DNA of 64,000 nt, taken from positions 124,001 to 188,000 of the forward strand of contig JAKFUF010000001.1 of assembly GCA_021732845.1 (NCBI GenBank), read 5' to 3'. Of the stretch, positions 1 through 64,000 are shown piece after piece. The DNA comes from Planctomycetaceae bacterium (lineage in GTDB: Bacteria; Planctomycetota; Planctomycetia; Planctomycetales; Planctomycetaceae). The position numbers and the translations under genes were made by a program. The notes beneath the pieces are model-generated. The model was not told the origin of the DNA. It worked only from the letters and a program-made list of their open reading frames with translations, and did no database searches. How positions within the stretch are numbered: position 1 is the first letter of the stretch; the number at the start of each line of letters is the position of its first letter.

Positions 1-156
1 CTGGGTTCGATGGGACCGCCGCTCAAGCTGACCCTCAAGGATCAGCCAGTCTTTTTGTGCTGCAAAGGCTGCGTGAACAAGGCCCGTTCGAATCCCGACA
101 ATACCCTCGCCAAGGTCGAGCAGCTCAAGGCGAAGGTGAAAGTGGAAGGCCACTAA
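1..156 (+). CDS. C-terminal end of a metal-binding protein (LGSMG/CC-x2-C domain), cut by window edge
   Basis: Frame 1 is open from the first base to a TAA at 154-156 and gives 51 residues. It carries the motif LGSMGPPLKL, then VFLCCKGC, then a Lys-rich helix. The same motif occurs twice at the C-terminus of the RND adaptor at 16708-18801, where it reads LGSMGxPxKLxLxGQxVFxCCxAC. This is therefore probably the tail of another efflux adaptor or a related periplasmic metal-binding protein. The clustered cysteines suggest a YHS-like copper-binding fold; that is inference from the cysteine pattern and the neighbours. The start lies outside the window. Confidence 0.7.
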   Translation: MGSMGPPLKLTLKDQPVFLCCKGCVNKARSNPDNTLAKVEQLKAKVKVEGH

Positions 157-183
157 ACCTCGTTCGTGACGAAAAGCGGAATT

Positions 184-310
184 TCGCCACAGAGGACACA
201 GAGTTCACAGAGTCTGAGGGGCAGATCATCCGCGGAAAGATGCAACAGGTGGAATGCCAATCCGCGCCGCGCTGAGACTCCTTTTCTCCTCTGTGAATCT
301 CTGTGGTGAT
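184..310. repeat. Intergenic inverted repeat (CACAGAG type)
   Basis: The left arm near 186-212 (CCACAGAGGACACAGAG, then TTCACAGAG) is mirrored by the right arm near 289-310 (CTCTGTGAATCTCTGTGG). About 75 bases separate them and there is no gene between. Imperfect inverted repeats of this wording are, to my knowledge, scattered between genes in many planctomycetes and other environmental bacteria. It could be a non-autonomous mobile repeat or a transcript-end hairpin. Confidence 0.6.
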
Positions 311-391
311 TTTCATGCGGTGAATTTCTGCGAGCCTGCGTTGAGTGGAATGAAACTCCGGCCTCGAAAACGAATGCGGCGGTATTAGATC

Positions 392-2614
392 ATGCGTGAG
401 CAACTTCATGGTGTCGGCCTGCGGTGGTGTGTGCTGGTACTCGCAACGGCCGTGACCCCGGTGTTTGGGCACGAAGGCCACCAGCCGCTGCCCACGAAGG
501 GTGTGCAGATTGACCTCAAGACGGGGCAGCTGACGCTCAGCCGGGCGGCGCGAGAGGTGCTGGATGTCAAAACGACCGAGGTCGAGAGCCGGCCGGTGGC
601 GGGGGGCGTTAAGGCTTACACGACTGTCGTGTCCCCCTGGACACAGCGGGCTTACGTCACCTCGAGGCGGTCTGGGCGGATCACAAAGCTTCATGTCCGG
701 CCAGGCGATACGGTCAGTGCGGGGCAGGTGCTCGCTGAGATCGACAGCCTCGACCTGCATGAGCTGCGGCTGGACTATCAAAAGACACTGAACGAGCTGG
801 AGCTGTCGGCCAAGATCCTGGAATCGCTGGCCCCCGCCGTGAAGGTGGGGTCTGTGCCGGCACAACGGCTTGTGGAGGCGGAGAACACGCACGAGCAGTC
901 TCAGAACGCGCTCGATGTCCTGCGGGCGAAGGCTGCCGGGCTGGGTGTGCCCGAAACGGACCTCAGTCTAGCCGTCAAAGGGGACGCGCCACCCTTGCGG
1001 CTGCCGCTTGTCAGCCTGATTGGCGGCGTGGTCGTGCATGCCGATGTGGCCGTCGGCAAGTTCGTGGAGCCCACCGAACACCTGTTCGAGATTGTCGACA
1101 CGTCGCGCGTGTGGGTCAAAATTGGCGTGCTGGAACAGGATCTCCACCGCGTCCAGGAGGGCCAGACCGTCAAGCTCACGTTTAATGGGCTGACTGGTAA
1201 AACCTTTGAGGCGAAGGTGGACAAGATTGGGCTGCTGCTCGATCCGCGGACGCATCAGGGCCTTGCCTGGGCGGAGATCGAAAACAGCGCCACGGGCCGG
1301 CGGCTGCTGCCGGGCATGAATGGCCAGGCCGAGTTCATTCTTCCGGGGCGCGCGACGGGCTTAAGCGTCCCCGTCGCTTCCGTGTTCAGCGATGGGGCCG
1401 AACGCTATGTCTTCGTCGAGGAGTCATCAACCAGGGAAAGCTCCGAATACCGCAAGAAGCCCGTGGTGATCGGCAGGCAGACGCGCGACCGGGCGGAACT
1501 CATTGCCGGGGATCTGTTTCCCGGAGACCGGGTGGTGACGCGCGGCGGGCACGAATTGTCGAGCCTGTTCTTTCTGGGCGTCCTGCGGATCAGCCCCGGC
1601 ACCGCCCGAAGCATCGGCCTGAAGGTCGAGGCGGTGTCGGAACACAGCGTGGAACAGATCCTGCGGTTCGACGGCGCGCTCGACGTTCCGCCGCAGCGCC
1701 GCACATCCGCATCGTCCCAGCTGGCAGGTGCGCTGCACGAGATCCGGGTGGACCGCGGGCAACAGGTCAAGGCGGGTGACATCCTCGCGGAGGTCTCCAC
1801 GCGGGAGCTTCAGGACATTCAATTGGAACTGCTCAAGGCGCACCTCGACGGAGCCATGTGGCGGGCCACCTTCAAGCGGCTGCGGGCCGCGGGCGATGCC
1901 GTGTCGCGGCGCAGCGTGCTGGAAATGGAAAGCCGCGTCAAGACGCTCGAAGCCCAGTCCGCCAACCTGCGTCAAAAACTGCTGACCCTCGGCCTGTCGT
2001 CGGCGCAGATTGACGAGGTCATCAAATCGAGGCGTGTCCTCGACACTCTGCCGGTGCGCGCCCCCATGGAGGGGGTCGTCGTTCATTTTGACCGTACGCT
2101 CGGACAACATGTCCGGGCCGACGAGCCGCTCTTTGAAATTCACGACCTGTCGCAGGTGTGGGTGCAGGCGTTCGTCGGCGAGCGTGAATCGAGTCAGGTG
2201 CAAATCGGCCAGCTGGCCCGCATCCGTCTGGTGGCGCATCCGGACTTCGAGGCCGAAGGGGTCGTGACCCGCCTCGGTCCCGTTGTCGGAGCGGAAAGCC
2301 GGACCCAGATGGCGTGGATCGAGTTCCAGAAAATGCCCGCCGTGGCTCTGCAGCACAACATGCTGGCGCGGGTGACGCTCACCACCAGCCGGCCACCGCC
2401 GACACTGGCCGTGCCGGTCGATGCGGTCGTCAGCGACGGGCTGCGGAATTTTCTGTTTGTGCAGAAGGCCGACGGGGTCTTCGAACGCCGGCGCGTCGGC
2501 CTGGGGCGGGCCGACGACCGCTTTGTCGAAGTCACCGGCGGGCTGGCACGCGGTGAAAAAGTGGCGACGGCCGGCGTCCCTCAAATTCAAACTTCATATG
2601 CAGCGGTGCGATGA
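392..2614 (+). CDS. RND efflux periplasmic adaptor with two tandem HlyD/CusB modules
   Basis: This 740-residue secreted adaptor (membrane fusion protein) should link the inner-membrane pump encoded next (2687) to a TolC-type channel. Residues 1-27 form a signal peptide, followed by a His-containing start (HEGHQ). Module 1 has its first lipoyl-like half near 96-118 (ITKLHVRPGDTVSAGQVL), an alpha hairpin, and its second half near 210-250 (GGVVVHADVAVGKFV). Module 2 repeats this: a first half near 447-470 (LHEIRVDRGQQVKAGDIL), a hairpin, and a second half near 558-600 (GVVVHFDRTLGQHV). Ordinary CusB-type adaptors have one module and about 400 residues, so this is a duplication or fusion. The gap to the pump gene is 72 bases, consistent with one operon. 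The family call is secure; copper as substrate is inferred from the neighbourhood. Confidence 0.88.
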   Translation: MREQLHGVGLRWCVLVLATAVTPVFGHEGHQPLPTKGVQIDLKTGQLTLSRAAREVLDVKTTEVESRPVAGGVKAYTTVVSPWTQRAYVTSRRSGRITKLHVRPGDTVSAGQVLAEIDSLDLHELRLDYQKTLNELELSAKILESLAPAVKVGSVPAQRLVEAENTHEQSQNALDVLRAKAAGLGVPETDLSLAVKGDAPPLRLPLVSLIGGVVVHADVAVGKFVEPTEHLFEIVDTSRVWVKIGVLEQDLHRVQEGQTVKLTFNGLTGKTFEAKVDKIGLLLDPRTHQGLAWAEIENSATGRRLLPGMNGQAEFILPGRATGLSVPVASVFSDGAERYVFVEESSTRESSEYRKKPVVIGRQTRDRAELIAGDLFPGDRVVTRGGHELSSLFFLGVLRISPGTARSIGLKVEAVSEHSVEQILRFDGALDVPPQRRTSASSQLAGALHEIRVDRGQQVKAGDILAEVSTRELQDIQLELLKAHLDGAMWRATFKRLRAAGDAVSRRSVLEMESRVKTLEAQSANLRQKLLTLGLSSAQIDEVIKSRRVLDTLPVRAPMEGVVVHFDRTLGQHVRADEPLFEIHDLSQVWVQAFVGERESSQVQIGQLARIRLVAHPDFEAEGVVTRLGPVVGAESRTQMAWIEFQKMPAVALQHNMLARVTLTTSRPPPTLAVPVDAVVSDGLRNFLFVQKADGVFERRRVGLGRADDRFVEVTGGLARGEKVATAGVPQIQTSYAAVR

Positions 2615-2686
2615 CAACGGCCACGCGGGCTCAACCACCCGCGTGACCCGCAGGCTGGCCCGGCTGTGTAGAACGAGAACCGATTC

Positions 2687-5600
2687 ATGTTGAACTGGAT
2701 CATCCTGTTTTCGCTGAAGAACCGCGCCCTCGTCCTGATCACGTCACTGGTGGTCATGGTCTACGGGGCCATCCAGCTTCGCGAGATGCCGGTCGATGTC
2801 TTCCCGGATCTGAACCGGCCAACCGTCACCATCATGACCGAGGCGGCGGGCCTGGCTCCGGAAGAAGTCGAGGTGCTGGTCACCCGGCCGATCGAGTTTC
2901 TCCTGAACGGGGCGACGGGTGTCCAGCGCGTGCGGTCTGCTTCCGGTATCGGCCTGTCGATCGTCTGGGTCGAGTTCGACTGGGGCACAGACATCTTCCG
3001 CGACCGGCAGATCGTCGCGGAAAAAATGCAACTGGCGCGGGAACGCCTGCCGGCAGACACGAATCCGGTGATGGCACCAATTTCGTCGATCATGGGCGAG
3101 ATCATGCTGCTCGGCCTGCGGTCGACGGCGGAACTGAACACGGAAGACGCCCGAGCCGCAAAGGCGATGGAACTGCGGACGCTGGGCGAATTCACGCTCC
3201 GCAACCGGCTGCTGGCGGTGGGGGGCGTGTCGCAGGTCACGGTGATGGGGGGGATCCTCAAGCAGTATCAGATCATCACGTCGCCGGGGCGGCTGGCCGC
3301 CCAGAACGTCACATTGCTGGAGTTGACCGAGGCGGCGCGGAAGGCGAACGTGATCGCGGGGGGCGGCATCATGGTTCGCCCTCCCAAAGAATCGCTGCTG
3401 CGAATCAGTGGACAAAGCCTCACCCTGGAGGAGATTGAGAACACGCCGGTCCTGTGGCGGGAGCCGATGCCGGTGCGGATCAAGGACGTGGCGGATGTCC
3501 GGTTTGGCGGGCCGGTCAAGCGGGGGGATGGCAGTGCGTGGGTCAAGCTCGAACCCGATGTGAACGCCGCTGTCAGCGAGTCGCAGCCGCATGAACATGC
3601 GGAGGCGGCAGCGACCGGGAACAGTTCCCACAAGCACACGCATGAGCACGGCACCGGGCAGGCAATCACCAAGCTCAGCGGCGGCCCGGCGGTCATCATG
3701 ACTGTCCAGAAGCAGCCGAACGCCGACACGCTGGCGCTGGACGGCAGAATCAACGAAGTCCTGGAGTCGCTGCAGCAGGAACTTCCGTCCGACGTCGTCA
3801 TTGAACGCCGCATTTTCAAGCAGGCGGATTTCATCGAAGCCGCCGTCGAGAACGTCACCGAAGCGGTCCGCGACGGGGCGATCTGGGTCATCATCGTCCT
3901 CTTCCTGCTGATGGGCAATTTCCGCACGAGCCTCAGTTCGCTGACCTCCATGCCGTTGTCCATTCTGTTGACCGTGCTCGTGTTCCACTGGCTGGGCATC
4001 ACCATCAACACCATGACTCTCGGCGGCATTGCCGTGGCCATTGGCGACCTCGTGGACGATTCGATTGTCGACATCGAAAACATCTACCGCCGCCTCAAGG
4101 AAAACCGTCAGCTTCCGGCCGCGCAGCAGCGCCCGGCACTGGACGTGATCTACGACGCCTCCTGCGAAGTGCGAAACTCGATTGTGTATGCCACGCTGAT
4201 CGTGATTCTTGTGATGTTTCCGCTGTTCTCCATGGCGGGGCTGGAAGGCCGCATGTTCGCCCCGCTGGGGCTGGCCTATATCATTTCCCTGCTGTGCTCG
4301 CTGGTTGTGTCGCTGACATTCACGCCCGTGTTTGGGTCGGTGCTGCTGCCGCAGGCGAAGTTCCTGGCCGACGCGGAAGATCCGCTGCTGCTGCGGTGGC
4401 TGAAACGTGTCGATGCGGCCGTGCTGAAGTTCACACTGCGGCATGCCTCGCTGATTTTGGGAGGCGTGGCCGTTCTGGTCACCGTGTCCTGCACCAGCAT
4501 CCTGTGGATGGGGGGGGAGTTCCTGCCTCCGTTCAATGAAGGCACGCTGACCATCAGCATGCGGATGGAGCCGGGCACCAGCCTGGACGAGAGCCAGCGC
4601 ATCGCCGAGCGGGCGGAGCGGCTGATTCTCGATGTCCCGGAAGTGCTGTCCGTCTCGCGCCGCACCGGCCGGGCGGAGCTGGACGAACATGCCGAGGGGG
4701 TCAACTCGTCGGAGATCGATGTCCTGCTCGCCGAGCATCAACCGCAAAAGCCGGGCTGGGGCTACACAGCGCTGCGGCTGATCCCCATTGCCCACCTGTG
4801 GGGCTTTGATTCCGTCGGGCGTTCCCGGGAAGCGGTCATCGCCGATGTTCGCGACCGCATCTCGAACATTCCCGGCGCTGCGGTGAACATTGGCCAGCCG
4901 ATCTCGCACCGGCTGGATCACATGATGTCCGGCATTCGTGCTCAGATCGCGGTCAAAGTCTTCGGCCAGGATCTGCGGGAACTGCGGACGGCGGCCTACG
5001 ACATTCAGGAGCGGATGCAGTCCATTCCGGGCATTGTCGACCTGCAGATTGAGCCACAGGTTGAGATTTCGCAGGTCCGGTTGAAGGTGAAGCGCCGGGA
5101 AGCGGCGCGCTACGGACTTGCGCCCGGTGATGTCGCCGAACTGCTGGAGACAGCCTACAAGGGGCGGGTCGTGTCGCAGGTGCTGGACGAGGACCGCTAC
5201 TTTGGCCTCGTTGTCTGGTATGACGAAGCTTCGCGCAGCGACCCCGCGGCGATCAACGAGACGATTTTGGAGACGCCATCGGGTCGACGGGTGCCGCTGG
5301 GACAGGTGGTGGAGATCCTCGACACCACCGGTCCGAACACGCTCAATCGCGAACATGTCCAGCGGCGGATTGTCGTCTTCTGCAATACGCAGGGCCGCGA
5401 CCTGACCAGTGTTGTCAATGACATCAAACAGGCGCTCGTGCCTGTCGAGACCCGGCTGAGAACGCTCCCCGGGAGTTATTACCTCGAATACAGCGGACAG
5501 TTCGAGGCCCAGCAGCAGGCCAATCGCCGTCTGGCAATTCTCGGCACACTCAGCATTCTGGGTGTGTTCCTGCTGCTGACCAAGGCGTTGGATTCCTGGC

Positions 5601-6211
5601 GGGGGGCGCTGCAGGTGCTGGTCAACATTCCACTGGCGGCTTTCGGCTCGGTGCTGGCCCTGCTGATCGTCAACCGCCCGGAATGGTCTGCGCTGCAGGC
5701 CGCGCCCTGGTGGGACTGGCCGCGCGTCTGGGTGAGTGCGACCAGTTTGTCCGTCGCCCACTGGGTCGGCTTCATCACGCTCATCGGCGTGGTCAGCCGC
5801 AACGGAATCATGATGATTTCGCACTACATTCACCTGATGCAGCACGAAGGCGAGACCTTCTCCGAACAGATGATCATCCGCGGCAGCCTCGAACGGCTCG
5901 CGCCGGTGATGATGACCGCCATGACCAGCTTCATCGGTCTACTGCCGCTGCTGTTCGGAGCGGGCCAGACGGGCAAGGAAATCCTCTATCCGCTGGCGCT
6001 TGTCGTCTTTGGCGGGATGTTGACCTCGACCATTCTCGACCAGGTCGTGACTCCGGCCCTGTTCTTCAAGTTCGGCCGCAAGGTCTACTCCCGCGCGCCG
6101 GACTCGGCGACAGGGAACACCGTCGCGGTTGCCGTTCCCACTTTGCCAGATCCGTTGACCGAAGTTCCAGAACTCAAGCGAGACGACACGCCAAATCCAT
6201 CAAACACGTGA
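2687..6211 (+). CDS. CzcA/CusA-family heavy-metal RND efflux pump with His-rich loop
   Basis: This 1174-residue inner-membrane proton-driven pump is of the heavy-metal efflux (HME) class. The N-terminal membrane helix is followed by the typical REMPVDVFPDLNRPTVTI stretch. The TM4 proton-relay region reads VAIGDLVDDSIVDIENIYRR, with several acidic residues. The C-terminal half has GFITLIGVVSRNGIMM and a second membrane bundle. Near residues 298-325 there is a His-rich insert (PHEHAEA, then HKHTHEHGTG) in a periplasmic loop, probably a metal-capturing segment; I do not expect it in standard CusA or CzcA. The protein is about 100 residues longer than E. coli CusA. It follows its adaptor (392-2614) directly. 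Specificity (copper, silver, zinc or cobalt) cannot be read from the sequence. Confidence 0.92.
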   Translation: MLNWIILFSLKNRALVLITSLVVMVYGAIQLREMPVDVFPDLNRPTVTIMTEAAGLAPEEVEVLVTRPIEFLLNGATGVQRVRSASGIGLSIVWVEFDWGTDIFRDRQIVAEKMQLARERLPADTNPVMAPISSIMGEIMLLGLRSTAELNTEDARAAKAMELRTLGEFTLRNRLLAVGGVSQVTVMGGILKQYQIITSPGRLAAQNVTLLELTEAARKANVIAGGGIMVRPPKESLLRISGQSLTLEEIENTPVLWREPMPVRIKDVADVRFGGPVKRGDGSAWVKLEPDVNAAVSESQPHEHAEAAATGNSSHKHTHEHGTGQAITKLSGGPAVIMTVQKQPNADTLALDGRINEVLESLQQELPSDVVIERRIFKQADFIEAAVENVTEAVRDGAIWVIIVLFLLMGNFRTSLSSLTSMPLSILLTVLVFHWLGITINTMTLGGIAVAIGDLVDDSIVDIENIYRRLKENRQLPAAQQRPALDVIYDASCEVRNSIVYATLIVILVMFPLFSMAGLEGRMFAPLGLAYIISLLCSLVVSLTFTPVFGSVLLPQAKFLADAEDPLLLRWLKRVDAAVLKFTLRHASLILGGVAVLVTVSCTSILWMGGEFLPPFNEGTLTISMRMEPGTSLDESQRIAERAERLILDVPEVLSVSRRTGRAELDEHAEGVNSSEIDVLLAEHQPQKPGWGYTALRLIPIAHLWGFDSVGRSREAVIADVRDRISNIPGAAVNIGQPISHRLDHMMSGIRAQIAVKVFGQDLRELRTAAYDIQERMQSIPGIVDLQIEPQVEISQVRLKVKRREAARYGLAPGDVAELLETAYKGRVVSQVLDEDRYFGLVVWYDEASRSDPAAINETILETPSGRRVPLGQVVEILDTTGPNTLNREHVQRRIVVFCNTQGRDLTSVVNDIKQALVPVETRLRTLPGSYYLEYSGQFEAQQQANRRLAILGTLSILGVFLLLTKALDSWRGALQVLVNIPLAAFGSVLALLIVNRPEWSALQAAPWWDWPRVWVSATSLSVAHWVGFITLIGVVSRNGIMMISHYIHLMQHEGETFSEQMIIRGSLERLAPVMMTAMTSFIGLLPLLFGAGQTGKEILYPLALVVFGGMLTSTILDQVVTPALFFKFGRKVYSRAPDSATGNTVAVAVPTLPDPLTEVPELKRDDTPNPSNT

Positions 6212-6398
6212 GCCCGAGAATTACGAGCACGGCCATGACTCGACCCACCGACGAATCAATACGGGAATTTCAATCGCTGCGCTTCGCACTCAGCGGAAAA
6301 AATCCGACCGTGGGGAATTCGCTGACGCACCTATCCCAGGAACTGGTCCCCGTGACACTTTGGGAACCAGTCCGGTGGGTGAGCCACCATTGCGTCAC

Positions 6399-6737
6399 TC
6401 AACCTGCTGTCCCCGCCATGGCGCGACACTGTTCGGCGCAGCGGCGGCAGGATTCAGCACATTTCCGGCAGTGGTCGGCCTTATGCTTTTTGCATTCGGC
6501 AGCGCACGCTTCACAGATTTCGGCGCAGAGGCGGCACATGGCAGCGGCAAACTTGGAGCCACGGCTCATGAAGGCGGCAGCCGCCCAGCAGGCGTCGGCG
6601 CAGTCCCGGTCGTGGCGGATGCACTCGGCCATCATCTTGACGTCCTGCTCTTGCAGGCACGCGGTGGCACAGTGTTCACAGGCTTCTGCACATTCCACAC
6701 AGGCTCTGATGCAGGCGGCGTGCTGTTCGTGAGCCAT
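6399..6737 (-). CDS. Four-helix-bundle copper-storage protein, Csp-like (DUF326)
   Basis: This 112-residue protein has 19 cysteines, many in CxxxC and CxxC spacing along predicted helices (for example CIRACVECAEACEHC and CRKCAESCRRCAEQC). That matches the Csp family, in which the core of a four-helix bundle is filled with thiol-bound Cu(I). No signal peptide is visible (it starts MAHEQHAACIRAC), so it resembles cytosolic Csp3 rather than exported Csp1. It lies between a metal RND operon and a copper ATPase and is read in the opposite direction. It probably buffers or stores cytosolic Cu(I). Confidence is high for the family, moderate for the role. Confidence 0.9.
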   Translation of the reverse strand: MAHEQHAACIRACVECAEACEHCATACLQEQDVKMMAECIRHDRDCADACWAAAAFMSRGSKFAAAMCRLCAEICEACAAECKKHKADHCRKCAESCRRCAEQCRAMAGTAG

Positions 6738-6867
6738 GATGTTTCACTCCTGATGCTGATGAAATTGTCGTGACGAGTGGGCTGTTGCCCACGGAACAAA
6801 ACTCGCAAATCACATGCCGGGCAAGCCGTTCCGGTGTTCAATCCTCCAATCGAAAGGAAGTTTCCTG

Positions 6868-9291
<2,424 letters not shown>

Positions 9292-9399
9292 ATCGTGCGC
9301 TGGACACCGGCACGGCGACGACCGTGAAAACCGGGCGTCCGGCGGGTACAAGTGCTTTGTCGTCTGGACGGTCTTCCTCCTCCCTCTGGAAAGCTTGTC

Positions 9400-10629
9400 A
9401 TGGCTGGAAGTCATCGAACGCAGTTTCTGGTGCTCACCCTCGCGGCGCTGGCCCTGACCACCGTGGCTCTCGCCGCACCCGTCAAACGTGCGGCGACAGG
9501 CACCGCCACAAAGCCCCAGACGGGCGACCGGGTCAAACTCGTACGTGCGCCGGAAGGCGGCCTCCAACCTCAAACCGCTGTCGATTCCGCAGGCACCCTG
9601 CATCTGATCTACTTCAAGGGCGAACCGGGATCCGGTGACATCTACCATGTCCGAAAAGCCGTTGGCCAGGCCGACTTTTCGCCGCCGTTGCGGGTCAACA
9701 GCCAGCCCGGCAGCGCCATTGCCACCGGGACTATCCGTGGCGCGCAACTGGCGGTGGGCCGGGACAACCGGGTGCATGTCGCCTGGAATGGATCTTCGAA
9801 GGCCGAGCCGAAAGGGCCGGGGAAGTCTGGGAATCCGATGCTCTACACGCGGCTCAACGACGGGGGAACCGCCTTCGAGCCACAGCGCAACGTGATTGCC
9901 CAGGCCTACGGTCTTGATGGCGGGGGCAGTGTCGCTGCCGACACAAAGGGAAATGTCTACGTTGTCTGGCATGGCAATCCGAAGGCGGACGGCGAGGAGA
10001 ACCGCCGGGTCTACGTCACCCGTTCCAGCGATGATGGGCGAACTTTCTCACCCGAGATTCCCGCGGATGCGCAGAAGAACGGCGCGTGCGGCTGTTGCGG
10101 ACTGCGGGCGTTCGCCGATGCCAGCGGCCGGCTGCATCTCATTTATCGCTCTGCCCAGGAAGAGGTGAACCGCGACATTTACCTGCTGACCTCCTCCGAC
10201 CAGGGCGGCAGTTTTGCGGGGTTGCGGCTCGACACTTGGAATACACCCATTTGTCCGATGAGCAATGAAGCCTTTGCCGCTGCGGGCGAGGCGGTGCTGG
10301 CCGCGTGGGAGACCAAAGGGCAGGTCTACTTCACCCGTCTCGACTTCACGCACCCGTACAGCGGCCCAGGGAAGCCGCGCAAGCCGGTGGCTCCTCCTGG
10401 AACGGCCGGCGGGCGCAAGCATCCCGCCCTGGCAGTGAACACCAAAGGAGAGACGCTGCTCGTCTGGGACGAGGGGACCGGATGGCAGAAAGGCGGCACG
10501 CTGGCCTGGCAGGTGTTCGATTCCGCCGGGAAACCAACCAAGGACCGGGGGACTAGCGACGGAATCCCCGTCTGGAGCTTCGCCGGGGCCTATGCCGAGC
10601 CGGATGGATCATTCGTGATCGTTCATTGA
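9400..10629 (+). CDS. Exported sialidase-fold (BNR-type) beta-propeller protein
   Basis: This 409-residue protein has an N-terminal signal peptide (QFLVLTLAALALTTVALAAP). The ATG at 9400 is preferred over 9352, which would place 16 polar residues before the signal. Repeated beta-propeller-like blocks are visible (IYHVRKA, VYVTRSSDDGRTFS, IYLLTSSDQGGSF), similar to Asp-box/BNR repeats of exo-alpha-sialidase-like proteins. A CGCC cysteine cluster lies mid-protein. No catalytic function is evident; its place between the copper ATPase and the multicopper oxidase suggests a periplasmic role in metal stress, but that is only context. Confidence 0.72.
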   Translation: MAGSHRTQFLVLTLAALALTTVALAAPVKRAATGTATKPQTGDRVKLVRAPEGGLQPQTAVDSAGTLHLIYFKGEPGSGDIYHVRKAVGQADFSPPLRVNSQPGSAIATGTIRGAQLAVGRDNRVHVAWNGSSKAEPKGPGKSGNPMLYTRLNDGGTAFEPQRNVIAQAYGLDGGGSVAADTKGNVYVVWHGNPKADGEENRRVYVTRSSDDGRTFSPEIPADAQKNGACGCCGLRAFADASGRLHLIYRSAQEEVNRDIYLLTSSDQGGSFAGLRLDTWNTPICPMSNEAFAAAGEAVLAAWETKGQVYFTRLDFTHPYSGPGKPRKPVAPPGTAGGRKHPALAVNTKGETLLVWDEGTGWQKGGTLAWQVFDSAGKPTKDRGTSDGIPVWSFAGAYAEPDGSFVIVH

Positions 10630-10671
10630 CGATGCCTCGCATGCAGCATGCCGTCACCCACAAGCGGGCGA

Positions 10672-10706
10672 GGGAAGGGCGTTTTGCAGGTTACTGCGCC
10701 CTTCCG
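10672..10706. terminator. Hairpin between convergent genes, likely bidirectional terminator
   Basis: The arms GGAAGGGCG (10673-10681) and CGCCCTTCC (10697-10705) are perfectly complementary around a 15-base loop. They lie between the stop codons of the convergent genes ending at 10629 and 10730. There is no long T run, so the terminator role is an inference. Confidence 0.55.
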
Positions 10707-10729
10707 CCGCCACTCTCGCGGTTCCTGTA

Positions 10730-12187
10730 TCACTGCTGGTAGTCCTTCGCATAGTCGCCCTTCACGATTCGGTCAAACACCGTTCCGGGCATGACCATTT
10801 CATCGCTGTTCATCACCAGGTCATACAGCTCTGGCGGTAGTACGCGCAGGACGGTCATCAGGCCATGGACACCCATGTGCCACATTTTCCGCATCCCCTG
10901 CACCTCGCGGCGATGCATGATCTTCATCATCATCTCTTCGCCCATGTGCATGTGCTGCATGTTTTGGGGATACCCCGGCGTGCGGAAGCCGGAGTCGGTG
11001 GTGAAGTCTGCACGGACGCGCGGACGGGTGGCCAACTGGTTCTGGTAGTCGCTGACATCGGAGTCATCTCGAATTCGCGGGCCGACCTGCTGCACCATGT
11101 GGTTCATCATGTGATGCACCATATGGCAGTGGAAGATCCAGTCGCCGGGGTTGAAGGCGACAAATTCGAAGTCGGTCGCCTGAGCCACGCCGACCAGCGT
11201 GTTGTTTCGTGGCACCCAGGCCGATGGTGGAATTCTCGCCCCCTCGTGGCCGGTAATCCAGAAGGTGTGGCCGTGCAGATGAATCGGATGGTGCTGCATC
11301 GGGCTGAAGTTCATCAGCCGCACCCGCACCCGCTCGCCGTGCCGGACCACCAGCGGCGTCGTGAAAGGTCCGCTCCGCCCGTTGATGGTGTGCCAGTTCC
11401 AGTCCATCGCCATCGAGTCCGAGATCGTCTGGTTCGGAGCGATGTGGAAGTTCTGGAAGATCAGGAAAAAGTCGCGGTCCACCGGCGGGTCAAACGCCAC
11501 TTTGGGGTGAATGACGAACCCGCCCACCATGCCGAACGCCTCCTGCATCGCCATGTGCGAGTGGTAGAAGAACGTTCCGGCTTGATGCAGGTCGAATTCG
11601 TACACGTAGCTCTTGCCCGGCATGATCGGGTTTTGCGTGAGCCCCGGCACGCCGTCTTCCGAGACCGGCAGTTCGAGCCCATGCCAGTGCATGGAGGTCG
11701 GTTCCGGCAATTCGTTGTGCACGATGAAGCGGACACGGTCGCCCTGATTGGCCTCGACCAGGGGACCGGGCATCGAATCGTTGAACCCCCACACGTCCAT
11801 CGGATAGCCGGGGAGGAATTCTCGTTTGACCGGCGTGCAGCGCAGCTCGAATTCCTTGACCCCGCCGACCATTTTGAACGGCAGCTTCGGCAGGTCTGGA
11901 ATCTCGACAGGAACCGGCGCCAAGCCCAGCCCGCGAAGACCGGGCACGAGCTTTCCGAGATAATGGTCCGCCGTGGGCGGCCCGCCAAAGGTCGGCTTCC
12001 ACCGCGAGAAGCCACCGAACTCTGCCGGGGCCTCACGCACCACAGGTGCGTCGGCTGGTGGCACATTGGCGGGCGGCACATTGGCCGGCGGTTGCGTGTC
12101 GGACGCGGCAAACGTTGTCCCGGCCGCTCCGGCCACCGCCGCTCCGCCGAGAAGGAGAAATTCACGCCGTGTGTTGCCTGGCTGCAT
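10730..12187 (-). CDS. Tat-exported multicopper oxidase
   Basis: This 485-residue laccase/CopA-type oxidase probably oxidises periplasmic Cu(I) to the less toxic Cu(II). The N-terminus has a twin-arginine signal (TRREFLLLGGAAVAG). All copper-site motifs are visible: HWHG (167-170), HSH (209-211), HPIHLHGH (300-307) and HCHMVHHMM (353-361). The C-terminus is Met- and His-rich (MQHMHMGEEMMMKIMH), as in copper-resistance oxidases that bind extra Cu(I). A Pro-rich linker (PPANVPPANVPPAD) follows the signal. It is the last gene of a minus-strand run after two TolC-like genes. Confidence 0.93.
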   Translation of the reverse strand: MQPGNTRREFLLLGGAAVAGAAGTTFAASDTQPPANVPPANVPPADAPVVREAPAEFGGFSRWKPTFGGPPTADHYLGKLVPGLRGLGLAPVPVEIPDLPKLPFKMVGGVKEFELRCTPVKREFLPGYPMDVWGFNDSMPGPLVEANQGDRVRFIVHNELPEPTSMHWHGLELPVSEDGVPGLTQNPIMPGKSYVYEFDLHQAGTFFYHSHMAMQEAFGMVGGFVIHPKVAFDPPVDRDFFLIFQNFHIAPNQTISDSMAMDWNWHTINGRSGPFTTPLVVRHGERVRVRLMNFSPMQHHPIHLHGHTFWITGHEGARIPPSAWVPRNNTLVGVAQATDFEFVAFNPGDWIFHCHMVHHMMNHMVQQVGPRIRDDSDVSDYQNQLATRPRVRADFTTDSGFRTPGYPQNMQHMHMGEEMMMKIMHRREVQGMRKMWHMGVHGLMTVLRVLPPELYDLVMNSDEMVMPGTVFDRIVKGDYAKDYQQ

Positions 12188-12266
12188 GACAATGCTCGTT
12201 CAAGGAGACGGGATGGATCAGGGAAGACACCGACCGTGGCTTGTCCGGGCGGCGACCGTTCAACCA

Positions 12267-13766
12267 TCAGCGTGGCTGCGGCGTGGCGTCGATGTGACCC
12301 GGTGGCGTCGGGTTTTGCGGAGCGTCCAGCCCGCCGGTCAGCAGAAAGCCCTCGATCAGGGTCTGCGAGTCCCGCCATGTGACAAGGTTATGCACGTACT
12401 CCGCCTGCCGCTGGTACAGCTCCGACTGGGCGTCGAGCACCATCGGCCAGGTTTCACGCTGCTGCTTGTAGGACTTCAGCCGCGCCTTGTAGGCCTGTTC
12501 GGCCTCCGGCAGCACCTCCCCCCGATACGATTCGACATGCTGCTGAGCAGTGAGGTACTGCTTGAAATGCATGGACAGGTCACGTTTGAGCCGCAGCTCG
12601 ATCCGGCACAACTCCGCCCGCTGCCGAGAGAGATCGGCATGGGCCTGCTGAATGGTTCCCTGGTTTCGATCCCAGATCGGTGGCTGAACGGTGACCTGGG
12701 CGTTTACCACAGTCCGGTTGTCGGTGAAGTCATAACCCGGTCCGGCCTGAACAAACACATTGGGGATCGGCTGCCGCAGTTCACGCTCCACCGTAATCCG
12801 GTCTGACTCCAGTTTGGCGGTTGCCTCGCGGACTTCCGGACTTTCTCCGAGCGTGTACGCCAGTGAAGCGTCCCAGGTGAGCGGCGGCACGGACTCGTCC
12901 AGCTCGTCGCCGTACAACTCTTCTGGGAGTTCGACCCCGACCAGCGCCGACAGTTCCCGGCGGGCTTGGTCCCGGTCGTTGATTTTCGCCAGCAGGTCGA
13001 GCTTGGTCCGCTGCAGGGTGACGCGTGCCTGCCGCACCTGGACGGTGTTCGACTGCCCAACATTGAACATCTCTTCGACGGTGACCAGACGGTCTTCCGC
13101 GTTTTTCACCATCTGCTCATGAATCGTGACCAGCCGCGTGGCTCCGGCCGCCCGCCAGTACTGGCGGCGGATGTCGTTAACGACCCGGTACTGCTGTGCC
13201 AGCGCGCCAAACTCGGCCGCCTTGGCCCGGGCCAGGTATTTCTCGCGGCTCACGCGGCGCTTCTGGGCGGTGATGATCTCCTGCCGGATGAATCCGCCTT
13301 GAAACTCACCGGCGGTCCCCTGGGAACCGATCTTCTCCGCTTGATAGCCCAGCACGGGGTTGGGCCACAGACCCGCCTGCAGCGCCTTGCCGAGCGTCCC
13401 GTCCACCTGCGTCCGGGCCTGGGTGAGAGTCGGATTGTAGGTGGTCGCCATGTCTTCGATGGAGGCCAGCGTCATCCCCGCGCAAGTCGCGCCGCTGGCG
13501 GCCGATTCTGCGGGTGCCCCCGCTGGTGCCGGCAACCGCTCTACAAGCGGCCCGGTGGCGGGCTCCGTCAAATCCGGTTGTGCGTGCGAGGCTGGCACAA
13601 CCTGGGCTCTGGGTGCGGCCGTCTGCGCGACGGCAGGCGCTGGGGCCGCAGGGATCGGTTGCCTGATCGAGGCGGCCGCGTGCGAATGGCACGTCGCCGT
13701 GTGCGGCACGTTGCGGCACCCGCCGAGGGGGGCCAGTGCCAGAAGGACGAAAACTCGTGTTCGCAT
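12267..13766 (-). CDS. TolC-family outer-membrane efflux lipoprotein
   Basis: This 499-residue outer-membrane factor is predicted to form the exit duct for an RND pump. The N-terminus has a lipobox-like LGGC at about residue 17. Long amphipathic helices follow, with TolC-family wording (YNPTLTQARTQVDGTLGKA and AELCRIELRLKRDLSMHFKQ). It lies between a second TolC-like gene and the multicopper oxidase on the same strand with gaps of about 60-80 bases, so one transcript is likely. It may pair with either RND pump in this cluster. Confidence 0.88.
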   Translation of the reverse strand: MRTRVFVLLALAPLGGCRNVPHTATCHSHAAASIRQPIPAAPAPAVAQTAAPRAQVVPASHAQPDLTEPATGPLVERLPAPAGAPAESAASGATCAGMTLASIEDMATTYNPTLTQARTQVDGTLGKALQAGLWPNPVLGYQAEKIGSQGTAGEFQGGFIRQEIITAQKRRVSREKYLARAKAAEFGALAQQYRVVNDIRRQYWRAAGATRLVTIHEQMVKNAEDRLVTVEEMFNVGQSNTVQVRQARVTLQRTKLDLLAKINDRDQARRELSALVGVELPEELYGDELDESVPPLTWDASLAYTLGESPEVREATAKLESDRITVERELRQPIPNVFVQAGPGYDFTDNRTVVNAQVTVQPPIWDRNQGTIQQAHADLSRQRAELCRIELRLKRDLSMHFKQYLTAQQHVESYRGEVLPEAEQAYKARLKSYKQQRETWPMVLDAQSELYQRQAEYVHNLVTWRDSQTLIEGFLLTGGLDAPQNPTPPGHIDATPQPR

Positions 13767-13824
13767 GGAAGTCCGCCAAAATGCGACTGAAAATATGTCA
13801 GTGAGATGGTGGTCGCGAGCTTCG

Positions 13825-15345
13825 TCAATCGCCCGGGGGTTCAGCGAGGGCCGGCTCTCGGTCAGTCGGAGGAATCGGCTTCCCGACTGCCCGCTCGAGT
13901 TCGGCCAAGTTGCGGTGGTATTCGGTCAGCGTGCGCTGATAGCCGATCTGCTGTTCGATGAATTGCTTCCTGGCATCCATCAGCCGCAGGAAATCGATCG
14001 AGCCCGCCTCATAGCCGGCGCGGGCGGCCTCCAGGTTGGCTTCCGCCGCGGGCAGGGTCTGGTCCTCAAAAAGTTTTGCGATCCGCTGATTGGCTTCGAC
14101 GCGTGAGAGGGCAACCTGCACCTCTTCGGCAATGCTGTCGCGCTGCTGGTCGTATTCGGCCGACAGCCTGCTCACCCGGAACTGGGCTTCACGGACGGCG
14201 GCGCTGCGGCGGCGATGGTTCAGCGGAACATTCATGTTCATGCCCAGCTGCGGGCGTTGAACCTGGTCGGTCCAGAAGGCGTCATAGCGGCCCATGAATT
14301 CGAAATCCGGGCAGTACTCCTTGCAGGCCAGCAGCACGGCGTTTTGCTCCGCCTGAATCTTTGCCGCCAGCGCCGACAGTTCCGGCCGTTGCTGAAGCGC
14401 CAGGTCCTGTAGCGCCGTGGCTTCCAAGGGAGCCTCGCCGATCACCAGCCGCGGGGGTGGGGCGGGCAGAGCCACGTCAGGCCGCCGGTGCAGCAAAGTG
14501 TTGATGCGGGCAACCGCGATGCTGCGGGACTGCTGCAACTCGAACCGCTGCTGCTGCAGTTTGGCCAATTCCAGGTCCGCCAGTGACAGATCCTGCTGCG
14601 AGACCAGATTGGCCTCGTACTTGGCTTTGGCGGTGCTGCGAAAGTCCTGAACCACATTGATGTTGCGCTCGGTCAGTTCCGTTTCACGCTGCGCGAGATA
14701 ATAATTGAAGTACGCCATCCGCGTCGCCACGGCCAGCCGCAGCTGGACCTCAGCCGTGTTCCAGGAGAGGGCCGCCACCTCCCATTCGGCCATCTGGCCC
14801 CGCAGTGCGAGTTTGCCGTTCCACGGGATGCGTTGCGCGACACCCAGGGTGTATGACGATTGCACGGAAGAACTTGAGGCGAATGTTGGCGGCGCAAACA
14901 TGGTCTGCAGCACGGGATCGTCTAGGGCCACCACCTGTGGCGACCGTTCGGCGGCCGCCGCCCAGGCGGCGACAGCTGCCTGAAGCGAGGGGTTCCGCGC
15001 CTGGACTTCAGCGATCAATTTTTCCAGCGGTAGCTCTTCCAGGTCGGCAAACGGGTCGTCCCCTGGCCGACTTTCGTCCTTCCCGGACAAGCGCTCGGGT
15101 TCGTACCCGGCACGCGCAATTGGGGTGGCCAAGCCGCTGCGCGGAGGGGAGTCGCGGTGAGTTTTTCCAGCCGCGGGACGGTTGGCTGCAATGGCCACGG
15201 GCACGATTCGCGCGGCGGTCGGCTGGGGACGAGCCCGCGCGACCGGCGTGTTTGCCGGGGGCCGCATTGATGGGGCGCGGCAGCCCATGAGCTGCACCGC
15301 GACAAAAATCGCAGCGCAGCCGCTAACCCTACGAATCCACGGCAT
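13825..15345 (-). CDS. TolC-family outer-membrane efflux lipoprotein
   Basis: This 506-residue outer-membrane factor has a signal peptide ending in LMGC (Cys near residue 22), suggesting a lipoprotein. The body has TolC-type helices (NPSLQAAVAAWAAAAERSPQ and EANLEAARAGYEAGSIDFLR). It is the first gene of the minus-strand run that continues with a second outer-membrane factor and the multicopper oxidase. Two non-identical outer-membrane factors fit the presence of two RND pumps nearby. Confidence 0.88.
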   Translation of the reverse strand: MPWIRRVSGCAAIFVAVQLMGCRAPSMRPPANTPVARARPQPTAARIVPVAIAANRPAAGKTHRDSPPRSGLATPIARAGYEPERLSGKDESRPGDDPFADLEELPLEKLIAEVQARNPSLQAAVAAWAAAAERSPQVVALDDPVLQTMFAPPTFASSSSVQSSYTLGVAQRIPWNGKLALRGQMAEWEVAALSWNTAEVQLRLAVATRMAYFNYYLAQRETELTERNINVVQDFRSTAKAKYEANLVSQQDLSLADLELAKLQQQRFELQQSRSIAVARINTLLHRRPDVALPAPPPRLVIGEAPLEATALQDLALQQRPELSALAAKIQAEQNAVLLACKEYCPDFEFMGRYDAFWTDQVQRPQLGMNMNVPLNHRRRSAAVREAQFRVSRLSAEYDQQRDSIAEEVQVALSRVEANQRIAKLFEDQTLPAAEANLEAARAGYEAGSIDFLRLMDARKQFIEQQIGYQRTLTEYHRNLAELERAVGKPIPPTDREPALAEPPGD

Positions 15346-15979
15346 ATTGTCGTCCCTGAGCGTGCATCGTCGTTTCGCCGAGGGGTTAGCAGCCCTGCGA
15401 AACGTCCGCGCCGAGTCCTACAATCCGCAGAGATCATCGTCCATGCACAACCCCTGAACCGTGAAGAATTGTTTTTGGCGTTAAAGCTTAACACCGATCG
15501 GGAGGGCATCAATCGGTCAGAAAAAGAACCACAAACGACTTGGCGTGCGCTTTTCCCGGAACTGAAAAAGACTTGAGACATCTGTCGATGTCCAAAGTTG
15601 ACGCCTTATCCTGAAAAGAAGTTCGTGCCTTTCGTGGTTGAAACAGTGGTGAATGAACAGCGTGAACGAGCAGTAACAAACCATGCCTTAATGTCACTTA
15701 CAAGCCGACCCTGATTGTGCCTGCCCGAGTCGTCAGGGACGTTATTGACCACGAAAGGCACAATGACAGGAAATTGCGGGACGGCAACCACACAAGTTTG
15801 GGTTCAATGCCCGTGTTGAATCTCTTCAAGCCTTGGGCGAAGACCCCGAAGAATCTTCGCGGCGCACAACCGATTCGACAGCGACCGATGCTCCATTTCT
15901 GCGAAGCGGGATTCCCAGATCCCTCCCTGCGCGATACAGTGAAATCGTAGATTCGACGCCAGACTTCTGCGTGGCTTCC
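15346..15979. other. Intergenic region of 634 bases, no convincing gene
   Basis: Upstream of divergent genes. I see no ORF with a recognisable product; several short frames are open but lack start sites or family motifs. It must contain the promoters for the minus-strand efflux/oxidase operon and the plus-strand Cys-rich gene. It includes the inverted repeat at 15625-15761. Confidence 0.6.
15625..15761. repeat. Intergenic inverted repeat (GTGCCTTTCGTGGT type)
   Basis: GTGCCTTTCGTGGT at 15625-15638 is the exact reverse complement of ACCACGAAAGGCAC at 15748-15761. The 14-base arms are separated by 109 bases without a gene. The wording resembles a dispersed intergenic repeat that I associate with planctomycetes. 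Confidence 0.65.
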
Positions 15980-16441
15980 ATGGATGTTCTTCGGCAACTG
16001 TTGATCGGCGCGTTGCTGCCTCTGGTGGTTTGGTCAGGCGTTCCGCAGACGGCCTGCCTCTGCTCGAACGGCGAGATCCATTTCTCCTGCCCGAAGCTGT
16101 CCCAACAGAAGTCCGCAAATGCGAAATCCTGCTGTGGTCAGGATTGCTGTCAGGCAGACTCGAACTTGGATGGTCACGCGTCATGCTGCCAGTCGGAGCC
16201 CGGCCAATCCGAAGAGCCCAGCGTCCGTGCGGTCGGTTGTCGGTGTTCGTTGCTGATGTTGGCCGGCGAATCCGCGACTGTCGAAGTCGCGGTGGCTGAG
16301 ATCCTGGACTGCACCCTCTGGGTGCCCGTGATCGCGCCGCAGCACCCAGCCCCTGTCACGGTGGGGCCTGAACACGTCGTGGATCGTGATCCGCATCCCG
16401 CCGCCGGCGTCCATGTGCTGTGCCAGCGCTGGCTGATCTGA
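15980..16441 (+). CDS. Small Cys-rich secreted protein (unknown)
   Basis: The frame is open further upstream, but the ATG at 15980 begins a clear signal peptide (MDVLRQLLIGALLPLVVWSG), giving 153 residues. The mature part is rich in cysteines with CC pairs (AKSCCGQDCCQ and HASCCQSEPG), suggesting periplasmic metal binding. It is not a family I can name. It lies upstream of an adaptor/CusA pair on the same strand, with a 266-base gap. By position it may be a copper-responsive accessory protein of that pump; this is inference. Confidence 0.6.
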   Translation: MDVLRQLLIGALLPLVVWSGVPQTACLCSNGEIHFSCPKLSQQKSANAKSCCGQDCCQADSNLDGHASCCQSEPGQSEEPSVRAVGCRCSLLMLAGESATVEVAVAEILDCTLWVPVIAPQHPAPVTVGPEHVVDRDPHPAAGVHVLCQRWLI

Positions 16442-16707
16442 GCGTGCCTGCGGCCGCCTGCTGGCCGCAGTTCTCTGCATAGCGACAACGCGAATGCGAT
16501 CGCCTGCGCCCGTCGAGTTCGCGGCGGGCAAGCACTGTTGAAAGCATCGCAAACCGGATGCGAACGCATTCCCGTTGATTCAAATGTTGGCCATCCGGCG
16601 AGCAGTCGGTTCCGGGTCGGCGGGTTAGCACCAGTGGATGCTGACCTGTGTTCCGGCTGCTCGCCAGGTGGCTGCCATCCCCATCCCATTTAATGTGTGA
16701 GCCACGC

Positions 16708-18801
16708 ATGTCCACGCCAACCCGAGCCTCGTCGCCCGGCCTGACCAACGACGAAGGCGGATTGCGCCCGCCACCGGGACTGAGCGCACTCGGCCGGGCC
16801 TGGTGGTGGTTCCACTTTCTGGTCCTGGTCAAGCTTGCCCGGCTGCGGTTTATTGGGATCCTGGTGGCGATTGGCTTCGTGATCACCCAGTGGGACACGC
16901 TGATCGCCTACCATGACAAATGGACTCGGCCGGCCCATTCCGCGCACGCGGCGGCCAGCGATGTCGAGTATTTTTGTCCCATGCACCCATCGGTGGTGCG
17001 GGATAATGGCAAAGAGAAATGCCCGATCTGCTTCATGCCGCTGTCCCGGCGGAAAAAGGGAAATCAGTCGGAGGCGGTCCTGCCCGCGGGTGTGGTGAAC
17101 CGTGTCCAGCTTTCGCCGTATCGACTCGTTCTGGCGGGGGTGCGCACCTCGCAGGTGACGGCCATGCCGGTGACGAAGGAGATCAATGCCATTGGCTATG
17201 TGGAGTTCAACGAACGCAAGTTGAAAACCGTTTCCGCGCGCGTGAAGGGCCGGCTCGACGAACTGTTTGTCAACGAGACGGGGCAGATGGTCGCTGCGGA
17301 CGATGTGCTCGCCTCGCTGTATAGTCCCGATTTGAATGTCACGGTGCAAAACCTGCTGGATGCGCAGAAGCGGAACAGCCGCGAACTGATCGCCAGCTCC
17401 CGCCACCGGCTGCAACTGTTGGGTATCAGCGATCAGCAGATTGATGACATTGTGAAATCGGGCAAGGCCAACAGCCACCTGCGGATCACGACCCCGATCA
17501 GCGGACACGTCATCAAGAAATACGTCCGCGAGGGCCAGTACGTCGAGGAAGGCAGTCCCCTCTATGACGTGGCGGATTTGTCATCGGTGTGGATTCAGGC
17601 GCAGGTGTACGAAGATGACATGGCGTTTCTGCCGGTCGACCAGTTGCACTCCTTGAGCGCCGACGACCCTGCCGCACTGGCCGTCACGGCCACAACCCAG
17701 GCGCTGCCCGGCGAGGTGTTTCGCGGGCGGCTGGATTTGGTTTATCCGCACGTTGACCAGCAGTCGCGGACGGTGACGGTGCGGTTCGAGCTGCCAAATC
17801 CAGGTCACAAACTGCGACCGGGGATGACGGCCACGGTCACGCTGCTGGTGCCCCCCTCACACCTGGCGCAATTGCGCCAGGCGGCGGCCGCCTGGCCCTA
17901 CGGAACCACTGAGCTGGAGGCGGGACGGGTGCTGGTGGTTCCCGACAGCGCCGTGATCGACACCGGCAGCCAGACGATTGTTTATCGCGAAGCCTCTCCG
18001 GGGGTCTTTGAAGGGGTGCAGGTGCGCCTCGGTCCGAAGATGATCGGCCCAGACAATGTTCGTCTCTACCCCCTGTTGATCGGGCTGCAGCCGGGCGACA
18101 CGATCGTGTCATCCGGCTCCTTTCTGGTGGATGCGGAAACGCGGCTCAACCCCGCCGCGGGTTCGATCTACTTTGGCGGCAGTGACAGCGGTGGCACCCG
18201 CAACGACACAACCGTCACCACGGTGCGGCCGTCCACGCCGGAGGACGAAGACAGAAAACGGCAGGCGGCCCTGCAAAAACTTGCTCCCGCAGACCGCACC
18301 TTGGTCGAGAAGCAGCGGTTCTGCCCGATCCTGGAAAACAGCCGGCTGGGTTCCATGGGAACCCCGGTCAAACTGACACTGAACGGACAGAGCGTGTTTT
18401 TGTGCTGTCCCGCCTGCGAAGCCGAAGCCAGAAAGGATCCCGAACAGACGATCGAAAAGGTCAATCGCCTGAAGACCGGAGCAGAACCAGCTGGCTCGTC
18501 CAGCACGTCTCCCGTGGCTCCGAAGTCTGCCGCCAAGGAGGAAAAAATCCAGGCGGCGCTGGCGAAACTGGGCGAAGCCGACCGGCGTCTGGCCGAGGCG
18601 CAGAAGTTTTGTCCCATTCTGGCAGACAGTCGGCTCGGCTCAATGGGCAAGCCGATCAAGCTCATGCTGGAAGGTCAGCCGGTCTTCGTCTGTTGTGCTG
18701 CCTGTGAGGAGGCCGCGCGGGCTCAGCCAAAAGAGACGGCGGCCCGTGTTCAACAGCTCATCAAGGCCGCCGCGACACGCGATAGAAAGGCCGCGCCATG
18801 A
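16708..18801 (+). CDS. cusB: CusB-like RND adaptor with CPMHP domain and two C-terminal LGSMG/CC domains
   Basis: This 697-residue adaptor is for the CusA-type pump that follows. The start is uncertain: ATG 16708, ATG 16693 and GTG 16648 are in frame and none has a good ribosome site. One N-terminal membrane segment is followed by a metal-binding domain (YFCPMHPSV to CPICFMPL, about 86-112). The HlyD core has ARVKGRLDELFVNETGQMV, a hairpin, and ISGHVIKKYVREGQYVEEGS. The last 170 residues hold two copies of FCPIL...SRLGSMGxPxKL...VFxCCxAC (about 535-590 and 625-690). The gene overlaps the pump gene by four bases (ATGA), indicating translational coupling. The C-terminal domains are absent from E. 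coli CusB. Confidence 0.9.
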   Translation: MSTPTRASSPGLTNDEGGLRPPPGLSALGRAWWWFHFLVLVKLARLRFIGILVAIGFVITQWDTLIAYHDKWTRPAHSAHAAASDVEYFCPMHPSVVRDNGKEKCPICFMPLSRRKKGNQSEAVLPAGVVNRVQLSPYRLVLAGVRTSQVTAMPVTKEINAIGYVEFNERKLKTVSARVKGRLDELFVNETGQMVAADDVLASLYSPDLNVTVQNLLDAQKRNSRELIASSRHRLQLLGISDQQIDDIVKSGKANSHLRITTPISGHVIKKYVREGQYVEEGSPLYDVADLSSVWIQAQVYEDDMAFLPVDQLHSLSADDPAALAVTATTQALPGEVFRGRLDLVYPHVDQQSRTVTVRFELPNPGHKLRPGMTATVTLLVPPSHLAQLRQAAAAWPYGTTELEAGRVLVVPDSAVIDTGSQTIVYREASPGVFEGVQVRLGPKMIGPDNVRLYPLLIGLQPGDTIVSSGSFLVDAETRLNPAAGSIYFGGSDSGGTRNDTTVTTVRPSTPEDEDRKRQAALQKLAPADRTLVEKQRFCPILENSRLGSMGTPVKLTLNGQSVFLCCPACEAEARKDPEQTIEKVNRLKTGAEPAGSSSTSPVAPKSAAKEEKIQAALAKLGEADRRLAEAQKFCPILADSRLGSMGKPIKLMLEGQPVFVCCAACEEAARAQPKETAARVQQLIKAAATRDRKAAP

Positions 18802-21800
18802 TCGAGAACCTGATCGAGGCGTCGATCCGCAACCGGTTTTTGGTGCTGCTGATGGCCGGGCTGCTAGCCATTGCCGGCGTCTATGCGGTCCTGCACACGC
18901 CGGTTGATGCGGTTCCCGACCTGAGCGAGAACCAGGTGATCGTCTTCACCGACTGGATGGGCCGCAGCCCGCGCGAGATCGAAGATCAAATCTCGTATCC
19001 GCTGACCCGCAGACTGCAGGGGCTGGCCGGCGTGAAGGCGGTGCGGTCTTCGTCCGAGTTCAACTTCTCGATGATCACGATCATCTTTGATGACAACATC
19101 GACTTCTATTTTGCCCGGCAGCGTGTCACCGAAAAACTGGCTGAAGCGGGAACCTACCTGCCGACGAGCGTCGTCCCCTATCTGGCCCCCGACGCCACCG
19201 CTCTCGGGCAGATTTTCTGGTACACCGTCGAATCGAGCACGGCCACACCGGTCGATCCCCAGCGGCTGTGGGCCCTCAACAAGTTCTACATCACACAGCA
19301 ACTCAACGCCGCGCGGGGCGTGGCCGACGTCGCCACGGTGGGCGGGCTGCCCATGGAATACCAGATAGACGTCCGGCCCGAGACGCTGCGGGCATACGAC
19401 ATCTCCCTCGGCGACCTGTATTCCGCCGTGGCCAAAAGCAACATGCCGGCCGGTGGCGGGGTGATCCAGAAAAACAACGCCGAGTACATCGTTCGCGGTG
19501 TCGGCTGGATCCGCGACAAGCAGGACATCGAACGCACCGTCATTCGCCAGGTGAACGGCACGCCGATTTACGTTGAAACGGTCGCCACAGTTCTGCTTGG
19601 AACGCAGTTTCGCCGCAGCGTCTATGAGAAGAACGGCAATGAAGTCGTGGGCGGCGTGGTGCTGATGCGGCACGGCGAGAACCCTCTGGCGGTGACCGAA
19701 TCGGTCAAGCAAAAGATTCAGGAACTGCAGCCGGGTCTGCCTGAAGGCGTGCACATCGTCCCCGCCTACGACCGCACCCGCCTGATTCACGGAGCGATCC
19801 ACACGCTGACGGAGGTCATGTGGCACGAAATGCTCATCGCCTCGATCGCGATTCTGCTGATTCTCTCGCATGTCCGCAGCGTTATTTTGATTTGCCTGAC
19901 GCTGCCCCTGACCGTGCTGTTCTCCTTTCTCTCGATGTGGCTGCTGCGGACGCTGGGCATCCTCGACATTCAGGCCAACATCATGTCGCTGGCGGGGATC
20001 ACGATTTCGATCGGCATCCTTGTTGACCAGGCCATCGTCATGACCGAGAACGCCACTCATGTTCTCAAGGAGCACTTTGGCGACCAACCGGTCACGGGCG
20101 ACACGCGGGAACTGGTCATCCCGGCCTGCCGCACGGTAGGACGGCCGATCTTCTTCTCCGTGCTAATCATGCTGCTGTCGTTTGTGCCGGTCTTGATGCT
20201 GAGCGGTCGCGAGGGCAAACTGTTTCATCCGCTGGCCTACACCAAGAGCTTTGCGCTGATCGGCGTGGCGCTGATTTCCATCACGCTCGTGCCGGCGCTG
20301 ATCCCCCTGTTCATCCGCGGGCGGCTCCGCAGCGAAGAAGAAAATTGGATCGTGCGAAGCTTCATCAACATCTACAAGCCCCTGCTGACGTGGGCCCTGC
20401 CCCGGCGGAACCTGGTGATGTGGATGTTCGCCGTGCTGCTGGTGCTGGCGGCAGGAATGTTTCCTTTGCAGGCGATTTTTGGTCAGGGAGCCTCCGAGTC
20501 GGCCTGGCGCAGCACGTTTCTGGCCACATTCGCCGCCGTCGTGGCCCTCACCGTCATCTCGACGCGGGGCTGGCACTGGCAGTTCCTGTCGCTGATCACC
20601 CTCACGCTGATCGCCATGTCGGCCTATCACTTCCCCAAGATCGGCGTGGCCTTCATGCCCGCGCTTGACGAAGGCACGACGCTGGACATGCCGATTACTG
20701 TGCCACGGGCGAGCATCACGCAGGCCGCGGACGACCTCAAGGCCCGCGATGCGCTGCTGCGCGGCTTCCCCGAAGTCGAGTCGGTGATCGGCAAGGCGGG
20801 GCGTGCCAACACCCCCACCGACCCCGCGCCTCTGGACATGGTCGAAACCTTCGTCAATTTCCGTCCCCGCGAATTCTGGCCCAAGCGCGTCCTCCGCTTC
20901 GACGACGCAGTTCGGCAGACCGATCACCTGCTGACCCTTCTCGAAGAGCGTGGCTTCATTCACCCTGCCGCGACAGCGGATCGGGCCTCGGTCATCAATT
21001 TTGCATCACAAAAGGCACTGGAGCGCTTCGACGAAACCCAGCGAGAACTGGCCCTGCTGCGGTTTGTGGAGTTTCAGCACAGCCTCGAAGGCGAACTGGT
21101 ACGGTCTGGGGTGCAGGAGTCCGTCAGACGCATGGTCCAGGCGAATCGCTGGTCGTGGCCTGCCGGAGTCAACCCGGAGAAGAGTCTGGACCTTCTCCAA
21201 ACGCGTCTGACGCACGAACTCGGACCGTGGCTCGCCACGCAGCCCGCGCTCGAAGACATCGATCAGCTCATTCGCCAGGTCGTCCAGCACGGCGAGCGGA
21301 TCGGGGCCGTGGAGGATGCCGTGCGAGCCACGGAGCTGAAGCCGGGGCCGTGGGATCAGGTCCAGGAATCCTGGGCCACCGCCCTCGGACAACCGGCCTC
21401 CACGCTGGCCAGCGTATTACTCCAACACGTCGAACAGCAGCGGACGCGCCTATGGCATGAGCAGGTGCGGACAACAAACTACGAACTGTTCGACCAGGGA
21501 ACCCTCAACTACAACTGGTACGCGCTGGAAGAAATCGCCCTCGCCTCCAAGGCACATTCCCTGCTGGACGCGGCCCCGCAGGGCGAACAGACGCTGCGGT
21601 TTGCCGAGTCCGCCCTCCGCGGCCAGTTGGCAAAGCCAGTTGATCCACAGGCCATTGAACCGTTCGCCGCCATTCGTGACCGCGAGACGAAGCCGTTTGC
21701 CGACCGCGTGTTTCTCTGGCCGCGCCGCACCGGTCCCAAGGGGGATCTGGTCGACGATGAAATGGGGCGTGTGCTGCAGGTTCCCGGCTGGAGCAACATC

Positions 21801-23153
21801 TTTACGCAGCCGATTATCAACCGCATCGAGATGCTCTCGACCGGCGTCCGTACCGACATCGGCGTCAAGGTCTTCGGGCCGGATCTCGATACGATTGACG
21901 GCGTCTGCAAGCAGATTGAAGCGGCCCTCAAGCCCCTCAACGGAGCCCGCGATGCGGTTGCCGCGCCGATCATGGGCAAGGGCTATCTGGAGATCGACAT
22001 CGACCGCGAAGCCGCCGCCCGGTATGGCATCAGCGTCGAGGACATTCAGAATGAAATCGAAGTCGCCCTGGCCGGGCGGGTGGTGACGTACACGGTGGAG
22101 AAGCGCGACCGGTTCCCCGTGCGCGTGCGGTATGTCCGCGCCGCGCGGGATGACGAAGAGAGCATTCGCCGCCTGCTGATCAGTCCCGGCGGGATGTCCG
22201 CCCCGGCCATGTCGTCGGCGGGAGCGCCTGGAACGATGAACAAGACGCCCGGCGGTGCGCTGGGTACGCTGGCCGACACCACCGGCACGGAGGATCATTC
22301 TGCATCGCCGGGCCACGCCCTCCAAGGCCGGACACTGATCCCGCTGTCCGCCGTGGCTCACGTCGGCATCGTGGAAGGCCCGGCGATGATCAAGAGCGAG
22401 AACGGACGGCTGCTGAACTATGTGACACTCAACGTCCGCGGCCGCGACATTGTGGGGTTCGTGGAGGAGGCGCGGCGCGTCGTTGCCGAAAAGGTCCGGC
22501 TGCCAGAGGGGGTCCACATTGAATGGAGCGGCGAGTTTGAGCATCAGGCGCGGGCCGCACAGACGCTGCGGATCGTGTTCCCCGCCGTCATTGCCCTGAT
22601 TTTCCTGATCCTGTATCTGACCTACCGCGACCTCGCCGACGCCGCCCTGATGATGCTGACCGTCCCGGAAGCCCTGGCAGGCGGGGCATTCTTCATGTAC
22701 CTGTTCCCCAAGATCCGCCACGGCTGGGAGACGCCGCCGATGGACTTCAGCGTGGCGGTCTGGGTCGGCTTCATTGCGTGCTTCGGCATGGCGACCGAAA
22801 CCGGAATCATCATGCTGGTCTACCTGCGTGAAGCGATCGACAAGCGCGGCGGGCTCGAAAAGATCGCTTCGCTGGAAGAACTCCGGCAGGCGGTGATTGA
22901 AGGGGCGGTGCACCGGCTGCGTCCGAAGCTGCTGACCGAAGGCGTGGCGATCATCGCGATTTTCCCAATGGTGTTCGCCCAGGGCGTTGGCGGCGAAGTC
23001 CTGGCCCCCATGGCGCTGCCCGTCCTCGGCGGACTGTTGATCTCCGATGAAGTTGTGGACCTGTTCCTGCCCGTGCGCTTTTACTGGGTGCGGCGGGCAC
23101 GGTGGCTGAAACTTCACCAGTCGGACGGTCAGGTGACAGCGAGTGAGGCTTGA
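18798..23153 (+). CDS. cusA: CusA-family copper/silver RND efflux pump, oversized (1451 residues)
   Basis: The inner-membrane HME pump starts MIENLIEASIRNRFLVLLMA and has PVDAVPDLSENQVIVFTDW, as in CusA. TM4 reads GILVDQAIVMTENATHV. It is about 400 residues longer than E. coli CusA. The excess is an additional hydrophobic segment near residues 565-620 (TRGWHWQFLSLITLTLIAMS) and a mostly helical insert near 690-985 in the periplasmic domain, between VNFRPREFWPK and the conserved VPGWSNIFTQPI. The insert is rich in Gln, Glu and Leu. A shorter Gly/Ala/Pro-rich loop lies near residue 1130-1170. It is translationally coupled to the adaptor. Confidence 0.92.
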   Translation: MIENLIEASIRNRFLVLLMAGLLAIAGVYAVLHTPVDAVPDLSENQVIVFTDWMGRSPREIEDQISYPLTRRLQGLAGVKAVRSSSEFNFSMITIIFDDNIDFYFARQRVTEKLAEAGTYLPTSVVPYLAPDATALGQIFWYTVESSTATPVDPQRLWALNKFYITQQLNAARGVADVATVGGLPMEYQIDVRPETLRAYDISLGDLYSAVAKSNMPAGGGVIQKNNAEYIVRGVGWIRDKQDIERTVIRQVNGTPIYVETVATVLLGTQFRRSVYEKNGNEVVGGVVLMRHGENPLAVTESVKQKIQELQPGLPEGVHIVPAYDRTRLIHGAIHTLTEVMWHEMLIASIAILLILSHVRSVILICLTLPLTVLFSFLSMWLLRTLGILDIQANIMSLAGITISIGILVDQAIVMTENATHVLKEHFGDQPVTGDTRELVIPACRTVGRPIFFSVLIMLLSFVPVLMLSGREGKLFHPLAYTKSFALIGVALISITLVPALIPLFIRGRLRSEEENWIVRSFINIYKPLLTWALPRRNLVMWMFAVLLVLAAGMFPLQAIFGQGASESAWRSTFLATFAAVVALTVISTRGWHWQFLSLITLTLIAMSAYHFPKIGVAFMPALDEGTTLDMPITVPRASITQAADDLKARDALLRGFPEVESVIGKAGRANTPTDPAPLDMVETFVNFRPREFWPKRVLRFDDAVRQTDHLLTLLEERGFIHPAATADRASVINFASQKALERFDETQRELALLRFVEFQHSLEGELVRSGVQESVRRMVQANRWSWPAGVNPEKSLDLLQTRLTHELGPWLATQPALEDIDQLIRQVVQHGERIGAVEDAVRATELKPGPWDQVQESWATALGQPASTLASVLLQHVEQQRTRLWHEQVRTTNYELFDQGTLNYNWYALEEIALASKAHSLLDAAPQGEQTLRFAESALRGQLAKPVDPQAIEPFAAIRDRETKPFADRVFLWPRRTGPKGDLVDDEMGRVLQVPGWSNIFTQPIINRIEMLSTGVRTDIGVKVFGPDLDTIDGVCKQIEAALKPLNGARDAVAAPIMGKGYLEIDIDREAAARYGISVEDIQNEIEVALAGRVVTYTVEKRDRFPVRVRYVRAARDDEESIRRLLISPGGMSAPAMSSAGAPGTMNKTPGGALGTLADTTGTEDHSASPGHALQGRTLIPLSAVAHVGIVEGPAMIKSENGRLLNYVTLNVRGRDIVGFVEEARRVVAEKVRLPEGVHIEWSGEFEHQARAAQTLRIVFPAVIALIFLILYLTYRDLADAALMMLTVPEALAGGAFFMYLFPKIRHGWETPPMDFSVAVWVGFIACFGMATETGIIMLVYLREAIDKRGGLEKIASLEELRQAVIEGAVHRLRPKLLTEGVAIIAIFPMVFAQGVGGEVLAPMALPVLGGLLISDEVVDLFLPVRFYWVRRARWLKLHQSDGQVTASEA

Positions 23154-23499
23154 TTCGACCCGATTTAAGCACACCGCCTCAAATCTCCGATGCCCTTGCA
23201 ACTGACAACGCCATCAAGGAATAAGGCGCGCTCTCGGAAGAAGACGGTTGCAAAACCTTGATGGCGTTGTTGGCCAAAAACATCGATATTTGCGGTGTTT
23301 TAGGCGAGCTGGTGGAGGAGTTGGGTATCGCTCTTAAGTTGGTTCCCCCGCCACAGGACAGCCAAGTCAGTTTTCCCCACATTGCGGAGCGCATGATTTT
23401 GGAACGGTAACGTCAAGAATCGGACGCGAGTCGCGCACGTCGAACTCTGAGCGACACACCAGTCCGCCAGCATCCTCAGCAGATCGAAAAGTGCGGTCC
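23154..23499. other. Intergenic region of 346 bases, no recognisable gene
   Basis: Follows the CusA stop. Short minus-strand frames exist (one ends GKTDLAVLWRGNQ) but no start, motif or length supports a gene. It may be transposase or other gene debris at the island edge. Confidence 0.4.
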
Positions 23500-23850
23500 T
23501 CATTTCAGGACGCGGCGGATCATCCAGATGTCTGTTTTTCCCAGGCCCCCGGGCCGGTCGGAATGAAAGAACAGGGTCTGGCCGTCGAATGAGAGACACG
23601 GACCTGACTCGGTTTCGGGCGTATTGATGCTCACCAGATGCGGCGGCCCGAACTCGACATCGCGCGTGGCTCGCGTGCCGACCCAAATGTCGGTTTTGCC
23701 CGAGCCGCCCGACCGATCGGATTCGAACAGCAGCGTCAGTCCGTCAGGCGTCAGGGATGCCCCCCGGTCGTCATGGCGGCTGTTGACGGAGCGCAGGTTG
23801 ACGAGGTTGGCAAAATCGGAATTTCGATGCGGCCGGCTCGCCTGAAACAG
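23500..23850 (-). pseudogene. 5'-truncated PD40/WD40-like (TolB-type) beta-propeller protein remnant
   Basis: The last ~115 codons look like two PD40 blades: GASLTPDGLTLLFESDRSGG then LSFDGQTLFFHSDRPGG, each followed by KTDIW, ending at the stop 23500-23502. The frame stays open upstream to about 23988, but the N-terminal sequence no longer resembles the family. The 5' part therefore seems to be lost, possibly when the accessory island starting near 23.85 kb arrived. Full-length planctomycete PD40 proteins are much longer. Confidence 0.6.
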
Positions 23851-23954
23851 GTCGAACTGTCCGGCCCCGCTAGGTCGGCTCGGGGGCGTCGGGGAATGGG
23901 CAGCCTTTGATAGGGGAGACAACCGCGGCCAGACGGCGATATGCTGACCGGCAG

Positions 23955-25319
23955 ATGCGCAGCCGGACTCCCGCTGCTTCAACGGCACCCGCGGAAACTC
24001 CCGCCGACCGCCTGCAACAGGCGGTCGATGAGCTGGCGCAGAATGTTTCTGTCCTCACAGACATCGTCGATCAGCTTCGCGAGGACTTGAGTTGGCTGAC
24101 ATGGAATGGGCTTCCTCATCAGCCCATTCACGTATTTGTGCACCGTATGCCCCTGGCCCCGCCAGGCGAAGGAAGCAACGGTAAGCTCGACCTGACGTTC
24201 GCCACAGGCCCGGACCGCGACCCTACAGCTAAGACGCTGTCGGACGATCACGTGCGCGCGGCGGTGATCGAGGACATCGTGCAGCGTCTGGCGGAGCCAC
24301 TCGGCCAGATCGCCCACGCGCAAGCGTTCGAGGACTTTCTCCATATGAGCGTGTGCGCGCTCTCCGGGGGGCAGATGGAAGACAAATACATGGACACGGT
24401 GAAACGGCACACCGAAGGCAAGCCGGGAAAGCGTGGGTGCGACTCCATAGCGCATGCGTTCGGAACGCTCGTGAACATGATGGAGGAGACTCGCAAAGAT
24501 ATTCTCGGGGACATGTTCCAAGGAGGGATCACCTATGGTGAGGCGGGGCAATTTCTCACTCCAGAGCCAATCTGCCAAATGATGGCCACGATGACGGTCG
24601 GAGAGGATGACGGTGCGGGCAAGAAATCCGTTTGCGATCCGTGTGGCGGATCCGGGCGGATGCTGCTCGCGGTCGCAGACCTGAAACCGCATTGGGAATT
24701 TGTCGGGCAGGACGTCGATCTGGGGTGCGTCCGGATGACGGCGATCAATTTGGCGCTTCGAAATCTCTATGGATACGTGATCTGGGGCAACTCGCTCGGG
24801 CTTGAAAAGCGACTCGTCTACCATACCGGATTCAATCTCCAGGGCGTGATTCGCGAGATTCCACTGGAGAGCTGCCCTGCGCCCGTACGACAAGCAGCCA
24901 GTGAACCGGATTCGCAACCCGAACCGGCTGAGTCGGATCCCGGCCAATCAACTCAGACGTCTGCAAGACCTAGCGACGGATCTCCTCAGGGTGGATTAAC
25001 GTCACCTATACGCCATTGCGCCGCAGATCTCCCCTGTGGCATGCTCCCTACACGTCGCCAATGTCGGCGGCGCGCTTGCCTGAGCGGACCGTTCTTTCAA
25101 ATCAGGCCGGAAAGGGGACACGTTATGTTGGTCGAATTGCAGGATGGGTATTGCCGCAGGTGCGGCGGGCAGCTCCAGATCACGGGTGCGGACGACGCCA
25201 CAATGGACGTCGAATGCACAGCGTGCGGCGACGGCGACACCGTGGAGCCTGACGCCTTCAATGATGGTGGAATCACGAATTGGCCGCAGGCGATGGTCGA
25301 ATTCGGGGAGGAACTCTGA
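23955..25319 (+). CDS. Orphan N6-adenine DNA methylase-like protein, read through into a zinc-ribbon tail
   Basis: ATG 23955 is chosen over TTG 23907. The N-terminal part has a coiled-coil-like stretch (VDELAQNVSVLTDIVDQLRE). The middle holds the SAM-binding motif I of class I methylases (VCDPCGGSGRMLL), preceded by YGEAGQFLTPEPICQMM as in HsdM/N6_Mtase proteins. An NPPF/NPPY catalytic motif is not visible; after GNSLGLE the protein changes character, so activity is doubtful. The segment before residue 391 (about 24950-25120) reads like untranslated sequence, and the final 64 residues are a zinc ribbon that has its own start at 25125. There is no specificity or restriction subunit nearby. It is probably mobile-element cargo. 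Confidence 0.65.
   Translation: MRSRTPAASTAPAETPADRLQQAVDELAQNVSVLTDIVDQLREDLSWLTWNGLPHQPIHVFVHRMPLAPPGEGSNGKLDLTFATGPDRDPTAKTLSDDHVRAAVIEDIVQRLAEPLGQIAHAQAFEDFLHMSVCALSGGQMEDKYMDTVKRHTEGKPGKRGCDSIAHAFGTLVNMMEETRKDILGDMFQGGITYGEAGQFLTPEPICQMMATMTVGEDDGAGKKSVCDPCGGSGRMLLAVADLKPHWEFVGQDVDLGCVRMTAINLALRNLYGYVIWGNSLGLEKRLVYHTGFNLQGVIREIPLESCPAPVRQAASEPDSQPEPAESDPGQSTQTSARPSDGSPQGGLTSPIRHCAADLPCGMLPTRRQCRRRACLSGPFFQIRPERGHVMLVELQDGYCRRCGGQLQITGADDATMDVECTACGDGDTVEPDAFNDGGITNWPQAMVEFGEEL
25125..25319 (+). CDS. Possible separate small zinc-ribbon protein
   Basis: In-frame ATG at 25125 with AAAGGGG upstream starts a 64-residue unit MLVELQDGYCRRCGGQLQ, with a second CxxC (ECTACGDGDT). It could be translated alone rather than as the tail of the methylase. 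Four cysteines in two pairs suggest a zinc ribbon. The choice between a separate gene and a fusion is open. Confidence 0.5.
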   Translation: MLVELQDGYCRRCGGQLQITGADDATMDVECTACGDGDTVEPDAFNDGGITNWPQAMVEFGEEL

Positions 25320-25320
25320 G

Positions 25321-25535
25321 ATGGACCCCGACGCCTCGTTGAAAGATCTGCTGGATGCCGTGCGTTGTCGTGAGTGGGATCGTGGATGGAGAAGCGGGGA
25401 TTCCCGCCGACTACCATTGGACCGAGGGAACTCGGCCGCAATTGGCACCGGACCGTGGCGACATTTATCTGCTACGCCGCCCAATCGAAGGTGCGGGATG
25501 CCCGCAAACGTCGCTCGCGAAAGGGAAACGGCTGA
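25321..25535 (+). pseudogene. Frameshifted small island protein (MDPDASLKDLLDAV... / ...MEKRGFPPTT)
   Basis: ATG 25321 starts one base after the previous stop and reads MDPDASLKDLLDAVRCREWDR. Near 25381-25389 the sensible reading moves to another frame: WMEKRGFPPTTI, then LGRNWHRTVATFICYAAQSK, ending at TGA 25533-25535. Together these give about 70 residues, resembling small helical proteins that I recall accompanying such methylase/zinc-ribbon genes in mobile elements. A single-base indel explains the break. It is either decayed or a sequencing error. Confidence 0.5.
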
Positions 25536-25736
25536 TGCTCCACAGCTGTCACGATGCAGTTCCGATTTGAGAATGCCCCGATCAGTATGAGCGCCCCACT
25601 CACTGTGCCTGACGCCGCTCAGGCCGCCCCGTATCCGAAGGATGCGGGGCTTTTGGCGAAGCTGATGTTCCATTACTTGGTTCGGACGGAAGAGCTTTCA
25701 TTCCACAGGTCTGCCTGCGAGCTCGATAATCCCGAC

Positions 25737-25986
25737 CTATTGACGGACCGCCGCTTCAAGGGCCGTGACACGCTTTGGCATGTTCTCGATTTCAATTTCG
25801 TCGAGGCGCTTGTCGATTCCATCGATCTGCGCTGTCAGGTTCCGTTCCATGCGGTCCATCTTCGCTTCCACTCTTCCAACCCGCTCCGTACCGTGTTTCC
25901 ACGCCGTCGATCCGTTGGGTAAGTCGCCCCTCCATCGCCTGCAGGTGAGCAAGGAGAACGGCCGGGGTGATGTCTTGGTCTGCCAT
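25737..25986 (-). pseudogene. Frameshifted small coiled-coil protein
   Basis: On the minus strand ATG 25984-25986 begins MADQDITPAVLLAHLQAMEG and continues to GVETRYG. Then the coding sense passes to another frame: RVGRVEAKMDRMERNLTAQI, DGIDKRLDEIE, ending ALEAAVRQ at the TAG 25737-25739. The heptad-like spacing runs through both parts, so a single-base indel near 25880 probably broke one short coiled-coil gene. The function is unknown; such proteins are common in phages and islands. Confidence 0.55.
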
Positions 25987-26193
25987 GGGACGAGACAATA
26001 CGCATCCCGAGGCGGCAGCCGCAAATCCTTCGGATGGAATTCAGCGCCTGAAACGAGTCGCAACTCGTCGAGTGCCTCAATCCGCAAGGGCGCGCGACCG
26101 GCCGCTCAAGAGACACAGGAATGGTCGCAAAAAACTCAAGAAGGGATCCGTTCCTCGCACGGCGGTCGGATAAGTTCCCAACAATCGTACATG

Positions 26194-28455
26194 TCACGAA
26201 TTCTGAGGGACGTTCCAACCGCAGTCCGATGCCATCATCCCAAGGAACCACGCCGACCGTTTGTGTTGGCCGACAATCGCCATGAATGCAGGGTAGCCTG
26301 CGGCAGTCATTCGGTCCGTGATGTTTGCAAACAGATTCAAATCATCATTGCTCGGAGCACAATCGAAACCGTCTGGATGCGAATGCCATTCGCCGATGTA
26401 CTCCAATTCGCCGGCCGTTTCAGTGCCGATGGCAGCAACGCGTTCTTCTAAGCCCTCGCACCCTCGAATGTACAAAGTGGGCTTCTCCTTACTGTCCGCA
26501 GGGGAATGGACTGTGTCCACAACATACACGGTCCTGCGCGGCAGGTCGTACATGCCGATGAGCACGCCTCCCGTCTCATTCGGCAGTCGCTCGGCACGCA
26601 ACTGCTGCAGATGATCTATGAGCCACTGGTCTGTCACCACCGTCCAGCCCCCAATCTGCGCGCGGTGTGAGGTGAAGAGCGGCACATCGACAATTGACAC
26701 TGCACATGTCGATGGATCGGCGTGCCAAACGCGGACCGCGGCGCCTTCAGACGAATAGCTCATCCGAACGGCCTGCGCCGCTATCGCGCTGTGCATGCTC
26801 ACCAAGTGGGTCGGAATCGAGAAACTCACGTCCCGGCACGACCGTGCATAGCGAGTACGTGCTTCATTCACGGCCAAGTGACCGCTGAGCGAGGGGTGGC
26901 GGATCACCGCCCGATAATACTGGGCCTCCAGTCCATCAAGCGGCATCGTTCTAATCGCGTCTTCGCGAACGCAAACAAGATCCGAACCGCGCGGATTCAG
27001 GAACAGCGATACACGACGTGCGTCACTGTGAACATCTCTCGCAAGATGCCGCGATACCGGGACCGACGCCGAGAAATCCAGAATCAACTCCGATTCTCTA
27101 AAGGCTGCGTCCACCTTTTCTTTTACTCCACCTGGCTGTAGCACGTTCGCTGGAATCGCCGTCGCTGGCTGTTCGTCCTGGAAAAACGAACTGATTGTTG
27201 CGGCGAGGACGGCGGCTTTCGGCCAGCCAATTCCGTCCGACAATAGTGCATGTCGAGCCAAGTTGTGCGGCAGCAGTTCGTCATTGTCAATGACCGTCCA
27301 ATGACCGAACCCTCCCCGCACGAGATTGAGCACGATCTGTGAACCAATCGCACCGACACCCACGGCGACCGTCTTTGCATCGACCGCATCGACACCGCTT
27401 GCTCGTGCTGCAGCCGACCGGGAGAAACTGAAGTGCGGGCGGACGACCCCGAGCGTAACGTCGGCACCCTTCAACATTTCGATCGGCGCGAGGAACGCAC
27501 CAACTTTGCCGTCACTCTTGTCCCACACGCCGATCCGTTTCCCAACCTCGTAGACTGTTTCCGTCGTCAAGAAAGCCCAGGTATCGGTAACTTCGACCGT
27601 GGCAACGTCACCCCGTTGCAGCGGAAACGCGATGACTATGATGAGGGACACGTCGAGGCACCCGTCATCCTTCCATCCCATCACGCGCTTGCGCAGTTCC
27701 ACAAGGAGATCGAATTCCTCCGTGCGGACGAATTCGCACAGTTCTTCGAGTGTCCGTGGAGCACGGCGGATGACGCCGTGATGGCGCGACCCAGCGAAAA
27801 AAAGGGACGCCGTGAACTGCAATTTCTTCGGTCGCACTTCTGGGCTCAGCGGAATCGCGATCAACGTCCCCAGGTGCTCGTCTGACGGAATTAGAACAAC
27901 ATCCAACCGAGCTGCTGCTTCGTCGGCCAATTTGATTGCCGACCAAGGAACCACAAGACTGTAGCCTGAACCTGCCACCACCTGTTCCAGCGGCTGGTCT
28001 TCGCGGTGGAGCGATCCAATTGCAGTGTCTGCGAGCCAGCGGCGAATTCGTTCGATAAACGCCGGAGCCGTCCAGCGTGCCTTCACTTCGTCCCAACTCT
28101 GGTCGTAGAGACAAAGGCTTCGAGTGTCCTCGTCGAAGGTGATGTTCAAGTGCGGAACGACGGGGAACCCTTTCCGCACGGCTAGCACTTCCGGATACGT
28201 TTCATCATCCGCCGCAAGCACCACGGCGAGCCGTTCGACCCGTCGAATGGGATTCACCACGACCTGCGGTCGTTCGACTTCAACCTCGACCACCAGAATT
28301 TCGATGGACGCACCAGCGACCTTGCGGCATTCCATAAGACGCACGAAGTCGAGCCGCCCGCCAGTAACGGCGGAGGCAATTTGGCGCGCACGCGGGATAT
28401 CGAGCGTATCAGCTTCGACAGAGTCTCCCCGCAGTTCGATGTATTCGAGAGCCAT
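26194..28455 (-). CDS. E2-E1-JAB triple fusion (bacterial ubiquitin-like conjugation/deconjugation enzyme)
   Basis: ATG 28453-28455 gives 753 residues starting MALEYIELRG; the longer frame has a low-complexity front and overlaps the MBL gene. The E2-like domain (about 1-150) has VVPHLNITFDEDTRSLCLYD, with the likely catalytic Cys at 115. The E1/ThiF domain starts near 360: AVGVGAIGSQ (nucleotide-binding glycines 366-371) and VIDNDELLPHNLARHAL. The JAB/JAMM peptidase domain is C-terminal: ETGGVLIG and EWHSHPDGFDCAPSNDD, with H691, H693, S702 and D705 intact. The three-domain order matches what I recall as the Prok-E2_A class, usually next to a metallo-beta-lactamase-fold gene, as here. The spacing to that gene is four bases. 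It probably conjugates and removes an unknown Ubl or target in an antiviral or stress operon. No Ubl gene is visible. Confidence 0.88.
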   Translation of the reverse strand: MALEYIELRGDSVEADTLDIPRARQIASAVTGGRLDFVRLMECRKVAGASIEILVVEVEVERPQVVVNPIRRVERLAVVLAADDETYPEVLAVRKGFPVVPHLNITFDEDTRSLCLYDQSWDEVKARWTAPAFIERIRRWLADTAIGSLHREDQPLEQVVAGSGYSLVVPWSAIKLADEAAARLDVVLIPSDEHLGTLIAIPLSPEVRPKKLQFTASLFFAGSRHHGVIRRAPRTLEELCEFVRTEEFDLLVELRKRVMGWKDDGCLDVSLIIVIAFPLQRGDVATVEVTDTWAFLTTETVYEVGKRIGVWDKSDGKVGAFLAPIEMLKGADVTLGVVRPHFSFSRSAAARASGVDAVDAKTVAVGVGAIGSQIVLNLVRGGFGHWTVIDNDELLPHNLARHALLSDGIGWPKAAVLAATISSFFQDEQPATAIPANVLQPGGVKEKVDAAFRESELILDFSASVPVSRHLARDVHSDARRVSLFLNPRGSDLVCVREDAIRTMPLDGLEAQYYRAVIRHPSLSGHLAVNEARTRYARSCRDVSFSIPTHLVSMHSAIAAQAVRMSYSSEGAAVRVWHADPSTCAVSIVDVPLFTSHRAQIGGWTVVTDQWLIDHLQQLRAERLPNETGGVLIGMYDLPRRTVYVVDTVHSPADSKEKPTLYIRGCEGLEERVAAIGTETAGELEYIGEWHSHPDGFDCAPSNDDLNLFANITDRMTAAGYPAFMAIVGQHKRSAWFLGMMASDCGWNVPQNS

Positions 28456-28459
28456 CGCT

Positions 28460-29593
28460 TCAGCCTGCTCGGGGTGCGGAAACGGGCGTGAGGGCGGTGG
28501 CACCGACCGACTGCGACCTTTTGACCCTCGCCTTCCGGTTGTCGACTTCGATGACGAGCGGACGAGGAGCACCCTCTCGTGGGTATTCCATCGTCACGAT
28601 GTATTCACCGTCCTTCTCACCCACGATCCGCTTGTAGTAGTTCGCGGCCTGCCGGTGGGGCGGCTGCGGGCTTTCGTCTTCATCACTCCCTTCGGTCGGA
28701 ATTGGCCAGCTCGTCGAGACGATGATGCCGCCCCGTTGAAGCTGGTCTTCAAACAACCAGGCGACGTTATCGACGGGTTCAGTCTCGTCATCGCCGCGCT
28801 CTGGCCCGAGCGTGAGGTAACTGGAGTGGTGCGGGAGTTTCCAGACATCCGCCTCCAGCCGAGCTTCATTCTTGTGGAGCTTCGTGATCGTGACGATGTC
28901 AGTCAGAGCTGTGTGATCAACGTCGGAACCGAGCATGACCTTGGTCTGGACACCAGCTACCTCCAATGTCAGTTGAACCACCAGAGAATCGCCGTTTCGG
29001 TCGATGACAGTGTTCTTGTCCTGACGCCACGCGAACGGCGAGTGCCCGAAGAATTCCGCACCGTCGACCGCAAGGGTGAAGTCTGGAGCGACCTGTCCTG
29101 CATCGGTGATAAAAGCAGAGCGCGACTCCAGCGTCAGCCGCCGGTCTTCCAGCCACTTTTTGAGCTTCGCCGGCCGTGAGAAAACCTGAATGCCGTAGCA
29201 CTTTTCCAGACGGTGTCTGGCTTCGGCCTGAATGGCCTGTGCACCAGGTTCCAGGCCAAGTCGGCTTTCCGTGATGACGTTCGCCGGCACCCACAACTCT
29301 CGGATTTTGATCCGGCCGGCCCCCTGGTATTTCTTCGCGTGGTCGAGGTAGAAGAACTCGTCGGCCTTGCACGTGTGATCGTCATCCAGATGGGTGATGG
29401 CAAGGAGATCATAATAGTCTCGCTTGACCGCATTCAGGTCGTCTCGAAGTGCCTTCGGCAGATCGATCCGCTTGTCATCGTCATCGTTAGGGTTCCGTTC
29501 GTCGGAATAGTCGAACAGTAGTTTCTTGCCATTCGCCAGATCAATGAGACAGGTGTCGGCGTTGCCGAGAGGATAGAACGTGAGCTTTGGCAT
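28460..29593 (-). CDS. ComEC-like metallo-beta-lactamase-fold hydrolase
   Basis: This 377-residue protein starts at ATG 29591-29593, with GGAG eight bases upstream. The frame extends to 29800 but that front is Arg/Ser-rich and overlaps the upstream gene. The metal site reads THLDDDHT (H68, D70, D72, H73), the H-x-D-x-D-H version of the MBL motif typical of ComEC/Rec2-type domains, and later KLPHHSS resembles their GHHGS motif. It probably hydrolyses a phosphodiester or similar bond; the substrate is unknown. It lies four bases before the E2-E1-JAB gene and after the membrane-protein gene on the same strand, so these three form an operon. Confidence 0.85.
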   Translation of the reverse strand: MPKLTFYPLGNADTCLIDLANGKKLLFDYSDERNPNDDDDKRIDLPKALRDDLNAVKRDYYDLLAITHLDDDHTCKADEFFYLDHAKKYQGAGRIKIRELWVPANVITESRLGLEPGAQAIQAEARHRLEKCYGIQVFSRPAKLKKWLEDRRLTLESRSAFITDAGQVAPDFTLAVDGAEFFGHSPFAWRQDKNTVIDRNGDSLVVQLTLEVAGVQTKVMLGSDVDHTALTDIVTITKLHKNEARLEADVWKLPHHSSYLTLGPERGDDETEPVDNVAWLFEDQLQRGGIIVSTSWPIPTEGSDEDESPQPPHRQAANYYKRIVGEKDGEYIVTMEYPREGAPRPLVIEVDNRKARVKRSQSVGATALTPVSAPRAG

Positions 29594-29621
29594 CGTGGTC
29601 TCCGGGGAAGGAAATGGACGG

Positions 29622-30395
29622 TTATTTCTGGTCAGCGGACTCGGGTTGCGGCTTCTTGTCGCCCGAAACGGATGGCGAATCGGGGAGCATCGCGACCCCG
29701 AACAACGACTCCGCATATCGGTCGGCGCAGCGGCGCACATATCGCGGGAGTTCCGACGCGACCAAGATCGAAGCCACGAGGACCGTCGCCGACACCGCAA
29801 GGGCCGCGTATGGTTTCAATCCGAGGTGGAACGCAATACCGCTGACAGCAAGACAGATGCCTGCGAGCGCGACCCACAGGAACCGGACCGCGTACAAGTT
29901 TCGGGCGAATCCGTACTCTTCGTTGTGAGACTGGAGAATCGCCGCGTTCGGTTTGTTGCGGAGTACATAGCGAAGTTGCCGCGTCGCCTCACCAATTGTT
30001 TGGTCAACGCTCGCCTCCGTCGCTCCTTCTGGAACCGATGCCGGGATCGTCATCCCAGTGAGGCGCTTGATCGCTCCCCGCCACTTCGACTTCTGCTGAT
30101 CCGAGCAACTCGTGTCATTCGGCCGTAACCACCGCGTGGTCGGCGAGCCTCCCCAGGAATCCCACAGGGATTCTTCGATTGCACGGCCGCGTGCGCGGGC
30201 ATAATGACCGAGGACGATGGCGGCGAGAAACTCGACGCCGACTGCTGCCCCTGCCGCCGTGTACCATGCCGAAAGTTCGTGGATCAGTGCTCCCGCCGTC
30301 AGCGCCGGTCCGATCGCGATCAACAAGCCAGGCAGAAGCCGGGCCTTGCGTTCGTAACAGTCGCTGAGAGCGAAGAATTGGAGGATGAGTCGCAT
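29622..30395 (-). CDS. Membrane protein with two pairs of TM helices, first gene of the E1/E2/JAB operon
   Basis: ATG 30393-30395 gives 257 residues (MRLILQFFALSDCYERKARL). The frame stays open to 30641, but that would run across the operator and into the divergent HTH gene. The hydrophobic pairs are near residues 20-62 (LLPGLLIAIGPALTAGAL; AAGAAVGVEFLAAIVLG) and 172-215 (VRFLWVALAGICLAVSGIAF; ALAVSATVLVASILVA), separated by a charged cytosolic-looking region, with a polar C-terminal tail. I do not recognise the family; a SLATT-like or pore-forming effector is possible. Position as the first gene with MBL and E2-E1-JAB suggests it is the membrane effector or anchor of that system. Confidence 0.68.
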   Translation of the reverse strand: MRLILQFFALSDCYERKARLLPGLLIAIGPALTAGALIHELSAWYTAAGAAVGVEFLAAIVLGHYARARGRAIEESLWDSWGGSPTTRWLRPNDTSCSDQQKSKWRGAIKRLTGMTIPASVPEGATEASVDQTIGEATRQLRYVLRNKPNAAILQSHNEEYGFARNLYAVRFLWVALAGICLAVSGIAFHLGLKPYAALAVSATVLVASILVASELPRYVRRCADRYAESLFGVAMLPDSPSVSGDKKPQPESADQK

Positions 30396-30429
30396 CGAGT
30401 TTTCGGATTGGGTGGAGTTTGGCGTATAG

Positions 30430-30479
30430 CAATAACGAACATATCTGTTCGTCACTGATGCGTCAACAATAACGAACGA
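30430..30479. promoter_or_regulatory. Operator palindrome over the promoter of the E1/E2/JAB operon
   Basis: Between the divergent start codons (30395 and 30521) lies the inverted repeat ACGAACA-TATC-TGTTCGT at 30435-30452, plus a third half-site AACGAAC at 30471-30477 following the repeated word AATAACGAAC. On the minus strand TTGACG (30466-30461) and TATGTT (30443-30438) are spaced 17 bases and form a good sigma70 promoter whose -10 lies in the palindrome. A bound repressor would block transcription. The natural candidate is the HTH protein encoded at 30521. Confidence 0.62.
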
Positions 30480-30520
30480 AGAATCTTGCTCTGGCTGACA
30501 GACCTGATACACTGGCGAAT

Positions 30521-30961
30521 ATGAGCGAAACAGCGAAACGACCCGATGAACCGGAAAACAATCTTGCGTCCAGATTGCGCAAACTCCGTGACGACAGGGG
30601 TTTATCGCTCGACGAAGTGGCCGGCCGGGCGAAGATTTCAAAGACGTACCTGTGGGAATTGGAACGAGACACGGCCGGCACGAAAAAGCCGTCTGCCGAT
30701 GTTCTTCTCCGGATCGCCCAGGCCCTTTCGACCACTCTCGCTGAGTTGCTGGCGCTTGCGACGGTCAAAGCGCCTGAGGGACCGGTTGAGATTCCGCCGT
30801 CCTTGAGCGAGTTCAGGGACCGGATGGGCGATCAGCTCTCCACGCAGGATCTCCAGGAACTCGCAGCGATGAAGTTCCGCGGCACGCAACCGCAGACCGT
30901 CGATGAGTGGCACCAGCTTTATTTCGTCCTCATGAACACCGCCCGGAGGCGACCGACATGA
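30521..30961 (+). CDS. XRE-family HTH repressor (CapH-like position)
   Basis: This 146-residue DNA-binding protein has a clear XRE helix-turn-helix at about residues 15-70 (LASRLRKLRDDRGLSLDEVA, then AKISKTYLWELE), followed by an acidic helical tail. It is divergent from the E1/E2/JAB operon, with the operator between them, and its stop overlaps the start of the ImmA/IrrE gene by four bases (ATGA). By analogy with HTH/peptidase pairs such as CapH-CapP, ImmR-ImmA and IrrE-DdrO, it probably represses the divergent operon until cleaved. That mechanism is inference from arrangement. Confidence 0.85.
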   Translation: MSETAKRPDEPENNLASRLRKLRDDRGLSLDEVAGRAKISKTYLWELERDTAGTKKPSADVLLRIAQALSTTLAELLALATVKAPEGPVEIPPSLSEFRDRMGDQLSTQDLQELAAMKFRGTQPQTVDEWHQLYFVLMNTARRRPT

Positions 30962-31971
30962 CGCAACCGACGCGGTCTACGCAGGCACTCATCGACGAAC
31001 TTATCCGTTCGACGGGATGTCGGGACGCCCCAGAGGCCATTCGTGCCAAGGCAAAGGAACTGATTGATCTCCACGTCGCATCATTCGGTGAGCCGTCGCT
31101 TCCGATCAGCGTCGACGTGCTCGCGAGTCTTCAGGGAATCGGCCGGAGCGACGAAGCGCCCGTTCACAGTCCAGATGCGGAACTCATTCCCGACGGTCAC
31201 GGCGGTATGACCATGCGGGTGAATGCGGATCGTCCCGAGACACGGCAGCGGTTCAGCGTCGCGCATGAAATTAGCCACACGTTTTTCCCGAACTATACGT
31301 CGAAGGCATGGTGCCGCACTGATGCGCGCTATCGGGACAGGGCGAACGCCGAAGACTTCCTCGAAATGCTGTGCGACATTGGCGCTGCCGAATTACTGTT
31401 CCCGCAGCCGTGGTTCGGCCGCGATGCGGCAGTCGTCACTGATGCCACTGGCATCATCACTCTCGCATCCACGTATCATGCCTCGCGTGAAGCGGCGATC
31501 CGCCGGTATGCGGAGACTTCGCCGGAGTCGGTCGCCGCGGTGTTTTTCACCTGGAAACTGAAGCCCACGCAGAAGGGGATTGCGGGAAATCCGAACCAGA
31601 CCAATCTCTTCGGCATCAGTGCGGAAGACGCCTTGCGCGAGGCACTCCGGCTTCGAATTGAATACTCGGTCACGAGCGAATCCTTCAAAGCCGAAGGGCT
31701 CTTCCTTCCCAAGGACAAATCGGTCGAGAACGACGGCCCAATTTATCGTGCCGCATCGACCGGACTTCCGGTGGATGACCAGTGCCACCTCGACTTAGGT
31801 CAGGCGTCGGGAACGTATCGCGTGTCCGCGATCCCGCTCTGGACAGCGGAAGATCAACTCGGAGCCACAGGCGAGAATACCGTTGCCGCTCTTCTCCGTC
31901 CCGTATCAGTCCGCAGGCCGGCAAAGAAGCGCGGCGCGGGCAGTGGACCGACGTTGTTCGGTACGGATTGA
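30958..31971 (+). CDS. ImmA/IrrE-family zinc metallopeptidase (CapP-like)
   Basis: This 337-residue protein starts at ATG 30958, overlapping the HTH stop; an upstream in-frame start at 30907 lies inside that gene. The zinc site HEISH is at 103-107 (RQRFSVAHEISHTFF), with acidic residues in the following helix (LEMLCDIGAAELLFP) supplying the third ligand, as in ImmA/IrrE. The C-terminal ~150 residues form an extra domain that could sense a signal. Members of this family cleave a partner HTH repressor after phage infection or DNA damage; the coupled HTH gene is the likely substrate. Confidence 0.87.
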   Translation: MTQPTRSTQALIDELIRSTGCRDAPEAIRAKAKELIDLHVASFGEPSLPISVDVLASLQGIGRSDEAPVHSPDAELIPDGHGGMTMRVNADRPETRQRFSVAHEISHTFFPNYTSKAWCRTDARYRDRANAEDFLEMLCDIGAAELLFPQPWFGRDAAVVTDATGIITLASTYHASREAAIRRYAETSPESVAAVFFTWKLKPTQKGIAGNPNQTNLFGISAEDALREALRLRIEYSVTSESFKAEGLFLPKDKSVENDGPIYRAASTGLPVDDQCHLDLGQASGTYRVSAIPLWTAEDQLGATGENTVAALLRPVSVRRPAKKRGAGSGPTLFGTD

Positions 31972-32038
31972 TCATTTCATCGGCTCACCCAATGGCGAAC
32001 AGCTTGAATCCTCGAACAATGGTAGATTGTCAGCAACA

Positions 32039-32098
32039 ATGGCGAAATCGAAGAAGGAATCCAACGGCAACGGCGCGAACCTCGGCTTCGGGAACTGA
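32039..32098 (+). pseudogene. hsdM: 5' scar of a type I restriction methylase gene (hsdM), first ~18 codons
   Basis: The 20-codon frame MAKSKKESNGNGANLGFGN starts as typical HsdM proteins do (MAKxKKxxNGNGANLGFE). After NLGF the sequence switches to a tyrosine recombinase in another frame, giving GN and a stop. So an hsdM gene began here and was cut after about 17 codons by a deletion or recombination. It lies downstream of the ImmA gene, so a full type I system probably once followed the E1/E2/JAB locus. Confidence 0.7.
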
Positions 32099-32355
32099 CC
32101 CAGGCACGGATGCACCGCAACGACGCATTGCGGATGATCAAGCGCCGGGCGATTGCCGCGACCGACTCGCCTCACATCTGCTGTCACACGTTCCGCGCTA
32201 CCGGGATCACGGAATATATGCGCAACGGTGGGACTTTGGAACGTGCCCAGATAATGGCCATAATGGCCGGACACGCGTCGAGCCGGACCACAAACATGTA
32301 CAACCGCGTGACAGACACTGTCACACTTGATGAAGTCGAACGAGTGCTGATCTGA
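32092..32355 (+). pseudogene. C-terminal fragment of a tyrosine recombinase/integrase
   Basis: Reading from 32092 (ELTQARMHRND) to the TGA at 32353-32355 gives 87 residues with the second half of an integrase catalytic domain: CCHTFRATGITEYMRNGG, AIMAGHASSRTTNMYNR. That contains H-x-x-R, H and the nucleophile Tyr; the N-terminal half and first Arg are missing. Its start coincides with the break point of the hsdM scar. It is a leftover of an excised or deleted element. Confidence 0.75.
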
Positions 32356-32533
32356 ACCAAGTTGCTATGTTGCCTTAGGTGCGCGGCTGTAAATTGTCTT
32401 GCTTGACGGAAGCGATCGATTTCCCGGAACCACGCCGACAATCACCACCTTCTGTGTCGCGCTTTGCAGTTGCGGATCAACAGGCAGCCATCGGGATCTC
32501 CGGCCGAATTGGTGTTGACCTGGGACCGCGAGA

Positions 32534-33933
32534 ATGGAATCTCGCCTTTGTCCCTCAGCGCGTCAGCAAGTGAAGGTGATCCGAAAGCAGTTCCTTCAGG
32601 CGGACGAGCAGCCGTTTGAGGACTTGATCAGCGAGTCCATGGTGCAGGAGCTGCTTCCGCTTGGTATCCGTTGGAATGAGCGGTTCTATTCGCCGCTGAC
32701 GGCCTCCTGTTGTTTCTCTGGCAGTGCCTTGCCAAGTCCTCATGCCGCGAGGCGGTCGCCAAGCGGGTGGCCCAATGCGTGGCTGTCAAGCAGAAGCCGT
32801 GTTCTTATGCCACCGGCGGGTACTGTGTCGCGCGGACCAGACTGCCGGAAAACCTGTTCAAGGGGCTGGCCCGGCAGGTGGGCCGGAGGCTTCACAAGAA
32901 GGCTTTGGAAGCGTGGCTCTGGAAGGGGCGAAGGGTCAAGGTGGCCGACGGTTCGACGGTGAGCATGCGCGACACCGTGAAGAATCAGCAGGCGTATCTG
33001 CAGGGAGCCAACCAGAAAGCCGGCGTTGGGTTTTCCATCGCACGCATTCTGGTCATCTTTTCGCTGGCCGTGGGGACGGCGCCGGAGCTGGCCATCTGCC
33101 CCTGCAATGGGAAGGGGCAGAGCGAGCTGGCAATGTTCCGCCAGCTCCTCGACACGTTTGAACCCGGCGACGTGCTGCTGGCCGACCGCATGCACTGCAC
33201 ATGGTTCACCGTGACGGCGCTGATGGCACGGAAGGTGGATTTCGTGGTGCGGCTGCACTCCAGCCGCGAGTGCGACTTCCGTCGCGGCCGACGTCTGGGC
33301 AGGGACGACCACATCGTGCAGTGGACGAAGCGACGGCGACCGCAGTGGATGAGCCGGGGCGACTATGACGCCCTGCCGGCCTGCATTGAAATCCGCGAGG
33401 CGCGGCTCCGAGTCACCATTTCCGGATTTCGGGGAAAGACCCTCGTCGTGGCCACTTCGCTGCTCGACCCGGACATGCATTCGCGTCTGGAACTGACGGG
33501 TCTGTACCGCCAAAGGTGGCATGCGGAACTCAATCTGAAATCGTTGAAGGTCACTCTGGGAATGGATGTGCTCCGCTGCGAGACGCCGGAGATGGTCCGC
33601 AAGGAACTTTGGGCGAATCTGTTGAGCTACAACCTGATCCGCAGCGTGATGGCCCAGGCCGCGATGACCCACGGCCGCGTGCCACGCACGCTGAGTTTCG
33701 CCGCCTCACTCCAACTCCTCCGGGCGTTCCAACCAAAGTTGCAACAGGCGACACTTCACGAGGTTCTTCACATCGCCACGGCGCTCTTGAACGCCATCGT
33801 CCAACACCGCGTGGGTCATCGCCCCGACCGCGTGGAACCCCGAAAGCGAAATCGTCGTCCAAAACCATTCCCCCACCTCCAGCAACCACGGCAGGAGGCA
33901 AGAAAACGTTTGGTGAGAAACCCTTGTGGCTGA
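32534..33933 (+). pseudogene. IS4-type DDE transposase, disrupted by a frameshift
   Basis: The N-terminal part (from ATG 32534: VKVIRKQFLQADEQPFEDLI, ending GIRWNERFYSPLTA) and the rest (from about 32704: LLFLWQCLAKSSCREAV to 33933) are in different frames. Adding one C at about 32704 would give a continuous FYSPLTALLLFLWQ. The DDE motifs are present: VADGSTV, LLADRMHCTWF, and YRQRWHAELNLKSLK, matching the Y-R-E-K signature of IS4. The single-base deletion probably inactivates it unless the site supports slippage. I could not identify the IS ends. Confidence 0.75.
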
Positions 33934-34516
33934 GATAAGTGCCATTCGGACTAAGCCGGCATCGCCTCAGCCGGTGAAATTCCTGTTGCAGCGAATTTAA
34001 AACAAGCAGGTTTGCGACCAGCCGCACGTGCCTTCCTCATTCAAGGCATTCATGCGGAAAATCAGATCATCTTTTGACCTGTTAATCGATCCGGCGAGGC
34101 CAGAGTGCCTAAATTTATGATGCAAATGCGTCATAATAAATGAGCGGCGTCAATATCCATCACCTGATGATCAGTTTCCAGGTGATCAAGGAACTGACCC
34201 TGTGGAACGAGCGGACTCCAGAGAGTTCCGCAAGACATTCCATCATCGTTAGATTGGCCGCTCACCTGCTGTCATGATAGAGTTTTGGCCAGACTGCGGC
34301 GTATTCCGCGGTCGATTTGGGAATCACCAACGGAGTTCAACGGGCGCTTGAAGTGTGGCTCGCCCAGCCATGTGACAATTCGATTGACGCGTGTGCGTCA
34401 AGTTTCTGCTTCCTCCAAATCCGCCAACCTGAGCTGAAAAGCTCTTGATCTGAACAGAGGCAGTGCTTGAGCCGCGCCCCCGAAAGGGGGCGCCGGTTAT
34501 GGAGAGCTTTCCATAA
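33934..34516. other. Non-coding stretch of 583 bases between IS4 remnant and RIT element
   Basis: I see no ORF with a start or family motif. The base composition around 34080-34180 is more AT-rich than the neighbours. The downstream end holds two strong hairpins (34474-34493 and 34491-34522). It may include the 3' end of the IS. Confidence 0.5.
34474..34493. repeat. GC-rich hairpin with GAAA loop beside the RIT left end
   Basis: GCGCCCCC (34474-34481) and GGGGGCGC (34486-34493) pair perfectly around GAAA. A looser hairpin of related wording (GCCCC TTGGCG GGGGC) lies just outside the right RIT repeat near 38048. Confidence 0.65.
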
Positions 34517-34522
34517 CCGGCG
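34491..34522. repeat. Hairpin overlapping the left RIT terminal repeat
   Basis: CGCCGGTTATGGA (34491-34503) and TCCATAACCGGCG (34510-34522) are exact 13-base complements with a six-base loop. The right arm overlaps the first six bases of the RIT inverted repeat. Confidence 0.75.
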
Positions 34523-34544
34523 TTATGTGCAGTTCCGGATTATG
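34517..34544. repeat. Left terminal inverted repeat of RIT element (28 bp)
   Basis: Begins CCGGCGTTATGTGCAG and ends CCGGATTATG. It is the exact reverse complement of 38001-38028, and the pair brackets the three recombinase genes. Confidence 0.88.
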
Positions 34545-34670
34545 CGGACCAGACGCTAGCTGAAGTGGACGCGTCCCGCCTTTCTTGGGATTTGCCACCT
34601 TTCCGTTGGTGGAATCGCTCCACATAATTTTGACGCTTTCTTTTGCCCTCCGGGCGGAAAGGAGAGCGTC

Positions 34671-35909
34671 ATGTCGACGCGCCATCGCCAGCGTGTTTGT
34701 CAGCACGCCTGTGCCAGATCAATTTCTTGCCTCCTGGAAAGGTATTCGGAATTTCTGAGTTCCCAGAGATATTCCACCCGACGTCACCGTCGCTATGTCC
34801 GGGCCGTTGAGCATTTTGGACGGTGGTTAGGACGGAGGCACATTAACAGACCGCTGATTCAGGAATTCCTCAACCAAGGACTGGCCGATTGTCAGTGCCC
34901 GGGAGTCAGCCGCGACCGGCGGTTGAATCGCGCCGCATTGAATCACTTGCTGGCGATGCTGGGACTGGATCATGAACCGCCCGTTTGTCATCGAAGTGGC
35001 CTGGTCAAGCTATTGCGGAGCTACGAAGCGCATCTAGTCAATGCGAGAGGACTGGGACCGGATACCATTCGCCGCCACTTGAAGTACACCCAAGACATGC
35101 TCTGCCGTTTCGGTATTCGGCAAGAGTCTCAGTTCAAACATTGGACGCCCGAAGCAATTGAAGAGGATGTCGCGCGGGAAGGACGCTCCGCACCAGGACG
35201 AGGGCGGAATGTTGGATGGTGTGCTCGATCGTTTCTGCGGTTTCTCCAGCAGGTAGGCCTGATAGATCGAGACCTCGCCGCCGCCGTTCCAACTGTCGCA
35301 CGCTGGCGACTGGCGTCACTGCCGACGACGCTGAGCGAAACTGAAATTGAACGTTTGGTCGAGGCAGCGGACCTGACGACAGCATCAGGTCAACGCGACC
35401 GTGCCATCGTTCTGTGCCTGAGCGAATTGGGATTACGCGGAGCGGATGTGGCGAAGTTGCAAATCGACGATGTCGATTTCACCGCCGGTGTCTTGCGGTT
35501 GAGCCAGCGGAAGGAGCGACAGGCTGACGTTTTTCCTCTGACGCCACGGTTGCGTTCGGCATTGCGTGCCTATCTTCGGAGATACCGTCCCGCTGGTGCT
35601 TCTTCTTCCGTTTTCGTTCGGCACCATGCTCCGCTGGGCAAGCCGCTCACTTCCGCCGGCATCTGCCAAGTGATTTTGCGTCTGGCGGATCAAGCCGGAT
35701 TGCGTCACCGCGTGAGTGGCCCCCATGCGCTGCGGCGCAGTCTGGCCAGCCGGATGATCAACACCGGTGCCACGCTGAAACAGATTGCCGATTTTCTGGG
35801 ACACACGTCGATCGATACCACAACGCTCTATGCCAAAGTCGATCTCACCACGCTTTCACGAGTGGCGTTGCCCTGGCCTGCGAAAGAAAGAGAGAAGGTG
35901 CGACCATGA
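34671..35909 (+). CDS. ritA: Tyrosine recombinase, first of trio (RitA-like)
   Basis: This 412-residue site-specific recombinase has a SAM-like N-terminal DNA-binding domain (about 110-200) and a catalytic domain. The catalytic residues are visible: Arg in LCLSELGLRGADVAKLQ, H-x-x-R in GPHALRRSLASRM, His in ADFLGHTS, and the nucleophile Tyr in DTTTLYAKV. GGAAAGGAGAG lies just before the ATG. Its stop overlaps the start of the second gene. Confidence 0.9.
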   Translation: MSTRHRQRVCQHACARSISCLLERYSEFLSSQRYSTRRHRRYVRAVEHFGRWLGRRHINRPLIQEFLNQGLADCQCPGVSRDRRLNRAALNHLLAMLGLDHEPPVCHRSGLVKLLRSYEAHLVNARGLGPDTIRRHLKYTQDMLCRFGIRQESQFKHWTPEAIEEDVAREGRSAPGRGRNVGWCARSFLRFLQQVGLIDRDLAAAVPTVARWRLASLPTTLSETEIERLVEAADLTTASGQRDRAIVLCLSELGLRGADVAKLQIDDVDFTAGVLRLSQRKERQADVFPLTPRLRSALRAYLRRYRPAGASSSVFVRHHAPLGKPLTSAGICQVILRLADQAGLRHRVSGPHALRRSLASRMINTGATLKQIADFLGHTSIDTTTLYAKVDLTTLSRVALPWPAKEREKVRP

Positions 35910-36859
35910 AACGCCAGACGATGGCACGCCGGGTGAAGGATTACCTGCAGTTGAGGCGGGCACTGGGTTTTCAATTGCGATCTCAGGGTGAGATGCTTTT
36001 GCAATTTGCAAGGTATCTGGATGGCGCGGGACATCGGGGTCCACTGACGACTGAAGCGGCACTGCGCTGGGCCAATCGTCCCCACTTATCGCGGAGTTCT
36101 CGCGCGAAGCGGCTGTCGGCGGTCCGCTGTTTCGCCCGGTATCTGGCAGCGAGAGACGGGCAGACGGAAGTGCCGGAGCGGTACCTTGCGCCGAAGGTCT
36201 GCTTTCGAAGAAGGCCGCATCTCTACAGCCCGAGCGACCTGGGACAATTGTTGGCTGCGACCGAGCGGCTCGGGCCTTCATATCCTTTGAAGAGGCTGGT
36301 TTACCGCACATTGTTCGGATTACTGGCATGCACTGGCTTGCGAGTTTCCGAAGCTCTGAAACTCAAGTCGGATCACGTCGATCTGCAACGTGGGATCCTG
36401 CGAATTGAACAAACGAAGTTCAAAAAATCTCGTCTGGTGCCGCTGCATCCGACGGCCACGCACGCTCTGCGCCGCTACGCGCAGGCACGCTATGGCCGCA
36501 TCGACGTGCGTGACGATAGCCCCTTCTTTGTCGACAAAAGGGGAAACCGCCTGGCGTATTGCGCAATCCGCTGGAACTTTGAAAGGTTGCGCGAAATGTT
36601 GGAGTGGAAGCAGGGCAACGGCGACATGCCTCGTCCCCGCATTCATGATTTGCGTCACACGTTTGCCTGCCAGCGGCTCCTCTCTTGGTATCGCCAGGGC
36701 CAGGATGTCCAGCACCTGATCGCCGCGCTCTCGACTTATCTCGGACACGGCAAAGTCACTGACACTTATTGGTATCTGACCAGCACACCGGAACTGCTGG
36801 CAATTGCAGGCGTCCGCTTTGAACAGTTCGCAGGCACCGGGAAAGGAGAGGACACATGA
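35906..36859 (+). CDS. ritB: Tyrosine recombinase, second of trio (RitB-like)
   Basis: This 317-residue recombinase has the catalytic Arg in ACTGLRVSEALKLKSDHV, H-x-x-R in IHDLRHTFACQRLL, His in YLGHGKVTDTYWYL, and the Tyr following it. The N-terminal core-binding domain begins MKRQTMARRVKDYLQLRRAL. Overlaps of four bases at both ends show translational coupling to the other two recombinases. Confidence 0.9.
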   Translation: MKRQTMARRVKDYLQLRRALGFQLRSQGEMLLQFARYLDGAGHRGPLTTEAALRWANRPHLSRSSRAKRLSAVRCFARYLAARDGQTEVPERYLAPKVCFRRRPHLYSPSDLGQLLAATERLGPSYPLKRLVYRTLFGLLACTGLRVSEALKLKSDHVDLQRGILRIEQTKFKKSRLVPLHPTATHALRRYAQARYGRIDVRDDSPFFVDKRGNRLAYCAIRWNFERLREMLEWKQGNGDMPRPRIHDLRHTFACQRLLSWYRQGQDVQHLIAALSTYLGHGKVTDTYWYLTSTPELLAIAGVRFEQFAGTGKGEDT

Positions 36860-37938
36860 AGACGACTAGGTCCGTCAGGTCCAAGGCGACCAGGTCCACA
36901 AAGTCGAAAGCGGACCGGCCAGCAACAAGTGTGTCGCTCGCACCGAACATTCCCCTCGGCCCGATCCTGCAGCGTTACTTCTGCGAGTATCTGGTCAGCC
37001 AGCGCAATCTGAGCCAGAACACGATTGCCAGTTACCGCGACACGTTTCGGCTGCTGCTGGAGTTCCTGAAGCTCCGGTACCGCATTTTGCCCGATCGAGT
37101 CTGCGTCGAGGATCTGGACGCGACACACGTGCTCGCATTTCTGGATGATCTGGAGCGACGGCGCGGCAACGCCGTTCGCTCGCGCAATGCCCGCCGGGCG
37201 GCGATGCGCGGCTTCCTTCGTTATGCCGCAGCGTCCGAGCCGCAACTGCTGTCAGTGGCCCAACGCGTGCTGGCCATTCCCACGAAGCGGTTTGAGCGAG
37301 CCGCGGTGGGCTACCTGACACGAAAGCAGATGCAGGCCATTCTCGACTCGCCCGATGTTGCCACCTTTTCCGGACGTCGCGACCGAGTTCTGCTTCTGCT
37401 GATGTACAACACCGGCGCGCGGGCATCGGAGATTGCGGACCTGCAGGTTCAAGATGTTTCTTTGGAATCGCGAGGCTCAGTGCGTATTCACGGAAAAGGC
37501 CGAAAGAAACGATCCATGCCGCTGTGGCAGAAGACCGTCAGACTGTTGCGTTCCTGGCTGAAGGAACTTCATGGCGTGCCGGATTCGCCCTTGCTGCCCA
37601 ATGTTCACGGCCAGCGGCTGACTCGTTACGGGATTGCCCAACGTTTGCAATACACGGTGCATCGTGCATTCTCCGACGAGCCATCACTTCAGTCGTTACG
37701 AATCTCTCCGCACCTGATTCGTCATACGACGGCGATGCACCTGCTTCAATCGGGCGTGGACCTTTCGGTGATCGCCATGTGGCTTGGCCATGAGTCGACA
37801 CAAACGACCCATCAATACCTCGATGCAGACCTGGATTCCAAAATGCGGGCACTGGCCTGTCTGGACCCGCCCCAGCGCCTAGGAACATCATCGCGCCGCC
37901 ACGACGATCGCATCGTGGAGTTCCTCAATGGTCTGTGA
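36856..37938 (+). CDS. ritC: Tyrosine recombinase, third of trio (RitC-like)
   Basis: This 360-residue recombinase has a basic N-terminal tail (TTRSVRSKATRSTKSKADR). The catalytic Arg is in YNTGARASEIADLQVQDV, H-x-x-R in SPHLIRHTTAMHLL, His in WLGHESTQTTHQYLDAD, and the Tyr there. It ends 62 bases before the right terminal repeat. Confidence 0.9.
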   Translation: MKTTRSVRSKATRSTKSKADRPATSVSLAPNIPLGPILQRYFCEYLVSQRNLSQNTIASYRDTFRLLLEFLKLRYRILPDRVCVEDLDATHVLAFLDDLERRRGNAVRSRNARRAAMRGFLRYAAASEPQLLSVAQRVLAIPTKRFERAAVGYLTRKQMQAILDSPDVATFSGRRDRVLLLLMYNTGARASEIADLQVQDVSLESRGSVRIHGKGRKKRSMPLWQKTVRLLRSWLKELHGVPDSPLLPNVHGQRLTRYGIAQRLQYTVHRAFSDEPSLQSLRISPHLIRHTTAMHLLQSGVDLSVIAMWLGHESTQTTHQYLDADLDSKMRALACLDPPQRLGTSSRRHDDRIVEFLNGL

Positions 37939-38000
37939 TTATGCGCACCACCAGATTGAGCAGCGCACGATAAACAAGCAGTTCGGATCAACCGACTGCA

Positions 38001-38028
38001 CATAATCCGGAACTGCACATAACGCCGG
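38001..38028. repeat. Right terminal inverted repeat of RIT element (28 bp)
   Basis: Begins CATAATCCGG and ends CATAACGCCGG. Exact reverse complement of 34517-34544. The word GCACATAA occurs twice around it (at 37998-38005 and 38015-38022), possibly the recombinase-binding half-sites. Confidence 0.88.
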
Positions 38029-38216
38029 CCAAGTGCTGTTCTGTTCGCCCCTTGGCGGGGGCTGGAGGAGCGGCCTCGGTTCGGCGCTCCTTTCGTTTGG
38101 CCCCGCCATGTTTTCCGCAATCAGCGGCATCCTTCCGCCTGACAGAGTCCCAAGCGTCCACAGTCCTGTGGCCCGCTTCGACGGACCAAGTTCCCCGTAC
38201 CTTTTGGAGTGTTCTG

Positions 38217-39410
38217 ATGCCTGACTCTACAGGTTCCGCCACCGGTCCGCGCGTCATCGGCCGGCTGAGTTTGACGCACATCCTTCTATTGGCGGTGTTC
38301 GCCGCCCTGTTACTTCTGATTCTGCTTCTGGCGATTCCCCGCAGCGCCGCGACCACAAATTCATCGCCGGGATCAAAGCAGAAGCAAGTGGTGAATCTCG
38401 GTCAGCAAAAGGCCCGGACCGAACTTCCGGCATCCGCCCGCGTGAGCGAAACCGAACTTATTCCCGACACCCGGCGGGTCCAGGAGGTGCTGCGAGCGGG
38501 GAGTACCTACCGAACGGTCCAGAAGGGCAGCCTTGTTGTGAAGGGCCATGACCCGGACTGGACATCTGATGAAGTCGTCAAGCTGGCTCTCGTGGCGGAA
38601 CAGATTGCCAGCCGGACGATCGAAAGCAACGACGGCGTGACGCTGGTCGAGGTGCGGACCATTGAAACGGCAAGAGTTATCAAGATTCTGTGTGCGACCA
38701 AGGATTTTCACATTGAACTGGGAGATCCCGATCTCTCAATCCTCAAAGCGCTGGATGAGGTGGCACCCGGCGAGGCGGTCGAGGTCGCGGATCCCGTCAC
38801 GCTCCTGCAGGCAGTCCTCAAGCCGGGGACGGATGTCACACGGGGCACTTGGAAGGTAGTTGCCAGTGTCGACCAACTCTCCGGCAAGAAGATTCGGCTG
38901 ACGCATACGAACGGAATTGGCGTCACGAACGTTGAACCTGTCAACTGCAGCCTCACTGAGGAAGAGGTCGAACTGTTCTTCCGCGCGGATCCGCTGGCGG
39001 ACATGCGCTTCCTGCCGGATCTGGGACTCAAGCCGGGTGAATCATTCGTCGTGCCCGGTTACGCTTTCGCCCAGTTGCTGGACCCGGAACTTCATCCGCA
39101 TGTCGAAGGCAACCTCACCATCACGCGTGGAAGTGATCTGCGGCAGGACGGCCATCAGATGGCACTGCTGAAGATCGATTCCAGCAAGAGCGACCTGCAG
39201 TTGTCCGCTGCAGATTCCCAACAGAAAGCGTTTGGCCGACTGACGCCAAAGGGAACACTGCTCTTCGATCTCGACGGTCAGTTCGTTCGTCAGGCCACGC
39301 TTTCCGGTGAAATCCTCATTCGCTCGATTCCCAAGGACCATGCGCTCGGCAATTCGAGCCCCGTCAGCCAGCCCGAAACCTCCATGACTTATTCCTGCCA
39401 AAAACTATGA
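38217..39410 (+). CDS. Membrane-anchored protein of unknown function, first gene of kinase/FHA-ABC operon
   Basis: The ATG at 38217 has TTTTGGAG upstream and gives 397 residues starting MPDSTGSATGPRVIG. One membrane helix at about 20-42 (ILLLAVFAALLLLILLLAIP) is followed by a long extracytoplasmic region without recognised motifs (for example WTSDEVVKLALVAEQIASRT, FFRADPLADMRFLPDLGL). The frame is open further upstream into the RIT flank, which is not coding. Its stop overlaps the kinase start (ATGA), so it is co-translated with the kinase and likely works with it. The RIT element sits directly upstream and may have displaced the promoter. Confidence 0.75.
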   Translation: MPDSTGSATGPRVIGRLSLTHILLLAVFAALLLLILLLAIPRSAATTNSSPGSKQKQVVNLGQQKARTELPASARVSETELIPDTRRVQEVLRAGSTYRTVQKGSLVVKGHDPDWTSDEVVKLALVAEQIASRTIESNDGVTLVEVRTIETARVIKILCATKDFHIELGDPDLSILKALDEVAPGEAVEVADPVTLLQAVLKPGTDVTRGTWKVVASVDQLSGKKIRLTHTNGIGVTNVEPVNCSLTEEEVELFFRADPLADMRFLPDLGLKPGESFVVPGYAFAQLLDPELHPHVEGNLTITRGSDLRQDGHQMALLKIDSSKSDLQLSAADSQQKAFGRLTPKGTLLFDLDGQFVRQATLSGEILIRSIPKDHALGNSSPVSQPETSMTYSCQKL

Positions 39411-42400
39411 CCACCTCACCTTCGAATCCACCGGACAGCCAGTCACTTTTCGGTCAACAGACCATTCCCGGCCAGCGGACCTCCAATGTGGGAGTTGCGC
39501 AACCAATCACCGTTCAGATTCCCGGCTACGAAATCCGGCGGCAAATCGGTGCCGGCGGCATGGGAGTCGTCTTTGAAGCGGTACAGCTGTCACTCAACCG
39601 TCGCGTGGCGGTCAAGGTACTTTCTCCGAGCCTTTCCCAAGACAAGGAACTGATTCAGCGGTTTGAACAGGAGGGCCTGATTCTCGGACGCTTGTCACAT
39701 CCCCATATTGTGCAGGTTGTCGAGCGCGGCCAGGCTGCGGGCCAGTTGTTCATTGTTCTGGAGTTTGTGGCTGGAACAAGTGGTTTCCCTGTCACCCTGC
39801 AACACTATCTGGAACGGGCTCCGATCGATCCCGTCGAAGTCAGGCGGTTGTTTCTCGAAGTTGCCCAGGCGCTGGCTCATGCCCACTCCCAGGGAATTGT
39901 CCACCGCGATGTCAAACCGTCCAACGTGCTGTTGGATCAGCACGGGCACGTCAAAGTTACCGACTTTGGGATCGCCCTTGTCGTTGATTCCGACTCCCGA
40001 TTGACCAGGCCCGCGGCAGCATTGGGCACTCTGGAGTACATGGCACCGGAGCAGCGTCAGAATCCCGCCGGCGCAGATCCACGGAGCGACATCTACTCTC
40101 TGGGTGTCATGCTGTACGAGCTGCTGACGGGCCACCTGCCAGTTGGTCTGTTCCTGATGCCCGCCGACGAATTGCCGGGCCTGGCCAATGAATGGAATGC
40201 GCTCCTGGGGCGGTCGCTGCAGTCAAAGCCTGACCAGCGGTTTCAAACAATGGCCGAATTTATCCGAGAACTGCAGGAGATTCCTGTTGTTCCAGCAACC
40301 ACATCGGCACCCCCGACTCCAAAGTTGTCCTGGGCGAAGGACGTCACGCTGCCGGAGCCACTGCCTCGGAAATATCCCTGCACAGATTGCGGCCGGGCCT
40401 GCGGCGAGGAAGACATTTACTGTCCCGGTTGCAGCCAGCCGCTCGTGTGGGACTGTCCTGCCTGCGACCGCAAGGGACAAGTCGCCACGCGGTTCTGCGC
40501 GGGGTGCGGTCGTGATCTGCAAAAGGCCGTCCGTGCCCAGTCCTTTCTGGACCGAGCCCTCAAAATCTGCCATGAGCTGGCTTCCTGCGCTGACCCTCTT
40601 GCCGCCGGGGCGAAGGCCCAGAACGCCTGGCAGACTTGGAAGACGGCGACCGCCCTGAGTGCGGATCTGCCAACGCTCGTGGCCGCTACAGACGACTTCA
40701 AGAGCGCCATCGCGTCAACACTGTGGACGGCTGCACGGGATCTGGCCCGCCAGCAGCAGTGCGGCCTGGCCAGTCACTATTGCCAGCTCATCTTGATTGC
40801 CTTGCCGACTCACGAGGCCGCCCGCGATTTGCTGGACCGATTGGCAGATCTGCGGGAAGAGTGGCTCAGCAAGGCCGCAGCATTCCGTAGCAACGGACAG
40901 ATCTCCCAGGAACTCAAGACGCTCCTTAATCTGGAGCAGAAATTCCCGGAGGACGCCGTCATCAAAGCTCTGCGCGTCACCTGTGAAGCGAAGCTGAGTT
41001 CTGTGAAATCGATCGTCCGCGAGCAGATCCCCGCTCTTCAGCAGGAGCGGCGGCTTGTCGAACTGCTGAAGGTCCTGGAGGGAATTCGCCACAGCGGAGT
41101 GGCCGTGGAAGGGCTGCAGGATTTTGAGGCAACCCAGCGGCAGCGACTGCAGCGGGCGGAATCTCTTTTGAACACGGCGCGAGCTGCCATTGACCAAGGG
41201 GCCTTCGCACGGGCGATTCAGGCGATGGATGCGGCAAGGGATCTGGTCACAGATCACGCCGCCCTCAATCAGCTCCACGAAACCTCGACTGATCGACAGC
41301 GCCAGGCCACCATTCTGCGGGACCAGCTTCAGCAGCATCTAAAAAATCGCCGCTGGTTCCGCGCTCGAAGCTGTTTGAAGAAGATGGAACGCGGACGACT
41401 GGGCGGACGCATACCGGAAAGCATCGCCCAGCAACTGACCGCACAGGTATTGAAGGCGAACACCTACCTCCGCCTTGGACTGTGGGCACTGCTAAGTTGT
41501 GTGGTTGTCGTGACATGCTCTCTCACCTCAGTCCTGATTCAAGGTCCGCTGGCCAATTTTGTCCGCGGCGTGTTCCCCGCAATGAAGGCCGTTCCTGACG
41601 CAGAGATGTTGACCGCCTTGTCAGGCACCGCGCTGCTGGCATTCAATGTGCCGGCACTCTCGCTGCTCCAATTGCCGCTGAAAGAGCCAACGCTGACAGG
41701 AAATCATCTGCCGCGAGTGCTGCTGCGGACCCTGATCGCTGTAACCGTCGCCGCAGTTCCGATCCTGGCCGTGCTTGCGGTTCGGGATGCGGCCCTGCCA
41801 AGAGCATCTCCCAAGATCCAGCAGGATATGCAGGAGTTCCTCGGCCTGCTGGGGCCGTTCGCGGGACGCTTGGGACTGCTCCTCGTTGGCTCGCTGCCCC
41901 TGGGTCTGGTTGCGGCAGATCTGGCGGTGCGCTGGTCCGATGAACTGGTCAAGGACCGAAAGTTCCATCGGACATGGCCCACTGTACTGGGCATGGTGGG
42001 CACCAGCGGAATGTCGCTGTTGATGAACTACGAGCCGCAGCAGGTGTCGATGGCCAGCTTCCTGCTGACGCTGTCTGGCCTGACCCACATCACCGGAATT
42101 TGCCGATTCCGATCGGTGCTCCTCGGGATCCTGCCGGCCATCGCCTTTAACGCAATAGCCGGTGCGTGGACTACCAACACGTGGGGAAGCATGACGACGT
42201 TCGCAATGGCGGGAACCCTGTTTTTTGCTCTCACCGCAATCTGGGAACGCTCCTCAAACATTTTCGCGTTCACCGGGCTGGTCCTGCTCGCCGGGCTGGC
42301 AGCCATGGTTCTTCCAACTCACGCCATGGCGGTGATGTCCGTCTGGATTCTCCTGCTTGGCGAACTGTTCCCGGACCTGCGGCGGGAAGCCGACTGCCGT

Positions 42401-42454
42401 CTTCATCTGTTCGATCGGCTGGCCGAACTCGGCGCTCGGTACCGGCAACGCTGA
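39407..42454 (+). CDS. Membrane serine/threonine protein kinase with zinc-ribbon linker
   Basis: This 1015-residue Hanks-type kinase has a glycine loop IGAGGMGVVFEA, Lys70 (VAVKVL), the catalytic HRDVKPSN with D168, DFG at 186-188 and MAPEQ. The kinase domain spans about 40-295. Residues about 320-375 carry four zinc-ribbon CxxC pairs (YPCTDCGRACG, YCPGCSQPL, WDCPACDRK, FCAGCGRDL). A helical, TPR-like region (about 380-660) follows, then about nine membrane helices to the C-terminus. It is coupled to the upstream gene by ATGA and followed 32 bases later by an ABC transporter with two FHA domains, which bind phosphothreonine. The kinase probably controls that transporter; this is inference. 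Confidence 0.92.
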   Translation: MTTSPSNPPDSQSLFGQQTIPGQRTSNVGVAQPITVQIPGYEIRRQIGAGGMGVVFEAVQLSLNRRVAVKVLSPSLSQDKELIQRFEQEGLILGRLSHPHIVQVVERGQAAGQLFIVLEFVAGTSGFPVTLQHYLERAPIDPVEVRRLFLEVAQALAHAHSQGIVHRDVKPSNVLLDQHGHVKVTDFGIALVVDSDSRLTRPAAALGTLEYMAPEQRQNPAGADPRSDIYSLGVMLYELLTGHLPVGLFLMPADELPGLANEWNALLGRSLQSKPDQRFQTMAEFIRELQEIPVVPATTSAPPTPKLSWAKDVTLPEPLPRKYPCTDCGRACGEEDIYCPGCSQPLVWDCPACDRKGQVATRFCAGCGRDLQKAVRAQSFLDRALKICHELASCADPLAAGAKAQNAWQTWKTATALSADLPTLVAATDDFKSAIASTLWTAARDLARQQQCGLASHYCQLILIALPTHEAARDLLDRLADLREEWLSKAAAFRSNGQISQELKTLLNLEQKFPEDAVIKALRVTCEAKLSSVKSIVREQIPALQQERRLVELLKVLEGIRHSGVAVEGLQDFEATQRQRLQRAESLLNTARAAIDQGAFARAIQAMDAARDLVTDHAALNQLHETSTDRQRQATILRDQLQQHLKNRRWFRARSCLKKMERGRLGGRIPESIAQQLTAQVLKANTYLRLGLWALLSCVVVVTCSLTSVLIQGPLANFVRGVFPAMKAVPDAEMLTALSGTALLAFNVPALSLLQLPLKEPTLTGNHLPRVLLRTLIAVTVAAVPILAVLAVRDAALPRASPKIQQDMQEFLGLLGPFAGRLGLLLVGSLPLGLVAADLAVRWSDELVKDRKFHRTWPTVLGMVGTSGMSLLMNYEPQQVSMASFLLTLSGLTHITGICRFRSVLLGILPAIAFNAIAGAWTTNTWGSMTTFAMAGTLFFALTAIWERSSNIFAFTGLVLLAGLAAMVLPTHAMAVMSVWILLLGELFPDLRREADCRLHLFDRLAELGARYRQR

Positions 42455-42486
42455 TCATCTCAAAATATCACCCGGAGCCGATCTCC

Positions 42487-44892
42487 ATGCGCTATCCCGT
42501 CCTCCACAGTCTTGCGGATTCGGCCCTCCATTCGCTCGCCGAGATCACACGGTTCCATGTCGGCCGCAGCCGTGACGCCGATCTTGTCGTCATGGATGTC
42601 AGCTGTTCGCGGCAGCAGTTTTGCATCGTCCGTGAGAATGAGGCTTTCTTTCTCGAACCCCAATCTGAGTCCAATCCCACGCTCTGCAATGGCGAACTGG
42701 TCACGACTCGCACGCCACTGCGCCACCTGAGCGAGATCCAGGTCGGATCGAGCACGTTCCGGTTTCTGGAACATCAGCCCGAGGAAGTCTCACTGTCCGA
42801 GGAGCCACATGCGCTGGATCGACATACAGTTGTCAGGCCAGCAATGCCGGGCATGCTGAGGCGGGTGGACCAGACGTTGGTAGGGAACCGTGACGATTTT
42901 CTGATGAGCGGATTTGTGTCTCCGGAAAACTCCTTTCCCGTGACCGGCACGATGTTGATTGGACGCCACGTGAACCGGGTCCAGATTCACCTGCCGCATC
43001 TGCATGTCTCCGGGCTGCATGCGCAGATCACAGCGGCTGAGAACCAGGGAACGATCACGGATTTGAACAGCGCGAATGGGACATTCATCAATGGTCGCCG
43101 GATCTCACATCCGACCAAGATTCACCCCAATGACCGGATCGACATCGGTCCCTATTCGCTGTTCTTCACTGGTCATTCGCTGGAGTCTCAATCGCGGGCA
43201 AACAATCTCGAACTCGTGGCGGTGGGACTCCGCCGTGAAGCCCCAGTGCCTGCAACCCGCGGAGTCAAATGTCTGCTCGACAACGTCTCGCTCATCGTCC
43301 GGCCGAAAGAATTCGTGGCAGTCATCGGCCCAAGCGGCTCCGGGAAGTCGACGCTGCTCTCCTGCCTAAGCGCCCGGGCTGCCCTGAACGGCGGACAGGT
43401 GTTGCTCAACGGCAAGGATTTCCATGCCGATTTTGAGCTGCTGAAGAATGATGTCGTGGTGGTTCCACAACGGGACGTGCTGTTTGAAACCCTGACGCCG
43501 GAACAGATGCTGCGATTTACCGCTCAGTTGCGGTTGCCGCCAGAAACCACCGCTGGTGAGATTGAGGTGCGGATCTCCGAGGTTCTGATGACCGTGAATC
43601 TGCTGGAACACCGGCTCACATCGGTCCGGCACCTGAGTGGCGGCCAGCGCAAGCGGGCCAGTCTCGCCAACGAGTTGATTGCCGGTGCCAGCCTACTGTT
43701 TCTGGACGAGGTCACTTCGGGACTGGACGAGCAGGCCGACGAGGAATTCATGGGCCTGTTTCGCAAACTTGCCGACCAGGGCAAGACGGTCGTGTGCATC
43801 ACCCACACGCTGGCCCACATTCCCGGAAACTGCGATCGCGTGGTGGTCCTGGCCGACGGCGGACGGCTGGCGTTCTTCGGTTCACCGGAAGAGGCGCTGG
43901 AGTTTTTCTCCATTCCCCACCTGGGCAGAGTGTTCGACGCACTCAGGCCGCGTCCTGCGATCGAATGGTGTGCACGATTTCGTGGTCATACCCTGTTTCA
44001 GAAATGCGTGTCGCCAGCCCGTCCGAATCAGGCTCCGGGCCGGTTGCCAGCGCGACGGTTGCGCCTCAAGTTTCACGAACACTGCGCCAAGTTTTGGCGA
44101 CAGACCGGCATCCTTTTGGTCCGCCATCTCGCGGTGCTTGGCGGTGACCGGCAACACGTGCTGTTAATGGCTGGCCAGGCGGCCATCGTGGCCTGGCTGT
44201 TCATTTTGGTCTACGGCAACATCCCCGGCATCGAGAATGTGTTTGAGCGGAAACAGGCCACAATCACGCTCTGGTTTCTGGCGGGCCTCTCCTCGCTGTG
44301 GTTCGGATGCAACAATGCCGCCAGGGAACTGGTCAAGGAACGGTCCGTCTTTCAGCAGGAACATGACGTCAATTTGCGAACCGACAGCTACCTTGCGTCG
44401 AAGCTGATACTGCTCTTCGGCTGCACGTATCTTCAGACCATCTTTCTGCATGTGACGATCCTCCTCTTTTGCCGTCCGCCGGGCCAAATTGTCGCATCGT
44501 GGTTTGTGCTGACGCTCATGGGACTGACGGGTGTCGTCTCGGGCCTCGGACTTTCTGCCCTCGCCAAGTCGGAGCAGGCCGCAATTGCGCTCGTGCCCGT
44601 ATTCCTGATCCCACAAATCATCCTCTCGGATGTCATCATTAAGCTCCGCGGCATGAGCCTGTTGATCGCCAAACTGATTGTCCCGGCATATTGGGGCATC
44701 AAGGCTTTGCATGCGTTGGTTCCGGGCAGCGACTTGAACACGATGCGATTGATGGACAAGGAATCGTTTTTCGTCTGCGTCGCGATGCTTTGTGCGCACA
44801 TCACCGCCTTGGCATTCGCGGTTGTCTTCTGCATGCGCCAAAACAACAGGTTGATCGCAAACCGATTCCGGATTTTCAACTGGCTTGCCTGA
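42487..44892 (+). CDS. FHA-FHA-ABC transporter (ABCG-like fused ATPase and permease)
   Basis: The start at ATG 42487 gives 801 residues; the open frame extends back into the kinase gene and is not used. There are two FHA domains, at about 20-100 (FHVGRSRDADLVV) and 155-230 (MLIGRHVNRVQIHL, NGTFINGRRI). The ABC ATPase follows at about 260-480 with Walker A GPSGSGKST, signature LSGGQRKRASLANE and Walker B LLFLDEVTSGLDE. The C-terminal part has about six TM helices of ABC2 type. FHA domains bind phosphorylated Ser/Thr kinases or targets, so the adjacent kinase is the natural partner. Substrate unknown. Confidence 0.92.
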   Translation: MRYPVLHSLADSALHSLAEITRFHVGRSRDADLVVMDVSCSRQQFCIVRENEAFFLEPQSESNPTLCNGELVTTRTPLRHLSEIQVGSSTFRFLEHQPEEVSLSEEPHALDRHTVVRPAMPGMLRRVDQTLVGNRDDFLMSGFVSPENSFPVTGTMLIGRHVNRVQIHLPHLHVSGLHAQITAAENQGTITDLNSANGTFINGRRISHPTKIHPNDRIDIGPYSLFFTGHSLESQSRANNLELVAVGLRREAPVPATRGVKCLLDNVSLIVRPKEFVAVIGPSGSGKSTLLSCLSARAALNGGQVLLNGKDFHADFELLKNDVVVVPQRDVLFETLTPEQMLRFTAQLRLPPETTAGEIEVRISEVLMTVNLLEHRLTSVRHLSGGQRKRASLANELIAGASLLFLDEVTSGLDEQADEEFMGLFRKLADQGKTVVCITHTLAHIPGNCDRVVVLADGGRLAFFGSPEEALEFFSIPHLGRVFDALRPRPAIEWCARFRGHTLFQKCVSPARPNQAPGRLPARRLRLKFHEHCAKFWRQTGILLVRHLAVLGGDRQHVLLMAGQAAIVAWLFILVYGNIPGIENVFERKQATITLWFLAGLSSLWFGCNNAARELVKERSVFQQEHDVNLRTDSYLASKLILLFGCTYLQTIFLHVTILLFCRPPGQIVASWFVLTLMGLTGVVSGLGLSALAKSEQAAIALVPVFLIPQIILSDVIIKLRGMSLLIAKLIVPAYWGIKALHALVPGSDLNTMRLMDKESFFVCVAMLCAHITALAFAVVFCMRQNNRLIANRFRIFNWLA

Positions 44893-45127
44893 AGTGCGGC
44901 CCGGCTACTGATCGGAAAATCTGCGGCAGCACGCAGCTTTTCATCACGAGACCATCGACTCCGCTGACAGACAGTCGGTCGGTTTTGCCTCGTCAGCGAT
45001 CCGTTCTGGCAGATCTCCTTGGTTCGAAAGGGTGCCATGGTCCATGCCATGGTGCCACCGGAGATTGAGTTTTGGGGTCGTCAACGGGATAATTTGCTGT
45101 GACCTGTAATCTCAATGGAAAGACGGC

Positions 45128-45607
45128 ATGCCTGACCCCTTCAATCGTACAGACTTGATCAAAGAACATTCATTCGCCGTCAAAGCTGCAGACGTTTTTG
45201 CTGCGAAGAAATCGGCAGACTCATCCAACAGGCTGCTGTCACAAAACGTGGTTGTGGCATACAGGCATTCCCTGATGCGCGTCTACGAGATGGCCCCTGG
45301 CTCCCCAGCCGCAATTCATCTGCTCACGGGCATGGCTTCGGGAGAAATGACCCTGGGCAGGCTAATCGGACCACGAATCCTACAGGCACATATTTGTCAA
45401 AATTTTAGCGACGTCTGCGGCGAGGCCCCCAGCGTCCTGGTTTTTGAATCTCACCCCGAGGCATCCGGAAAATCGCCACGCAACTTCAGCGTCGGAAATG
45501 CGTCGGTCCGGTCGATTGCTTTGACGACGACGGTGATGGACATCTCCATTAGTGAGCAGATGTTTTTTGGCCTAGAGACCGTCGATTTCGATGACGAAGG
45601 CGCGTGA
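45128..45607 (+). CDS. Hypothetical protein
   Basis: A 159-residue frame, MPDPFNRTDLIKEHSFAVKA to VDFDDEGA. It has no signal peptide or membrane helix and no motif that I recognise. It begins 235 bases after the ABC transporter and is followed 29 bases later by another unknown gene on the same strand. It is probably island cargo near the integrase. A C-terminal hydrophobic/beta-rich stretch reads SVRSIALTTTVMDISISEQM. Confidence 0.55.
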   Translation: MPDPFNRTDLIKEHSFAVKAADVFAAKKSADSSNRLLSQNVVVAYRHSLMRVYEMAPGSPAAIHLLTGMASGEMTLGRLIGPRILQAHICQNFSDVCGEAPSVLVFESHPEASGKSPRNFSVGNASVRSIALTTTVMDISISEQMFFGLETVDFDDEGA

Positions 45608-45636
45608 CGCATTGAACCGGGATAAGCAGACAGCCC

Positions 45637-46647
45637 ATGCGAAGGTCCCAGGGTGATGTAACCGAGCCGAAGACTGGCGGTGGGATGCTCTACGAAAATT
45701 ATCAGCGGAATCCGCTGATTGCGCATCGATTCTTCTATACGCTGCCGGGCTCGCTGTTAAAGCTCCTCTTCAAGGAAAAACTGCTGGATCCCGAGTTAGT
45801 CGATCTCGAAATTGAATTGTCTGCTATCTGCGGCGATCATTCAGGCATGGTCGGATTTCACGACGGCAATCCAATTGCATTCGCTTTCTTGCGGAAGTCC
45901 GAATTCGGGGTTCCTTCAGTTGTTGAAGCGTTTGAGCGAAACCTTCCGACACACAAAATCAAGGCATCCTTGAAACTGGCAGAAGAGCGGCTCGACCATT
46001 CACGGCGAAGTCTGCGGGCATATCTTGGCTGGCTCCTGACAAACCCCGTCTTTCTGACGGAGCAGGCCGCTCTATGGACGGCGATCGCACCGAAGTCCGG
46101 GGAGTGCGAGGCAACCCGCAAAACCAAATCGGTAGAAGCTGATCAGCCACTCCTGGAACGCTACTGTGCACGGTGGCGACTGATCAATTTATTGGGTCCG
46201 TTCTTGCCAGTGCCAATCGGGACTCAGTTTCCGGCGCTGGCACCTCAGATCTCGATCCAGAATTCGCGTTCAAGCGGCTATGGCCTGGCTGCCATCCCGG
46301 ACACCCAATCCCTTCCATCCGCAGAAGAATTGCGATCGCATCTGGAGGAGATTCGCATGGCATCAACTCCGGAGCATCTCCGCGAATGGTTCGCAATCGA
46401 AGGTGCCAGCAATCCCAGCAAAAATCTGTTGGCGAGGTACGCGCGCGTTTTCGAAGTGCAACACTATTGGCGCGTGGTGCATCTCCGCCATTCGAATGCC
46501 CTCCATCGCCGTCAGGGGCGACTGATGGCATCGCTGGCGAGCTTTCTCAACGTCAGTGGGGATGCGATCCAACGCGACGCCAATCTGATTAAAGAACGTT
46601 TGGGCCACAATCAGTGGTGGGACCGATTTCCCTGGCCCGCCGTCTGA
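45637..46647 (+). CDS. Hypothetical protein
   Basis: A 336-residue frame starting MRRSQGDVTEPK (or at the internal ATG for MLYENYQRNPLI). It is rich in hydrophobic and aromatic residues but without a signal peptide or clear membrane helix. The C-terminal region reads LARYARVFEVQHYWRVVHLR, QGRLMASLASFLNVSGDAIQ, possibly helical. I recognise no family. It follows the 45128 gene closely and precedes the excisionase/integrase pair, so it is likely cargo of that integrating element. Confidence 0.6.
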   Translation: MRRSQGDVTEPKTGGGMLYENYQRNPLIAHRFFYTLPGSLLKLLFKEKLLDPELVDLEIELSAICGDHSGMVGFHDGNPIAFAFLRKSEFGVPSVVEAFERNLPTHKIKASLKLAEERLDHSRRSLRAYLGWLLTNPVFLTEQAALWTAIAPKSGECEATRKTKSVEADQPLLERYCARWRLINLLGPFLPVPIGTQFPALAPQISIQNSRSSGYGLAAIPDTQSLPSAEELRSHLEEIRMASTPEHLREWFAIEGASNPSKNLLARYARVFEVQHYWRVVHLRHSNALHRRQGRLMASLASFLNVSGDAIQRDANLIKERLGHNQWWDRFPWPAV

Positions 46648-46785
46648 AGAGCACCGGCACTATTGTGCATGTGCTGCGAACCACCTGCAATGTTTTGGTA
46701 GCGAACGCGTCGGTCTAATGCCGGAGCCGAACTCAACCGTGGGGTTGCTTCCCGCGGCTTGTCTTCTCTCCAAAGGCCGCTTTCG

Positions 46786-47046
46786 ATGCCGTCGCCCCCT
46801 GAGTTTCTGTCAATTCCGCAGTTCGTAGCGCTCAGCGGTTTGTCTCCAAGTACCGTCCGCCGTCGCGTGCGGGACCGCTCGCTGGCGTCGTATCAGCCGG
46901 GCGGCAAGGGAAAAAAAGTCTTGATTCCGCGCGACGCGCTGGACCGGCCGACCGTCCCCGCGACGAACGAAGTCGCCCCATCCCAGCCCCCGAAACAACC
47001 GCTCGCCACACGCCGCGGTCCCCGACCGGGATGGCAGCAGCGCTGA
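46786..47046 (+). CDS. Excisionase-like small HTH protein
   Basis: The ATG at 46786 gives 86 residues, [20 protein letters not shown]. It contains a MerR/excisionase-type helix-turn-helix ([19 protein letters not shown], then [10 protein letters not shown]), as in proteins that direct integrase to excision. The Pro/Arg-rich tail is short. It ends 35 bases before the integrase start on the same strand, the usual xis-int order. Confidence 0.7.
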
Positions 47047-47081
47047 GCGGTCTCATCCTCACACACACTCAGAGAGGCATC

Positions 47082-48293
47082 ATGCCCACGCCCCGTAAGA
47101 AGGAGACGATCCAGGCCGCGCATTTCCGCTGGCTCCTGGGACAGCGCAACGGAGTCTTTTTTGCCGACGGACGCTCCAACCCCGACAAACTCGGCCGGCA
47201 CTCGCTGGGGACCAGCGATCGCACCGAAGCCCTGGAGAACCTGAAACGCCTCGATCTGGTGATGGCCGTGGAGCGCGGTATGGCCGACAAGGAATTGCTG
47301 AACACCTCCCCGGCAACTGGCATGCCCCTGGAGACCGGCCGCGATCTGTACCTCGACCATGTAAAGGGAGCCAAGATCACGGGAGGCGCGAGCGCGCGGA
47401 CCTGGAAGCGCTACCGCGCCGTCTTCGACAAATTTCTGCCCTTTTCTGCCGAACGCGGCGCGACCTCATGCCTGCAAGTCACGAAGGGGCTGCTTGAGGC
47501 CTATGCGCGGCATCTGGAGGCGGAGGGGTATGCCCACGCGACCGCGTATTTGGAATGCACGACCATCAAGCAATTTCTCAAATTCTTGGTGGAGGACGGG
47601 CACGCGCCGGCCAGTGTGGTGTTCAAGTTCCCCGTCTCGAAACCGCACGACACAGACGTGTATTGCTGGCGGCCGACGGAGGTCGCGGCCATGCTCGAAT
47701 ACTGCAAGAAGTACAAAGGGCTGACGTGGTTGGGACGGATCCTGACGGCGCTGACCTATACAGGGATGCGGATTTCCGAGGTGGCCTCGCTCCGCGTTGC
47801 GGATCTGCATTTCGACACGAACACCATCCGGCTGACGGACGAGCGCCACAGCCAGGCGGCGCGGAAGCGCGGCCATGCCCGCGAACTGAAGGGGAAGAGG
47901 AGCCGGTCGTTCCCGATCCATGCAGAATTGCTGCCCGTGCTGCAGGCGATCCCGGCCGCCGGCGACGGTCTCGTGTTCCACGGGCCGCTGGGAGGCCGGA
48001 TCAAGCCGGATGTTGTTCGCAACTGTCTGAAGCGGGAGGTGCTGACGAAGCTCAAAGACCGCTTCCCGACACCTGCGGGCGAGGCCCGCGGCTTCATCGA
48101 CGGCCGGCTGCACTCGTTCCGGCATTTTTTCTGCTCGATGTGTGCCAATTCCGGGAAGGTGAGCGAACAGGCCCTGATGCAGTGGCTGGGCCATCGAAGC
48201 AGCCTGATGGTCAAACACTATTACCACCTGCATGACGAGCAGTCGCAGACGGCGATGCAGCAGGTGAATTTCGTCCCGAAGCCCAGCGCGTGA
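47082..48293 (+). CDS. int: Tyrosine-type integrase of the island
   Basis: This 403-residue recombinase starts at ATG 47082, with AGAGAGG upstream. It has a SAM-like core-binding domain ([20 protein letters not shown]) and a catalytic domain with Arg in [19 protein letters not shown]-x-x-R in [15 protein letters not shown], His in [16 protein letters not shown] and the Tyr there. It lies 228 bases from the 3' end of tRNA-Ser(CGA), a common attachment site. It probably integrated or mobilises the neighbouring cargo. Confidence 0.9.
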
Positions 48294-48423
48294 ACGTGGA
48301 GTTCACGGAGAAGTTCGAAACCGCGAAGTCCGCTGGACCTGACCGCCAACAGAGGGAGGAGCACTCGACCAACACTCTCCGCCGCATTGCCGGATGGGCG
48401 TAAACTCGCCCGTGGACGCGGCT

Positions 48424-48460
48424 GATTGGCACAGTTTTGACACAGATAGGTGTGCCAATC
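48424..48460. repeat. Inverted repeat between integrase and tRNA-Ser
   Basis: GATTGGCACA (48424-48433) and TGTGCCAATC (48451-48460) are exact complements, separated by 17 bases. It lies between the integrase stop and the tRNA and could be an integrase/excisionase arm site or a terminator hairpin. Confidence 0.5.
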
Positions 48461-48518
48461 AAAAGCGACTCCCGCAACCCCTTGAAGTTCAATGAGTTGC
48501 GGGATGCTGACAATGTCG

Positions 48519-48605
<87 letters not shown>

Positions 48606-48784
48606 GGTGGTGAAAGAGTAATCATTTGCAGTTATTCTGTGAAGTCCGCCGGCATGTCTGTCAGCGACCAATAGAAAGGTCATCTGTTTTGGCATGCATA
48701 GAAATGTCACATTTTGGCCTGACACCCAAAACGGCGCGGCGGGGTGGCTCAGGGCTTCGGCTTGGCGGTGTTGATCGGACGTCT

Positions 48785-49065
48785 TCACGGGTGGTCTGCC
48801 GGCGGCTTGTGGGGCTTGCCGCCGGCCATTTTTGCCGGATCCTGGCGCTGGGGTTTGTAGCCGGCTTTGTCAGCTCCACCAAGCCAGTTCCCGCACTCGA
48901 AACCAGAAGTGAATCGTCCCGTCCCGGTGTACATGGCTTCCATCAGTTGGAGGAAGCGGTGGCGCCAACTGATCGTCCAGTCGTTCTGAACCACGCGCGT
49001 CTTGCGACGATGCCGGAAGGTGCAAAACCCGTCTGCGGTTGTCAGACAGCCAAAGTTGAATCAAA
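48785..49065 (-). pseudogene. C-terminal transposase remnant (ISNCY/integrase-core-like)
   Basis: The minus-strand frame from about 49065 to the stop at 48785-48787 reads FCTFRHRRKTRVVQNDWTIS, then WRHRFLQL. This resembles the end of DDE transposases of the ISNCY-like type. Upstream the frame is closed, so only about 90 codons remain. It is old transposon debris next to the tRNA. Confidence 0.5.
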
Positions 49066-49179
49066 AACCGCCTGGCCACGCGAAAGTCACAAGTTTCATC
49101 TTCCGCACCTCGTGACGATCTGATACATCCATTCCGATCGACGATGATCTTGAGAAGTTCCGCTCGGGAAAGGAAGCCC

Positions 49180-51942
49180 ATGAGTCAGGCGGTCTGGAAG
49201 TTGACGACACTGGCAGGCGTGGTGGGGATTGGACTGCTGGTCGTCATGAATGCCCAGCGCGGCTTGCAGCAGCAAGCCGGTAAAACTCCCGCCTTGGCTG
49301 TCAAAAATGCCGCCAACAACAAGCCGGGTAATGCTCTTGATGAACTTCCCGAGAACGAAGAGCCGCCCTTGGGCGGACCCGAGGAGTTTGGCGGACCGGT
49401 CAACGCCGGGGACAAGAACGGCCCCGATCGACTGCCCACCCGGCAGCCAACACCAGCCAGCGACGACCCCTTCGACGACAAGACCGAGAACGGGCTCGAC
49501 GATAATCCGCGGTCGCTTAAGCCCCGGACTGCCGCGCCAACGCCGGTCAAGCCGCTGGTTCGCCATCCGGATCCTGACGAAGAGCCGCTGACGCACGAAG
49601 AGCATGCCGACGAACACCCCGGCAGCAAGCAGTTGCCGGGCCGGAAGGACCAGCGAAACGCCCGCAGCGACTCGCTGCACATGGCCGCAGCCAATTTTCC
49701 GGCGGAAGTTGACACGGAACCTGCGCAGCCGACATTCGGTGAAGAGACCGGCCACAATCGCGTGGACCCTGATGAACTCCCCATCGGTCGCACGCCTGTG
49801 TCCGAATCGACGGACGATCGGCGGCAACTGCCGCCGGATACGCCTGCCAATGAGCCAACTGACACCGAGAACGTGGCACCGTACGTACCGAAGGCGCGCA
49901 ACAATGGCCCAGCGACCGCTGCACGCCACAATGACGAGGACGATCGGTTCGGTGCCGGCTCAACGCCGCGAACGACCGCCACCGATCCCCACGGCGAGAA
50001 CCCTGGTCTCGTGGAGACGGAGTTGCCAGAGGTAGGGCCAACACGGAGGCCCCTGGCTCCCATTGCCAACGAATTGGAAGAAGTGCCGGAGTCCATCGCT
50101 CCGGTCAAGCCGGCCACACCAGCACCTGACATCCACAAAGACGAGGATTCTTTCGCCGGGAGCCGCGAGGTCCCAACAACACCAGCAGTTCGTGAGGCGG
50201 AGGAAATTGACGGCGGTCTGCAAGAACCCGGACCAATGCCCAGCAGTCGTCGGAACAATTCCCCCGCTGACCCCGACCGTTTCCCGGGTGAGTCCCTGAC
50301 GCCGGAAGCCGAACCAGACATTGATGCCATCTCGCCCACCAATCCACCGGCGGCACCGCGTGAACCAGATCCCGAGCGGATTGGTCCTGACCGTCTCGAT
50401 GAAGACAGCATTGGTCCAGATCGTGGTCCGCCCAACTCGATTCGCCCCGAAGCCGCCACCGGCCCATTGCCAGGCGCTCCGCTGCCGGACGCCGCAAGAG
50501 TTCCCGAGCATGCCGAGGAAGTGATCCGCACACGCGATTCCGCCCCGTCGCTGTCCGACCTGGACACCAGCGGCGAAGTGTCGGGTGACCGGCCATCGGT
50601 GGAAATCTCAAAGGTGACTCCTCCCTCGGCCGTCATTGGACAGCCGCTGGTCTACGAGATCTTCGTGCGCAATACCGGCACCTGCCGTGCAGCGCGGGTT
50701 GTTGTGGAAGACCGGCTCTCGCGGAATGTGGAACTCAATGGAACGCGGCCCCAGGCCGAGGCGATCGAAAACCGTCTGATTTGGAAGCTGGGAGTCCTGG
50801 AACCGGGTGAAGAACGCAAGATTGGCGTCCGCGTGATCCCCCTCAACGAAGGCCGAATGGGAAGCGTCGCCACTGTTTCGTTTGTCAGCGGCCCCGCCGA
50901 CACCATCGTGGCGACGCCACGGCTGCGGCTCGAAGTCACCGCCCCGCCCCGCGGGACACTCGGTGCTCCCGTGCCGTTCCGCTACCGGATCACCAATGTC
51001 GGCCGCACGGCCGCCAAGAACGTGGTCATCCGCAATCCGCTGCCTGAAGGGTTGTCACATCCTGATGGTGTCGACCTGGAGTATGCCGTGGGTGACCTGG
51101 CACCGGGCGAAACCAAGGAAGCCGAACTGGCGCTGACCGCCGCCAAGGAAGGCGAAACCATCAACCGGGCCATCGCCACCGCCGATGGCGGCGACACGGT
51201 CTCCGCCGAGTCGCGTCTCAAGGTTTACGCCGCCACCTTCACATTGACCCGTGTCGGCCCCAAGCGGCTGTACCTCCGCAAGCCGGGCTCCTTCAACAAC
51301 CGCGTGGTCAACACCGGTTCGCGACCTCTGGAAAATGTCTCCATCGTGGAGATCATCCCCGAGGGCCTGCAGTTCGTCAGCGCCAGCAACAGCGGCCAGT
51401 ATGACGAACAGGCCCACACCGTCACCTGGCGCTTCCCGCGCATCGCCCCAAACCAGTCGGAGGCGGTGTCGATCGTGCTCGCCTCGGTCGGCCGTGGACA
51501 ACACTCGTCGGTTGTCCGCTGCATCGACGGCAGCGGTGCCATGGCGGAAATCGACAACATGTCCACCGCCCAGGGCTTTTCGAGCCTGCGGGTGACCATG
51601 TCTGAAATCGAGTCGCCGCTGATCATCGGCGACCGGATCTCCACCCAGGTTCGCGTCATCAACCGTGGCTCGGAGCCAGCCAACAATGTCCGCATCGCCA
51701 TCGGCATCCCAGCCCCGTTGAACGTCCTGGATGTCAAAGGTCTCGATGGGGCGAAGCAGGAACGCGGCCAGTTGGTGTTCCCGCCAATCACGCTGGAACC
51801 CAAGCAGGAAGTCTTGCTGGATATCTCCCTCGAAGCCCGTACCGTGGGCGAAGCGCGGCTCCAGGCGTTCGTGCAGAGCGACCGCCTGACGGATCCACTT
51901 CGGACCGATGAACACACCACCGTGGTTTCGACGACGGACTGA
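49180..51942 (+). CDS. Large Pro-rich secreted protein with DUF11/CARDB-type repeats
   Basis: The start at 49180 is preferred because GGAAAGGAAG precedes it. The 920 residues begin with a signal-anchor (LTTLAGVVGIGLLVVMNA). Residues about 30-460 are low-complexity and rich in Pro, Asp, Glu and Arg, likely an extended spacer. The C-terminal half has at least four Ig-like repeats (VSKVTPP-type: EISKVTPPSAVIGQPLVYEI; APVPFRYRITNVGRTAAKNV; RVINRGSEPANNVRIAIGIP), as in planctomycete DUF11 cell-surface proteins. A structural or envelope role is likely; no enzyme motif is seen. Confidence 0.8.
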   Translation: MSQAVWKLTTLAGVVGIGLLVVMNAQRGLQQQAGKTPALAVKNAANNKPGNALDELPENEEPPLGGPEEFGGPVNAGDKNGPDRLPTRQPTPASDDPFDDKTENGLDDNPRSLKPRTAAPTPVKPLVRHPDPDEEPLTHEEHADEHPGSKQLPGRKDQRNARSDSLHMAAANFPAEVDTEPAQPTFGEETGHNRVDPDELPIGRTPVSESTDDRRQLPPDTPANEPTDTENVAPYVPKARNNGPATAARHNDEDDRFGAGSTPRTTATDPHGENPGLVETELPEVGPTRRPLAPIANELEEVPESIAPVKPATPAPDIHKDEDSFAGSREVPTTPAVREAEEIDGGLQEPGPMPSSRRNNSPADPDRFPGESLTPEAEPDIDAISPTNPPAAPREPDPERIGPDRLDEDSIGPDRGPPNSIRPEAATGPLPGAPLPDAARVPEHAEEVIRTRDSAPSLSDLDTSGEVSGDRPSVEISKVTPPSAVIGQPLVYEIFVRNTGTCRAARVVVEDRLSRNVELNGTRPQAEAIENRLIWKLGVLEPGEERKIGVRVIPLNEGRMGSVATVSFVSGPADTIVATPRLRLEVTAPPRGTLGAPVPFRYRITNVGRTAAKNVVIRNPLPEGLSHPDGVDLEYAVGDLAPGETKEAELALTAAKEGETINRAIATADGGDTVSAESRLKVYAATFTLTRVGPKRLYLRKPGSFNNRVVNTGSRPLENVSIVEIIPEGLQFVSASNSGQYDEQAHTVTWRFPRIAPNQSEAVSIVLASVGRGQHSSVVRCIDGSGAMAEIDNMSTAQGFSSLRVTMSEIESPLIIGDRISTQVRVINRGSEPANNVRIAIGIPAPLNVLDVKGLDGAKQERGQLVFPPITLEPKQEVLLDISLEARTVGEARLQAFVQSDRLTDPLRTDEHTTVVSTTD

Positions 51943-51955
51943 GCCCAATTGGCCG

Positions 51956-52036
51956 TGCATGAATGCGAGACACCGCCAGTGGATCTGAAGTGAGCGCCAG
52001 CGAGCGGATCCACGACAGGTGTCTCGAATTCATGCA
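51956..52036. terminator. Long stem-loop after the DUF11-type gene
   Basis: TGCATGAATGCGAGACACC (51956-51974) pairs with GGTGTCTCGAATTCATGCA (52018-52036) with one mismatch. Inside it, GTGGATC and GGATCCAC form a second stem. It may terminate the upstream gene or be a dispersed palindromic repeat. Confidence 0.55.
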
Positions 52037-52111
52037 AAATATAGAGGGTGTGATGTGGAAAGCCGCGTCTGGGATGCCCAGCGCGGCATCCTCATTTAGG
52101 GATGACATCGG

Positions 52112-53521
52112 ATGGCAACCGCACCCAAATCAAACACCGCTCCCAAGGCGAACAGCGCGCTTCGCCTGTGGGGACCGGGGCTGGTGTTGCTGGTTCTCTT
52201 CTACGTCATCACTCCGTGGCTCCTGCCGCCTGCGTGTCCCACGCACATCACCGTTGCCACTGGCAGCAAGGAAGGGAATTACTTTGCGGTTGCCAACCGC
52301 TACCGTGAGATCCTGGCCCGCGACCACATTACTCTTGATGTGCGGAACACGGCGGGCACGGTGGAAAACCTGCGGCTGCTGAATGATCCCTCCTCGGGAG
52401 TCACTCTGGGCATCGTTCAGGGCGGAGTCGCCACAGAGGACGACGCCACGCGTCTGGAGGCGTTGGGCAGCCTTTATCTGGAGCCACTGTGGATCTTTCA
52501 CCGCGTGCCCAACCCCGCAGGTGACCCCGGTGCTTCAACGCCGCTCATCGTCGATCATCTGAACCAACTCCGTGACAAGCGTGTGGCGATTGATGCTGAG
52601 GGCAGCGGAACGCGGCCGGTGGCCGAACTGCTGTTCAACGAAAGCGGCGTCCCCAAAGATGCCGCCACCTGGTCGCCCTTGGGTGGCAAGAAGGCCGCAG
52701 AGGCCCTCTTGGCCGGTGAGATTGATGCCGCCTGCTTTGTGATCTCGCCGAAGTCCGCCATTGTGAAGGACCTGTTGCTGGCCCGAGAGATCGGGCTTGT
52801 CAATTTTTCCCAGGCGCGGGCACTGACCAAGCGGCATCGATTCCTGTCTCTGGTCACGCTTCCAGCCGGTGTGGTCGATCCCGGCCGCAACCTGCCCGCC
52901 TCCGAAACTTATCTCGTGGCTCCCACCGCCACTCTCGTGGCCCGACGCGATCTGCATCCCGCTCTGGTCACATTGCTGTTGCGGGCCGCGAAGGAAGTTC
53001 ACGGGTCGGGCGGGTGGCTGGAAGAGCCGGGAGAATTCCCATCACCCCTGCACACCGGGATCCCGCTGGGCTCTGACGCCAAGCGATACTTCGATTCTGG
53101 ACCGTCGATCCTTTATCGCTATCTGCCATTCAGCATCGCCGCGTGGCTCGACCGCACCAAGGTCATGCTGCTGCCATTGCTGACCTTGCTGTTCCCCGCA
53201 CTCCGTGCCGCTCCGCCGATCTACCGCTGGCGGATCCGGTCCAAAATCTACAAGTGGTACGCTGTGCTCCGCGACATCGACCAGCGGCAGCGAGATGGCG
53301 TGAAAGGGGACTATGCCGCCGACATCGCCCGGCTTCAGCAAGTCGAAGACGAGTTGAGCGAAGTGACAGTGCCGCTGTCCTACATGGAAGAGTTCTACAA
53401 CCTGCGACTACACGCCGCGTTCGTGCTGAATCAGCTCAAGGCGGATCACGTCCCCCCAACAACCGCTTCAACCGGCCATCCGCTCTTCACTCGGCCAGGT
53501 GTTTCATCAGGAATAGTGTGA
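52112..53521 (+). CDS. TAXI-family TRAP transporter solute-binding-like membrane protein
   Basis: A 469-residue protein. A single N-terminal membrane helix (LWGPGLVLLVLFYVITPWLL) is followed by a periplasmic-binding-protein domain of TAXI/NMT1 type (ITVATGSKEGNYFAVANRYR, DVRNTAGTVENLRLLNDP, VAIDAEGSGTRPVAELLF). A second helix near 350 (VMLLPLLTLLFPALRAAPP) and a cytosolic helical tail follow. No TRAP permease lies beside it, so it may act as a sensor rather than a transporter subunit. Its end overlaps the convergent S9 peptidase gene by 35 bases. Confidence 0.83.
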   Translation: MATAPKSNTAPKANSALRLWGPGLVLLVLFYVITPWLLPPACPTHITVATGSKEGNYFAVANRYREILARDHITLDVRNTAGTVENLRLLNDPSSGVTLGIVQGGVATEDDATRLEALGSLYLEPLWIFHRVPNPAGDPGASTPLIVDHLNQLRDKRVAIDAEGSGTRPVAELLFNESGVPKDAATWSPLGGKKAAEALLAGEIDAACFVISPKSAIVKDLLLAREIGLVNFSQARALTKRHRFLSLVTLPAGVVDPGRNLPASETYLVAPTATLVARRDLHPALVTLLLRAAKEVHGSGGWLEEPGEFPSPLHTGIPLGSDAKRYFDSGPSILYRYLPFSIAAWLDRTKVMLLPLLTLLFPALRAAPPIYRWRIRSKIYKWYAVLRDIDQRQRDGVKGDYAADIARLQQVEDELSEVTVPLSYMEEFYNLRLHAAFVLNQLKADHVPPTTASTGHPLFTRPGVSSGIV

Positions 53522-55454
53522 TGACGGCCGACTGGTAGTCGCGGTTGACCTTCTTGGCAAATCCGTGGCCTTCATTGTCGGCGTATACTGTCCAAACTTC
53601 TCGGCCATTGGCCCGCACTTTCGCGGCAATCTGTTCGGCTTCCGAGAATGGAACCCGGGGATCGTTCTTGCCATGCACCACGAGCATGGCCGAGCGGATC
53701 TTGTCCGCATGGTTGAGCGGGTCGATCTGTTGGAAATAGGCCTGCATTTTCGGGTCGCGTTCATCGCCGTATTCAGCCCGTCGCAGATCTTGTCGATAGG
53801 GGCTGGTGTTCTTCAAAAACGAATTGAAGCTGGCGATCCCCACGATGTCGATGCCCGCCTTGAGGCGGTCGCCGTAGTGAACGAGTGAAGCCAGCACCAT
53901 GTATCCCCCGTAAGAGCCGCCGATGACGGCAACGCGGCGGGAATCGAGATCCGGCTGGCGGGCGATCCAATCCAGCAATGCGCCGATGTCCTTGACGCTG
54001 TCTTCCCGCTTGTCAGCATTGTCGAGCCGCAGGTAGGTCTTGCCGTATCCGGCTGAGCCACGGACGTTGGGTTGGAGAATCGCGATGCCCAGTTCGTTCA
54101 AGTAGAACTGCTCGGTGCCCGACAGTCCGGGCCGATACTGGCTCTCGGGACCGCCATGAATGCTGATCAGCACGGGGGCTGGCTTGTCCTTGCTCGCCTG
54201 TTTGGGCTGAAAGTAGTAGGCGGGAATTTCCAGATTGTCCGCCGCGGCGACGCGAATCCGCTTCGGCGCGACGAACTGTTTGACATCCAAGCCACCGGCT
54301 TCGCTGAAAGTCCATTGAGTGAGGCTGCGATCTGAAAGCTTGAGCGAGTAGGCGTCGGCCGGCGCATCCGCCCGCCCGAGCGTGAACCCGAGGTGCTCGC
54401 CATCGGGCGAGAATTCCAGATCACTGATGATGCCCAACGGCAGCTCGATGCTGGAAATTTTGCCATTCTCCAGCAGCCGCAGGGCTCCGGCACCATCCTC
54501 GTTGATCGTGAACGCCAGCATCTCCTGCTTGGGGTGTAGTTCCAGCTCATCGACATCCCAGGGGATGTCGGAGGTGAGCCACGTGTACTTCATGGTTTTG
54601 AGGTTCAACTGGCCAAGCTGCGAGAATTCGCCCTGCGCGTCACAGGTGACGTACAGCGACTGGCCATCGTGGGAGAATTTCATGCTGCCGAACGCCATCG
54701 GTGCCGTCCCAGGCAGCGGCAGGGGCTCGCGCACTCCGGTCTCGACGCTGATGACCGCCGGGTAGGATTCATTGGCCGAAACGTAGCGTGCCAGGGCGAT
54801 GAGCCGGCCGTCGAACGACCAGTCAAGCGCGCTCCAGAATTCGCCGGTCTCCTGCAGCAGGGTTTTGACGGGATTCGGTTTCCGCGGGTCGTACAGAAAC
54901 AGGTCGCTGTCCCGGCCATTGCGGCGGTTGCTGCCGACGACCACCTGCCTGCCATCCTTGCTGATCGCCTGAGAAATGTTCCGCGACTTGCCATCGGTCA
55001 ACTGCGTGGCTCGCCCCGTCGCCCGATCCAAGTACAGCACCTGGTCATTCTCGCTGCCGCCCTGACTCATCGAGAGCAGCAGGCCGCCATCCTTCGCCTT
55101 GGGAATGAACCGCCCGCTGACCGGTTCCCGGAGAAAAGTGATCTGCTCGCGCCGTCCACCCGGCGCATAAACCCGGTGGAGCTGCGCTGTGTCGCCAAAG
55201 CGGGTGGAGATCAGAATCCCCTTGCCATCGGGCGACCATCCACGAAACATCGCGGACCGCAATTCCTGATACTGCCGGAGCCGCTCCATCAACTCGGGAG
55301 GCACTGTCGGAACAGATTCTGCGGCGATCGCGGGTGGTTTCAGAGGATCGGTGGGTGATTGAGCCAGTTGCGCTTGTGCCGTCGCGGCAACCACAGAGAG
55401 CATCCCAGCCACAATCCAAATTCGCACATGCCGCAGGTCGCACATGGAGTTCAT
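53487..55454 (-). CDS. Secreted S9-family prolyl oligopeptidase/acylaminoacyl peptidase
   Basis: This 655-residue protein has a signal peptide (VRIWIVAGMLSVVAATAQAQ), an N-terminal beta-propeller (about 60-390: FRGWSPDGKGILISTRFGD and similar blades) and a C-terminal alpha/beta hydrolase domain. The nucleophile Ser is in GGSYGGYMVLA, the acid Asp in VVHGKNDPRVP and the catalytic His in DNEGHGFAKK. It should cleave short peptides in the periplasm. The gene ends within the convergent TAXI gene. ATG 55445 is an alternative start. Confidence 0.92.
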   Translation of the reverse strand: MNSMCDLRHVRIWIVAGMLSVVAATAQAQLAQSPTDPLKPPAIAAESVPTVPPELMERLRQYQELRSAMFRGWSPDGKGILISTRFGDTAQLHRVYAPGGRREQITFLREPVSGRFIPKAKDGGLLLSMSQGGSENDQVLYLDRATGRATQLTDGKSRNISQAISKDGRQVVVGSNRRNGRDSDLFLYDPRKPNPVKTLLQETGEFWSALDWSFDGRLIALARYVSANESYPAVISVETGVREPLPLPGTAPMAFGSMKFSHDGQSLYVTCDAQGEFSQLGQLNLKTMKYTWLTSDIPWDVDELELHPKQEMLAFTINEDGAGALRLLENGKISSIELPLGIISDLEFSPDGEHLGFTLGRADAPADAYSLKLSDRSLTQWTFSEAGGLDVKQFVAPKRIRVAAADNLEIPAYYFQPKQASKDKPAPVLISIHGGPESQYRPGLSGTEQFYLNELGIAILQPNVRGSAGYGKTYLRLDNADKREDSVKDIGALLDWIARQPDLDSRRVAVIGGSYGGYMVLASLVHYGDRLKAGIDIVGIASFNSFLKNTSPYRQDLRRAEYGDERDPKMQAYFQQIDPLNHADKIRSAMLVVHGKNDPRVPFSEAEQIAAKVRANGREVWTVYADNEGHGFAKKVNRDYQSAVITLFLMKHLAE

Positions 55455-55540
55455 TCCTAAGTTTGTTGGATGTGTGAGAAGTGCTTCTCAAACAAAGAAT
55501 CTGGAATCGACCGGCAAGAGCGAGTTAATGGATTTCGTGG

Positions 55541-55855
55541 CTACACAGACGCCAATCCGTCGGCCAGAAGGCACATGTTCCACCATCCCGCTAGAAACAT
55601 CACGACGAAGACGGTCCAGTAAGCTGCCCAACTGAATGCGCGCGACTTCTTCCATTGGAAGGCTGAAACAACGACGAGAAAAATCGATGGTCCCACGAAG
55701 GCGAAGAAGGCCAGCAGGTTCCATGGTGGATGGATCACACCACGAAACGTCATCAGAACTCCGACATAATTACAGGCGAAATAGATGGCGACCGTCCCTG
55801 CGAGCCACAAATCAAACTTGGGCCGTGGCTCAACAGATGACGAGTCGTCACTCAT
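55541..55855 (-). CDS. Small membrane protein with three TM helices
   Basis: The ATG at 55853-55855 gives 104 residues, MSDDSSSVEPRPKFDLWLAG. The hydrophobic segments are at about 16-36, 46-66 and 75-97. No family is recognised. It lies 23 bases after the SUMF1-domain gene on the same strand, so co-transcription is likely; the longer open frame upstream lies inside that gene and is a shadow. Confidence 0.65.
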   Translation of the reverse strand: MSDDSSSVEPRPKFDLWLAGTVAIYFACNYVGVLMTFRGVIHPPWNLLAFFAFVGPSIFLVVVSAFQWKKSRAFSWAAYWTVFVVMFLAGWWNMCLLADGLASV

Positions 55856-55878
55856 CGCAGTTCCCTTAAAATTGCTGT

Positions 55879-56967
55879 TCACTTCGCCGGTGGCTTCGAC
55901 TTCACCCGTTCCTGATCCGCCACCGGATCCAATGGCCGCACGAGGCGGAAGCCGACGAATTGGGCGTCGGTCAGGTACCACTTGCTCTTGGGAATGTTGG
56001 GATCCTTGATCTTCCATTCGGAGTTCGACGATTCCCGCGCGCCGCTGCGGCACATGGCTGGGTCGGAATCCCAGGCACCACCGCGGGCGACCTGCGGGTA
56101 TTCCTTCATCTGCAGCACGAAGGGGTTCGCCGGGGCGCTCTTGGAATACTGGTCGGCGCTGTATTGATCCAGGCACCATTCCATCACGTTGCCGTGAATG
56201 TCATGCAGCCCCCAGGGGTTGGGCTTCTTCTTGCCGACGAGTTGGTACTTGTCGTTGGCGTTATCGACGAACCACGCATACTCGCCGAGAGCGGCCGGGT
56301 CATCGCCGAAGGAGTAGACGGTTTTGGTGCCGGCCCGGCAGGCGTATTCCCACTCGGCTTCGGTTGGCAGGCGGTAGAAGCGACCAGTCTTGACGCTGAG
56401 CCACTCGCAATAGGTCTTGGCGGCCAGGCCGGTCATGCTGATGGCGGGGAAGCCTTCGCGTCCCATGCCAAAGGACATGTCGGTGTAGGGCTTGGTGGGG
56501 CGGGTCACCGCGTCGGCCAGCTTGTCGCGCGGAGTCGCGGTGAGCTTCTCGACATCGCGGCGCTTGACCTCCAAGCTGTAGCACCACTGTTCATACTCTT
56601 CCCACGTGACCTCGCATTTGCCCATCCAAAATGGGGCGATTTCGACTTCGTGAATGGGGCCTTCATCGTCTTCGCGATCGGCCTCGCCTTCGGGAGTTCC
56701 CATCGCGTACTTGCCGCCGGGAATCGGCAGCATGTCGAATTTCACGTCCGTGCCGGTCATGATTTCGGTGTAGGGCTTCATCTCCTTTTCTGTCGCAGCC
56801 AGGGCTGCGGGAACTTCCACCGCAGGTGGAACCGCCGTCTCCTGGGCCTGGACCGGTGCCGCTGTGTCGGCGCTCACGCGCCACAGAGCGCACAGTGCCA
56901 GCAAGAGACACGCCCCTTGTAGGACGCGGAGATGGCGGCCAGAATTCACGGTGAGAAAGTTCAACAT
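55879..56967 (-). CDS. Secreted SUMF1/formylglycine-generating-enzyme-like domain protein
   Basis: ATG 56965-56967 gives 362 residues with a signal peptide (LRVLQGACLLLALCALWRVS). The SUMF1 fold is visible: MLPIPGGKYAMGTPEGEADR, FWMGKCEVTWEEYEQWC, RLPTEAEWEYACRAGT, NPWGLHDIHGNVMEWCLDQY, and VGFRLVRPL at the end. The Cys residues needed for true sulfatase maturation are not clearly arranged, so it may be a domain relative rather than a sulfatase activator. It is divergent from apbE with about 108 bases between. Confidence 0.85.
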   Translation of the reverse strand: MLNFLTVNSGRHLRVLQGACLLLALCALWRVSADTAAPVQAQETAVPPAVEVPAALAATEKEMKPYTEIMTGTDVKFDMLPIPGGKYAMGTPEGEADREDDEGPIHEVEIAPFWMGKCEVTWEEYEQWCYSLEVKRRDVEKLTATPRDKLADAVTRPTKPYTDMSFGMGREGFPAISMTGLAAKTYCEWLSVKTGRFYRLPTEAEWEYACRAGTKTVYSFGDDPAALGEYAWFVDNANDKYQLVGKKKPNPWGLHDIHGNVMEWCLDQYSADQYSKSAPANPFVLQMKEYPQVARGGAWDSDPAMCRSGARESSNSEWKIKDPNIPKSKWYLTDAQFVGFRLVRPLDPVADQERVKSKPPAK

Positions 56968-57075
56968 GACGAAGTCGTTCCTTAAGATTCCAATCGACGA
57001 TTCGCGTTTGCGAGTCTGAGGTGACTGCGGGTGCAATGCAGATTGCACCGCGGTTGTACGGGCGGGAGAGTGTTG

Positions 57076-58131
57076 ATGTTTGTCTGGGCACGAGAGACTC
57101 GGTGGTGCAGGCTCTTTCAAGGGAGTCTGCTGCTTCTCACCCTGTTGGGTGTGGACGCCTGCACCCTCACCGCTGCCGAACCCGAACGCTTTGAGTTTGA
57201 AGAACAGCACATGGGAATGCCGTTTCGCATCGTATTATATGCGGAGTCCGCGGCCATCGCCAACGACGCGGCCAAGGCCGCCTTTTCCCGCATCGAGGCC
57301 CTCAACCTCACCCTGAGCGACTACGAACCCGAAAGCGAAGTCAACCGACTCTCGGCGACCGCCGGTACCAGCCAGAAAGTGCCGTTGAGCGACGACCTGC
57401 GCACCATTCTCCTGCAGGCCCAGGAGCTTTCGCAAAAATCCGACGGGGCTTTTGACGTCACGATCGGCCCCGCAGTCCGTCTGTGGCGGCAGGCCCGCCG
57501 CCGCAAGGTGATGCCCAAAGAGGCGGATCTCAAGGCCGCGGCGGCGCTTGTCGACTTCCGTCAGCTCCAGTTCGGCCCAGAGAACAAAACGGTCGAGATG
57601 CTGCGGAAGGGCCAACGGATTGACCTCGGCGGCATCGCCGTGGGTTATGCCGTGGACGAGGCGATGAAGATCCTCAAGACCAAGGGGGTCACGAGTGCCC
57701 TGCTGGACGGCAGTGGCGATATCGCCGTCAGCCTGCCGCCGCCGGGCGAATCCGGCTGGAAAATCGGCGTGGCTCCCAGCGAACAGGACAAAGCACCCAC
57801 CCAGTACCTGCTCCTGACCAACGCTGCCGTCACCACCTCCGGCGATGCCTTCCAGTTCGTGGAACTGGGGGGCAAGCGCTATTCGCACATTGTCGATCCG
57901 AGAACCGGACTGGGACTGACCGACCGGCTGAGTGCCACGGTCGTCGCCCCGACCTGCATCGTTGCCGACAGTTATGCCACGGCCGCCTGCATCCTGGGAT
58001 TGGAGAAAGGCTCAGCCCTGATTGATTCCGTGCCCGAGGCCGCGGTGCTGATCGTCCGCCAGACTGCAGAGGGGGTTGATGCACACCGCACACATCGCTG
58101 GGTGAAATACGTGGCTCCGGCGGCAAAGTGA
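57076..58131 (+). CDS. apbE: FAD:protein FMN transferase ApbE
   Basis: ATG 57076 gives 351 residues with a signal peptide containing a possible lipobox (LLGVDAC). ApbE attaches FMN covalently to Thr residues of partner flavoproteins in the periplasm, or acts as a flavin carrier. Visible motifs are MGMPFRIVLYA, YEPESEVNRLSA, GAFDVTIGPAVRLW, DLGGIAVGYAVDEAM, LLDGSGDIAV, and the Mg2+ region YSHIVDPRTG and ADSYATAACILG. No RNF or NQR partner lies in the window. Confidence 0.93.
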   Translation: MFVWARETRWCRLFQGSLLLLTLLGVDACTLTAAEPERFEFEEQHMGMPFRIVLYAESAAIANDAAKAAFSRIEALNLTLSDYEPESEVNRLSATAGTSQKVPLSDDLRTILLQAQELSQKSDGAFDVTIGPAVRLWRQARRRKVMPKEADLKAAAALVDFRQLQFGPENKTVEMLRKGQRIDLGGIAVGYAVDEAMKILKTKGVTSALLDGSGDIAVSLPPPGESGWKIGVAPSEQDKAPTQYLLLTNAAVTTSGDAFQFVELGGKRYSHIVDPRTGLGLTDRLSATVVAPTCIVADSYATAACILGLEKGSALIDSVPEAAVLIVRQTAEGVDAHRTHRWVKYVAPAAK

Positions 58132-58135
58132 CTGA

Positions 58136-58458
58136 TCGGCGGCGCGGACTGATCTGCGGCGCGGACTGATCTGCGGCGCGGACTGATCTGCGGCGCGGAC
58201 TGATCTGCGGCGCGGACTGATCTGCGGCGCGGACTGATCTGCGGCGCGGACTGATCTGCGGCGCGGACTGACCGGCGGCGCGGACTGACCGGCGGCGCGG
58301 ACTGACCGGCGGCGCGGACTGACCGGCGGCGCGGACTGATCGGCGGCGCGGACTGATCTGCGGCGCGGACTGACCGGCGGCGCGGACTGACCGGCGGCGC
58401 GGACTGATCGGCGGCGCGGACTGACCGGCGGCGCGGACTGACCGGCGGCGCGGGCGGA
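58136..58458. repeat. Tandem 17-bp repeat, about 19 copies
   Basis: The unit GGCGCGGACTGATCTGC is repeated about 19 times with changes confined mostly to GATCTGC, GACCGGC or GATCGGC. It starts a few bases after the apbE stop. The unit length is not a multiple of three, so each strand gives a 17-residue periodic frame (PRRRSVRAAGQSAPP type), which is not evidence of a protein. Confidence 0.93.
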
Positions 58459-59181
58459 TCGGTGGCGCATCAGTCTCGATGCAACCGGTCATGGCAATGC
58501 ATGCGTTGGCGGCACCGGCACGGATTGTGTTCTTGAAATCGCGCGACTCAGCCACATGCTCTTGGAGGCTCAAAGTCGCCCACCCTGCGTGCTGCTCGCT
58601 TATGCAGACGTGGCCGTGTCGAGAACGAGAACGCACCGACGAGCGTCTGTGGAACGCACTGCGGCAACCAGTCAAGTGACTCGACCGTACCGAGAAGCAG
58701 TCGAGCACAGCGATCAAAGCGGACTCGACGAAAGTCAACACCTCGCCCCCCATCTTCCACAGACGCGGACCAGTCTGAACTCGGTCGAGAATCAAGGCGT
58801 GGCTCATCCAGAGCACCAGCGCGATGTACGACAAAAGACCGCGGAGACTGCCAATGACACCGGCAGTCTGCGGACCCGCGACGTTCAAGCGATTTTTTGG
58901 CAGTGAGAAGTCCATACTTTGCGGCCACGCCTGCGGCAACAACAAGAACACAAAGGTGCACAGTGTCATTGTTATTCCTGTCAGAGAGTATTTCAAGTGG
59001 GAATTCTAAAATTCCGGCTAAAATAAAGCGAACATCTGTGGCAAGCTGGGCGACCCTGTCAGGGCGTCACCCGGACATCCGGACAGGGCTGGCTGGCATC
59101 GGCAGGCGGGCGGCTATAAAAGAGGTGTCGTCGAGTGTTGGCTGCTGCTGTCACATCGCTCTCAGGAATCGCGCTTTTCCC
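58459..59181. other. Stretch of 723 bases between tandem repeat and MoxR; possible decayed gene
   Basis: On the minus strand ATG 58994-58996 starts MKYSLTGITMTLCTFVFLLL, with a second hydrophobic segment RGLLSYIALVLWMSHAL, but the frame then runs into the repeat and across apbE. I do not recognise it and give it low weight. The MoxR promoter must lie near the right end. Confidence 0.3.
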
Positions 59182-60204
59182 ATGCCTGAAACCTTGAACT
59201 TCGACGACGCCAACGCTCTCCAACGCGAGGCGGACCAGTTTCGCCAGGACTTTGCCCGCGTCCGGGACGAAGTGGGAAAGGTCATTGTCGGCCAGGACCG
59301 GGTGATTGAAGCCACGCTGACAGCACTGATGTGCGGCGGCAACGTGCTGCTGGAGGGGGTGCCGGGGCTCGGGAAAACAGAACTCGTGAAGGCGCTCTCG
59401 CGGGTGCTGGATCTCGAGTTTCGCCGGATCCAGTTCACGCCGGACCTGATGCCGGCCGACATCATCGGCACGAACATCATGAGTTCCGATGAACACGGGC
59501 GGTACCAGTTTGAGTTCCGACGCGGGCCGATTTTCACCCAACTGCTGCTTGCCGACGAAATCAACCGCGCCTCGCCCAAGACGCAGTCGGCACTGTTGGA
59601 GACGATGCAGGAGGGGTCGGTCACGACGGGCGGGACCGTCTACCACCTGGTGCAGCCGTTCTTCGTGCTGGCCACGCAGAACCCGCTGGAACAGGAAGGC
59701 ACCTATCCGCTGCCTGAAGCGCAACTCGACCGCTTCATGTTCAAGGTCCAGGTGCCGTTTGTCACACGGGCCGCGCTGAACGAAGTGGTCAGCCGCACAA
59801 TTCTCAAGCAGCCCGTGACACTGGAAAAGCTGCTCGACGCCGAGCGGTTGATGCGCCTGCGGACGATTCTCGACAAGGTGATCGTGGCCGACCCGTTACG
59901 GGACTATGCCGTGCGAATGGTGTTGGCGACGCACCCCCAGTCGGAGTTTTCCAGCGAACAGGTGCGGCGATTCGTGAAGTGGGGAGCGAGCCCCCGCGCT
60001 GCTCAGGCCCTCATCCGCGCCGCCCGCGTCCGCGCCCTCAGCAGCGGCCGGGCGCATGTCTCGTACGCCGACATCCGCCACTTCTGCGCCGAGGTCCTGC
60101 AGCACCGTGTCCTCTTGAACTACGACGGGCTGGCGGAAAACACCGATGTCGCCGCGCTGGTCGAGTCGAGCGTCAAGTCGCTGCCGGAAATGGCGGCGGC
60201 GTAG
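59182..60204 (+). CDS. MoxR-family AAA+ ATPase
   Basis: The ATG at 59182 gives 340 residues, MPETLNFDDANALQREADQF. The Walker A GVPGLGKTE, Walker B LLLADEINRA, sensor ATQNPLEQEGTYPLPEAQLD and the C-terminal lid domain are visible. MoxR proteins act as chaperone-like ATPases, typically with a VWA-domain partner, in maturation of enzymes or the envelope; no DUF58/VWA gene follows here, which is unusual. Confidence 0.9.
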   Translation: MPETLNFDDANALQREADQFRQDFARVRDEVGKVIVGQDRVIEATLTALMCGGNVLLEGVPGLGKTELVKALSRVLDLEFRRIQFTPDLMPADIIGTNIMSSDEHGRYQFEFRRGPIFTQLLLADEINRASPKTQSALLETMQEGSVTTGGTVYHLVQPFFVLATQNPLEQEGTYPLPEAQLDRFMFKVQVPFVTRAALNEVVSRTILKQPVTLEKLLDAERLMRLRTILDKVIVADPLRDYAVRMVLATHPQSEFSSEQVRRFVKWGASPRAAQALIRAARVRALSSGRAHVSYADIRHFCAEVLQHRVLLNYDGLAENTDVAALVESSVKSLPEMAAA

Positions 60205-60401
60205 TGCCACACCTTACCCGATCAGTTCACCAGCCGGTCTCAATCAACTGCGACGCGACTCCACCTCGAACAGGGAGGGCGCGGTGTCGCTCTCGGTTCG
60301 CGTCGTGCGCTGGATCCCGCTAAAATCCGGGGAGAGCCACGCCACTGGGATGGTGTGGTCCCCAATTTTCAGACGATGTCGATCGAATTTCAGGCCATTC
60401 C

Positions 60402-61481
60402 ATGACTCAACGGATTCACAATTTCTCCGCCGGACCGGCGGTGCTGCCAGTCGAAGTTCTCGAAGAAGCTCGCGAAAACCTGCTGAGCCTCGGCAAGTCG
60501 GGAATCGGCATTCTGGAACACTCGCACCGCGGCAAGGCCTACATGGCCGTCCACGAAGAGGCGGAAGCGCTGGTCCGCGAACTGGGTGGCGTGCCGGCCG
60601 ACTACGATGTCTTGTTCCTGCAGGGCGGGGCATCCATGCAGTTCGGCATGGTCCCCATGAACTTTCTCCGCAAGGACCAGACGGCTGACTATCTGGTCAC
60701 CGGTGCGTGGGCGCAAAAGGCGGTCATCGAAGCGAAACTGTTCGGCAAGGTTCACATCGCCAGCAGCAGCGAAGACCGCAATTTCTGCTACATCCCGCAG
60801 AAGAGCGAGTTCAGCGCCAGCCCGGCCTACATCCACTTCACGTCGAACAACACCATCTTCGGGACGCAGTTTGCCGCGGAACCGTCGATCCCCGCTGGCC
60901 AGAAACTGATCTGCGATGCCAGCAGCGACATCTTCAGCCGGCCGATCGATGTCAGCAAATACGCCATGATTTACGCCGGGGCTCAAAAGAACCTCGGCCC
61001 CTCCGGCGTCACCCTGGCGATCTTGCGGAAGGACCTGACCGAGTCTGGTCCCAAAGACATCCCGACGATGCTCCAGTACCGCACGCAGGCGGCGGAGCAT
61101 TCGCTGTACAACACGCCGCCGACGTTTGGAATCTACATCCTGGGCTTGGTCTGCAAGTGGATCAAGAAGCAGGGCGGACTGACGGCCATCGAAAAGAACA
61201 ATCAGGAAAAGGCCGGTAAGCTCTACACATACCTGGACCAATCCAAGCTGTTCAAAGCCACGGCGGATGTCGGCAGCCGGTCGCAGATGAACGTGACGTT
61301 CGTCACCGGGGACGGTGCCAAGGATGAACTGTTCATCGCCGCCGCCAAGAAGGCGGGCCTTGATGGTCTGAAGGGGCACCGCAGCGTCGGCGGCATGCGG
61401 GCCAGCATGTACAACGCCCTGCCGCAGGCGAGCGTCGAGGCCCTGGTGCAGGTCATGCGCGACTTTGAGCAGCAGGGCTGA
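60402..61481 (+). CDS. serC: Phosphoserine aminotransferase SerC
   Basis: This 359-residue PLP enzyme converts 3-phosphohydroxypyruvate and glutamate to phosphoserine in serine biosynthesis. It starts [19 protein letters not shown]. The PLP-binding Lys is K196 in [27 protein letters not shown] at the C-terminus is typical. It is followed after six bases by an S4-domain gene. Confidence 0.96.
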
Positions 61482-61487
61482 CCCGCA

Positions 61488-61733
61488 ATGTCTGACGACT
61501 CTTCAACCCCTGAAGAAGAAACCATCCGACTGGACCAGTTCCTGAAACTCCAGGGCGTGGCTGGAACGGGCGGACAGGCAAAATTCCTGATCCAGGCGGG
61601 CGAAGTGCGCGTCAACGGCGCGGTGGAAACCCGCCGCCGCCGCACGCTGCACCTTGGGGATGTGGTGGAATTCGAAGACGTGCGGCTGGTGGTGGAATCG
61701 GACGCGGATGATGAACCGCAGATCGGTGAATGA
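61488..61733 (+). CDS. S4-domain RNA-binding protein (YbcJ-like)
   Basis: 81 residues: TIRLDQFLKLQGVAGTGGQA, KFLIQAGEVRVNGAVETRRR, TLHLGDVVEF. This is one complete S4 domain, which binds structured RNA in the cytosol, perhaps rRNA. It lies six bases after serC and probably shares its transcript. Confidence 0.88.
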   Translation: MSDDSSTPEEETIRLDQFLKLQGVAGTGGQAKFLIQAGEVRVNGAVETRRRRTLHLGDVVEFEDVRLVVESDADDEPQIGE

Positions 61734-61818
61734 TCGAAGCAAGTAAATCGTTTGCATGATGAATCTGGCAAGGCGAGTCAGCCGCCGCCGCACCAATTGA
61801 TTCATTGGTACCTGCATC

Positions 61819-62064
61819 ATGATGGAAGACATGACCGTCGAAGAAGTTGGTCGCCGGGTCCGCTTGGCATTCATTCAGGCAGCGAGAGAAGCGATCGCAC
61901 TCGCAGAGGCGACAAACACCCTGGTAATCGCCAGGGGGAGCGAAGATTCTTCGGAGTTCGTGACTGGAATAAGTGTTGAGGCGGCCAAGGCCTTGCTAGC
62001 GGAAGTCAGCGACTTTGCACCTCAGGACGAGGGCTTGATCGACGGTCTTGAAGCAAGCGAATGA
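61819..62064 (+). CDS. Small hypothetical protein
   Basis: 81 residues, MMEDMTVEEVGRRVRLAFIQ to IDGLEASE. It is acidic and helical, with no recognised family. It starts 85 bases after the S4 gene in the same direction. The Ala/Glu-rich sequence and intact frame make it plausible. Confidence 0.5.
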   Translation: MMEDMTVEEVGRRVRLAFIQAAREAIALAEATNTLVIARGSEDSSEFVTGISVEAAKALLAEVSDFAPQDEGLIDGLEASE

Positions 62065-62166
62065 AGGTCGCCCAGGAACAGGCTGCGATGCCAATTTTGC
62101 GGCACCGGTCGCCAACCCCCTCTTATGACGCTCTTCGTTGAATCCACGGGCCTCAGAAAACGCGCC

Positions 62167-63174
62167 ATGATTCAATCTTCTAAGCTGCTCATGCTCGGAA
62201 TTGCGGTCACCTTGACAATCGGGGCACTGACAATTGCCGCGCCGGAGAAGCAGGTCACGGAAAAGGTCGTCCTCCCCGAAGCCCTCCTCATCTATTACGG
62301 CTACCCCTCCTTGATCAATGGCGCGAACGGCGATGTGTCGACTGCCACCAAAACCTTCGCTCGGTACAGCCATGTCGTACTCGGCTCGGGCCTTGAATTC
62401 GCAAAGCATGAGGACCGCGCCAAGACAGAAGCGATCGTCAAGGCGGCCGATAAGTCTGGCACCGTGTTCTACGGCTACGTCGATCTCGGTGTTTCCACGA
62501 CCAACTATCCACTGGACGAAATTAAGACTCGGGCGGAGGGTTGGAAGGCGCTGGGGGTGAAGGGGATTCTGCTGGATGAGTTTGGCTATGACTACAAAGT
62601 CAGCAGGCAACGGCAGAACGCGGCGGTGGATATTGTGCATGCACTGGGGTTGGTGGTCATTGCCAATGCGTGGAAGGCCGAGGATGCGTTTGAGCCGCAT
62701 GAGGGGTTGGCGACGACATTAAATAAGGATGATATTTTTCTGTGGGAAAGCTACCGCGTCATGGAGGACAAGCCGGTTTCCGTGGCTGACTGGCGAAGTA
62801 AGGCGGAAATAGTGGCCCGATTGCGGAAGACTTTCCCCTTTCGCGTTTTCTCGGTAACCACCTCCATCAAGCCTGAGTCGATCACGCTGTTTCCGCATGT
62901 GTGGTGGAGCGCGGTCATCGACCAGCATGAGGCCACCGGGTGGGGGGCGTATATTTATGGAGCCCCGGACAGCAAGGCTCCGGCTCCGGTCGTTCCCATG
63001 CTCCCGCCGGGGGGCATCGGCGAACGGTTTGCCTCGGCGATTGTGGACTCCGCCGACGAGGCTATCGTCCTGCGCCGGACTGACCGCGGAGAGATCCACG
63101 TTGATGCCAGCCGGGGCACGGCGACCTACACACTGTTTCGTGGAAGTCGCTTTTCAACAGGAGACCAGCCCTAG
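62167..63174 (+). CDS. Secreted TIM-barrel-like protein (glycoside-hydrolase-like)
   Basis: ATG 62167 gives 335 residues with a signal peptide (LLMLGIAVTLTIGALTIAAP). The body has barrel-like motifs: YSHVVLGSGLEFAKHEDRAK, TVFYGYVDLGVSTTNYPLDE, GVKGILLDEFGYDY and LVVIANAWKAEDAF. The LLDEFGYD segment resembles catalytic strands of GH114-type or spherulin-associated barrels, but I cannot assign a family. It is probably exported and acts on a polysaccharide; confidence in function is low. Confidence 0.6.
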   Translation: MIQSSKLLMLGIAVTLTIGALTIAAPEKQVTEKVVLPEALLIYYGYPSLINGANGDVSTATKTFARYSHVVLGSGLEFAKHEDRAKTEAIVKAADKSGTVFYGYVDLGVSTTNYPLDEIKTRAEGWKALGVKGILLDEFGYDYKVSRQRQNAAVDIVHALGLVVIANAWKAEDAFEPHEGLATTLNKDDIFLWESYRVMEDKPVSVADWRSKAEIVARLRKTFPFRVFSVTTSIKPESITLFPHVWWSAVIDQHEATGWGAYIYGAPDSKAPAPVVPMLPPGGIGERFASAIVDSADEAIVLRRTDRGEIHVDASRGTATYTLFRGSRFSTGDQP

Positions 63175-63235
63175 GTCACGATAACAGTTGACATACCATC
63201 GGTGCCTGGATCCTCGTTTGCTGCGAGACTGAAAA

Positions 63236-64000
63236 ATGATTGTAGACTTAGTGAAGTACAAAGGGCACAGTTGTTTTAGAAATGACTGGGCAGGCTTTGA
63301 TGCGATCAGGCAAGTCAATCTCATCATCGGCCGCAACAATACGGGCAAGTCGCATATGATAGATTTTGTGAGAGTGCTTTGTGGTGACCAGATTTACACG
63401 CAGAAATGGCAGGCTTACTGCGCTGGAATTCTAGATGAACTGAGTTTGAGGGATGCGTTTCCTGAAAATCGATCCGGGGGCCACCTTGGTTCTAGCCACT
63501 GGAGTGAGCACGGGGCCAGGTTCGTCAATCGACGAATTGAGTGGCAGGTCAGTGAGAATTTGAAGGTGTTAAACCTCGTGTTTCCCGATGAACTCCGCGT
63601 AGTTCGTCAGGAAACTCAACTAGCCGTGGAAACTCGGCTTTTGGACCTGGCAAGGCACGCGCAATCACCACTCAGAGGTCGTCGATTTCGGCACCTCTTG
63701 GCAGACCGCGACATTCGGAGGGAACGAGCAGTCAACGAGCTTCAACTGAACGAAGATGGAAGCGGAGCGACAAATATTGTTCGACGGTATCTTACTAGTT
63801 CAACCTATCCCCATGATGTCATCAATGTCGAATTACGCACCGCACTTAATGAAATCTACCGGTCTGACGGTAGTTTTACAGAAATCGAAACAAAGGTTCA
63901 CGACAGCAATACAGACAATTACTGGGAAATATTCCTGGCGGAAGAACCAAAAGGCCTAGTGTCCCTCAGTCGCTCAGGCAGTGGATTGAAAACGGTGATT
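63236..64000 (+). CDS. OLD/RecF-like AAA ATPase, N-terminal part, cut by window edge
   Basis: The frame from ATG 63236 (MIVDLVKYKGHSCFRNDWAG) runs to the window end without a stop, 255 residues. Walker A is GRNNTGKSHMI near residue 33-42, preceded by a RecF-type VNLIIGRNN strand. The visible C-terminal end reads VSLSRSGSGLKTVI, close to the ABC/SMC signature before Walker B. This is typical of OLD-family ATPases, whose C-terminal TOPRIM part would lie outside. Several such genes (Gabija GajA and retron or PARIS partners) are antiphage. Its AT-richer codon use differs from the neighbours, suggesting transfer. Confidence 0.75.
   Translation, partial: MIVDLVKYKGHSCFRNDWAGFDAIRQVNLIIGRNNTGKSHMIDFVRVLCGDQIYTQKWQAYCAGILDELSLRDAFPENRSGGHLGSSHWSEHGARFVNRRIEWQVSENLKVLNLVFPDELRVVRQETQLAVETRLLDLARHAQSPLRGRRFRHLLADRDIRRERAVNELQLNEDGSGATNIVRRYLTSSTYPHDVINVELRTALNEIYRSDGSFTEIETKVHDSNTDNYWEIFLAEEPKGLVSLSRSGSGLKTVI

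Follow-up and report, generated by a model that had tools for sequence, protein, structure and literature searches.

A conserved Arg-Ala-Gly tail on the MBL-fold hydrolase of a Planctomycetaceae 6A-MBL operon, a probable cyclase-less analogue of type II CBASS

Layout of the locus

The window, a stretch of 64,000 nucleotides from a Planctomycetaceae bacterium, was searched for genes and regulatory features. Three genes on the reverse strand encode a four-TM protein, an MBL-fold hydrolase and an E2-E1-JAB triple fusion, and an HTH gene and an ImmA/IrrE peptidase gene are placed divergently from them (Table 1). All five genes had been reported in a first-pass annotation and were found in the window. 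Its structural details were confirmed as well: the TGA of the MBL gene is followed by four bases and then by the ATG of the fusion, the HTH and ImmA genes are coupled by an ATGA overlap at 30958-30961, and hydropathy predicted four TM segments in a 2+2 layout. The starts given by the ORF finder (GTG 28572, TTG 29800, TTG 30641 and GTG 30907) were too long.

Table 1 Features of the locus, with positions in the window.
Feature	Position	Strand	Remarks
E2-E1-JAB triple fusion	26194..28455	-	753 aa from ATG 28455
ComEC-like MBL-fold hydrolase, proposed conjugated modifier	28460..29593	-	377 aa
MBL disordered C-terminal tail, residues 361-377	28463..28513	-	terminal Arg-Ala-Gly = 28463-28471
Four-TM protein (TM4 family), proposed membrane effector	29622..30395	-	257 aa, ATG 30395
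Candidate promoter / candidate CapH operator	30430..30477	-	TTGACG-17-TATGTT at 30466-30438
HTH repressor, CapH-like	30521..30961	+	PADLOC capH, Pfam HTH_31
ImmA/IrrE (M78) metallopeptidase, CapP-like	30958..31971	+	PADLOC capP, Peptidase_M78

For comparison, a main set of 92 loci was used (L003, L032-L121 and the window; L001 was dropped as a duplicate of the window). The genome loci in this set are the best 80 of 274 matches, taken in order of their similarity to the MBL of the window.

The E2-E1-JAB fusion and the MBL body

In the numbering of the 792-aa ORF, one chain carries the Pfam domains Prok-E2_A (residues 93-211, 1.1e-28), ThiF (398-504, 6.9e-12) and Prok-JAB (653-775, 3.9e-12), in this order. 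The fusion scored 648 bits against NCBIfam NF058523 (cut-off 320). Counted from ATG 28455, the previously listed residues C115, H691, H693, S702 and D705 were all in place; the E1 cysteine is C540 and the JAMM glutamate E627. In an alignment of 86 relatives, C115 was kept in all 86, C540 in 85 of the 85 rows with a letter, and E627, H691, H693, S702 and D705 in 84 of the 84 rows with a letter. The top PDB match of the family profile was Cap2 (7to3, 2.5e-19).

The MBL protein carries an H-x-D-x-D-H motif and reached 381 bits against NCBIfam NF058524 (cut-off 220). Its metal ligands are conserved in all or all but one of the 92 loci. The AF2 model showed a folded body (mean pLDDT 91.5), which matched the MBL domain of ComEC (9ic4; Z 21.5, rmsd 3.7, 258 aligned residues); the same structure came first in the profile search (8.1e-8). 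Compared with the C-terminal MBL domain of ComEC, the fold is the same, but here it is a separate chain with an RAG tail and without the ComEC membrane part. No match to the MBL was found among 50,697 phage records.

The RAG tail

The pLDDT of the MBL model fell below 50 at residues 361-373, and the sequence preceding the terminal RAG is variable as well as disordered. Among 91 readable C-termini, RAG was present in 80, exactly terminal in 65 and followed by 1-6 further residues in 15. Counting any [RK]xG at the end raised this to 88 of 91; seven of the eight non-RAG cases end in another [RK]xG and L003 has RFG plus three residues (PRFGRCR). Two of the remaining three have RAG in another frame, and the third locus has no E2-E1-JAB. 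When the tail columns were anchored on [RK]xG, the alanine was found in 79 of 88; the anchoring makes R/K and G invariant by construction, but leaves the alanine free. The first-pass annotation had overlooked the tail.

RAG ends were absent from the controls: 0 of 31 other MBL-fold ORFs (weak matches of 11-55 bits, three from one locus and one cut by the contig end), none of 161 other proteins of the 6A-MBL loci (57 patatin, 17 TM4, 20 second-MBL, 4 TMb, 4 TMc, 15 WYL, 23 ImmA and 21 HTH) and none of 1323 other ORFs of at least 200 aa, a stop-to-stop background of which many are not genes. Only the full RAG is distinctive, since looser [RK]xG ends also occurred outside the MBL, in 8 of these 161 proteins and in 4 of 86 E2-E1-JAB proteins.

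Seven bridge loci separate the MBL body from its conjugating enzyme. All seven combine an MBL body of a distant clade with HG tails with a RAG-clade E2-E1-JAB, and all carry a RAG tail. Against each of seven HG-type MBLs, their MBL bodies scored 290 bits or more, and no more than 136 against the main RAG group; their E2-E1-JAB proteins scored 169-553 bits to the main RAG group and no higher than 120 to those seven HG types (up to 130 to L129, which lies outside these seven). The tail therefore follows the conjugating enzyme. AU tests were moderate (p 0.0168 and 0.0197, from quick trees), long branches were flagged, and the bridge loci may represent just one or two partner swaps. Trees were built from 54 of 109 loci (the 92 plus L122-L138), hand-picked for spread, with L122 omitted as it is cut by the record end. 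The enzyme tree used full chains, after a version in which HG-type rows were trimmed to 17-29% of the columns and a long-branch warning was given. At the sequence level, these data show that the flexible RAG tail of the MBL co-varies with E2-E1-JAB. Of the five annotated HG/HGAS-type operons, four retain HG although their MBL gene overlaps the E2-E1-JAB gene (L126, L127, L128 and L131); in L123 the two genes are 74 bases apart.

The effector slot

The TM protein is a member of a recurrent family, TM4, in an effector slot that is mostly taken by patatin phospholipases. Patatin was found in 57 of the 92 loci and TM4 in 18, with no locus having both. This exclusivity is partly due to shared ancestry. 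The counts use score thresholds, and the family HMMs were built from the same loci in which they were counted; L036, with a three-TM protein together with a divergent patatin, and L045, with a four-TM protein, were scored as having no effector. TM4 occurred together with TMb in L134, and patatin with TMc in one locus. In L137, patatin and E2-E1-JAB are fused in one ORF. Among the 18 TM4 loci, TM4 comes first in the operon only in the window and in L042.

The AF2 model of the window TM4 had a pLDDT of 85.9, and 9 of 17 family members reached four TM segments at our own threshold. TM4 reached the cut-off of no family in Pfam, NCBIfam or PADLOC, a missing match not being proof, and the best structural match from Foldseek, at E 0.44, was not a confident one. 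It had been suggested that the TM protein takes the place of a nucleotidyltransferase; this was ruled out by its position in the effector slot, which patatin occupies in most relatives.

The divergent regulator

The HTH protein matched PADLOC capH (1.4e-16) and Pfam HTH_31. ImmA matched PADLOC capP (2.3e-22) and Peptidase_M78 (5.8e-9), with HEISH in the translation. The window has the arrangement typical of CapH/CapP, an HTH repressor and an M78 peptidase divergent from an immune operon. Two copies of CAATAACGAAC and the inverted repeat ACGAACA-GATA-TGTTCGT overlap the candidate promoter, making up a candidate CapH operator. On its own, the promoter match is little better than chance (1 found against 0.4 expected), and one near relative, L042, has similar letters at the candidate operator. 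Known CapH+CapP pairs share the family matches, the divergent placement and the repeats over a candidate promoter; here, the pair is placed on a 6A-MBL operon. The neighbours of the core did not vary randomly, a pattern that would have counted against a defence locus, but in an ordered way; yet no divergent regulator was recognised within 3 kb in 43 of 92 loci, and CapHP is therefore not part of the core.

Comparison with known systems

Both core proteins lie far above the curated NCBIfam cut-offs, and the two-gene core, a specialised MBL plus E2-E1-JAB, does not differ from row 6a of Iyer et al. 2006, named "anti-phage 6A-MBL" in NCBIfam. The locus had been placed in a described but barely studied class, which agrees with this assignment. 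The same annotation named a pol-beta nucleotidyltransferase as the usual neighbour; this was rejected, as the accessible part of Iyer et al. 2006 has pol-beta in 6b, the sister class, rather than in 6a. Neither the RAG tail nor the TM4/patatin slot is mentioned in that part, and the NCBIfam MBL model stops before the tail. No paper on 6A-MBL or on MBL conjugation was among the literature matches listed; bioRxiv and most subscription journals were outside their scope, and a report may exist.

The closest known system is type II CBASS. As there, the E2-E1 part is nearest to Cap2, a JAMM peptidase is present, and the adjoining partner enzyme has a conserved C-terminal Gly. Effectors of the patatin or TM kind are known in CBASS; 6A-MBL loci likewise have them, along with CapH/CapP or WYL regulators. 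Where CBASS has a nucleotide cyclase as the partner, the 6A-MBL locus has an MBL-fold hydrolase, and its E2, E1 and JAB are in one chain. No Pfam match to a CD-NTase/cGAS-like nucleotidyltransferase was found in the 15 window ORFs scanned, including the three operon genes. According to the available text of PMC10097602, the Cap2 partner is conjugated via a C-terminal Gly/Ala; going by its sequence, the MBL tail has such a conserved end. R-A-G is conserved in the MBL, compared with only the last residue in cGAS, as far as that text goes.

Bil/Bub systems, which use small Ubl modifiers, resemble the locus in having bacterial E1/E2/JAB-type conjugation genes adjoining regulators. The difference is that in the 6A-MBL loci read, the annotations place no Ubl gene next to the core. 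CapH+CapP or CapW beside Bub operons are already in print (PMC13373217, accessible part).

Proposed mechanism and alternatives

We consider it likely that the 6A-MBL operon of the window is an immune locus working in the manner of a type II CBASS that lacks the cyclase, with the MBL conjugated via its tail. Because the conserved Gly-terminal tail tracks E1-E2-JAB, the MBL is probably the conjugated protein and would itself stand in for the missing ubiquitin. By analogy, this would mirror CBASS, in which the protein conjugated by Cap2 is cGAS, through its C-terminal Gly. The MBL body is an MBL fold, not a beta-grasp, and it has a flexible Gly-ended tail as in Ubl modifiers. The first-pass statement that no Ubl is present thus holds for a beta-grasp Ubl, but passed over this tail. 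Its idea that conjugation controls the MBL comes near to our proposal, which adds the mechanism. Overall, NCBIfam and PADLOC supported the reading of the locus as one for ubiquitin-type conjugation under an HTH/ImmA switch, whereas the pol-beta, Ubl and TM-role points were mistaken or incomplete.

In the proposed mechanism, the E1 would adenylate the tail glycine, and the MBL would be carried as a thioester on Cys540 and then on Cys115 before being ligated onto target proteins or lipids. The JAB may trim precursors bearing residues after RAG and may strip the MBL from its targets, as Cap3 does for cGAS. Attachment would place or activate the ComEC-like hydrolase, which may act on nucleic acid, or make or remove a small signal. 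Membrane damage would then come from the four-TM protein, whose place a patatin can take, and the infected cell would die or stop growing. Judging from family membership, CapH would repress the operon and CapP, when activated by single-stranded DNA, would cleave CapH on DNA damage. We put forward only tentatively the fuller model, in which a catalytically active metallo-hydrolase serves as a ubiquitin-like modifier, E1-E2-JAB clades read their own tail codes (RAG versus HG and others), the tail is rewritten on partner change, and conjugation allows the MBL to produce or remove a signal by which an exchangeable effector at the membrane, a patatin or a four-TM protein, is released, as in a cyclase-less CBASS analogue.

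Four alternatives were weighed. The locus could be a metabolic or stress-repair module, not an anti-phage one, with conjugation serving DNA-damage repair. The accessible part of PMC13373217 reports that CapH/CapP and CapW respond to DNA damage and that related Bub operons were not shown to protect against phage. We find such a module rather unlikely in view of the exchangeable phospholipase/TM neighbours, the occurrence on plasmids, with one relative on pSE11-2 of E. coli SE11, and the curated name "anti-phage 6A-MBL", a name being no test of activity.

The MBL could also be a substrate or effector that is modified or cleaved, with an unlinked Ubl elsewhere as the modifier and the RAG tail as a docking peptide for E1 or JAB. 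The lack of an annotated Ubl gene beside the core, judged from the annotations of the regions read, would fit, and a role of the tail as a site of JAB cleavage or docking is conceivable. A docking peptide, however, has no need to be terminal, while the features of the MBL tail, with a Gly that is last or nearly last in the chain, a disordered linker and short extensions, meet the needs of a tail activated by E1. Furthermore, Cap2, the nearest E1 of solved structure, works through the C-terminus of the partner encoded in its operon (PMC10097602, available text). This explanation appears improbable.

Activation of the MBL tail as a ThiS/MoaD-like sulfur carrier or adenylate, with no ligation to a target, would agree with the E1 belonging to the Pfam ThiF family, whose namesakes serve sulfur transfer; a sulfur carrier would need neither the invariant Cys115 nor the JAMM centre, which makes it a very remote prospect. 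Finally, a by-product of a DNA-level constraint, such as a ribosome-binding site serving the gene that follows, would suit the tight coupling (gaps of -41 to +12 bases in 88 of 90) and the enriched AGG and CGG arginine codons in the tail, but was rejected as barely credible given the almost free choice of Ala and Gly codons, the 44 different 9-mers coding RAG in 80 loci and the HG kept in overlapping operons.

Implications

The 6A-MBL core was known before; new here are the RAG tail and the proposal that the MBL itself is the modifier. If the MBL is conjugated, it would be a second, unrelated enzyme fold turned into a ubiquitin-like modifier, and the second non-beta-grasp one after the cGAS of CBASS. 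This would suggest a general bacterial rule, by which the Gly tail is placed on the signalling enzyme itself, and an E1 tail code that could be tested through a three-residue swap. Related operons had a match in 31 of 5426 E. coli genomes, and the proposal is therefore testable in E. coli.

Operon layout and family assignment

Three consecutive minus-strand genes (30395-26194) encode a four-transmembrane (TM) protein, a metallo-beta-lactamase (MBL)-fold protein and an E2-E1-JAB fusion. Divergent from them are an HTH gene and an ImmA/IrrE peptidase gene, joined by an ATGA overlap. The first-pass annotation had read this arrangement correctly, as revealed by Pfam, NCBIfam and PADLOC searches, and the four-base spacing it gave between the MBL and E2-E1-JAB genes was borne out. 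In Pfam, the fusion matched Prok-E2_A, ThiF and Prok-JAB, and the divergent pair matched HTH and Peptidase_M78; the MBL and TM proteins had no match at Pfam cut-offs. In NCBIfam (June 2026), the fusion was assigned to '6A-MBL_cap2_3' (648 bits, cut-off 320) and the MBL to '6A-MBL_enzyme' (381 bits, cut-off 220), both models carrying the system label 'anti-phage 6A-MBL system'.

Features of the immune operon and its surroundings in the window
Feature	Position	Strand	Remarks
N6-methylase ORF	23907-25319		like type I M subunits
E2-E1-JAB fusion	28455-26194	-	753 aa
MBL-fold protein	29593-28460	-	377 aa
Four-TM protein	from 30395	-	257 aa, first gene of operon
HTH gene	30521-30961	+ (divergent)	PADLOC capH
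ImmA/IrrE peptidase	30958-31971	+ (divergent)	PADLOC capP; Peptidase_M78
IS4-type transposase	32710-33933		beside the recombinase-type genes
Recombinase-type gene	34671-35909		Phage_integrase match
Recombinase-type gene	35906-36859		similar by eye
Recombinase-type gene	36856-37938		Phage_integrase match
Ser/Thr kinase gene, then overlapping FHA-ABC-transporter gene	39407-44892
Integrase gene	47031-48293		adjoins tRNA-Ser
tRNA-Ser	48520-48605

The locus belongs to a class already described though hardly studied, as the annotation had noted. In the operon list of Iyer et al. (2006, PMC1779556), row 6a holds triple-module E2-E1-JAB proteins, mostly with an adjoining specialised metallo-beta-lactamase. 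The polymerase-beta nucleotidyltransferase that the annotation gave as a usual neighbour is there a feature of row 6b. Overall, the annotation's interpretation was partly right. Among the papers listed by a search of the published literature, none named 6A-MBL or described its MBL as conjugated.

The locus was compared within a set of 92: the 80 best of 274 hits in genome contigs, 10 loci from plasmids, L003 from a further genome of the window's phylum, and the window. The catalytic parts are intact as judged from conserved residues. E2 Cys115, already reported intact together with JAMM H691, H693, S702 and D705, was conserved in 86/86 relatives; among relatives with a letter at the position, E1 Cys540 was kept in 85/85, and the JAMM residues, including E627, in 84/84. 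All 92 MBLs had D72, H73, D224, H255 and H256, and those with a letter there kept H68 (91/91) and D70 (90/91). The AlphaFold model of the window MBL (mean pLDDT 91.5) was closest to the ComEC MBL domain 9ic4 among solved structures (Z 21.5, rmsd 3.7, 258 aligned), and the first PDB match of the E2-E1-JAB profile was CBASS Cap2 (7to3, 2.5e-19).

A conserved end of the MBL

An alignment of 11 MBLs first made visible a conserved Arg-Ala-Gly (RAG) closing a variable linker. One of the 92 MBLs is cut by a contig end. RAG was exactly terminal in 65 of the 91 readable C-termini and followed by 1-6 residues in 15; seven ended in RVG, RGG, KAG, KVG or RQG, and in L003 three residues follow RFG. The remaining three, L062, L105 and L072, had no RAG-like tail. 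L062 and L105 encode RAG at the same place in a different frame, and therefore look like frameshifts. Clustering at 70% identity gave 52 representatives: 43 with RAG (plus 0-6 residues), six with another [RK]xG (plus 0-6) and three without, namely the frameshifted L062, L072 and the cut L094. Information was ~1-2.5 bits per column in the linker versus 3.6-4.3 bits in the final three, where the R/K and G invariance partly reflects anchoring of the alignment on them. The NCBIfam MBL model ends ahead of the tail, and residues 361-373 had pLDDT under 50.

L072 was the sole locus whose readable MBL showed no RAG-like tail whichever frame was read, and no E2-E1-JAB was found within its 14.8 kb. Next to its MBL, the ORF L072:7941-10036 has a SEC-C-like CPCQSGRRFKDCC segment, plus a part that resembles E2 by eye only (a 156-aa piece had no Pfam match); TMb, another TM family, lies upstream. 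L072 is perhaps a reduced variant.

An [RK]xG within six residues of the end occurred in 0/31 other MBL-fold ORFs of the phylum (one contig-cut). A RAG end occurred in 0/161 other proteins of these operons (57 patatin, 17 of the four-TM family TM4, 20 second-MBL, 4 TMb, 4 TMc, 15 WYL, 23 ImmA, 21 HTH); the looser [RK]xG end was seen in 8/161 of these and in 4/86 E2-E1-JAB. Other ORFs in the loci gave no RAG-terminal case at >=200 aa (n=1323; eight with RAG in the last nine residues) and 15 at >=100 aa (n=4577; 47 in the last nine). RAG was coded by 44 distinct 9-mers across 80 loci, with almost free Ala and Gly codon choice and Arg enriched for AGG and CGG. Selection thus acts chiefly on amino acid identity at the C-terminus.

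Tail and conjugating enzyme

A tail recognised by E1, E2 and JAB should be rewritten upon a change of partner enzyme. In 11 more distant plasmid loci, an E2-E1-JAB match adjoined the MBL (in L122, cut by the record end), and the tails were five HG, one HGAS, one TQG, one YGAEAI, two GFGR, and RAGVSNQ in L132. Of six viral-contig loci, four had RAG tails; the other two ended in HGAS and VGFGD.

Seven bridge loci (L039, L040, L132, L134, L135, L136, L138) split the affinities of the two partners. Their MBL bodies, scored after removal of the last 25 residues, reached 290 bits or more against every one of seven MBLs of the distant HG-type clade and at most 136 bits against any MBL of the main RAG clade in the set. 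Their enzymes scored 169-553 bits against main RAG-clade enzymes and no more than 120 bits against those of the seven HG types above, with a maximum of 130 against L129. All seven tails were RAG, four with 3-4 more residues common to their kin, which agrees with the expectation for a tail recognised by its enzyme. The MBL tree grouped bridge loci with HG-type MBLs; the enzyme tree, in which HG rows were trimmed and long branches flagged, nested them within the RAG clade together with L037 and L038. A full-chain enzyme tree again gave the HG types as one separate clade. AU tests moderately rejected forced agreement of the two trees (p 0.0168 and 0.0197). The seven loci may represent one or two partner swaps instead of seven.

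A bridge-type locus with WYL regulator and TMb was present in 31/5426 E. coli genomes (compare the E. coli/Klebsiella plasmids L132 and L039). By E2-E1-JAB tblastn, 169 Klebsiella plasmid records matched; CBASS Cap2 may account for part of the 317 matches.

Effector slot and neighbouring genes

The 92 loci comprised 57 with a patatin-like protein, 18 with TM4, four with TMb and three with TMc (plus one TMc beside a patatin). None of these reached score thresholds in 10, five of them with little downstream sequence. Patatin and TM4 never occurred together in the 92 loci, where independence would predict about 11 such loci (Fisher p 8e-10, a value inflated by common descent). One effector per locus did not hold for L036 (three-TM protein and divergent patatin), the patatin-TMc locus and, outside the 92, L134 (TM4 and TMb). 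The patatin gene was downstream on the same strand in 51/57, and TM4 downstream in 16/18, standing first only in the window and L042. On a viral contig, one 1359-aa ORF (L137:539-4615) combines Prok-E2_A, ThiF, Prok-JAB and Patatin in this order beside an MBL with a GFGD tail, thereby linking phospholipase and conjugating enzyme in one chain.

The patatin representative matched PF01734. TM4 matched no named family at the profile cut-offs, and a structure comparison yielded no confident match; four hydropathy segments reached threshold in 9/17 members, the remainder having two or three. Because it is exchanged with a phospholipase, TM4 would be a membrane-damaging effector.

A second ComEC-like MBL gene with a PADLOC PDC-M48B match was found in 19 loci (e.g. 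L118:12530-13465, L109:6249-7067), often after the effector gene; its proteins had no RAG end (0/20) and 3/20 looser [RK]xG ends. Upstream of 6A-MBL loci were an additional JAB-like protein just below the Pfam cut-off (L112:6115-7056) and a small E2-looking protein, by eye and without Pfam match (L086:4296-4688). Second ubiquitin-type systems may cluster here. In eight loci, including L043:4069-4299, the same-strand position immediately upstream of the MBL is taken by a short ORF of about 76 aa, annotated DUF2188 in L034.

Proposed regulatory switch

Divergent HTH and ImmA genes occurred at 21/92 loci, ImmA alone at eight, HTH alone at five and WYL regulators at 15; 43 had no recognised regulator. 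CapP is described in PMC13373217 as activated by single-stranded DNA and as cleaving CapH. The 125-base divergent gap of the window holds a promoter-like TTGACG-17-TATGTT (0.4 expected by chance). Over it lie CAATAACGAAC, present twice, and the inverted repeat ACGAACA-GATA-TGTTCGT. L042 has letters similar to these elements. The repeats would fit a repressor site, and we regard them as a candidate.

The MBL as a probable modifier

In type II CBASS, according to PMC10097602, Cap2 captures cGAS by its C-terminal Gly as a thioester and then conjugates it. Of the cGAS tail the last residue alone is conserved (Gly or Ala), solely in operons with Cap2 and Cap3. 6A-MBL has the same layout: a Gly-tailed partner enzyme, E2-E1, a JAMM peptidase, a regulator and an effector. 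We infer that RAG is probably the end by which the MBL is conjugated, in an immune operon built along these lines. The fuller reading, 6A-MBL as a cyclase-less CBASS analogue, is tentative and rather less likely to hold. Beyond the known class, this adds a concrete proposed role for the MBL, that of modifier. Ubiquitin precursors undergo trimming, and tails with residues beyond RAG would similarly have to be trimmed by the fused JAB.

Mobile elements and other window features

Three recombinase-type genes in a row (34671-37938) and the IS4-type transposase place the operon by mobile elements. The tRNA-Ser next to the further integrase gene (47031-48605) is a possible integration site. The N6-methylase ORF adjoining the immune operon matched just one piece of its family, and is possibly a remnant restriction system.

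Follow-up and report, generated by a model that had tools for sequence, protein, structure and literature searches.

According to Lau et al. 2022 (cited in PMC13373217), CapH and CapP together control associated or adjacent pathways, and the pair has already been reported with CBASS, Pycsar, and other operons, while CapW or CapHP accompanies 219 of 544 Bub ubiquitin-like operons (PMC13373217). Single-stranded DNA activates CapP, which cleaves CapH (PMC13373217; PMC10904395), and cleavage activated in the same way has been reported for PprI (PMC10904395, PMC13373217), the family M78 peptidase IrrE of Deinococcus, which cuts the repressor DdrO between Leu108 and Arg109 (PMC4374696). SinR of Bacillus subtilis, whose HTH domain is related, recognizes a 7-bp half-site, GTTCTYT, whose copies differ in number and orientation from site to site, with GTTCT-N6-AGAAC as its best site (PMC3163267), and is released by the antagonist SinI rather than by a peptidase. 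Among effectors, the 6a operon type (Iyer et al. 2006, PMC1779556), or 6A-MBL in NCBIfam, places an E2-E1-JAB protein beside a specialised MBL gene.

We analysed a 64,000-nucleotide stretch of planctomycete DNA (hereafter the window) in which an intergenic site is very probably the operator of a CapH/CapP-type switch standing before a 6A-MBL immune operon (E2-E1-JAB protein, MBL, and membrane protein), where CapH would repress, be cut, and let go. The locus resembles described CapH/CapP loci in having an XRE repressor and an M78 peptidase, matched by the PADLOC capH and capP profiles, adjoining an immune operon; it differs in that the operon is 6A-MBL and the host a planctomycete. Two things set it apart from the 6a type, a membrane protein gene at the head of the operon and putative control by CapHP; in the 6A-MBL relatives found on plasmids, unlike the window, the third gene encodes a patatin and the controller is often a different one.

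Regulator and effector genes

The divergent HTH gene is CapH/DdrO-like and the peptidase gene CapP/IrrE-like (Table 1). Specifically, i) the HTH protein matches PADLOC capH profile PDLC04142 with 59.4 bits; ii) its best PDB match by sequence, over nearly the full length, is DdrO (E 3.5e-12), DdrO also heads the Foldseek matches of the predicted CapH model, which is itself tentative by its pTM of 0.47, and the CapH N-terminal domain 7t5u is found among both the sequence and the fold matches; iii) in the same tentative model the C-terminal half is predicted to form a helix (108-116), a loop, and a second helix (127-140), as in DdrO, with F119-R120-G121 at the position of the cleavage loop, where DdrO likewise has Arg-Gly, and with F119-R120 aligned to DdrO Leu108-Arg109; and iv) the peptidase matches PF06114, PADLOC capP (77.9 bits), and IrrE. 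Cleavage of DdrO requires E, L, G, and R residues (PMC4374696), and the window CapH retains just one of these, the Gly. The start of capP overlaps the end of capH by 4 nt (ATGA), which suggests cotranscription.

The minus-strand operon is a 6A-MBL ubiquitin-like system with an added membrane protein and a putative role in defence, both the MBL and the E2-E1-JAB genes exceeding the curated NCBIfam cut-offs of the 6A-MBL anti-phage system; a literature search for "6A-MBL" found nothing. The E2-E1-JAB gene probably starts at the ATG at 28455, within a frame open from a GTG at 28572. Homologues of the membrane protein occur at loci L062 (81%), L111 (58%), and L049 (38%), and its predicted fold, a low-confidence model, gave no significant PDB match. 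Downstream of capP lie a transposase-like ORF (32710-33933) and then a row of three overlapping ORFs, tyrosine-recombinase-like and reminiscent of a recombinase-in-trio, or RIT, element (34671-37938), suggesting that the CapHP/6A-MBL module sits in a mobile region.

Table 1. Genes, promoters, and operator elements of the locus, in window coordinates
Feature	Coordinates	Strand	Remarks
E2-E1-JAB triple-module protein	26194-28455	minus	NF058523, 648 bits vs cut-off 320
6A-MBL metallo-beta-lactamase-fold protein	28460-29593	minus	NF058524, 382 bits vs cut-off 220
Membrane protein, 257 aa, first gene of operon	29622-30395	minus	no known family
Half-site element 2, GTTCGTTATTGCTATAC	30424-30440	minus	direct repeat of element 1; overlaps -10
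Palindrome ACGAACA-TATC-TGTTCGT	30435-30452	.	perfect 7-4-7; core CGAAC-N6-GTTCG
-10 of effector operon promoter, TATGTT	30443-30438	minus	relatives: TATGTT, TAAATT, TATATT
-35 of effector operon promoter, TTGACG	30466-30461	minus	aligned relatives: TTGACN or TTGAAN
Half-site element 1, GTTCGTTATTGTTGAC	30462-30477	minus	"extra half-site" of the initial annotation plus -35
Predicted capH promoter, TTGCTC-16-TACACT	30486-30513	plus	candidate
capH-like XRE repressor, 146 aa	30521-30961	plus	divergent from effector operon
capP/IrrE-like M78 metallopeptidase, 337 aa	30958-31971	plus	HEISH at residues 103-107

Architecture of the probable operator and its conservation

The initial annotation had described a palindrome covering the -10 of a promoter on the minus strand, with a further ("extra") half-site beyond it, and both are present as described. 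The effector promoter is sigma-70-like, with a 17-bp spacer (sigma-70 hexamers being assumed for the planctomycete), and the palindrome's left arm and central bases overlie its -10. The extra half-site, ACGAAC at 30472-30477, is part of a perfect direct repeat of 11 bp, CAATAACGAAC, with copies at 30430-30440 and 30467-30477, 37 bp apart. Given the SinR preference for GTTCT-N6-AGAAC, element 1 (GTTCG-TTATTG-TTGAC) may represent a strong half together with a weak half that doubles as the -35; the window half-site GTTCGYT is one base off GTTCTYT and does not make a SinR-type operator.

By itself the palindrome is only mildly unusual and is weak evidence. When the 125-bp intergenic region is dinucleotide-shuffled, 0.64% of the resulting sequences contain a 7-4-7 palindrome, and the window holds eight such palindromes; the second exact match to the palindrome pattern in the genome (C37:33111) is flanked by unrelated genes with no capH near; and a second CGAAC-N6-GTTCG within the capP coding region (30996-31011) is not conserved at L062, L063, or L064. 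The reality of the site thus rests on conservation in homologous loci. We searched 392 genomes of the phylum, 170 of the family, and 398 of the class (overlapping samples), and obtained 13 intact capH loci including the window, with CapH identities of 48-100% and a capP homologue downstream in each. Tandem half-sites, RTTCGY-(30-32)-RTTCGY (36-38 bp apart), are found at 12 of the 13 loci, against 0.03 loci expected from shuffles, and the palindrome, RCGAAY-N6-RTTCGY, at 6 of 13, against 0.02. Across four close loci (the window, L062, L063, and L064), all 15 half-site columns picked out in the initial annotation are invariant, as compared with 26 of 78 other intergenic columns (Fisher p 8e-7), while at fourfold-degenerate capH codon sites the window shares only 50-55% identity with L062 or L063.

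The form RCGAAC-N6-GTTCGY is kept at six of the seven loci with at least 61% CapH identity, so that conservation of the palindrome among the closest homologues, a check the initial annotation had proposed, bears the palindrome out. Its inner arm is absent from all six loci at 48-54% identity and from one at 77% (G759), which also lacks the first half-site. We conclude that the conserved unit is the tandem half-site pair covering the -35 and -10, the "extra half-site" belonging to its core, and that the inner arm of the palindrome is limited to one subclade. At L063 successive half-sites change orientation every 11 bp (CGAAC-N6-GTTCG-N6-CGAAC), giving both inverted arrangements, either of which may be the dimer site.

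Could the palindrome be a chance inverted repeat, with just the promoter or the tandem repeats of any consequence? Some perfect 7-bp inverted repeat (gap 0-12) occurs in 6.9% of shuffles of the intergenic region, and the inner arm is missing from 7 of the 13 loci; yet six of the seven subclade loci, two of them from other families, keep the arm, and the six bases that separate the two arms are variable. We consider this explanation improbable as a whole: chance is unlikely to explain the half-sites but may explain the inner arm, taken as a functional element.

Upstream of two distant CapH-like genes (L047 and L048, 34-37% identity), GTTCTCT-type repeats, closer to SinR half-sites, replace GTTCGY, suggesting that the GTTCGY motif is clade-specific. 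The divergent gene at L047 looks helicase-like. Another locus (L067, G412:C10) has a capH-like gene broken by an in-frame TGA and no capP detected nearby, and looks decayed. No description of the tandem GTTCGY architecture with its subclade-specific inverted half-site was found in the literature searched, a scope that leaves out Lau et al. 2022.

Proposed repression and release, and specificity of the site

On the reading we prefer, that of a CapH/CapP-type operator, CapH dimers, or perhaps higher oligomers, would bind the GTTCGYT half-sites; with elements 37 bp apart on the -35 and -10, and in the subclade a third, inverted half-site between them, bound CapH would block RNA polymerase. DNA damage or phage infection would be the trigger, and by analogy with CapHP and PprI/DdrO, CapP would probably be activated by single-stranded DNA and would cut CapH in the loop near F119-R120, detaching the dimerisation helix, whereupon the cut CapH would leave the operator and the operon would be transcribed. 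Gene identities, position, and conservation all support the claim that an operator-like site lies on the promoter of a conflict operon, beside a divergently oriented HTH gene and the ImmA-type peptidase coupled to it; the further claim of a complete derepression circuit readable from sequence was overstated, since binding, cleavage, and trigger are carried over from CapH/CapP and DdrO/PprI.

Element 1 ends 8 nt upstream of the predicted capH -35 (30486), and capH-capP may therefore be autoregulated; the predicted capH -10 lies 7 nt from the ATG in the window and 6-8 nt from it across five loci, the geometry being alike at L062, L063, L064, and L066, which predicts a leaderless capH-capP mRNA. 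The abutting position would suit a CapH that mainly autoregulates its own promoter, or that activates the effector operon instead of repressing it. We consider this alternative improbable, because the sites lie on the effector -35 and -10, a position suited to blocking polymerase, and because both CapH and DdrO have been described as repressors (PMC13373217, PMC5552922).

The tandem pair is also specific. A pattern written from seven loci, with the inner arm of the palindrome left out, matches 7 of the 170 family genomes, exactly those with an intact capH, a result circular for the sites but not for specificity; a reversed control gave no match. Over the 398 class genomes the pattern found two new places in other families, both between capH-capP and a divergent operon, one a CBASS operon (L102) and the other an SbcD/SbcC-like pair (L103), where about 0.01 chance matches would be estimated in the new genomes from the information content of the pattern; L102 carries the palindrome even though the inner arm formed no part of the search pattern. 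Among viral contigs the tandem pattern matched nowhere, and a single weak capH relative turned up. Within its own genome the tandem site is single-copy, the perfect GTTCGYTATNGTTGAC likewise occurs once, in element 1, and the region upstream of recA is without the tandem site. A wider regulon in this genome was considered and rejected on that count: whereas DdrO, the closest structural and sequence relative of CapH, governs about 20 genes through a 17-bp promoter motif, and a DdrO/IrrE-type regulon would place its motif at many DNA-repair promoters, the window shows one tandem genomic site and one adjacent operon.

The Gram-positive SOS box is CGAAC-N4-GTTCG, and the CGAAC/GTTCG half-sites resemble it, as would be expected if the palindrome were a LexA box through which the host LexA controlled the operon. 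We regard this as very improbable: the spacing here is 6, not 4; CGAAC-N6-GTTCG is absent upstream of recA and of all three LexA-domain genes in this genome; and the tandem pair, single-copy in the genome, accompanies capH across families. Nor should the palindrome act as an RNA hairpin, as it lies at or upstream of both predicted start sites and so should not be transcribed.

The controller as a possible portable cassette

Different operons stand behind the regulator at different loci: i) 6A-MBL in the window, L062, and L111; ii) CBASS HNH-SAVED effectors at L063, L064, L045/L066, L102, and L110, with a CD-NTase where the contig lets it show; iii) Pycsar at L065; iv) a patatin with a nucleotidyltransferase at L113, read from translation; and v) an SbcD-like metallophosphoesterase with an SbcC/Rad50-like ATPase behind the operator and capH-capP at L103:2471-7123, possibly a new damage-induced or immune operon. 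At L112 no recognisable effector operon was found. When the window (6A-MBL) is compared with L063 (CBASS, CapH 86%), DNA similarity breaks off shortly after the operator, but against L062, which also has 6A-MBL, it runs on; this contrast suggests exchange of operons behind a kept controller.

We lean, by a modest margin over even odds, toward a general view in which capP-capH, the divergent promoter, and the tandem operator form a portable planctomycete cassette; whose near-identical copies drive 6A-MBL, CBASS, Pycsar, or SbcCD-like operons; whose exchange junction lies just downstream of the operator; and behind whose operator any operon could be put forward, on the DNA pattern alone, as having an immune or DNA-damage-response role.

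Exchange may extend to other parts of these loci. At L111:7280-11581 (G708) a third CapHP locus has the membrane protein (58%), the MBL (65%), and a very divergent 772-aa triple-module-like protein of which tblastn recovers the JAB part only, suggesting exchange of the third gene. The 6A-MBL operons of the plasmid collection have differing controllers, namely WYL (L073, L091), HTH+ImmA (L090), and an ECF-sigma/ImmA set (L068), so the controller too seems exchangeable around the operon. In the L068 set (L068:5003-6767, Bradyrhizobium p26S5b), divergent from 6A-MBL, the place of CapHP is taken by three genes, one ECF-sigma-like, one unknown (143 aa), and one for an ImmA/IrrE peptidase; the set could work as a sigma/anti-sigma switch that the peptidase opens. 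On the Ruegeria plasmid the intergenic region between 6A-MBL and its HTH+ImmA pair (L090:4500-4720) carries its own repeated, unrelated palindromic sites of the AGTGTTTCGCAAACT type.

The present analysis contributes the operator architecture over 13 loci, shows that it can serve to find loci, and links CapHP to 6A-MBL. The site offers a testable candidate operator for a DNA-damage-type controller of immune operons, and its DNA pattern alone finds further loci and nominates new operons, such as the SbcD/SbcC-like pair, as being under the same control. The ubiquitin-like 6A-MBL system would thereby share one type of induction switch with CBASS and Pycsar, supporting the idea that toxic systems of this sort stay off until damage occurs.
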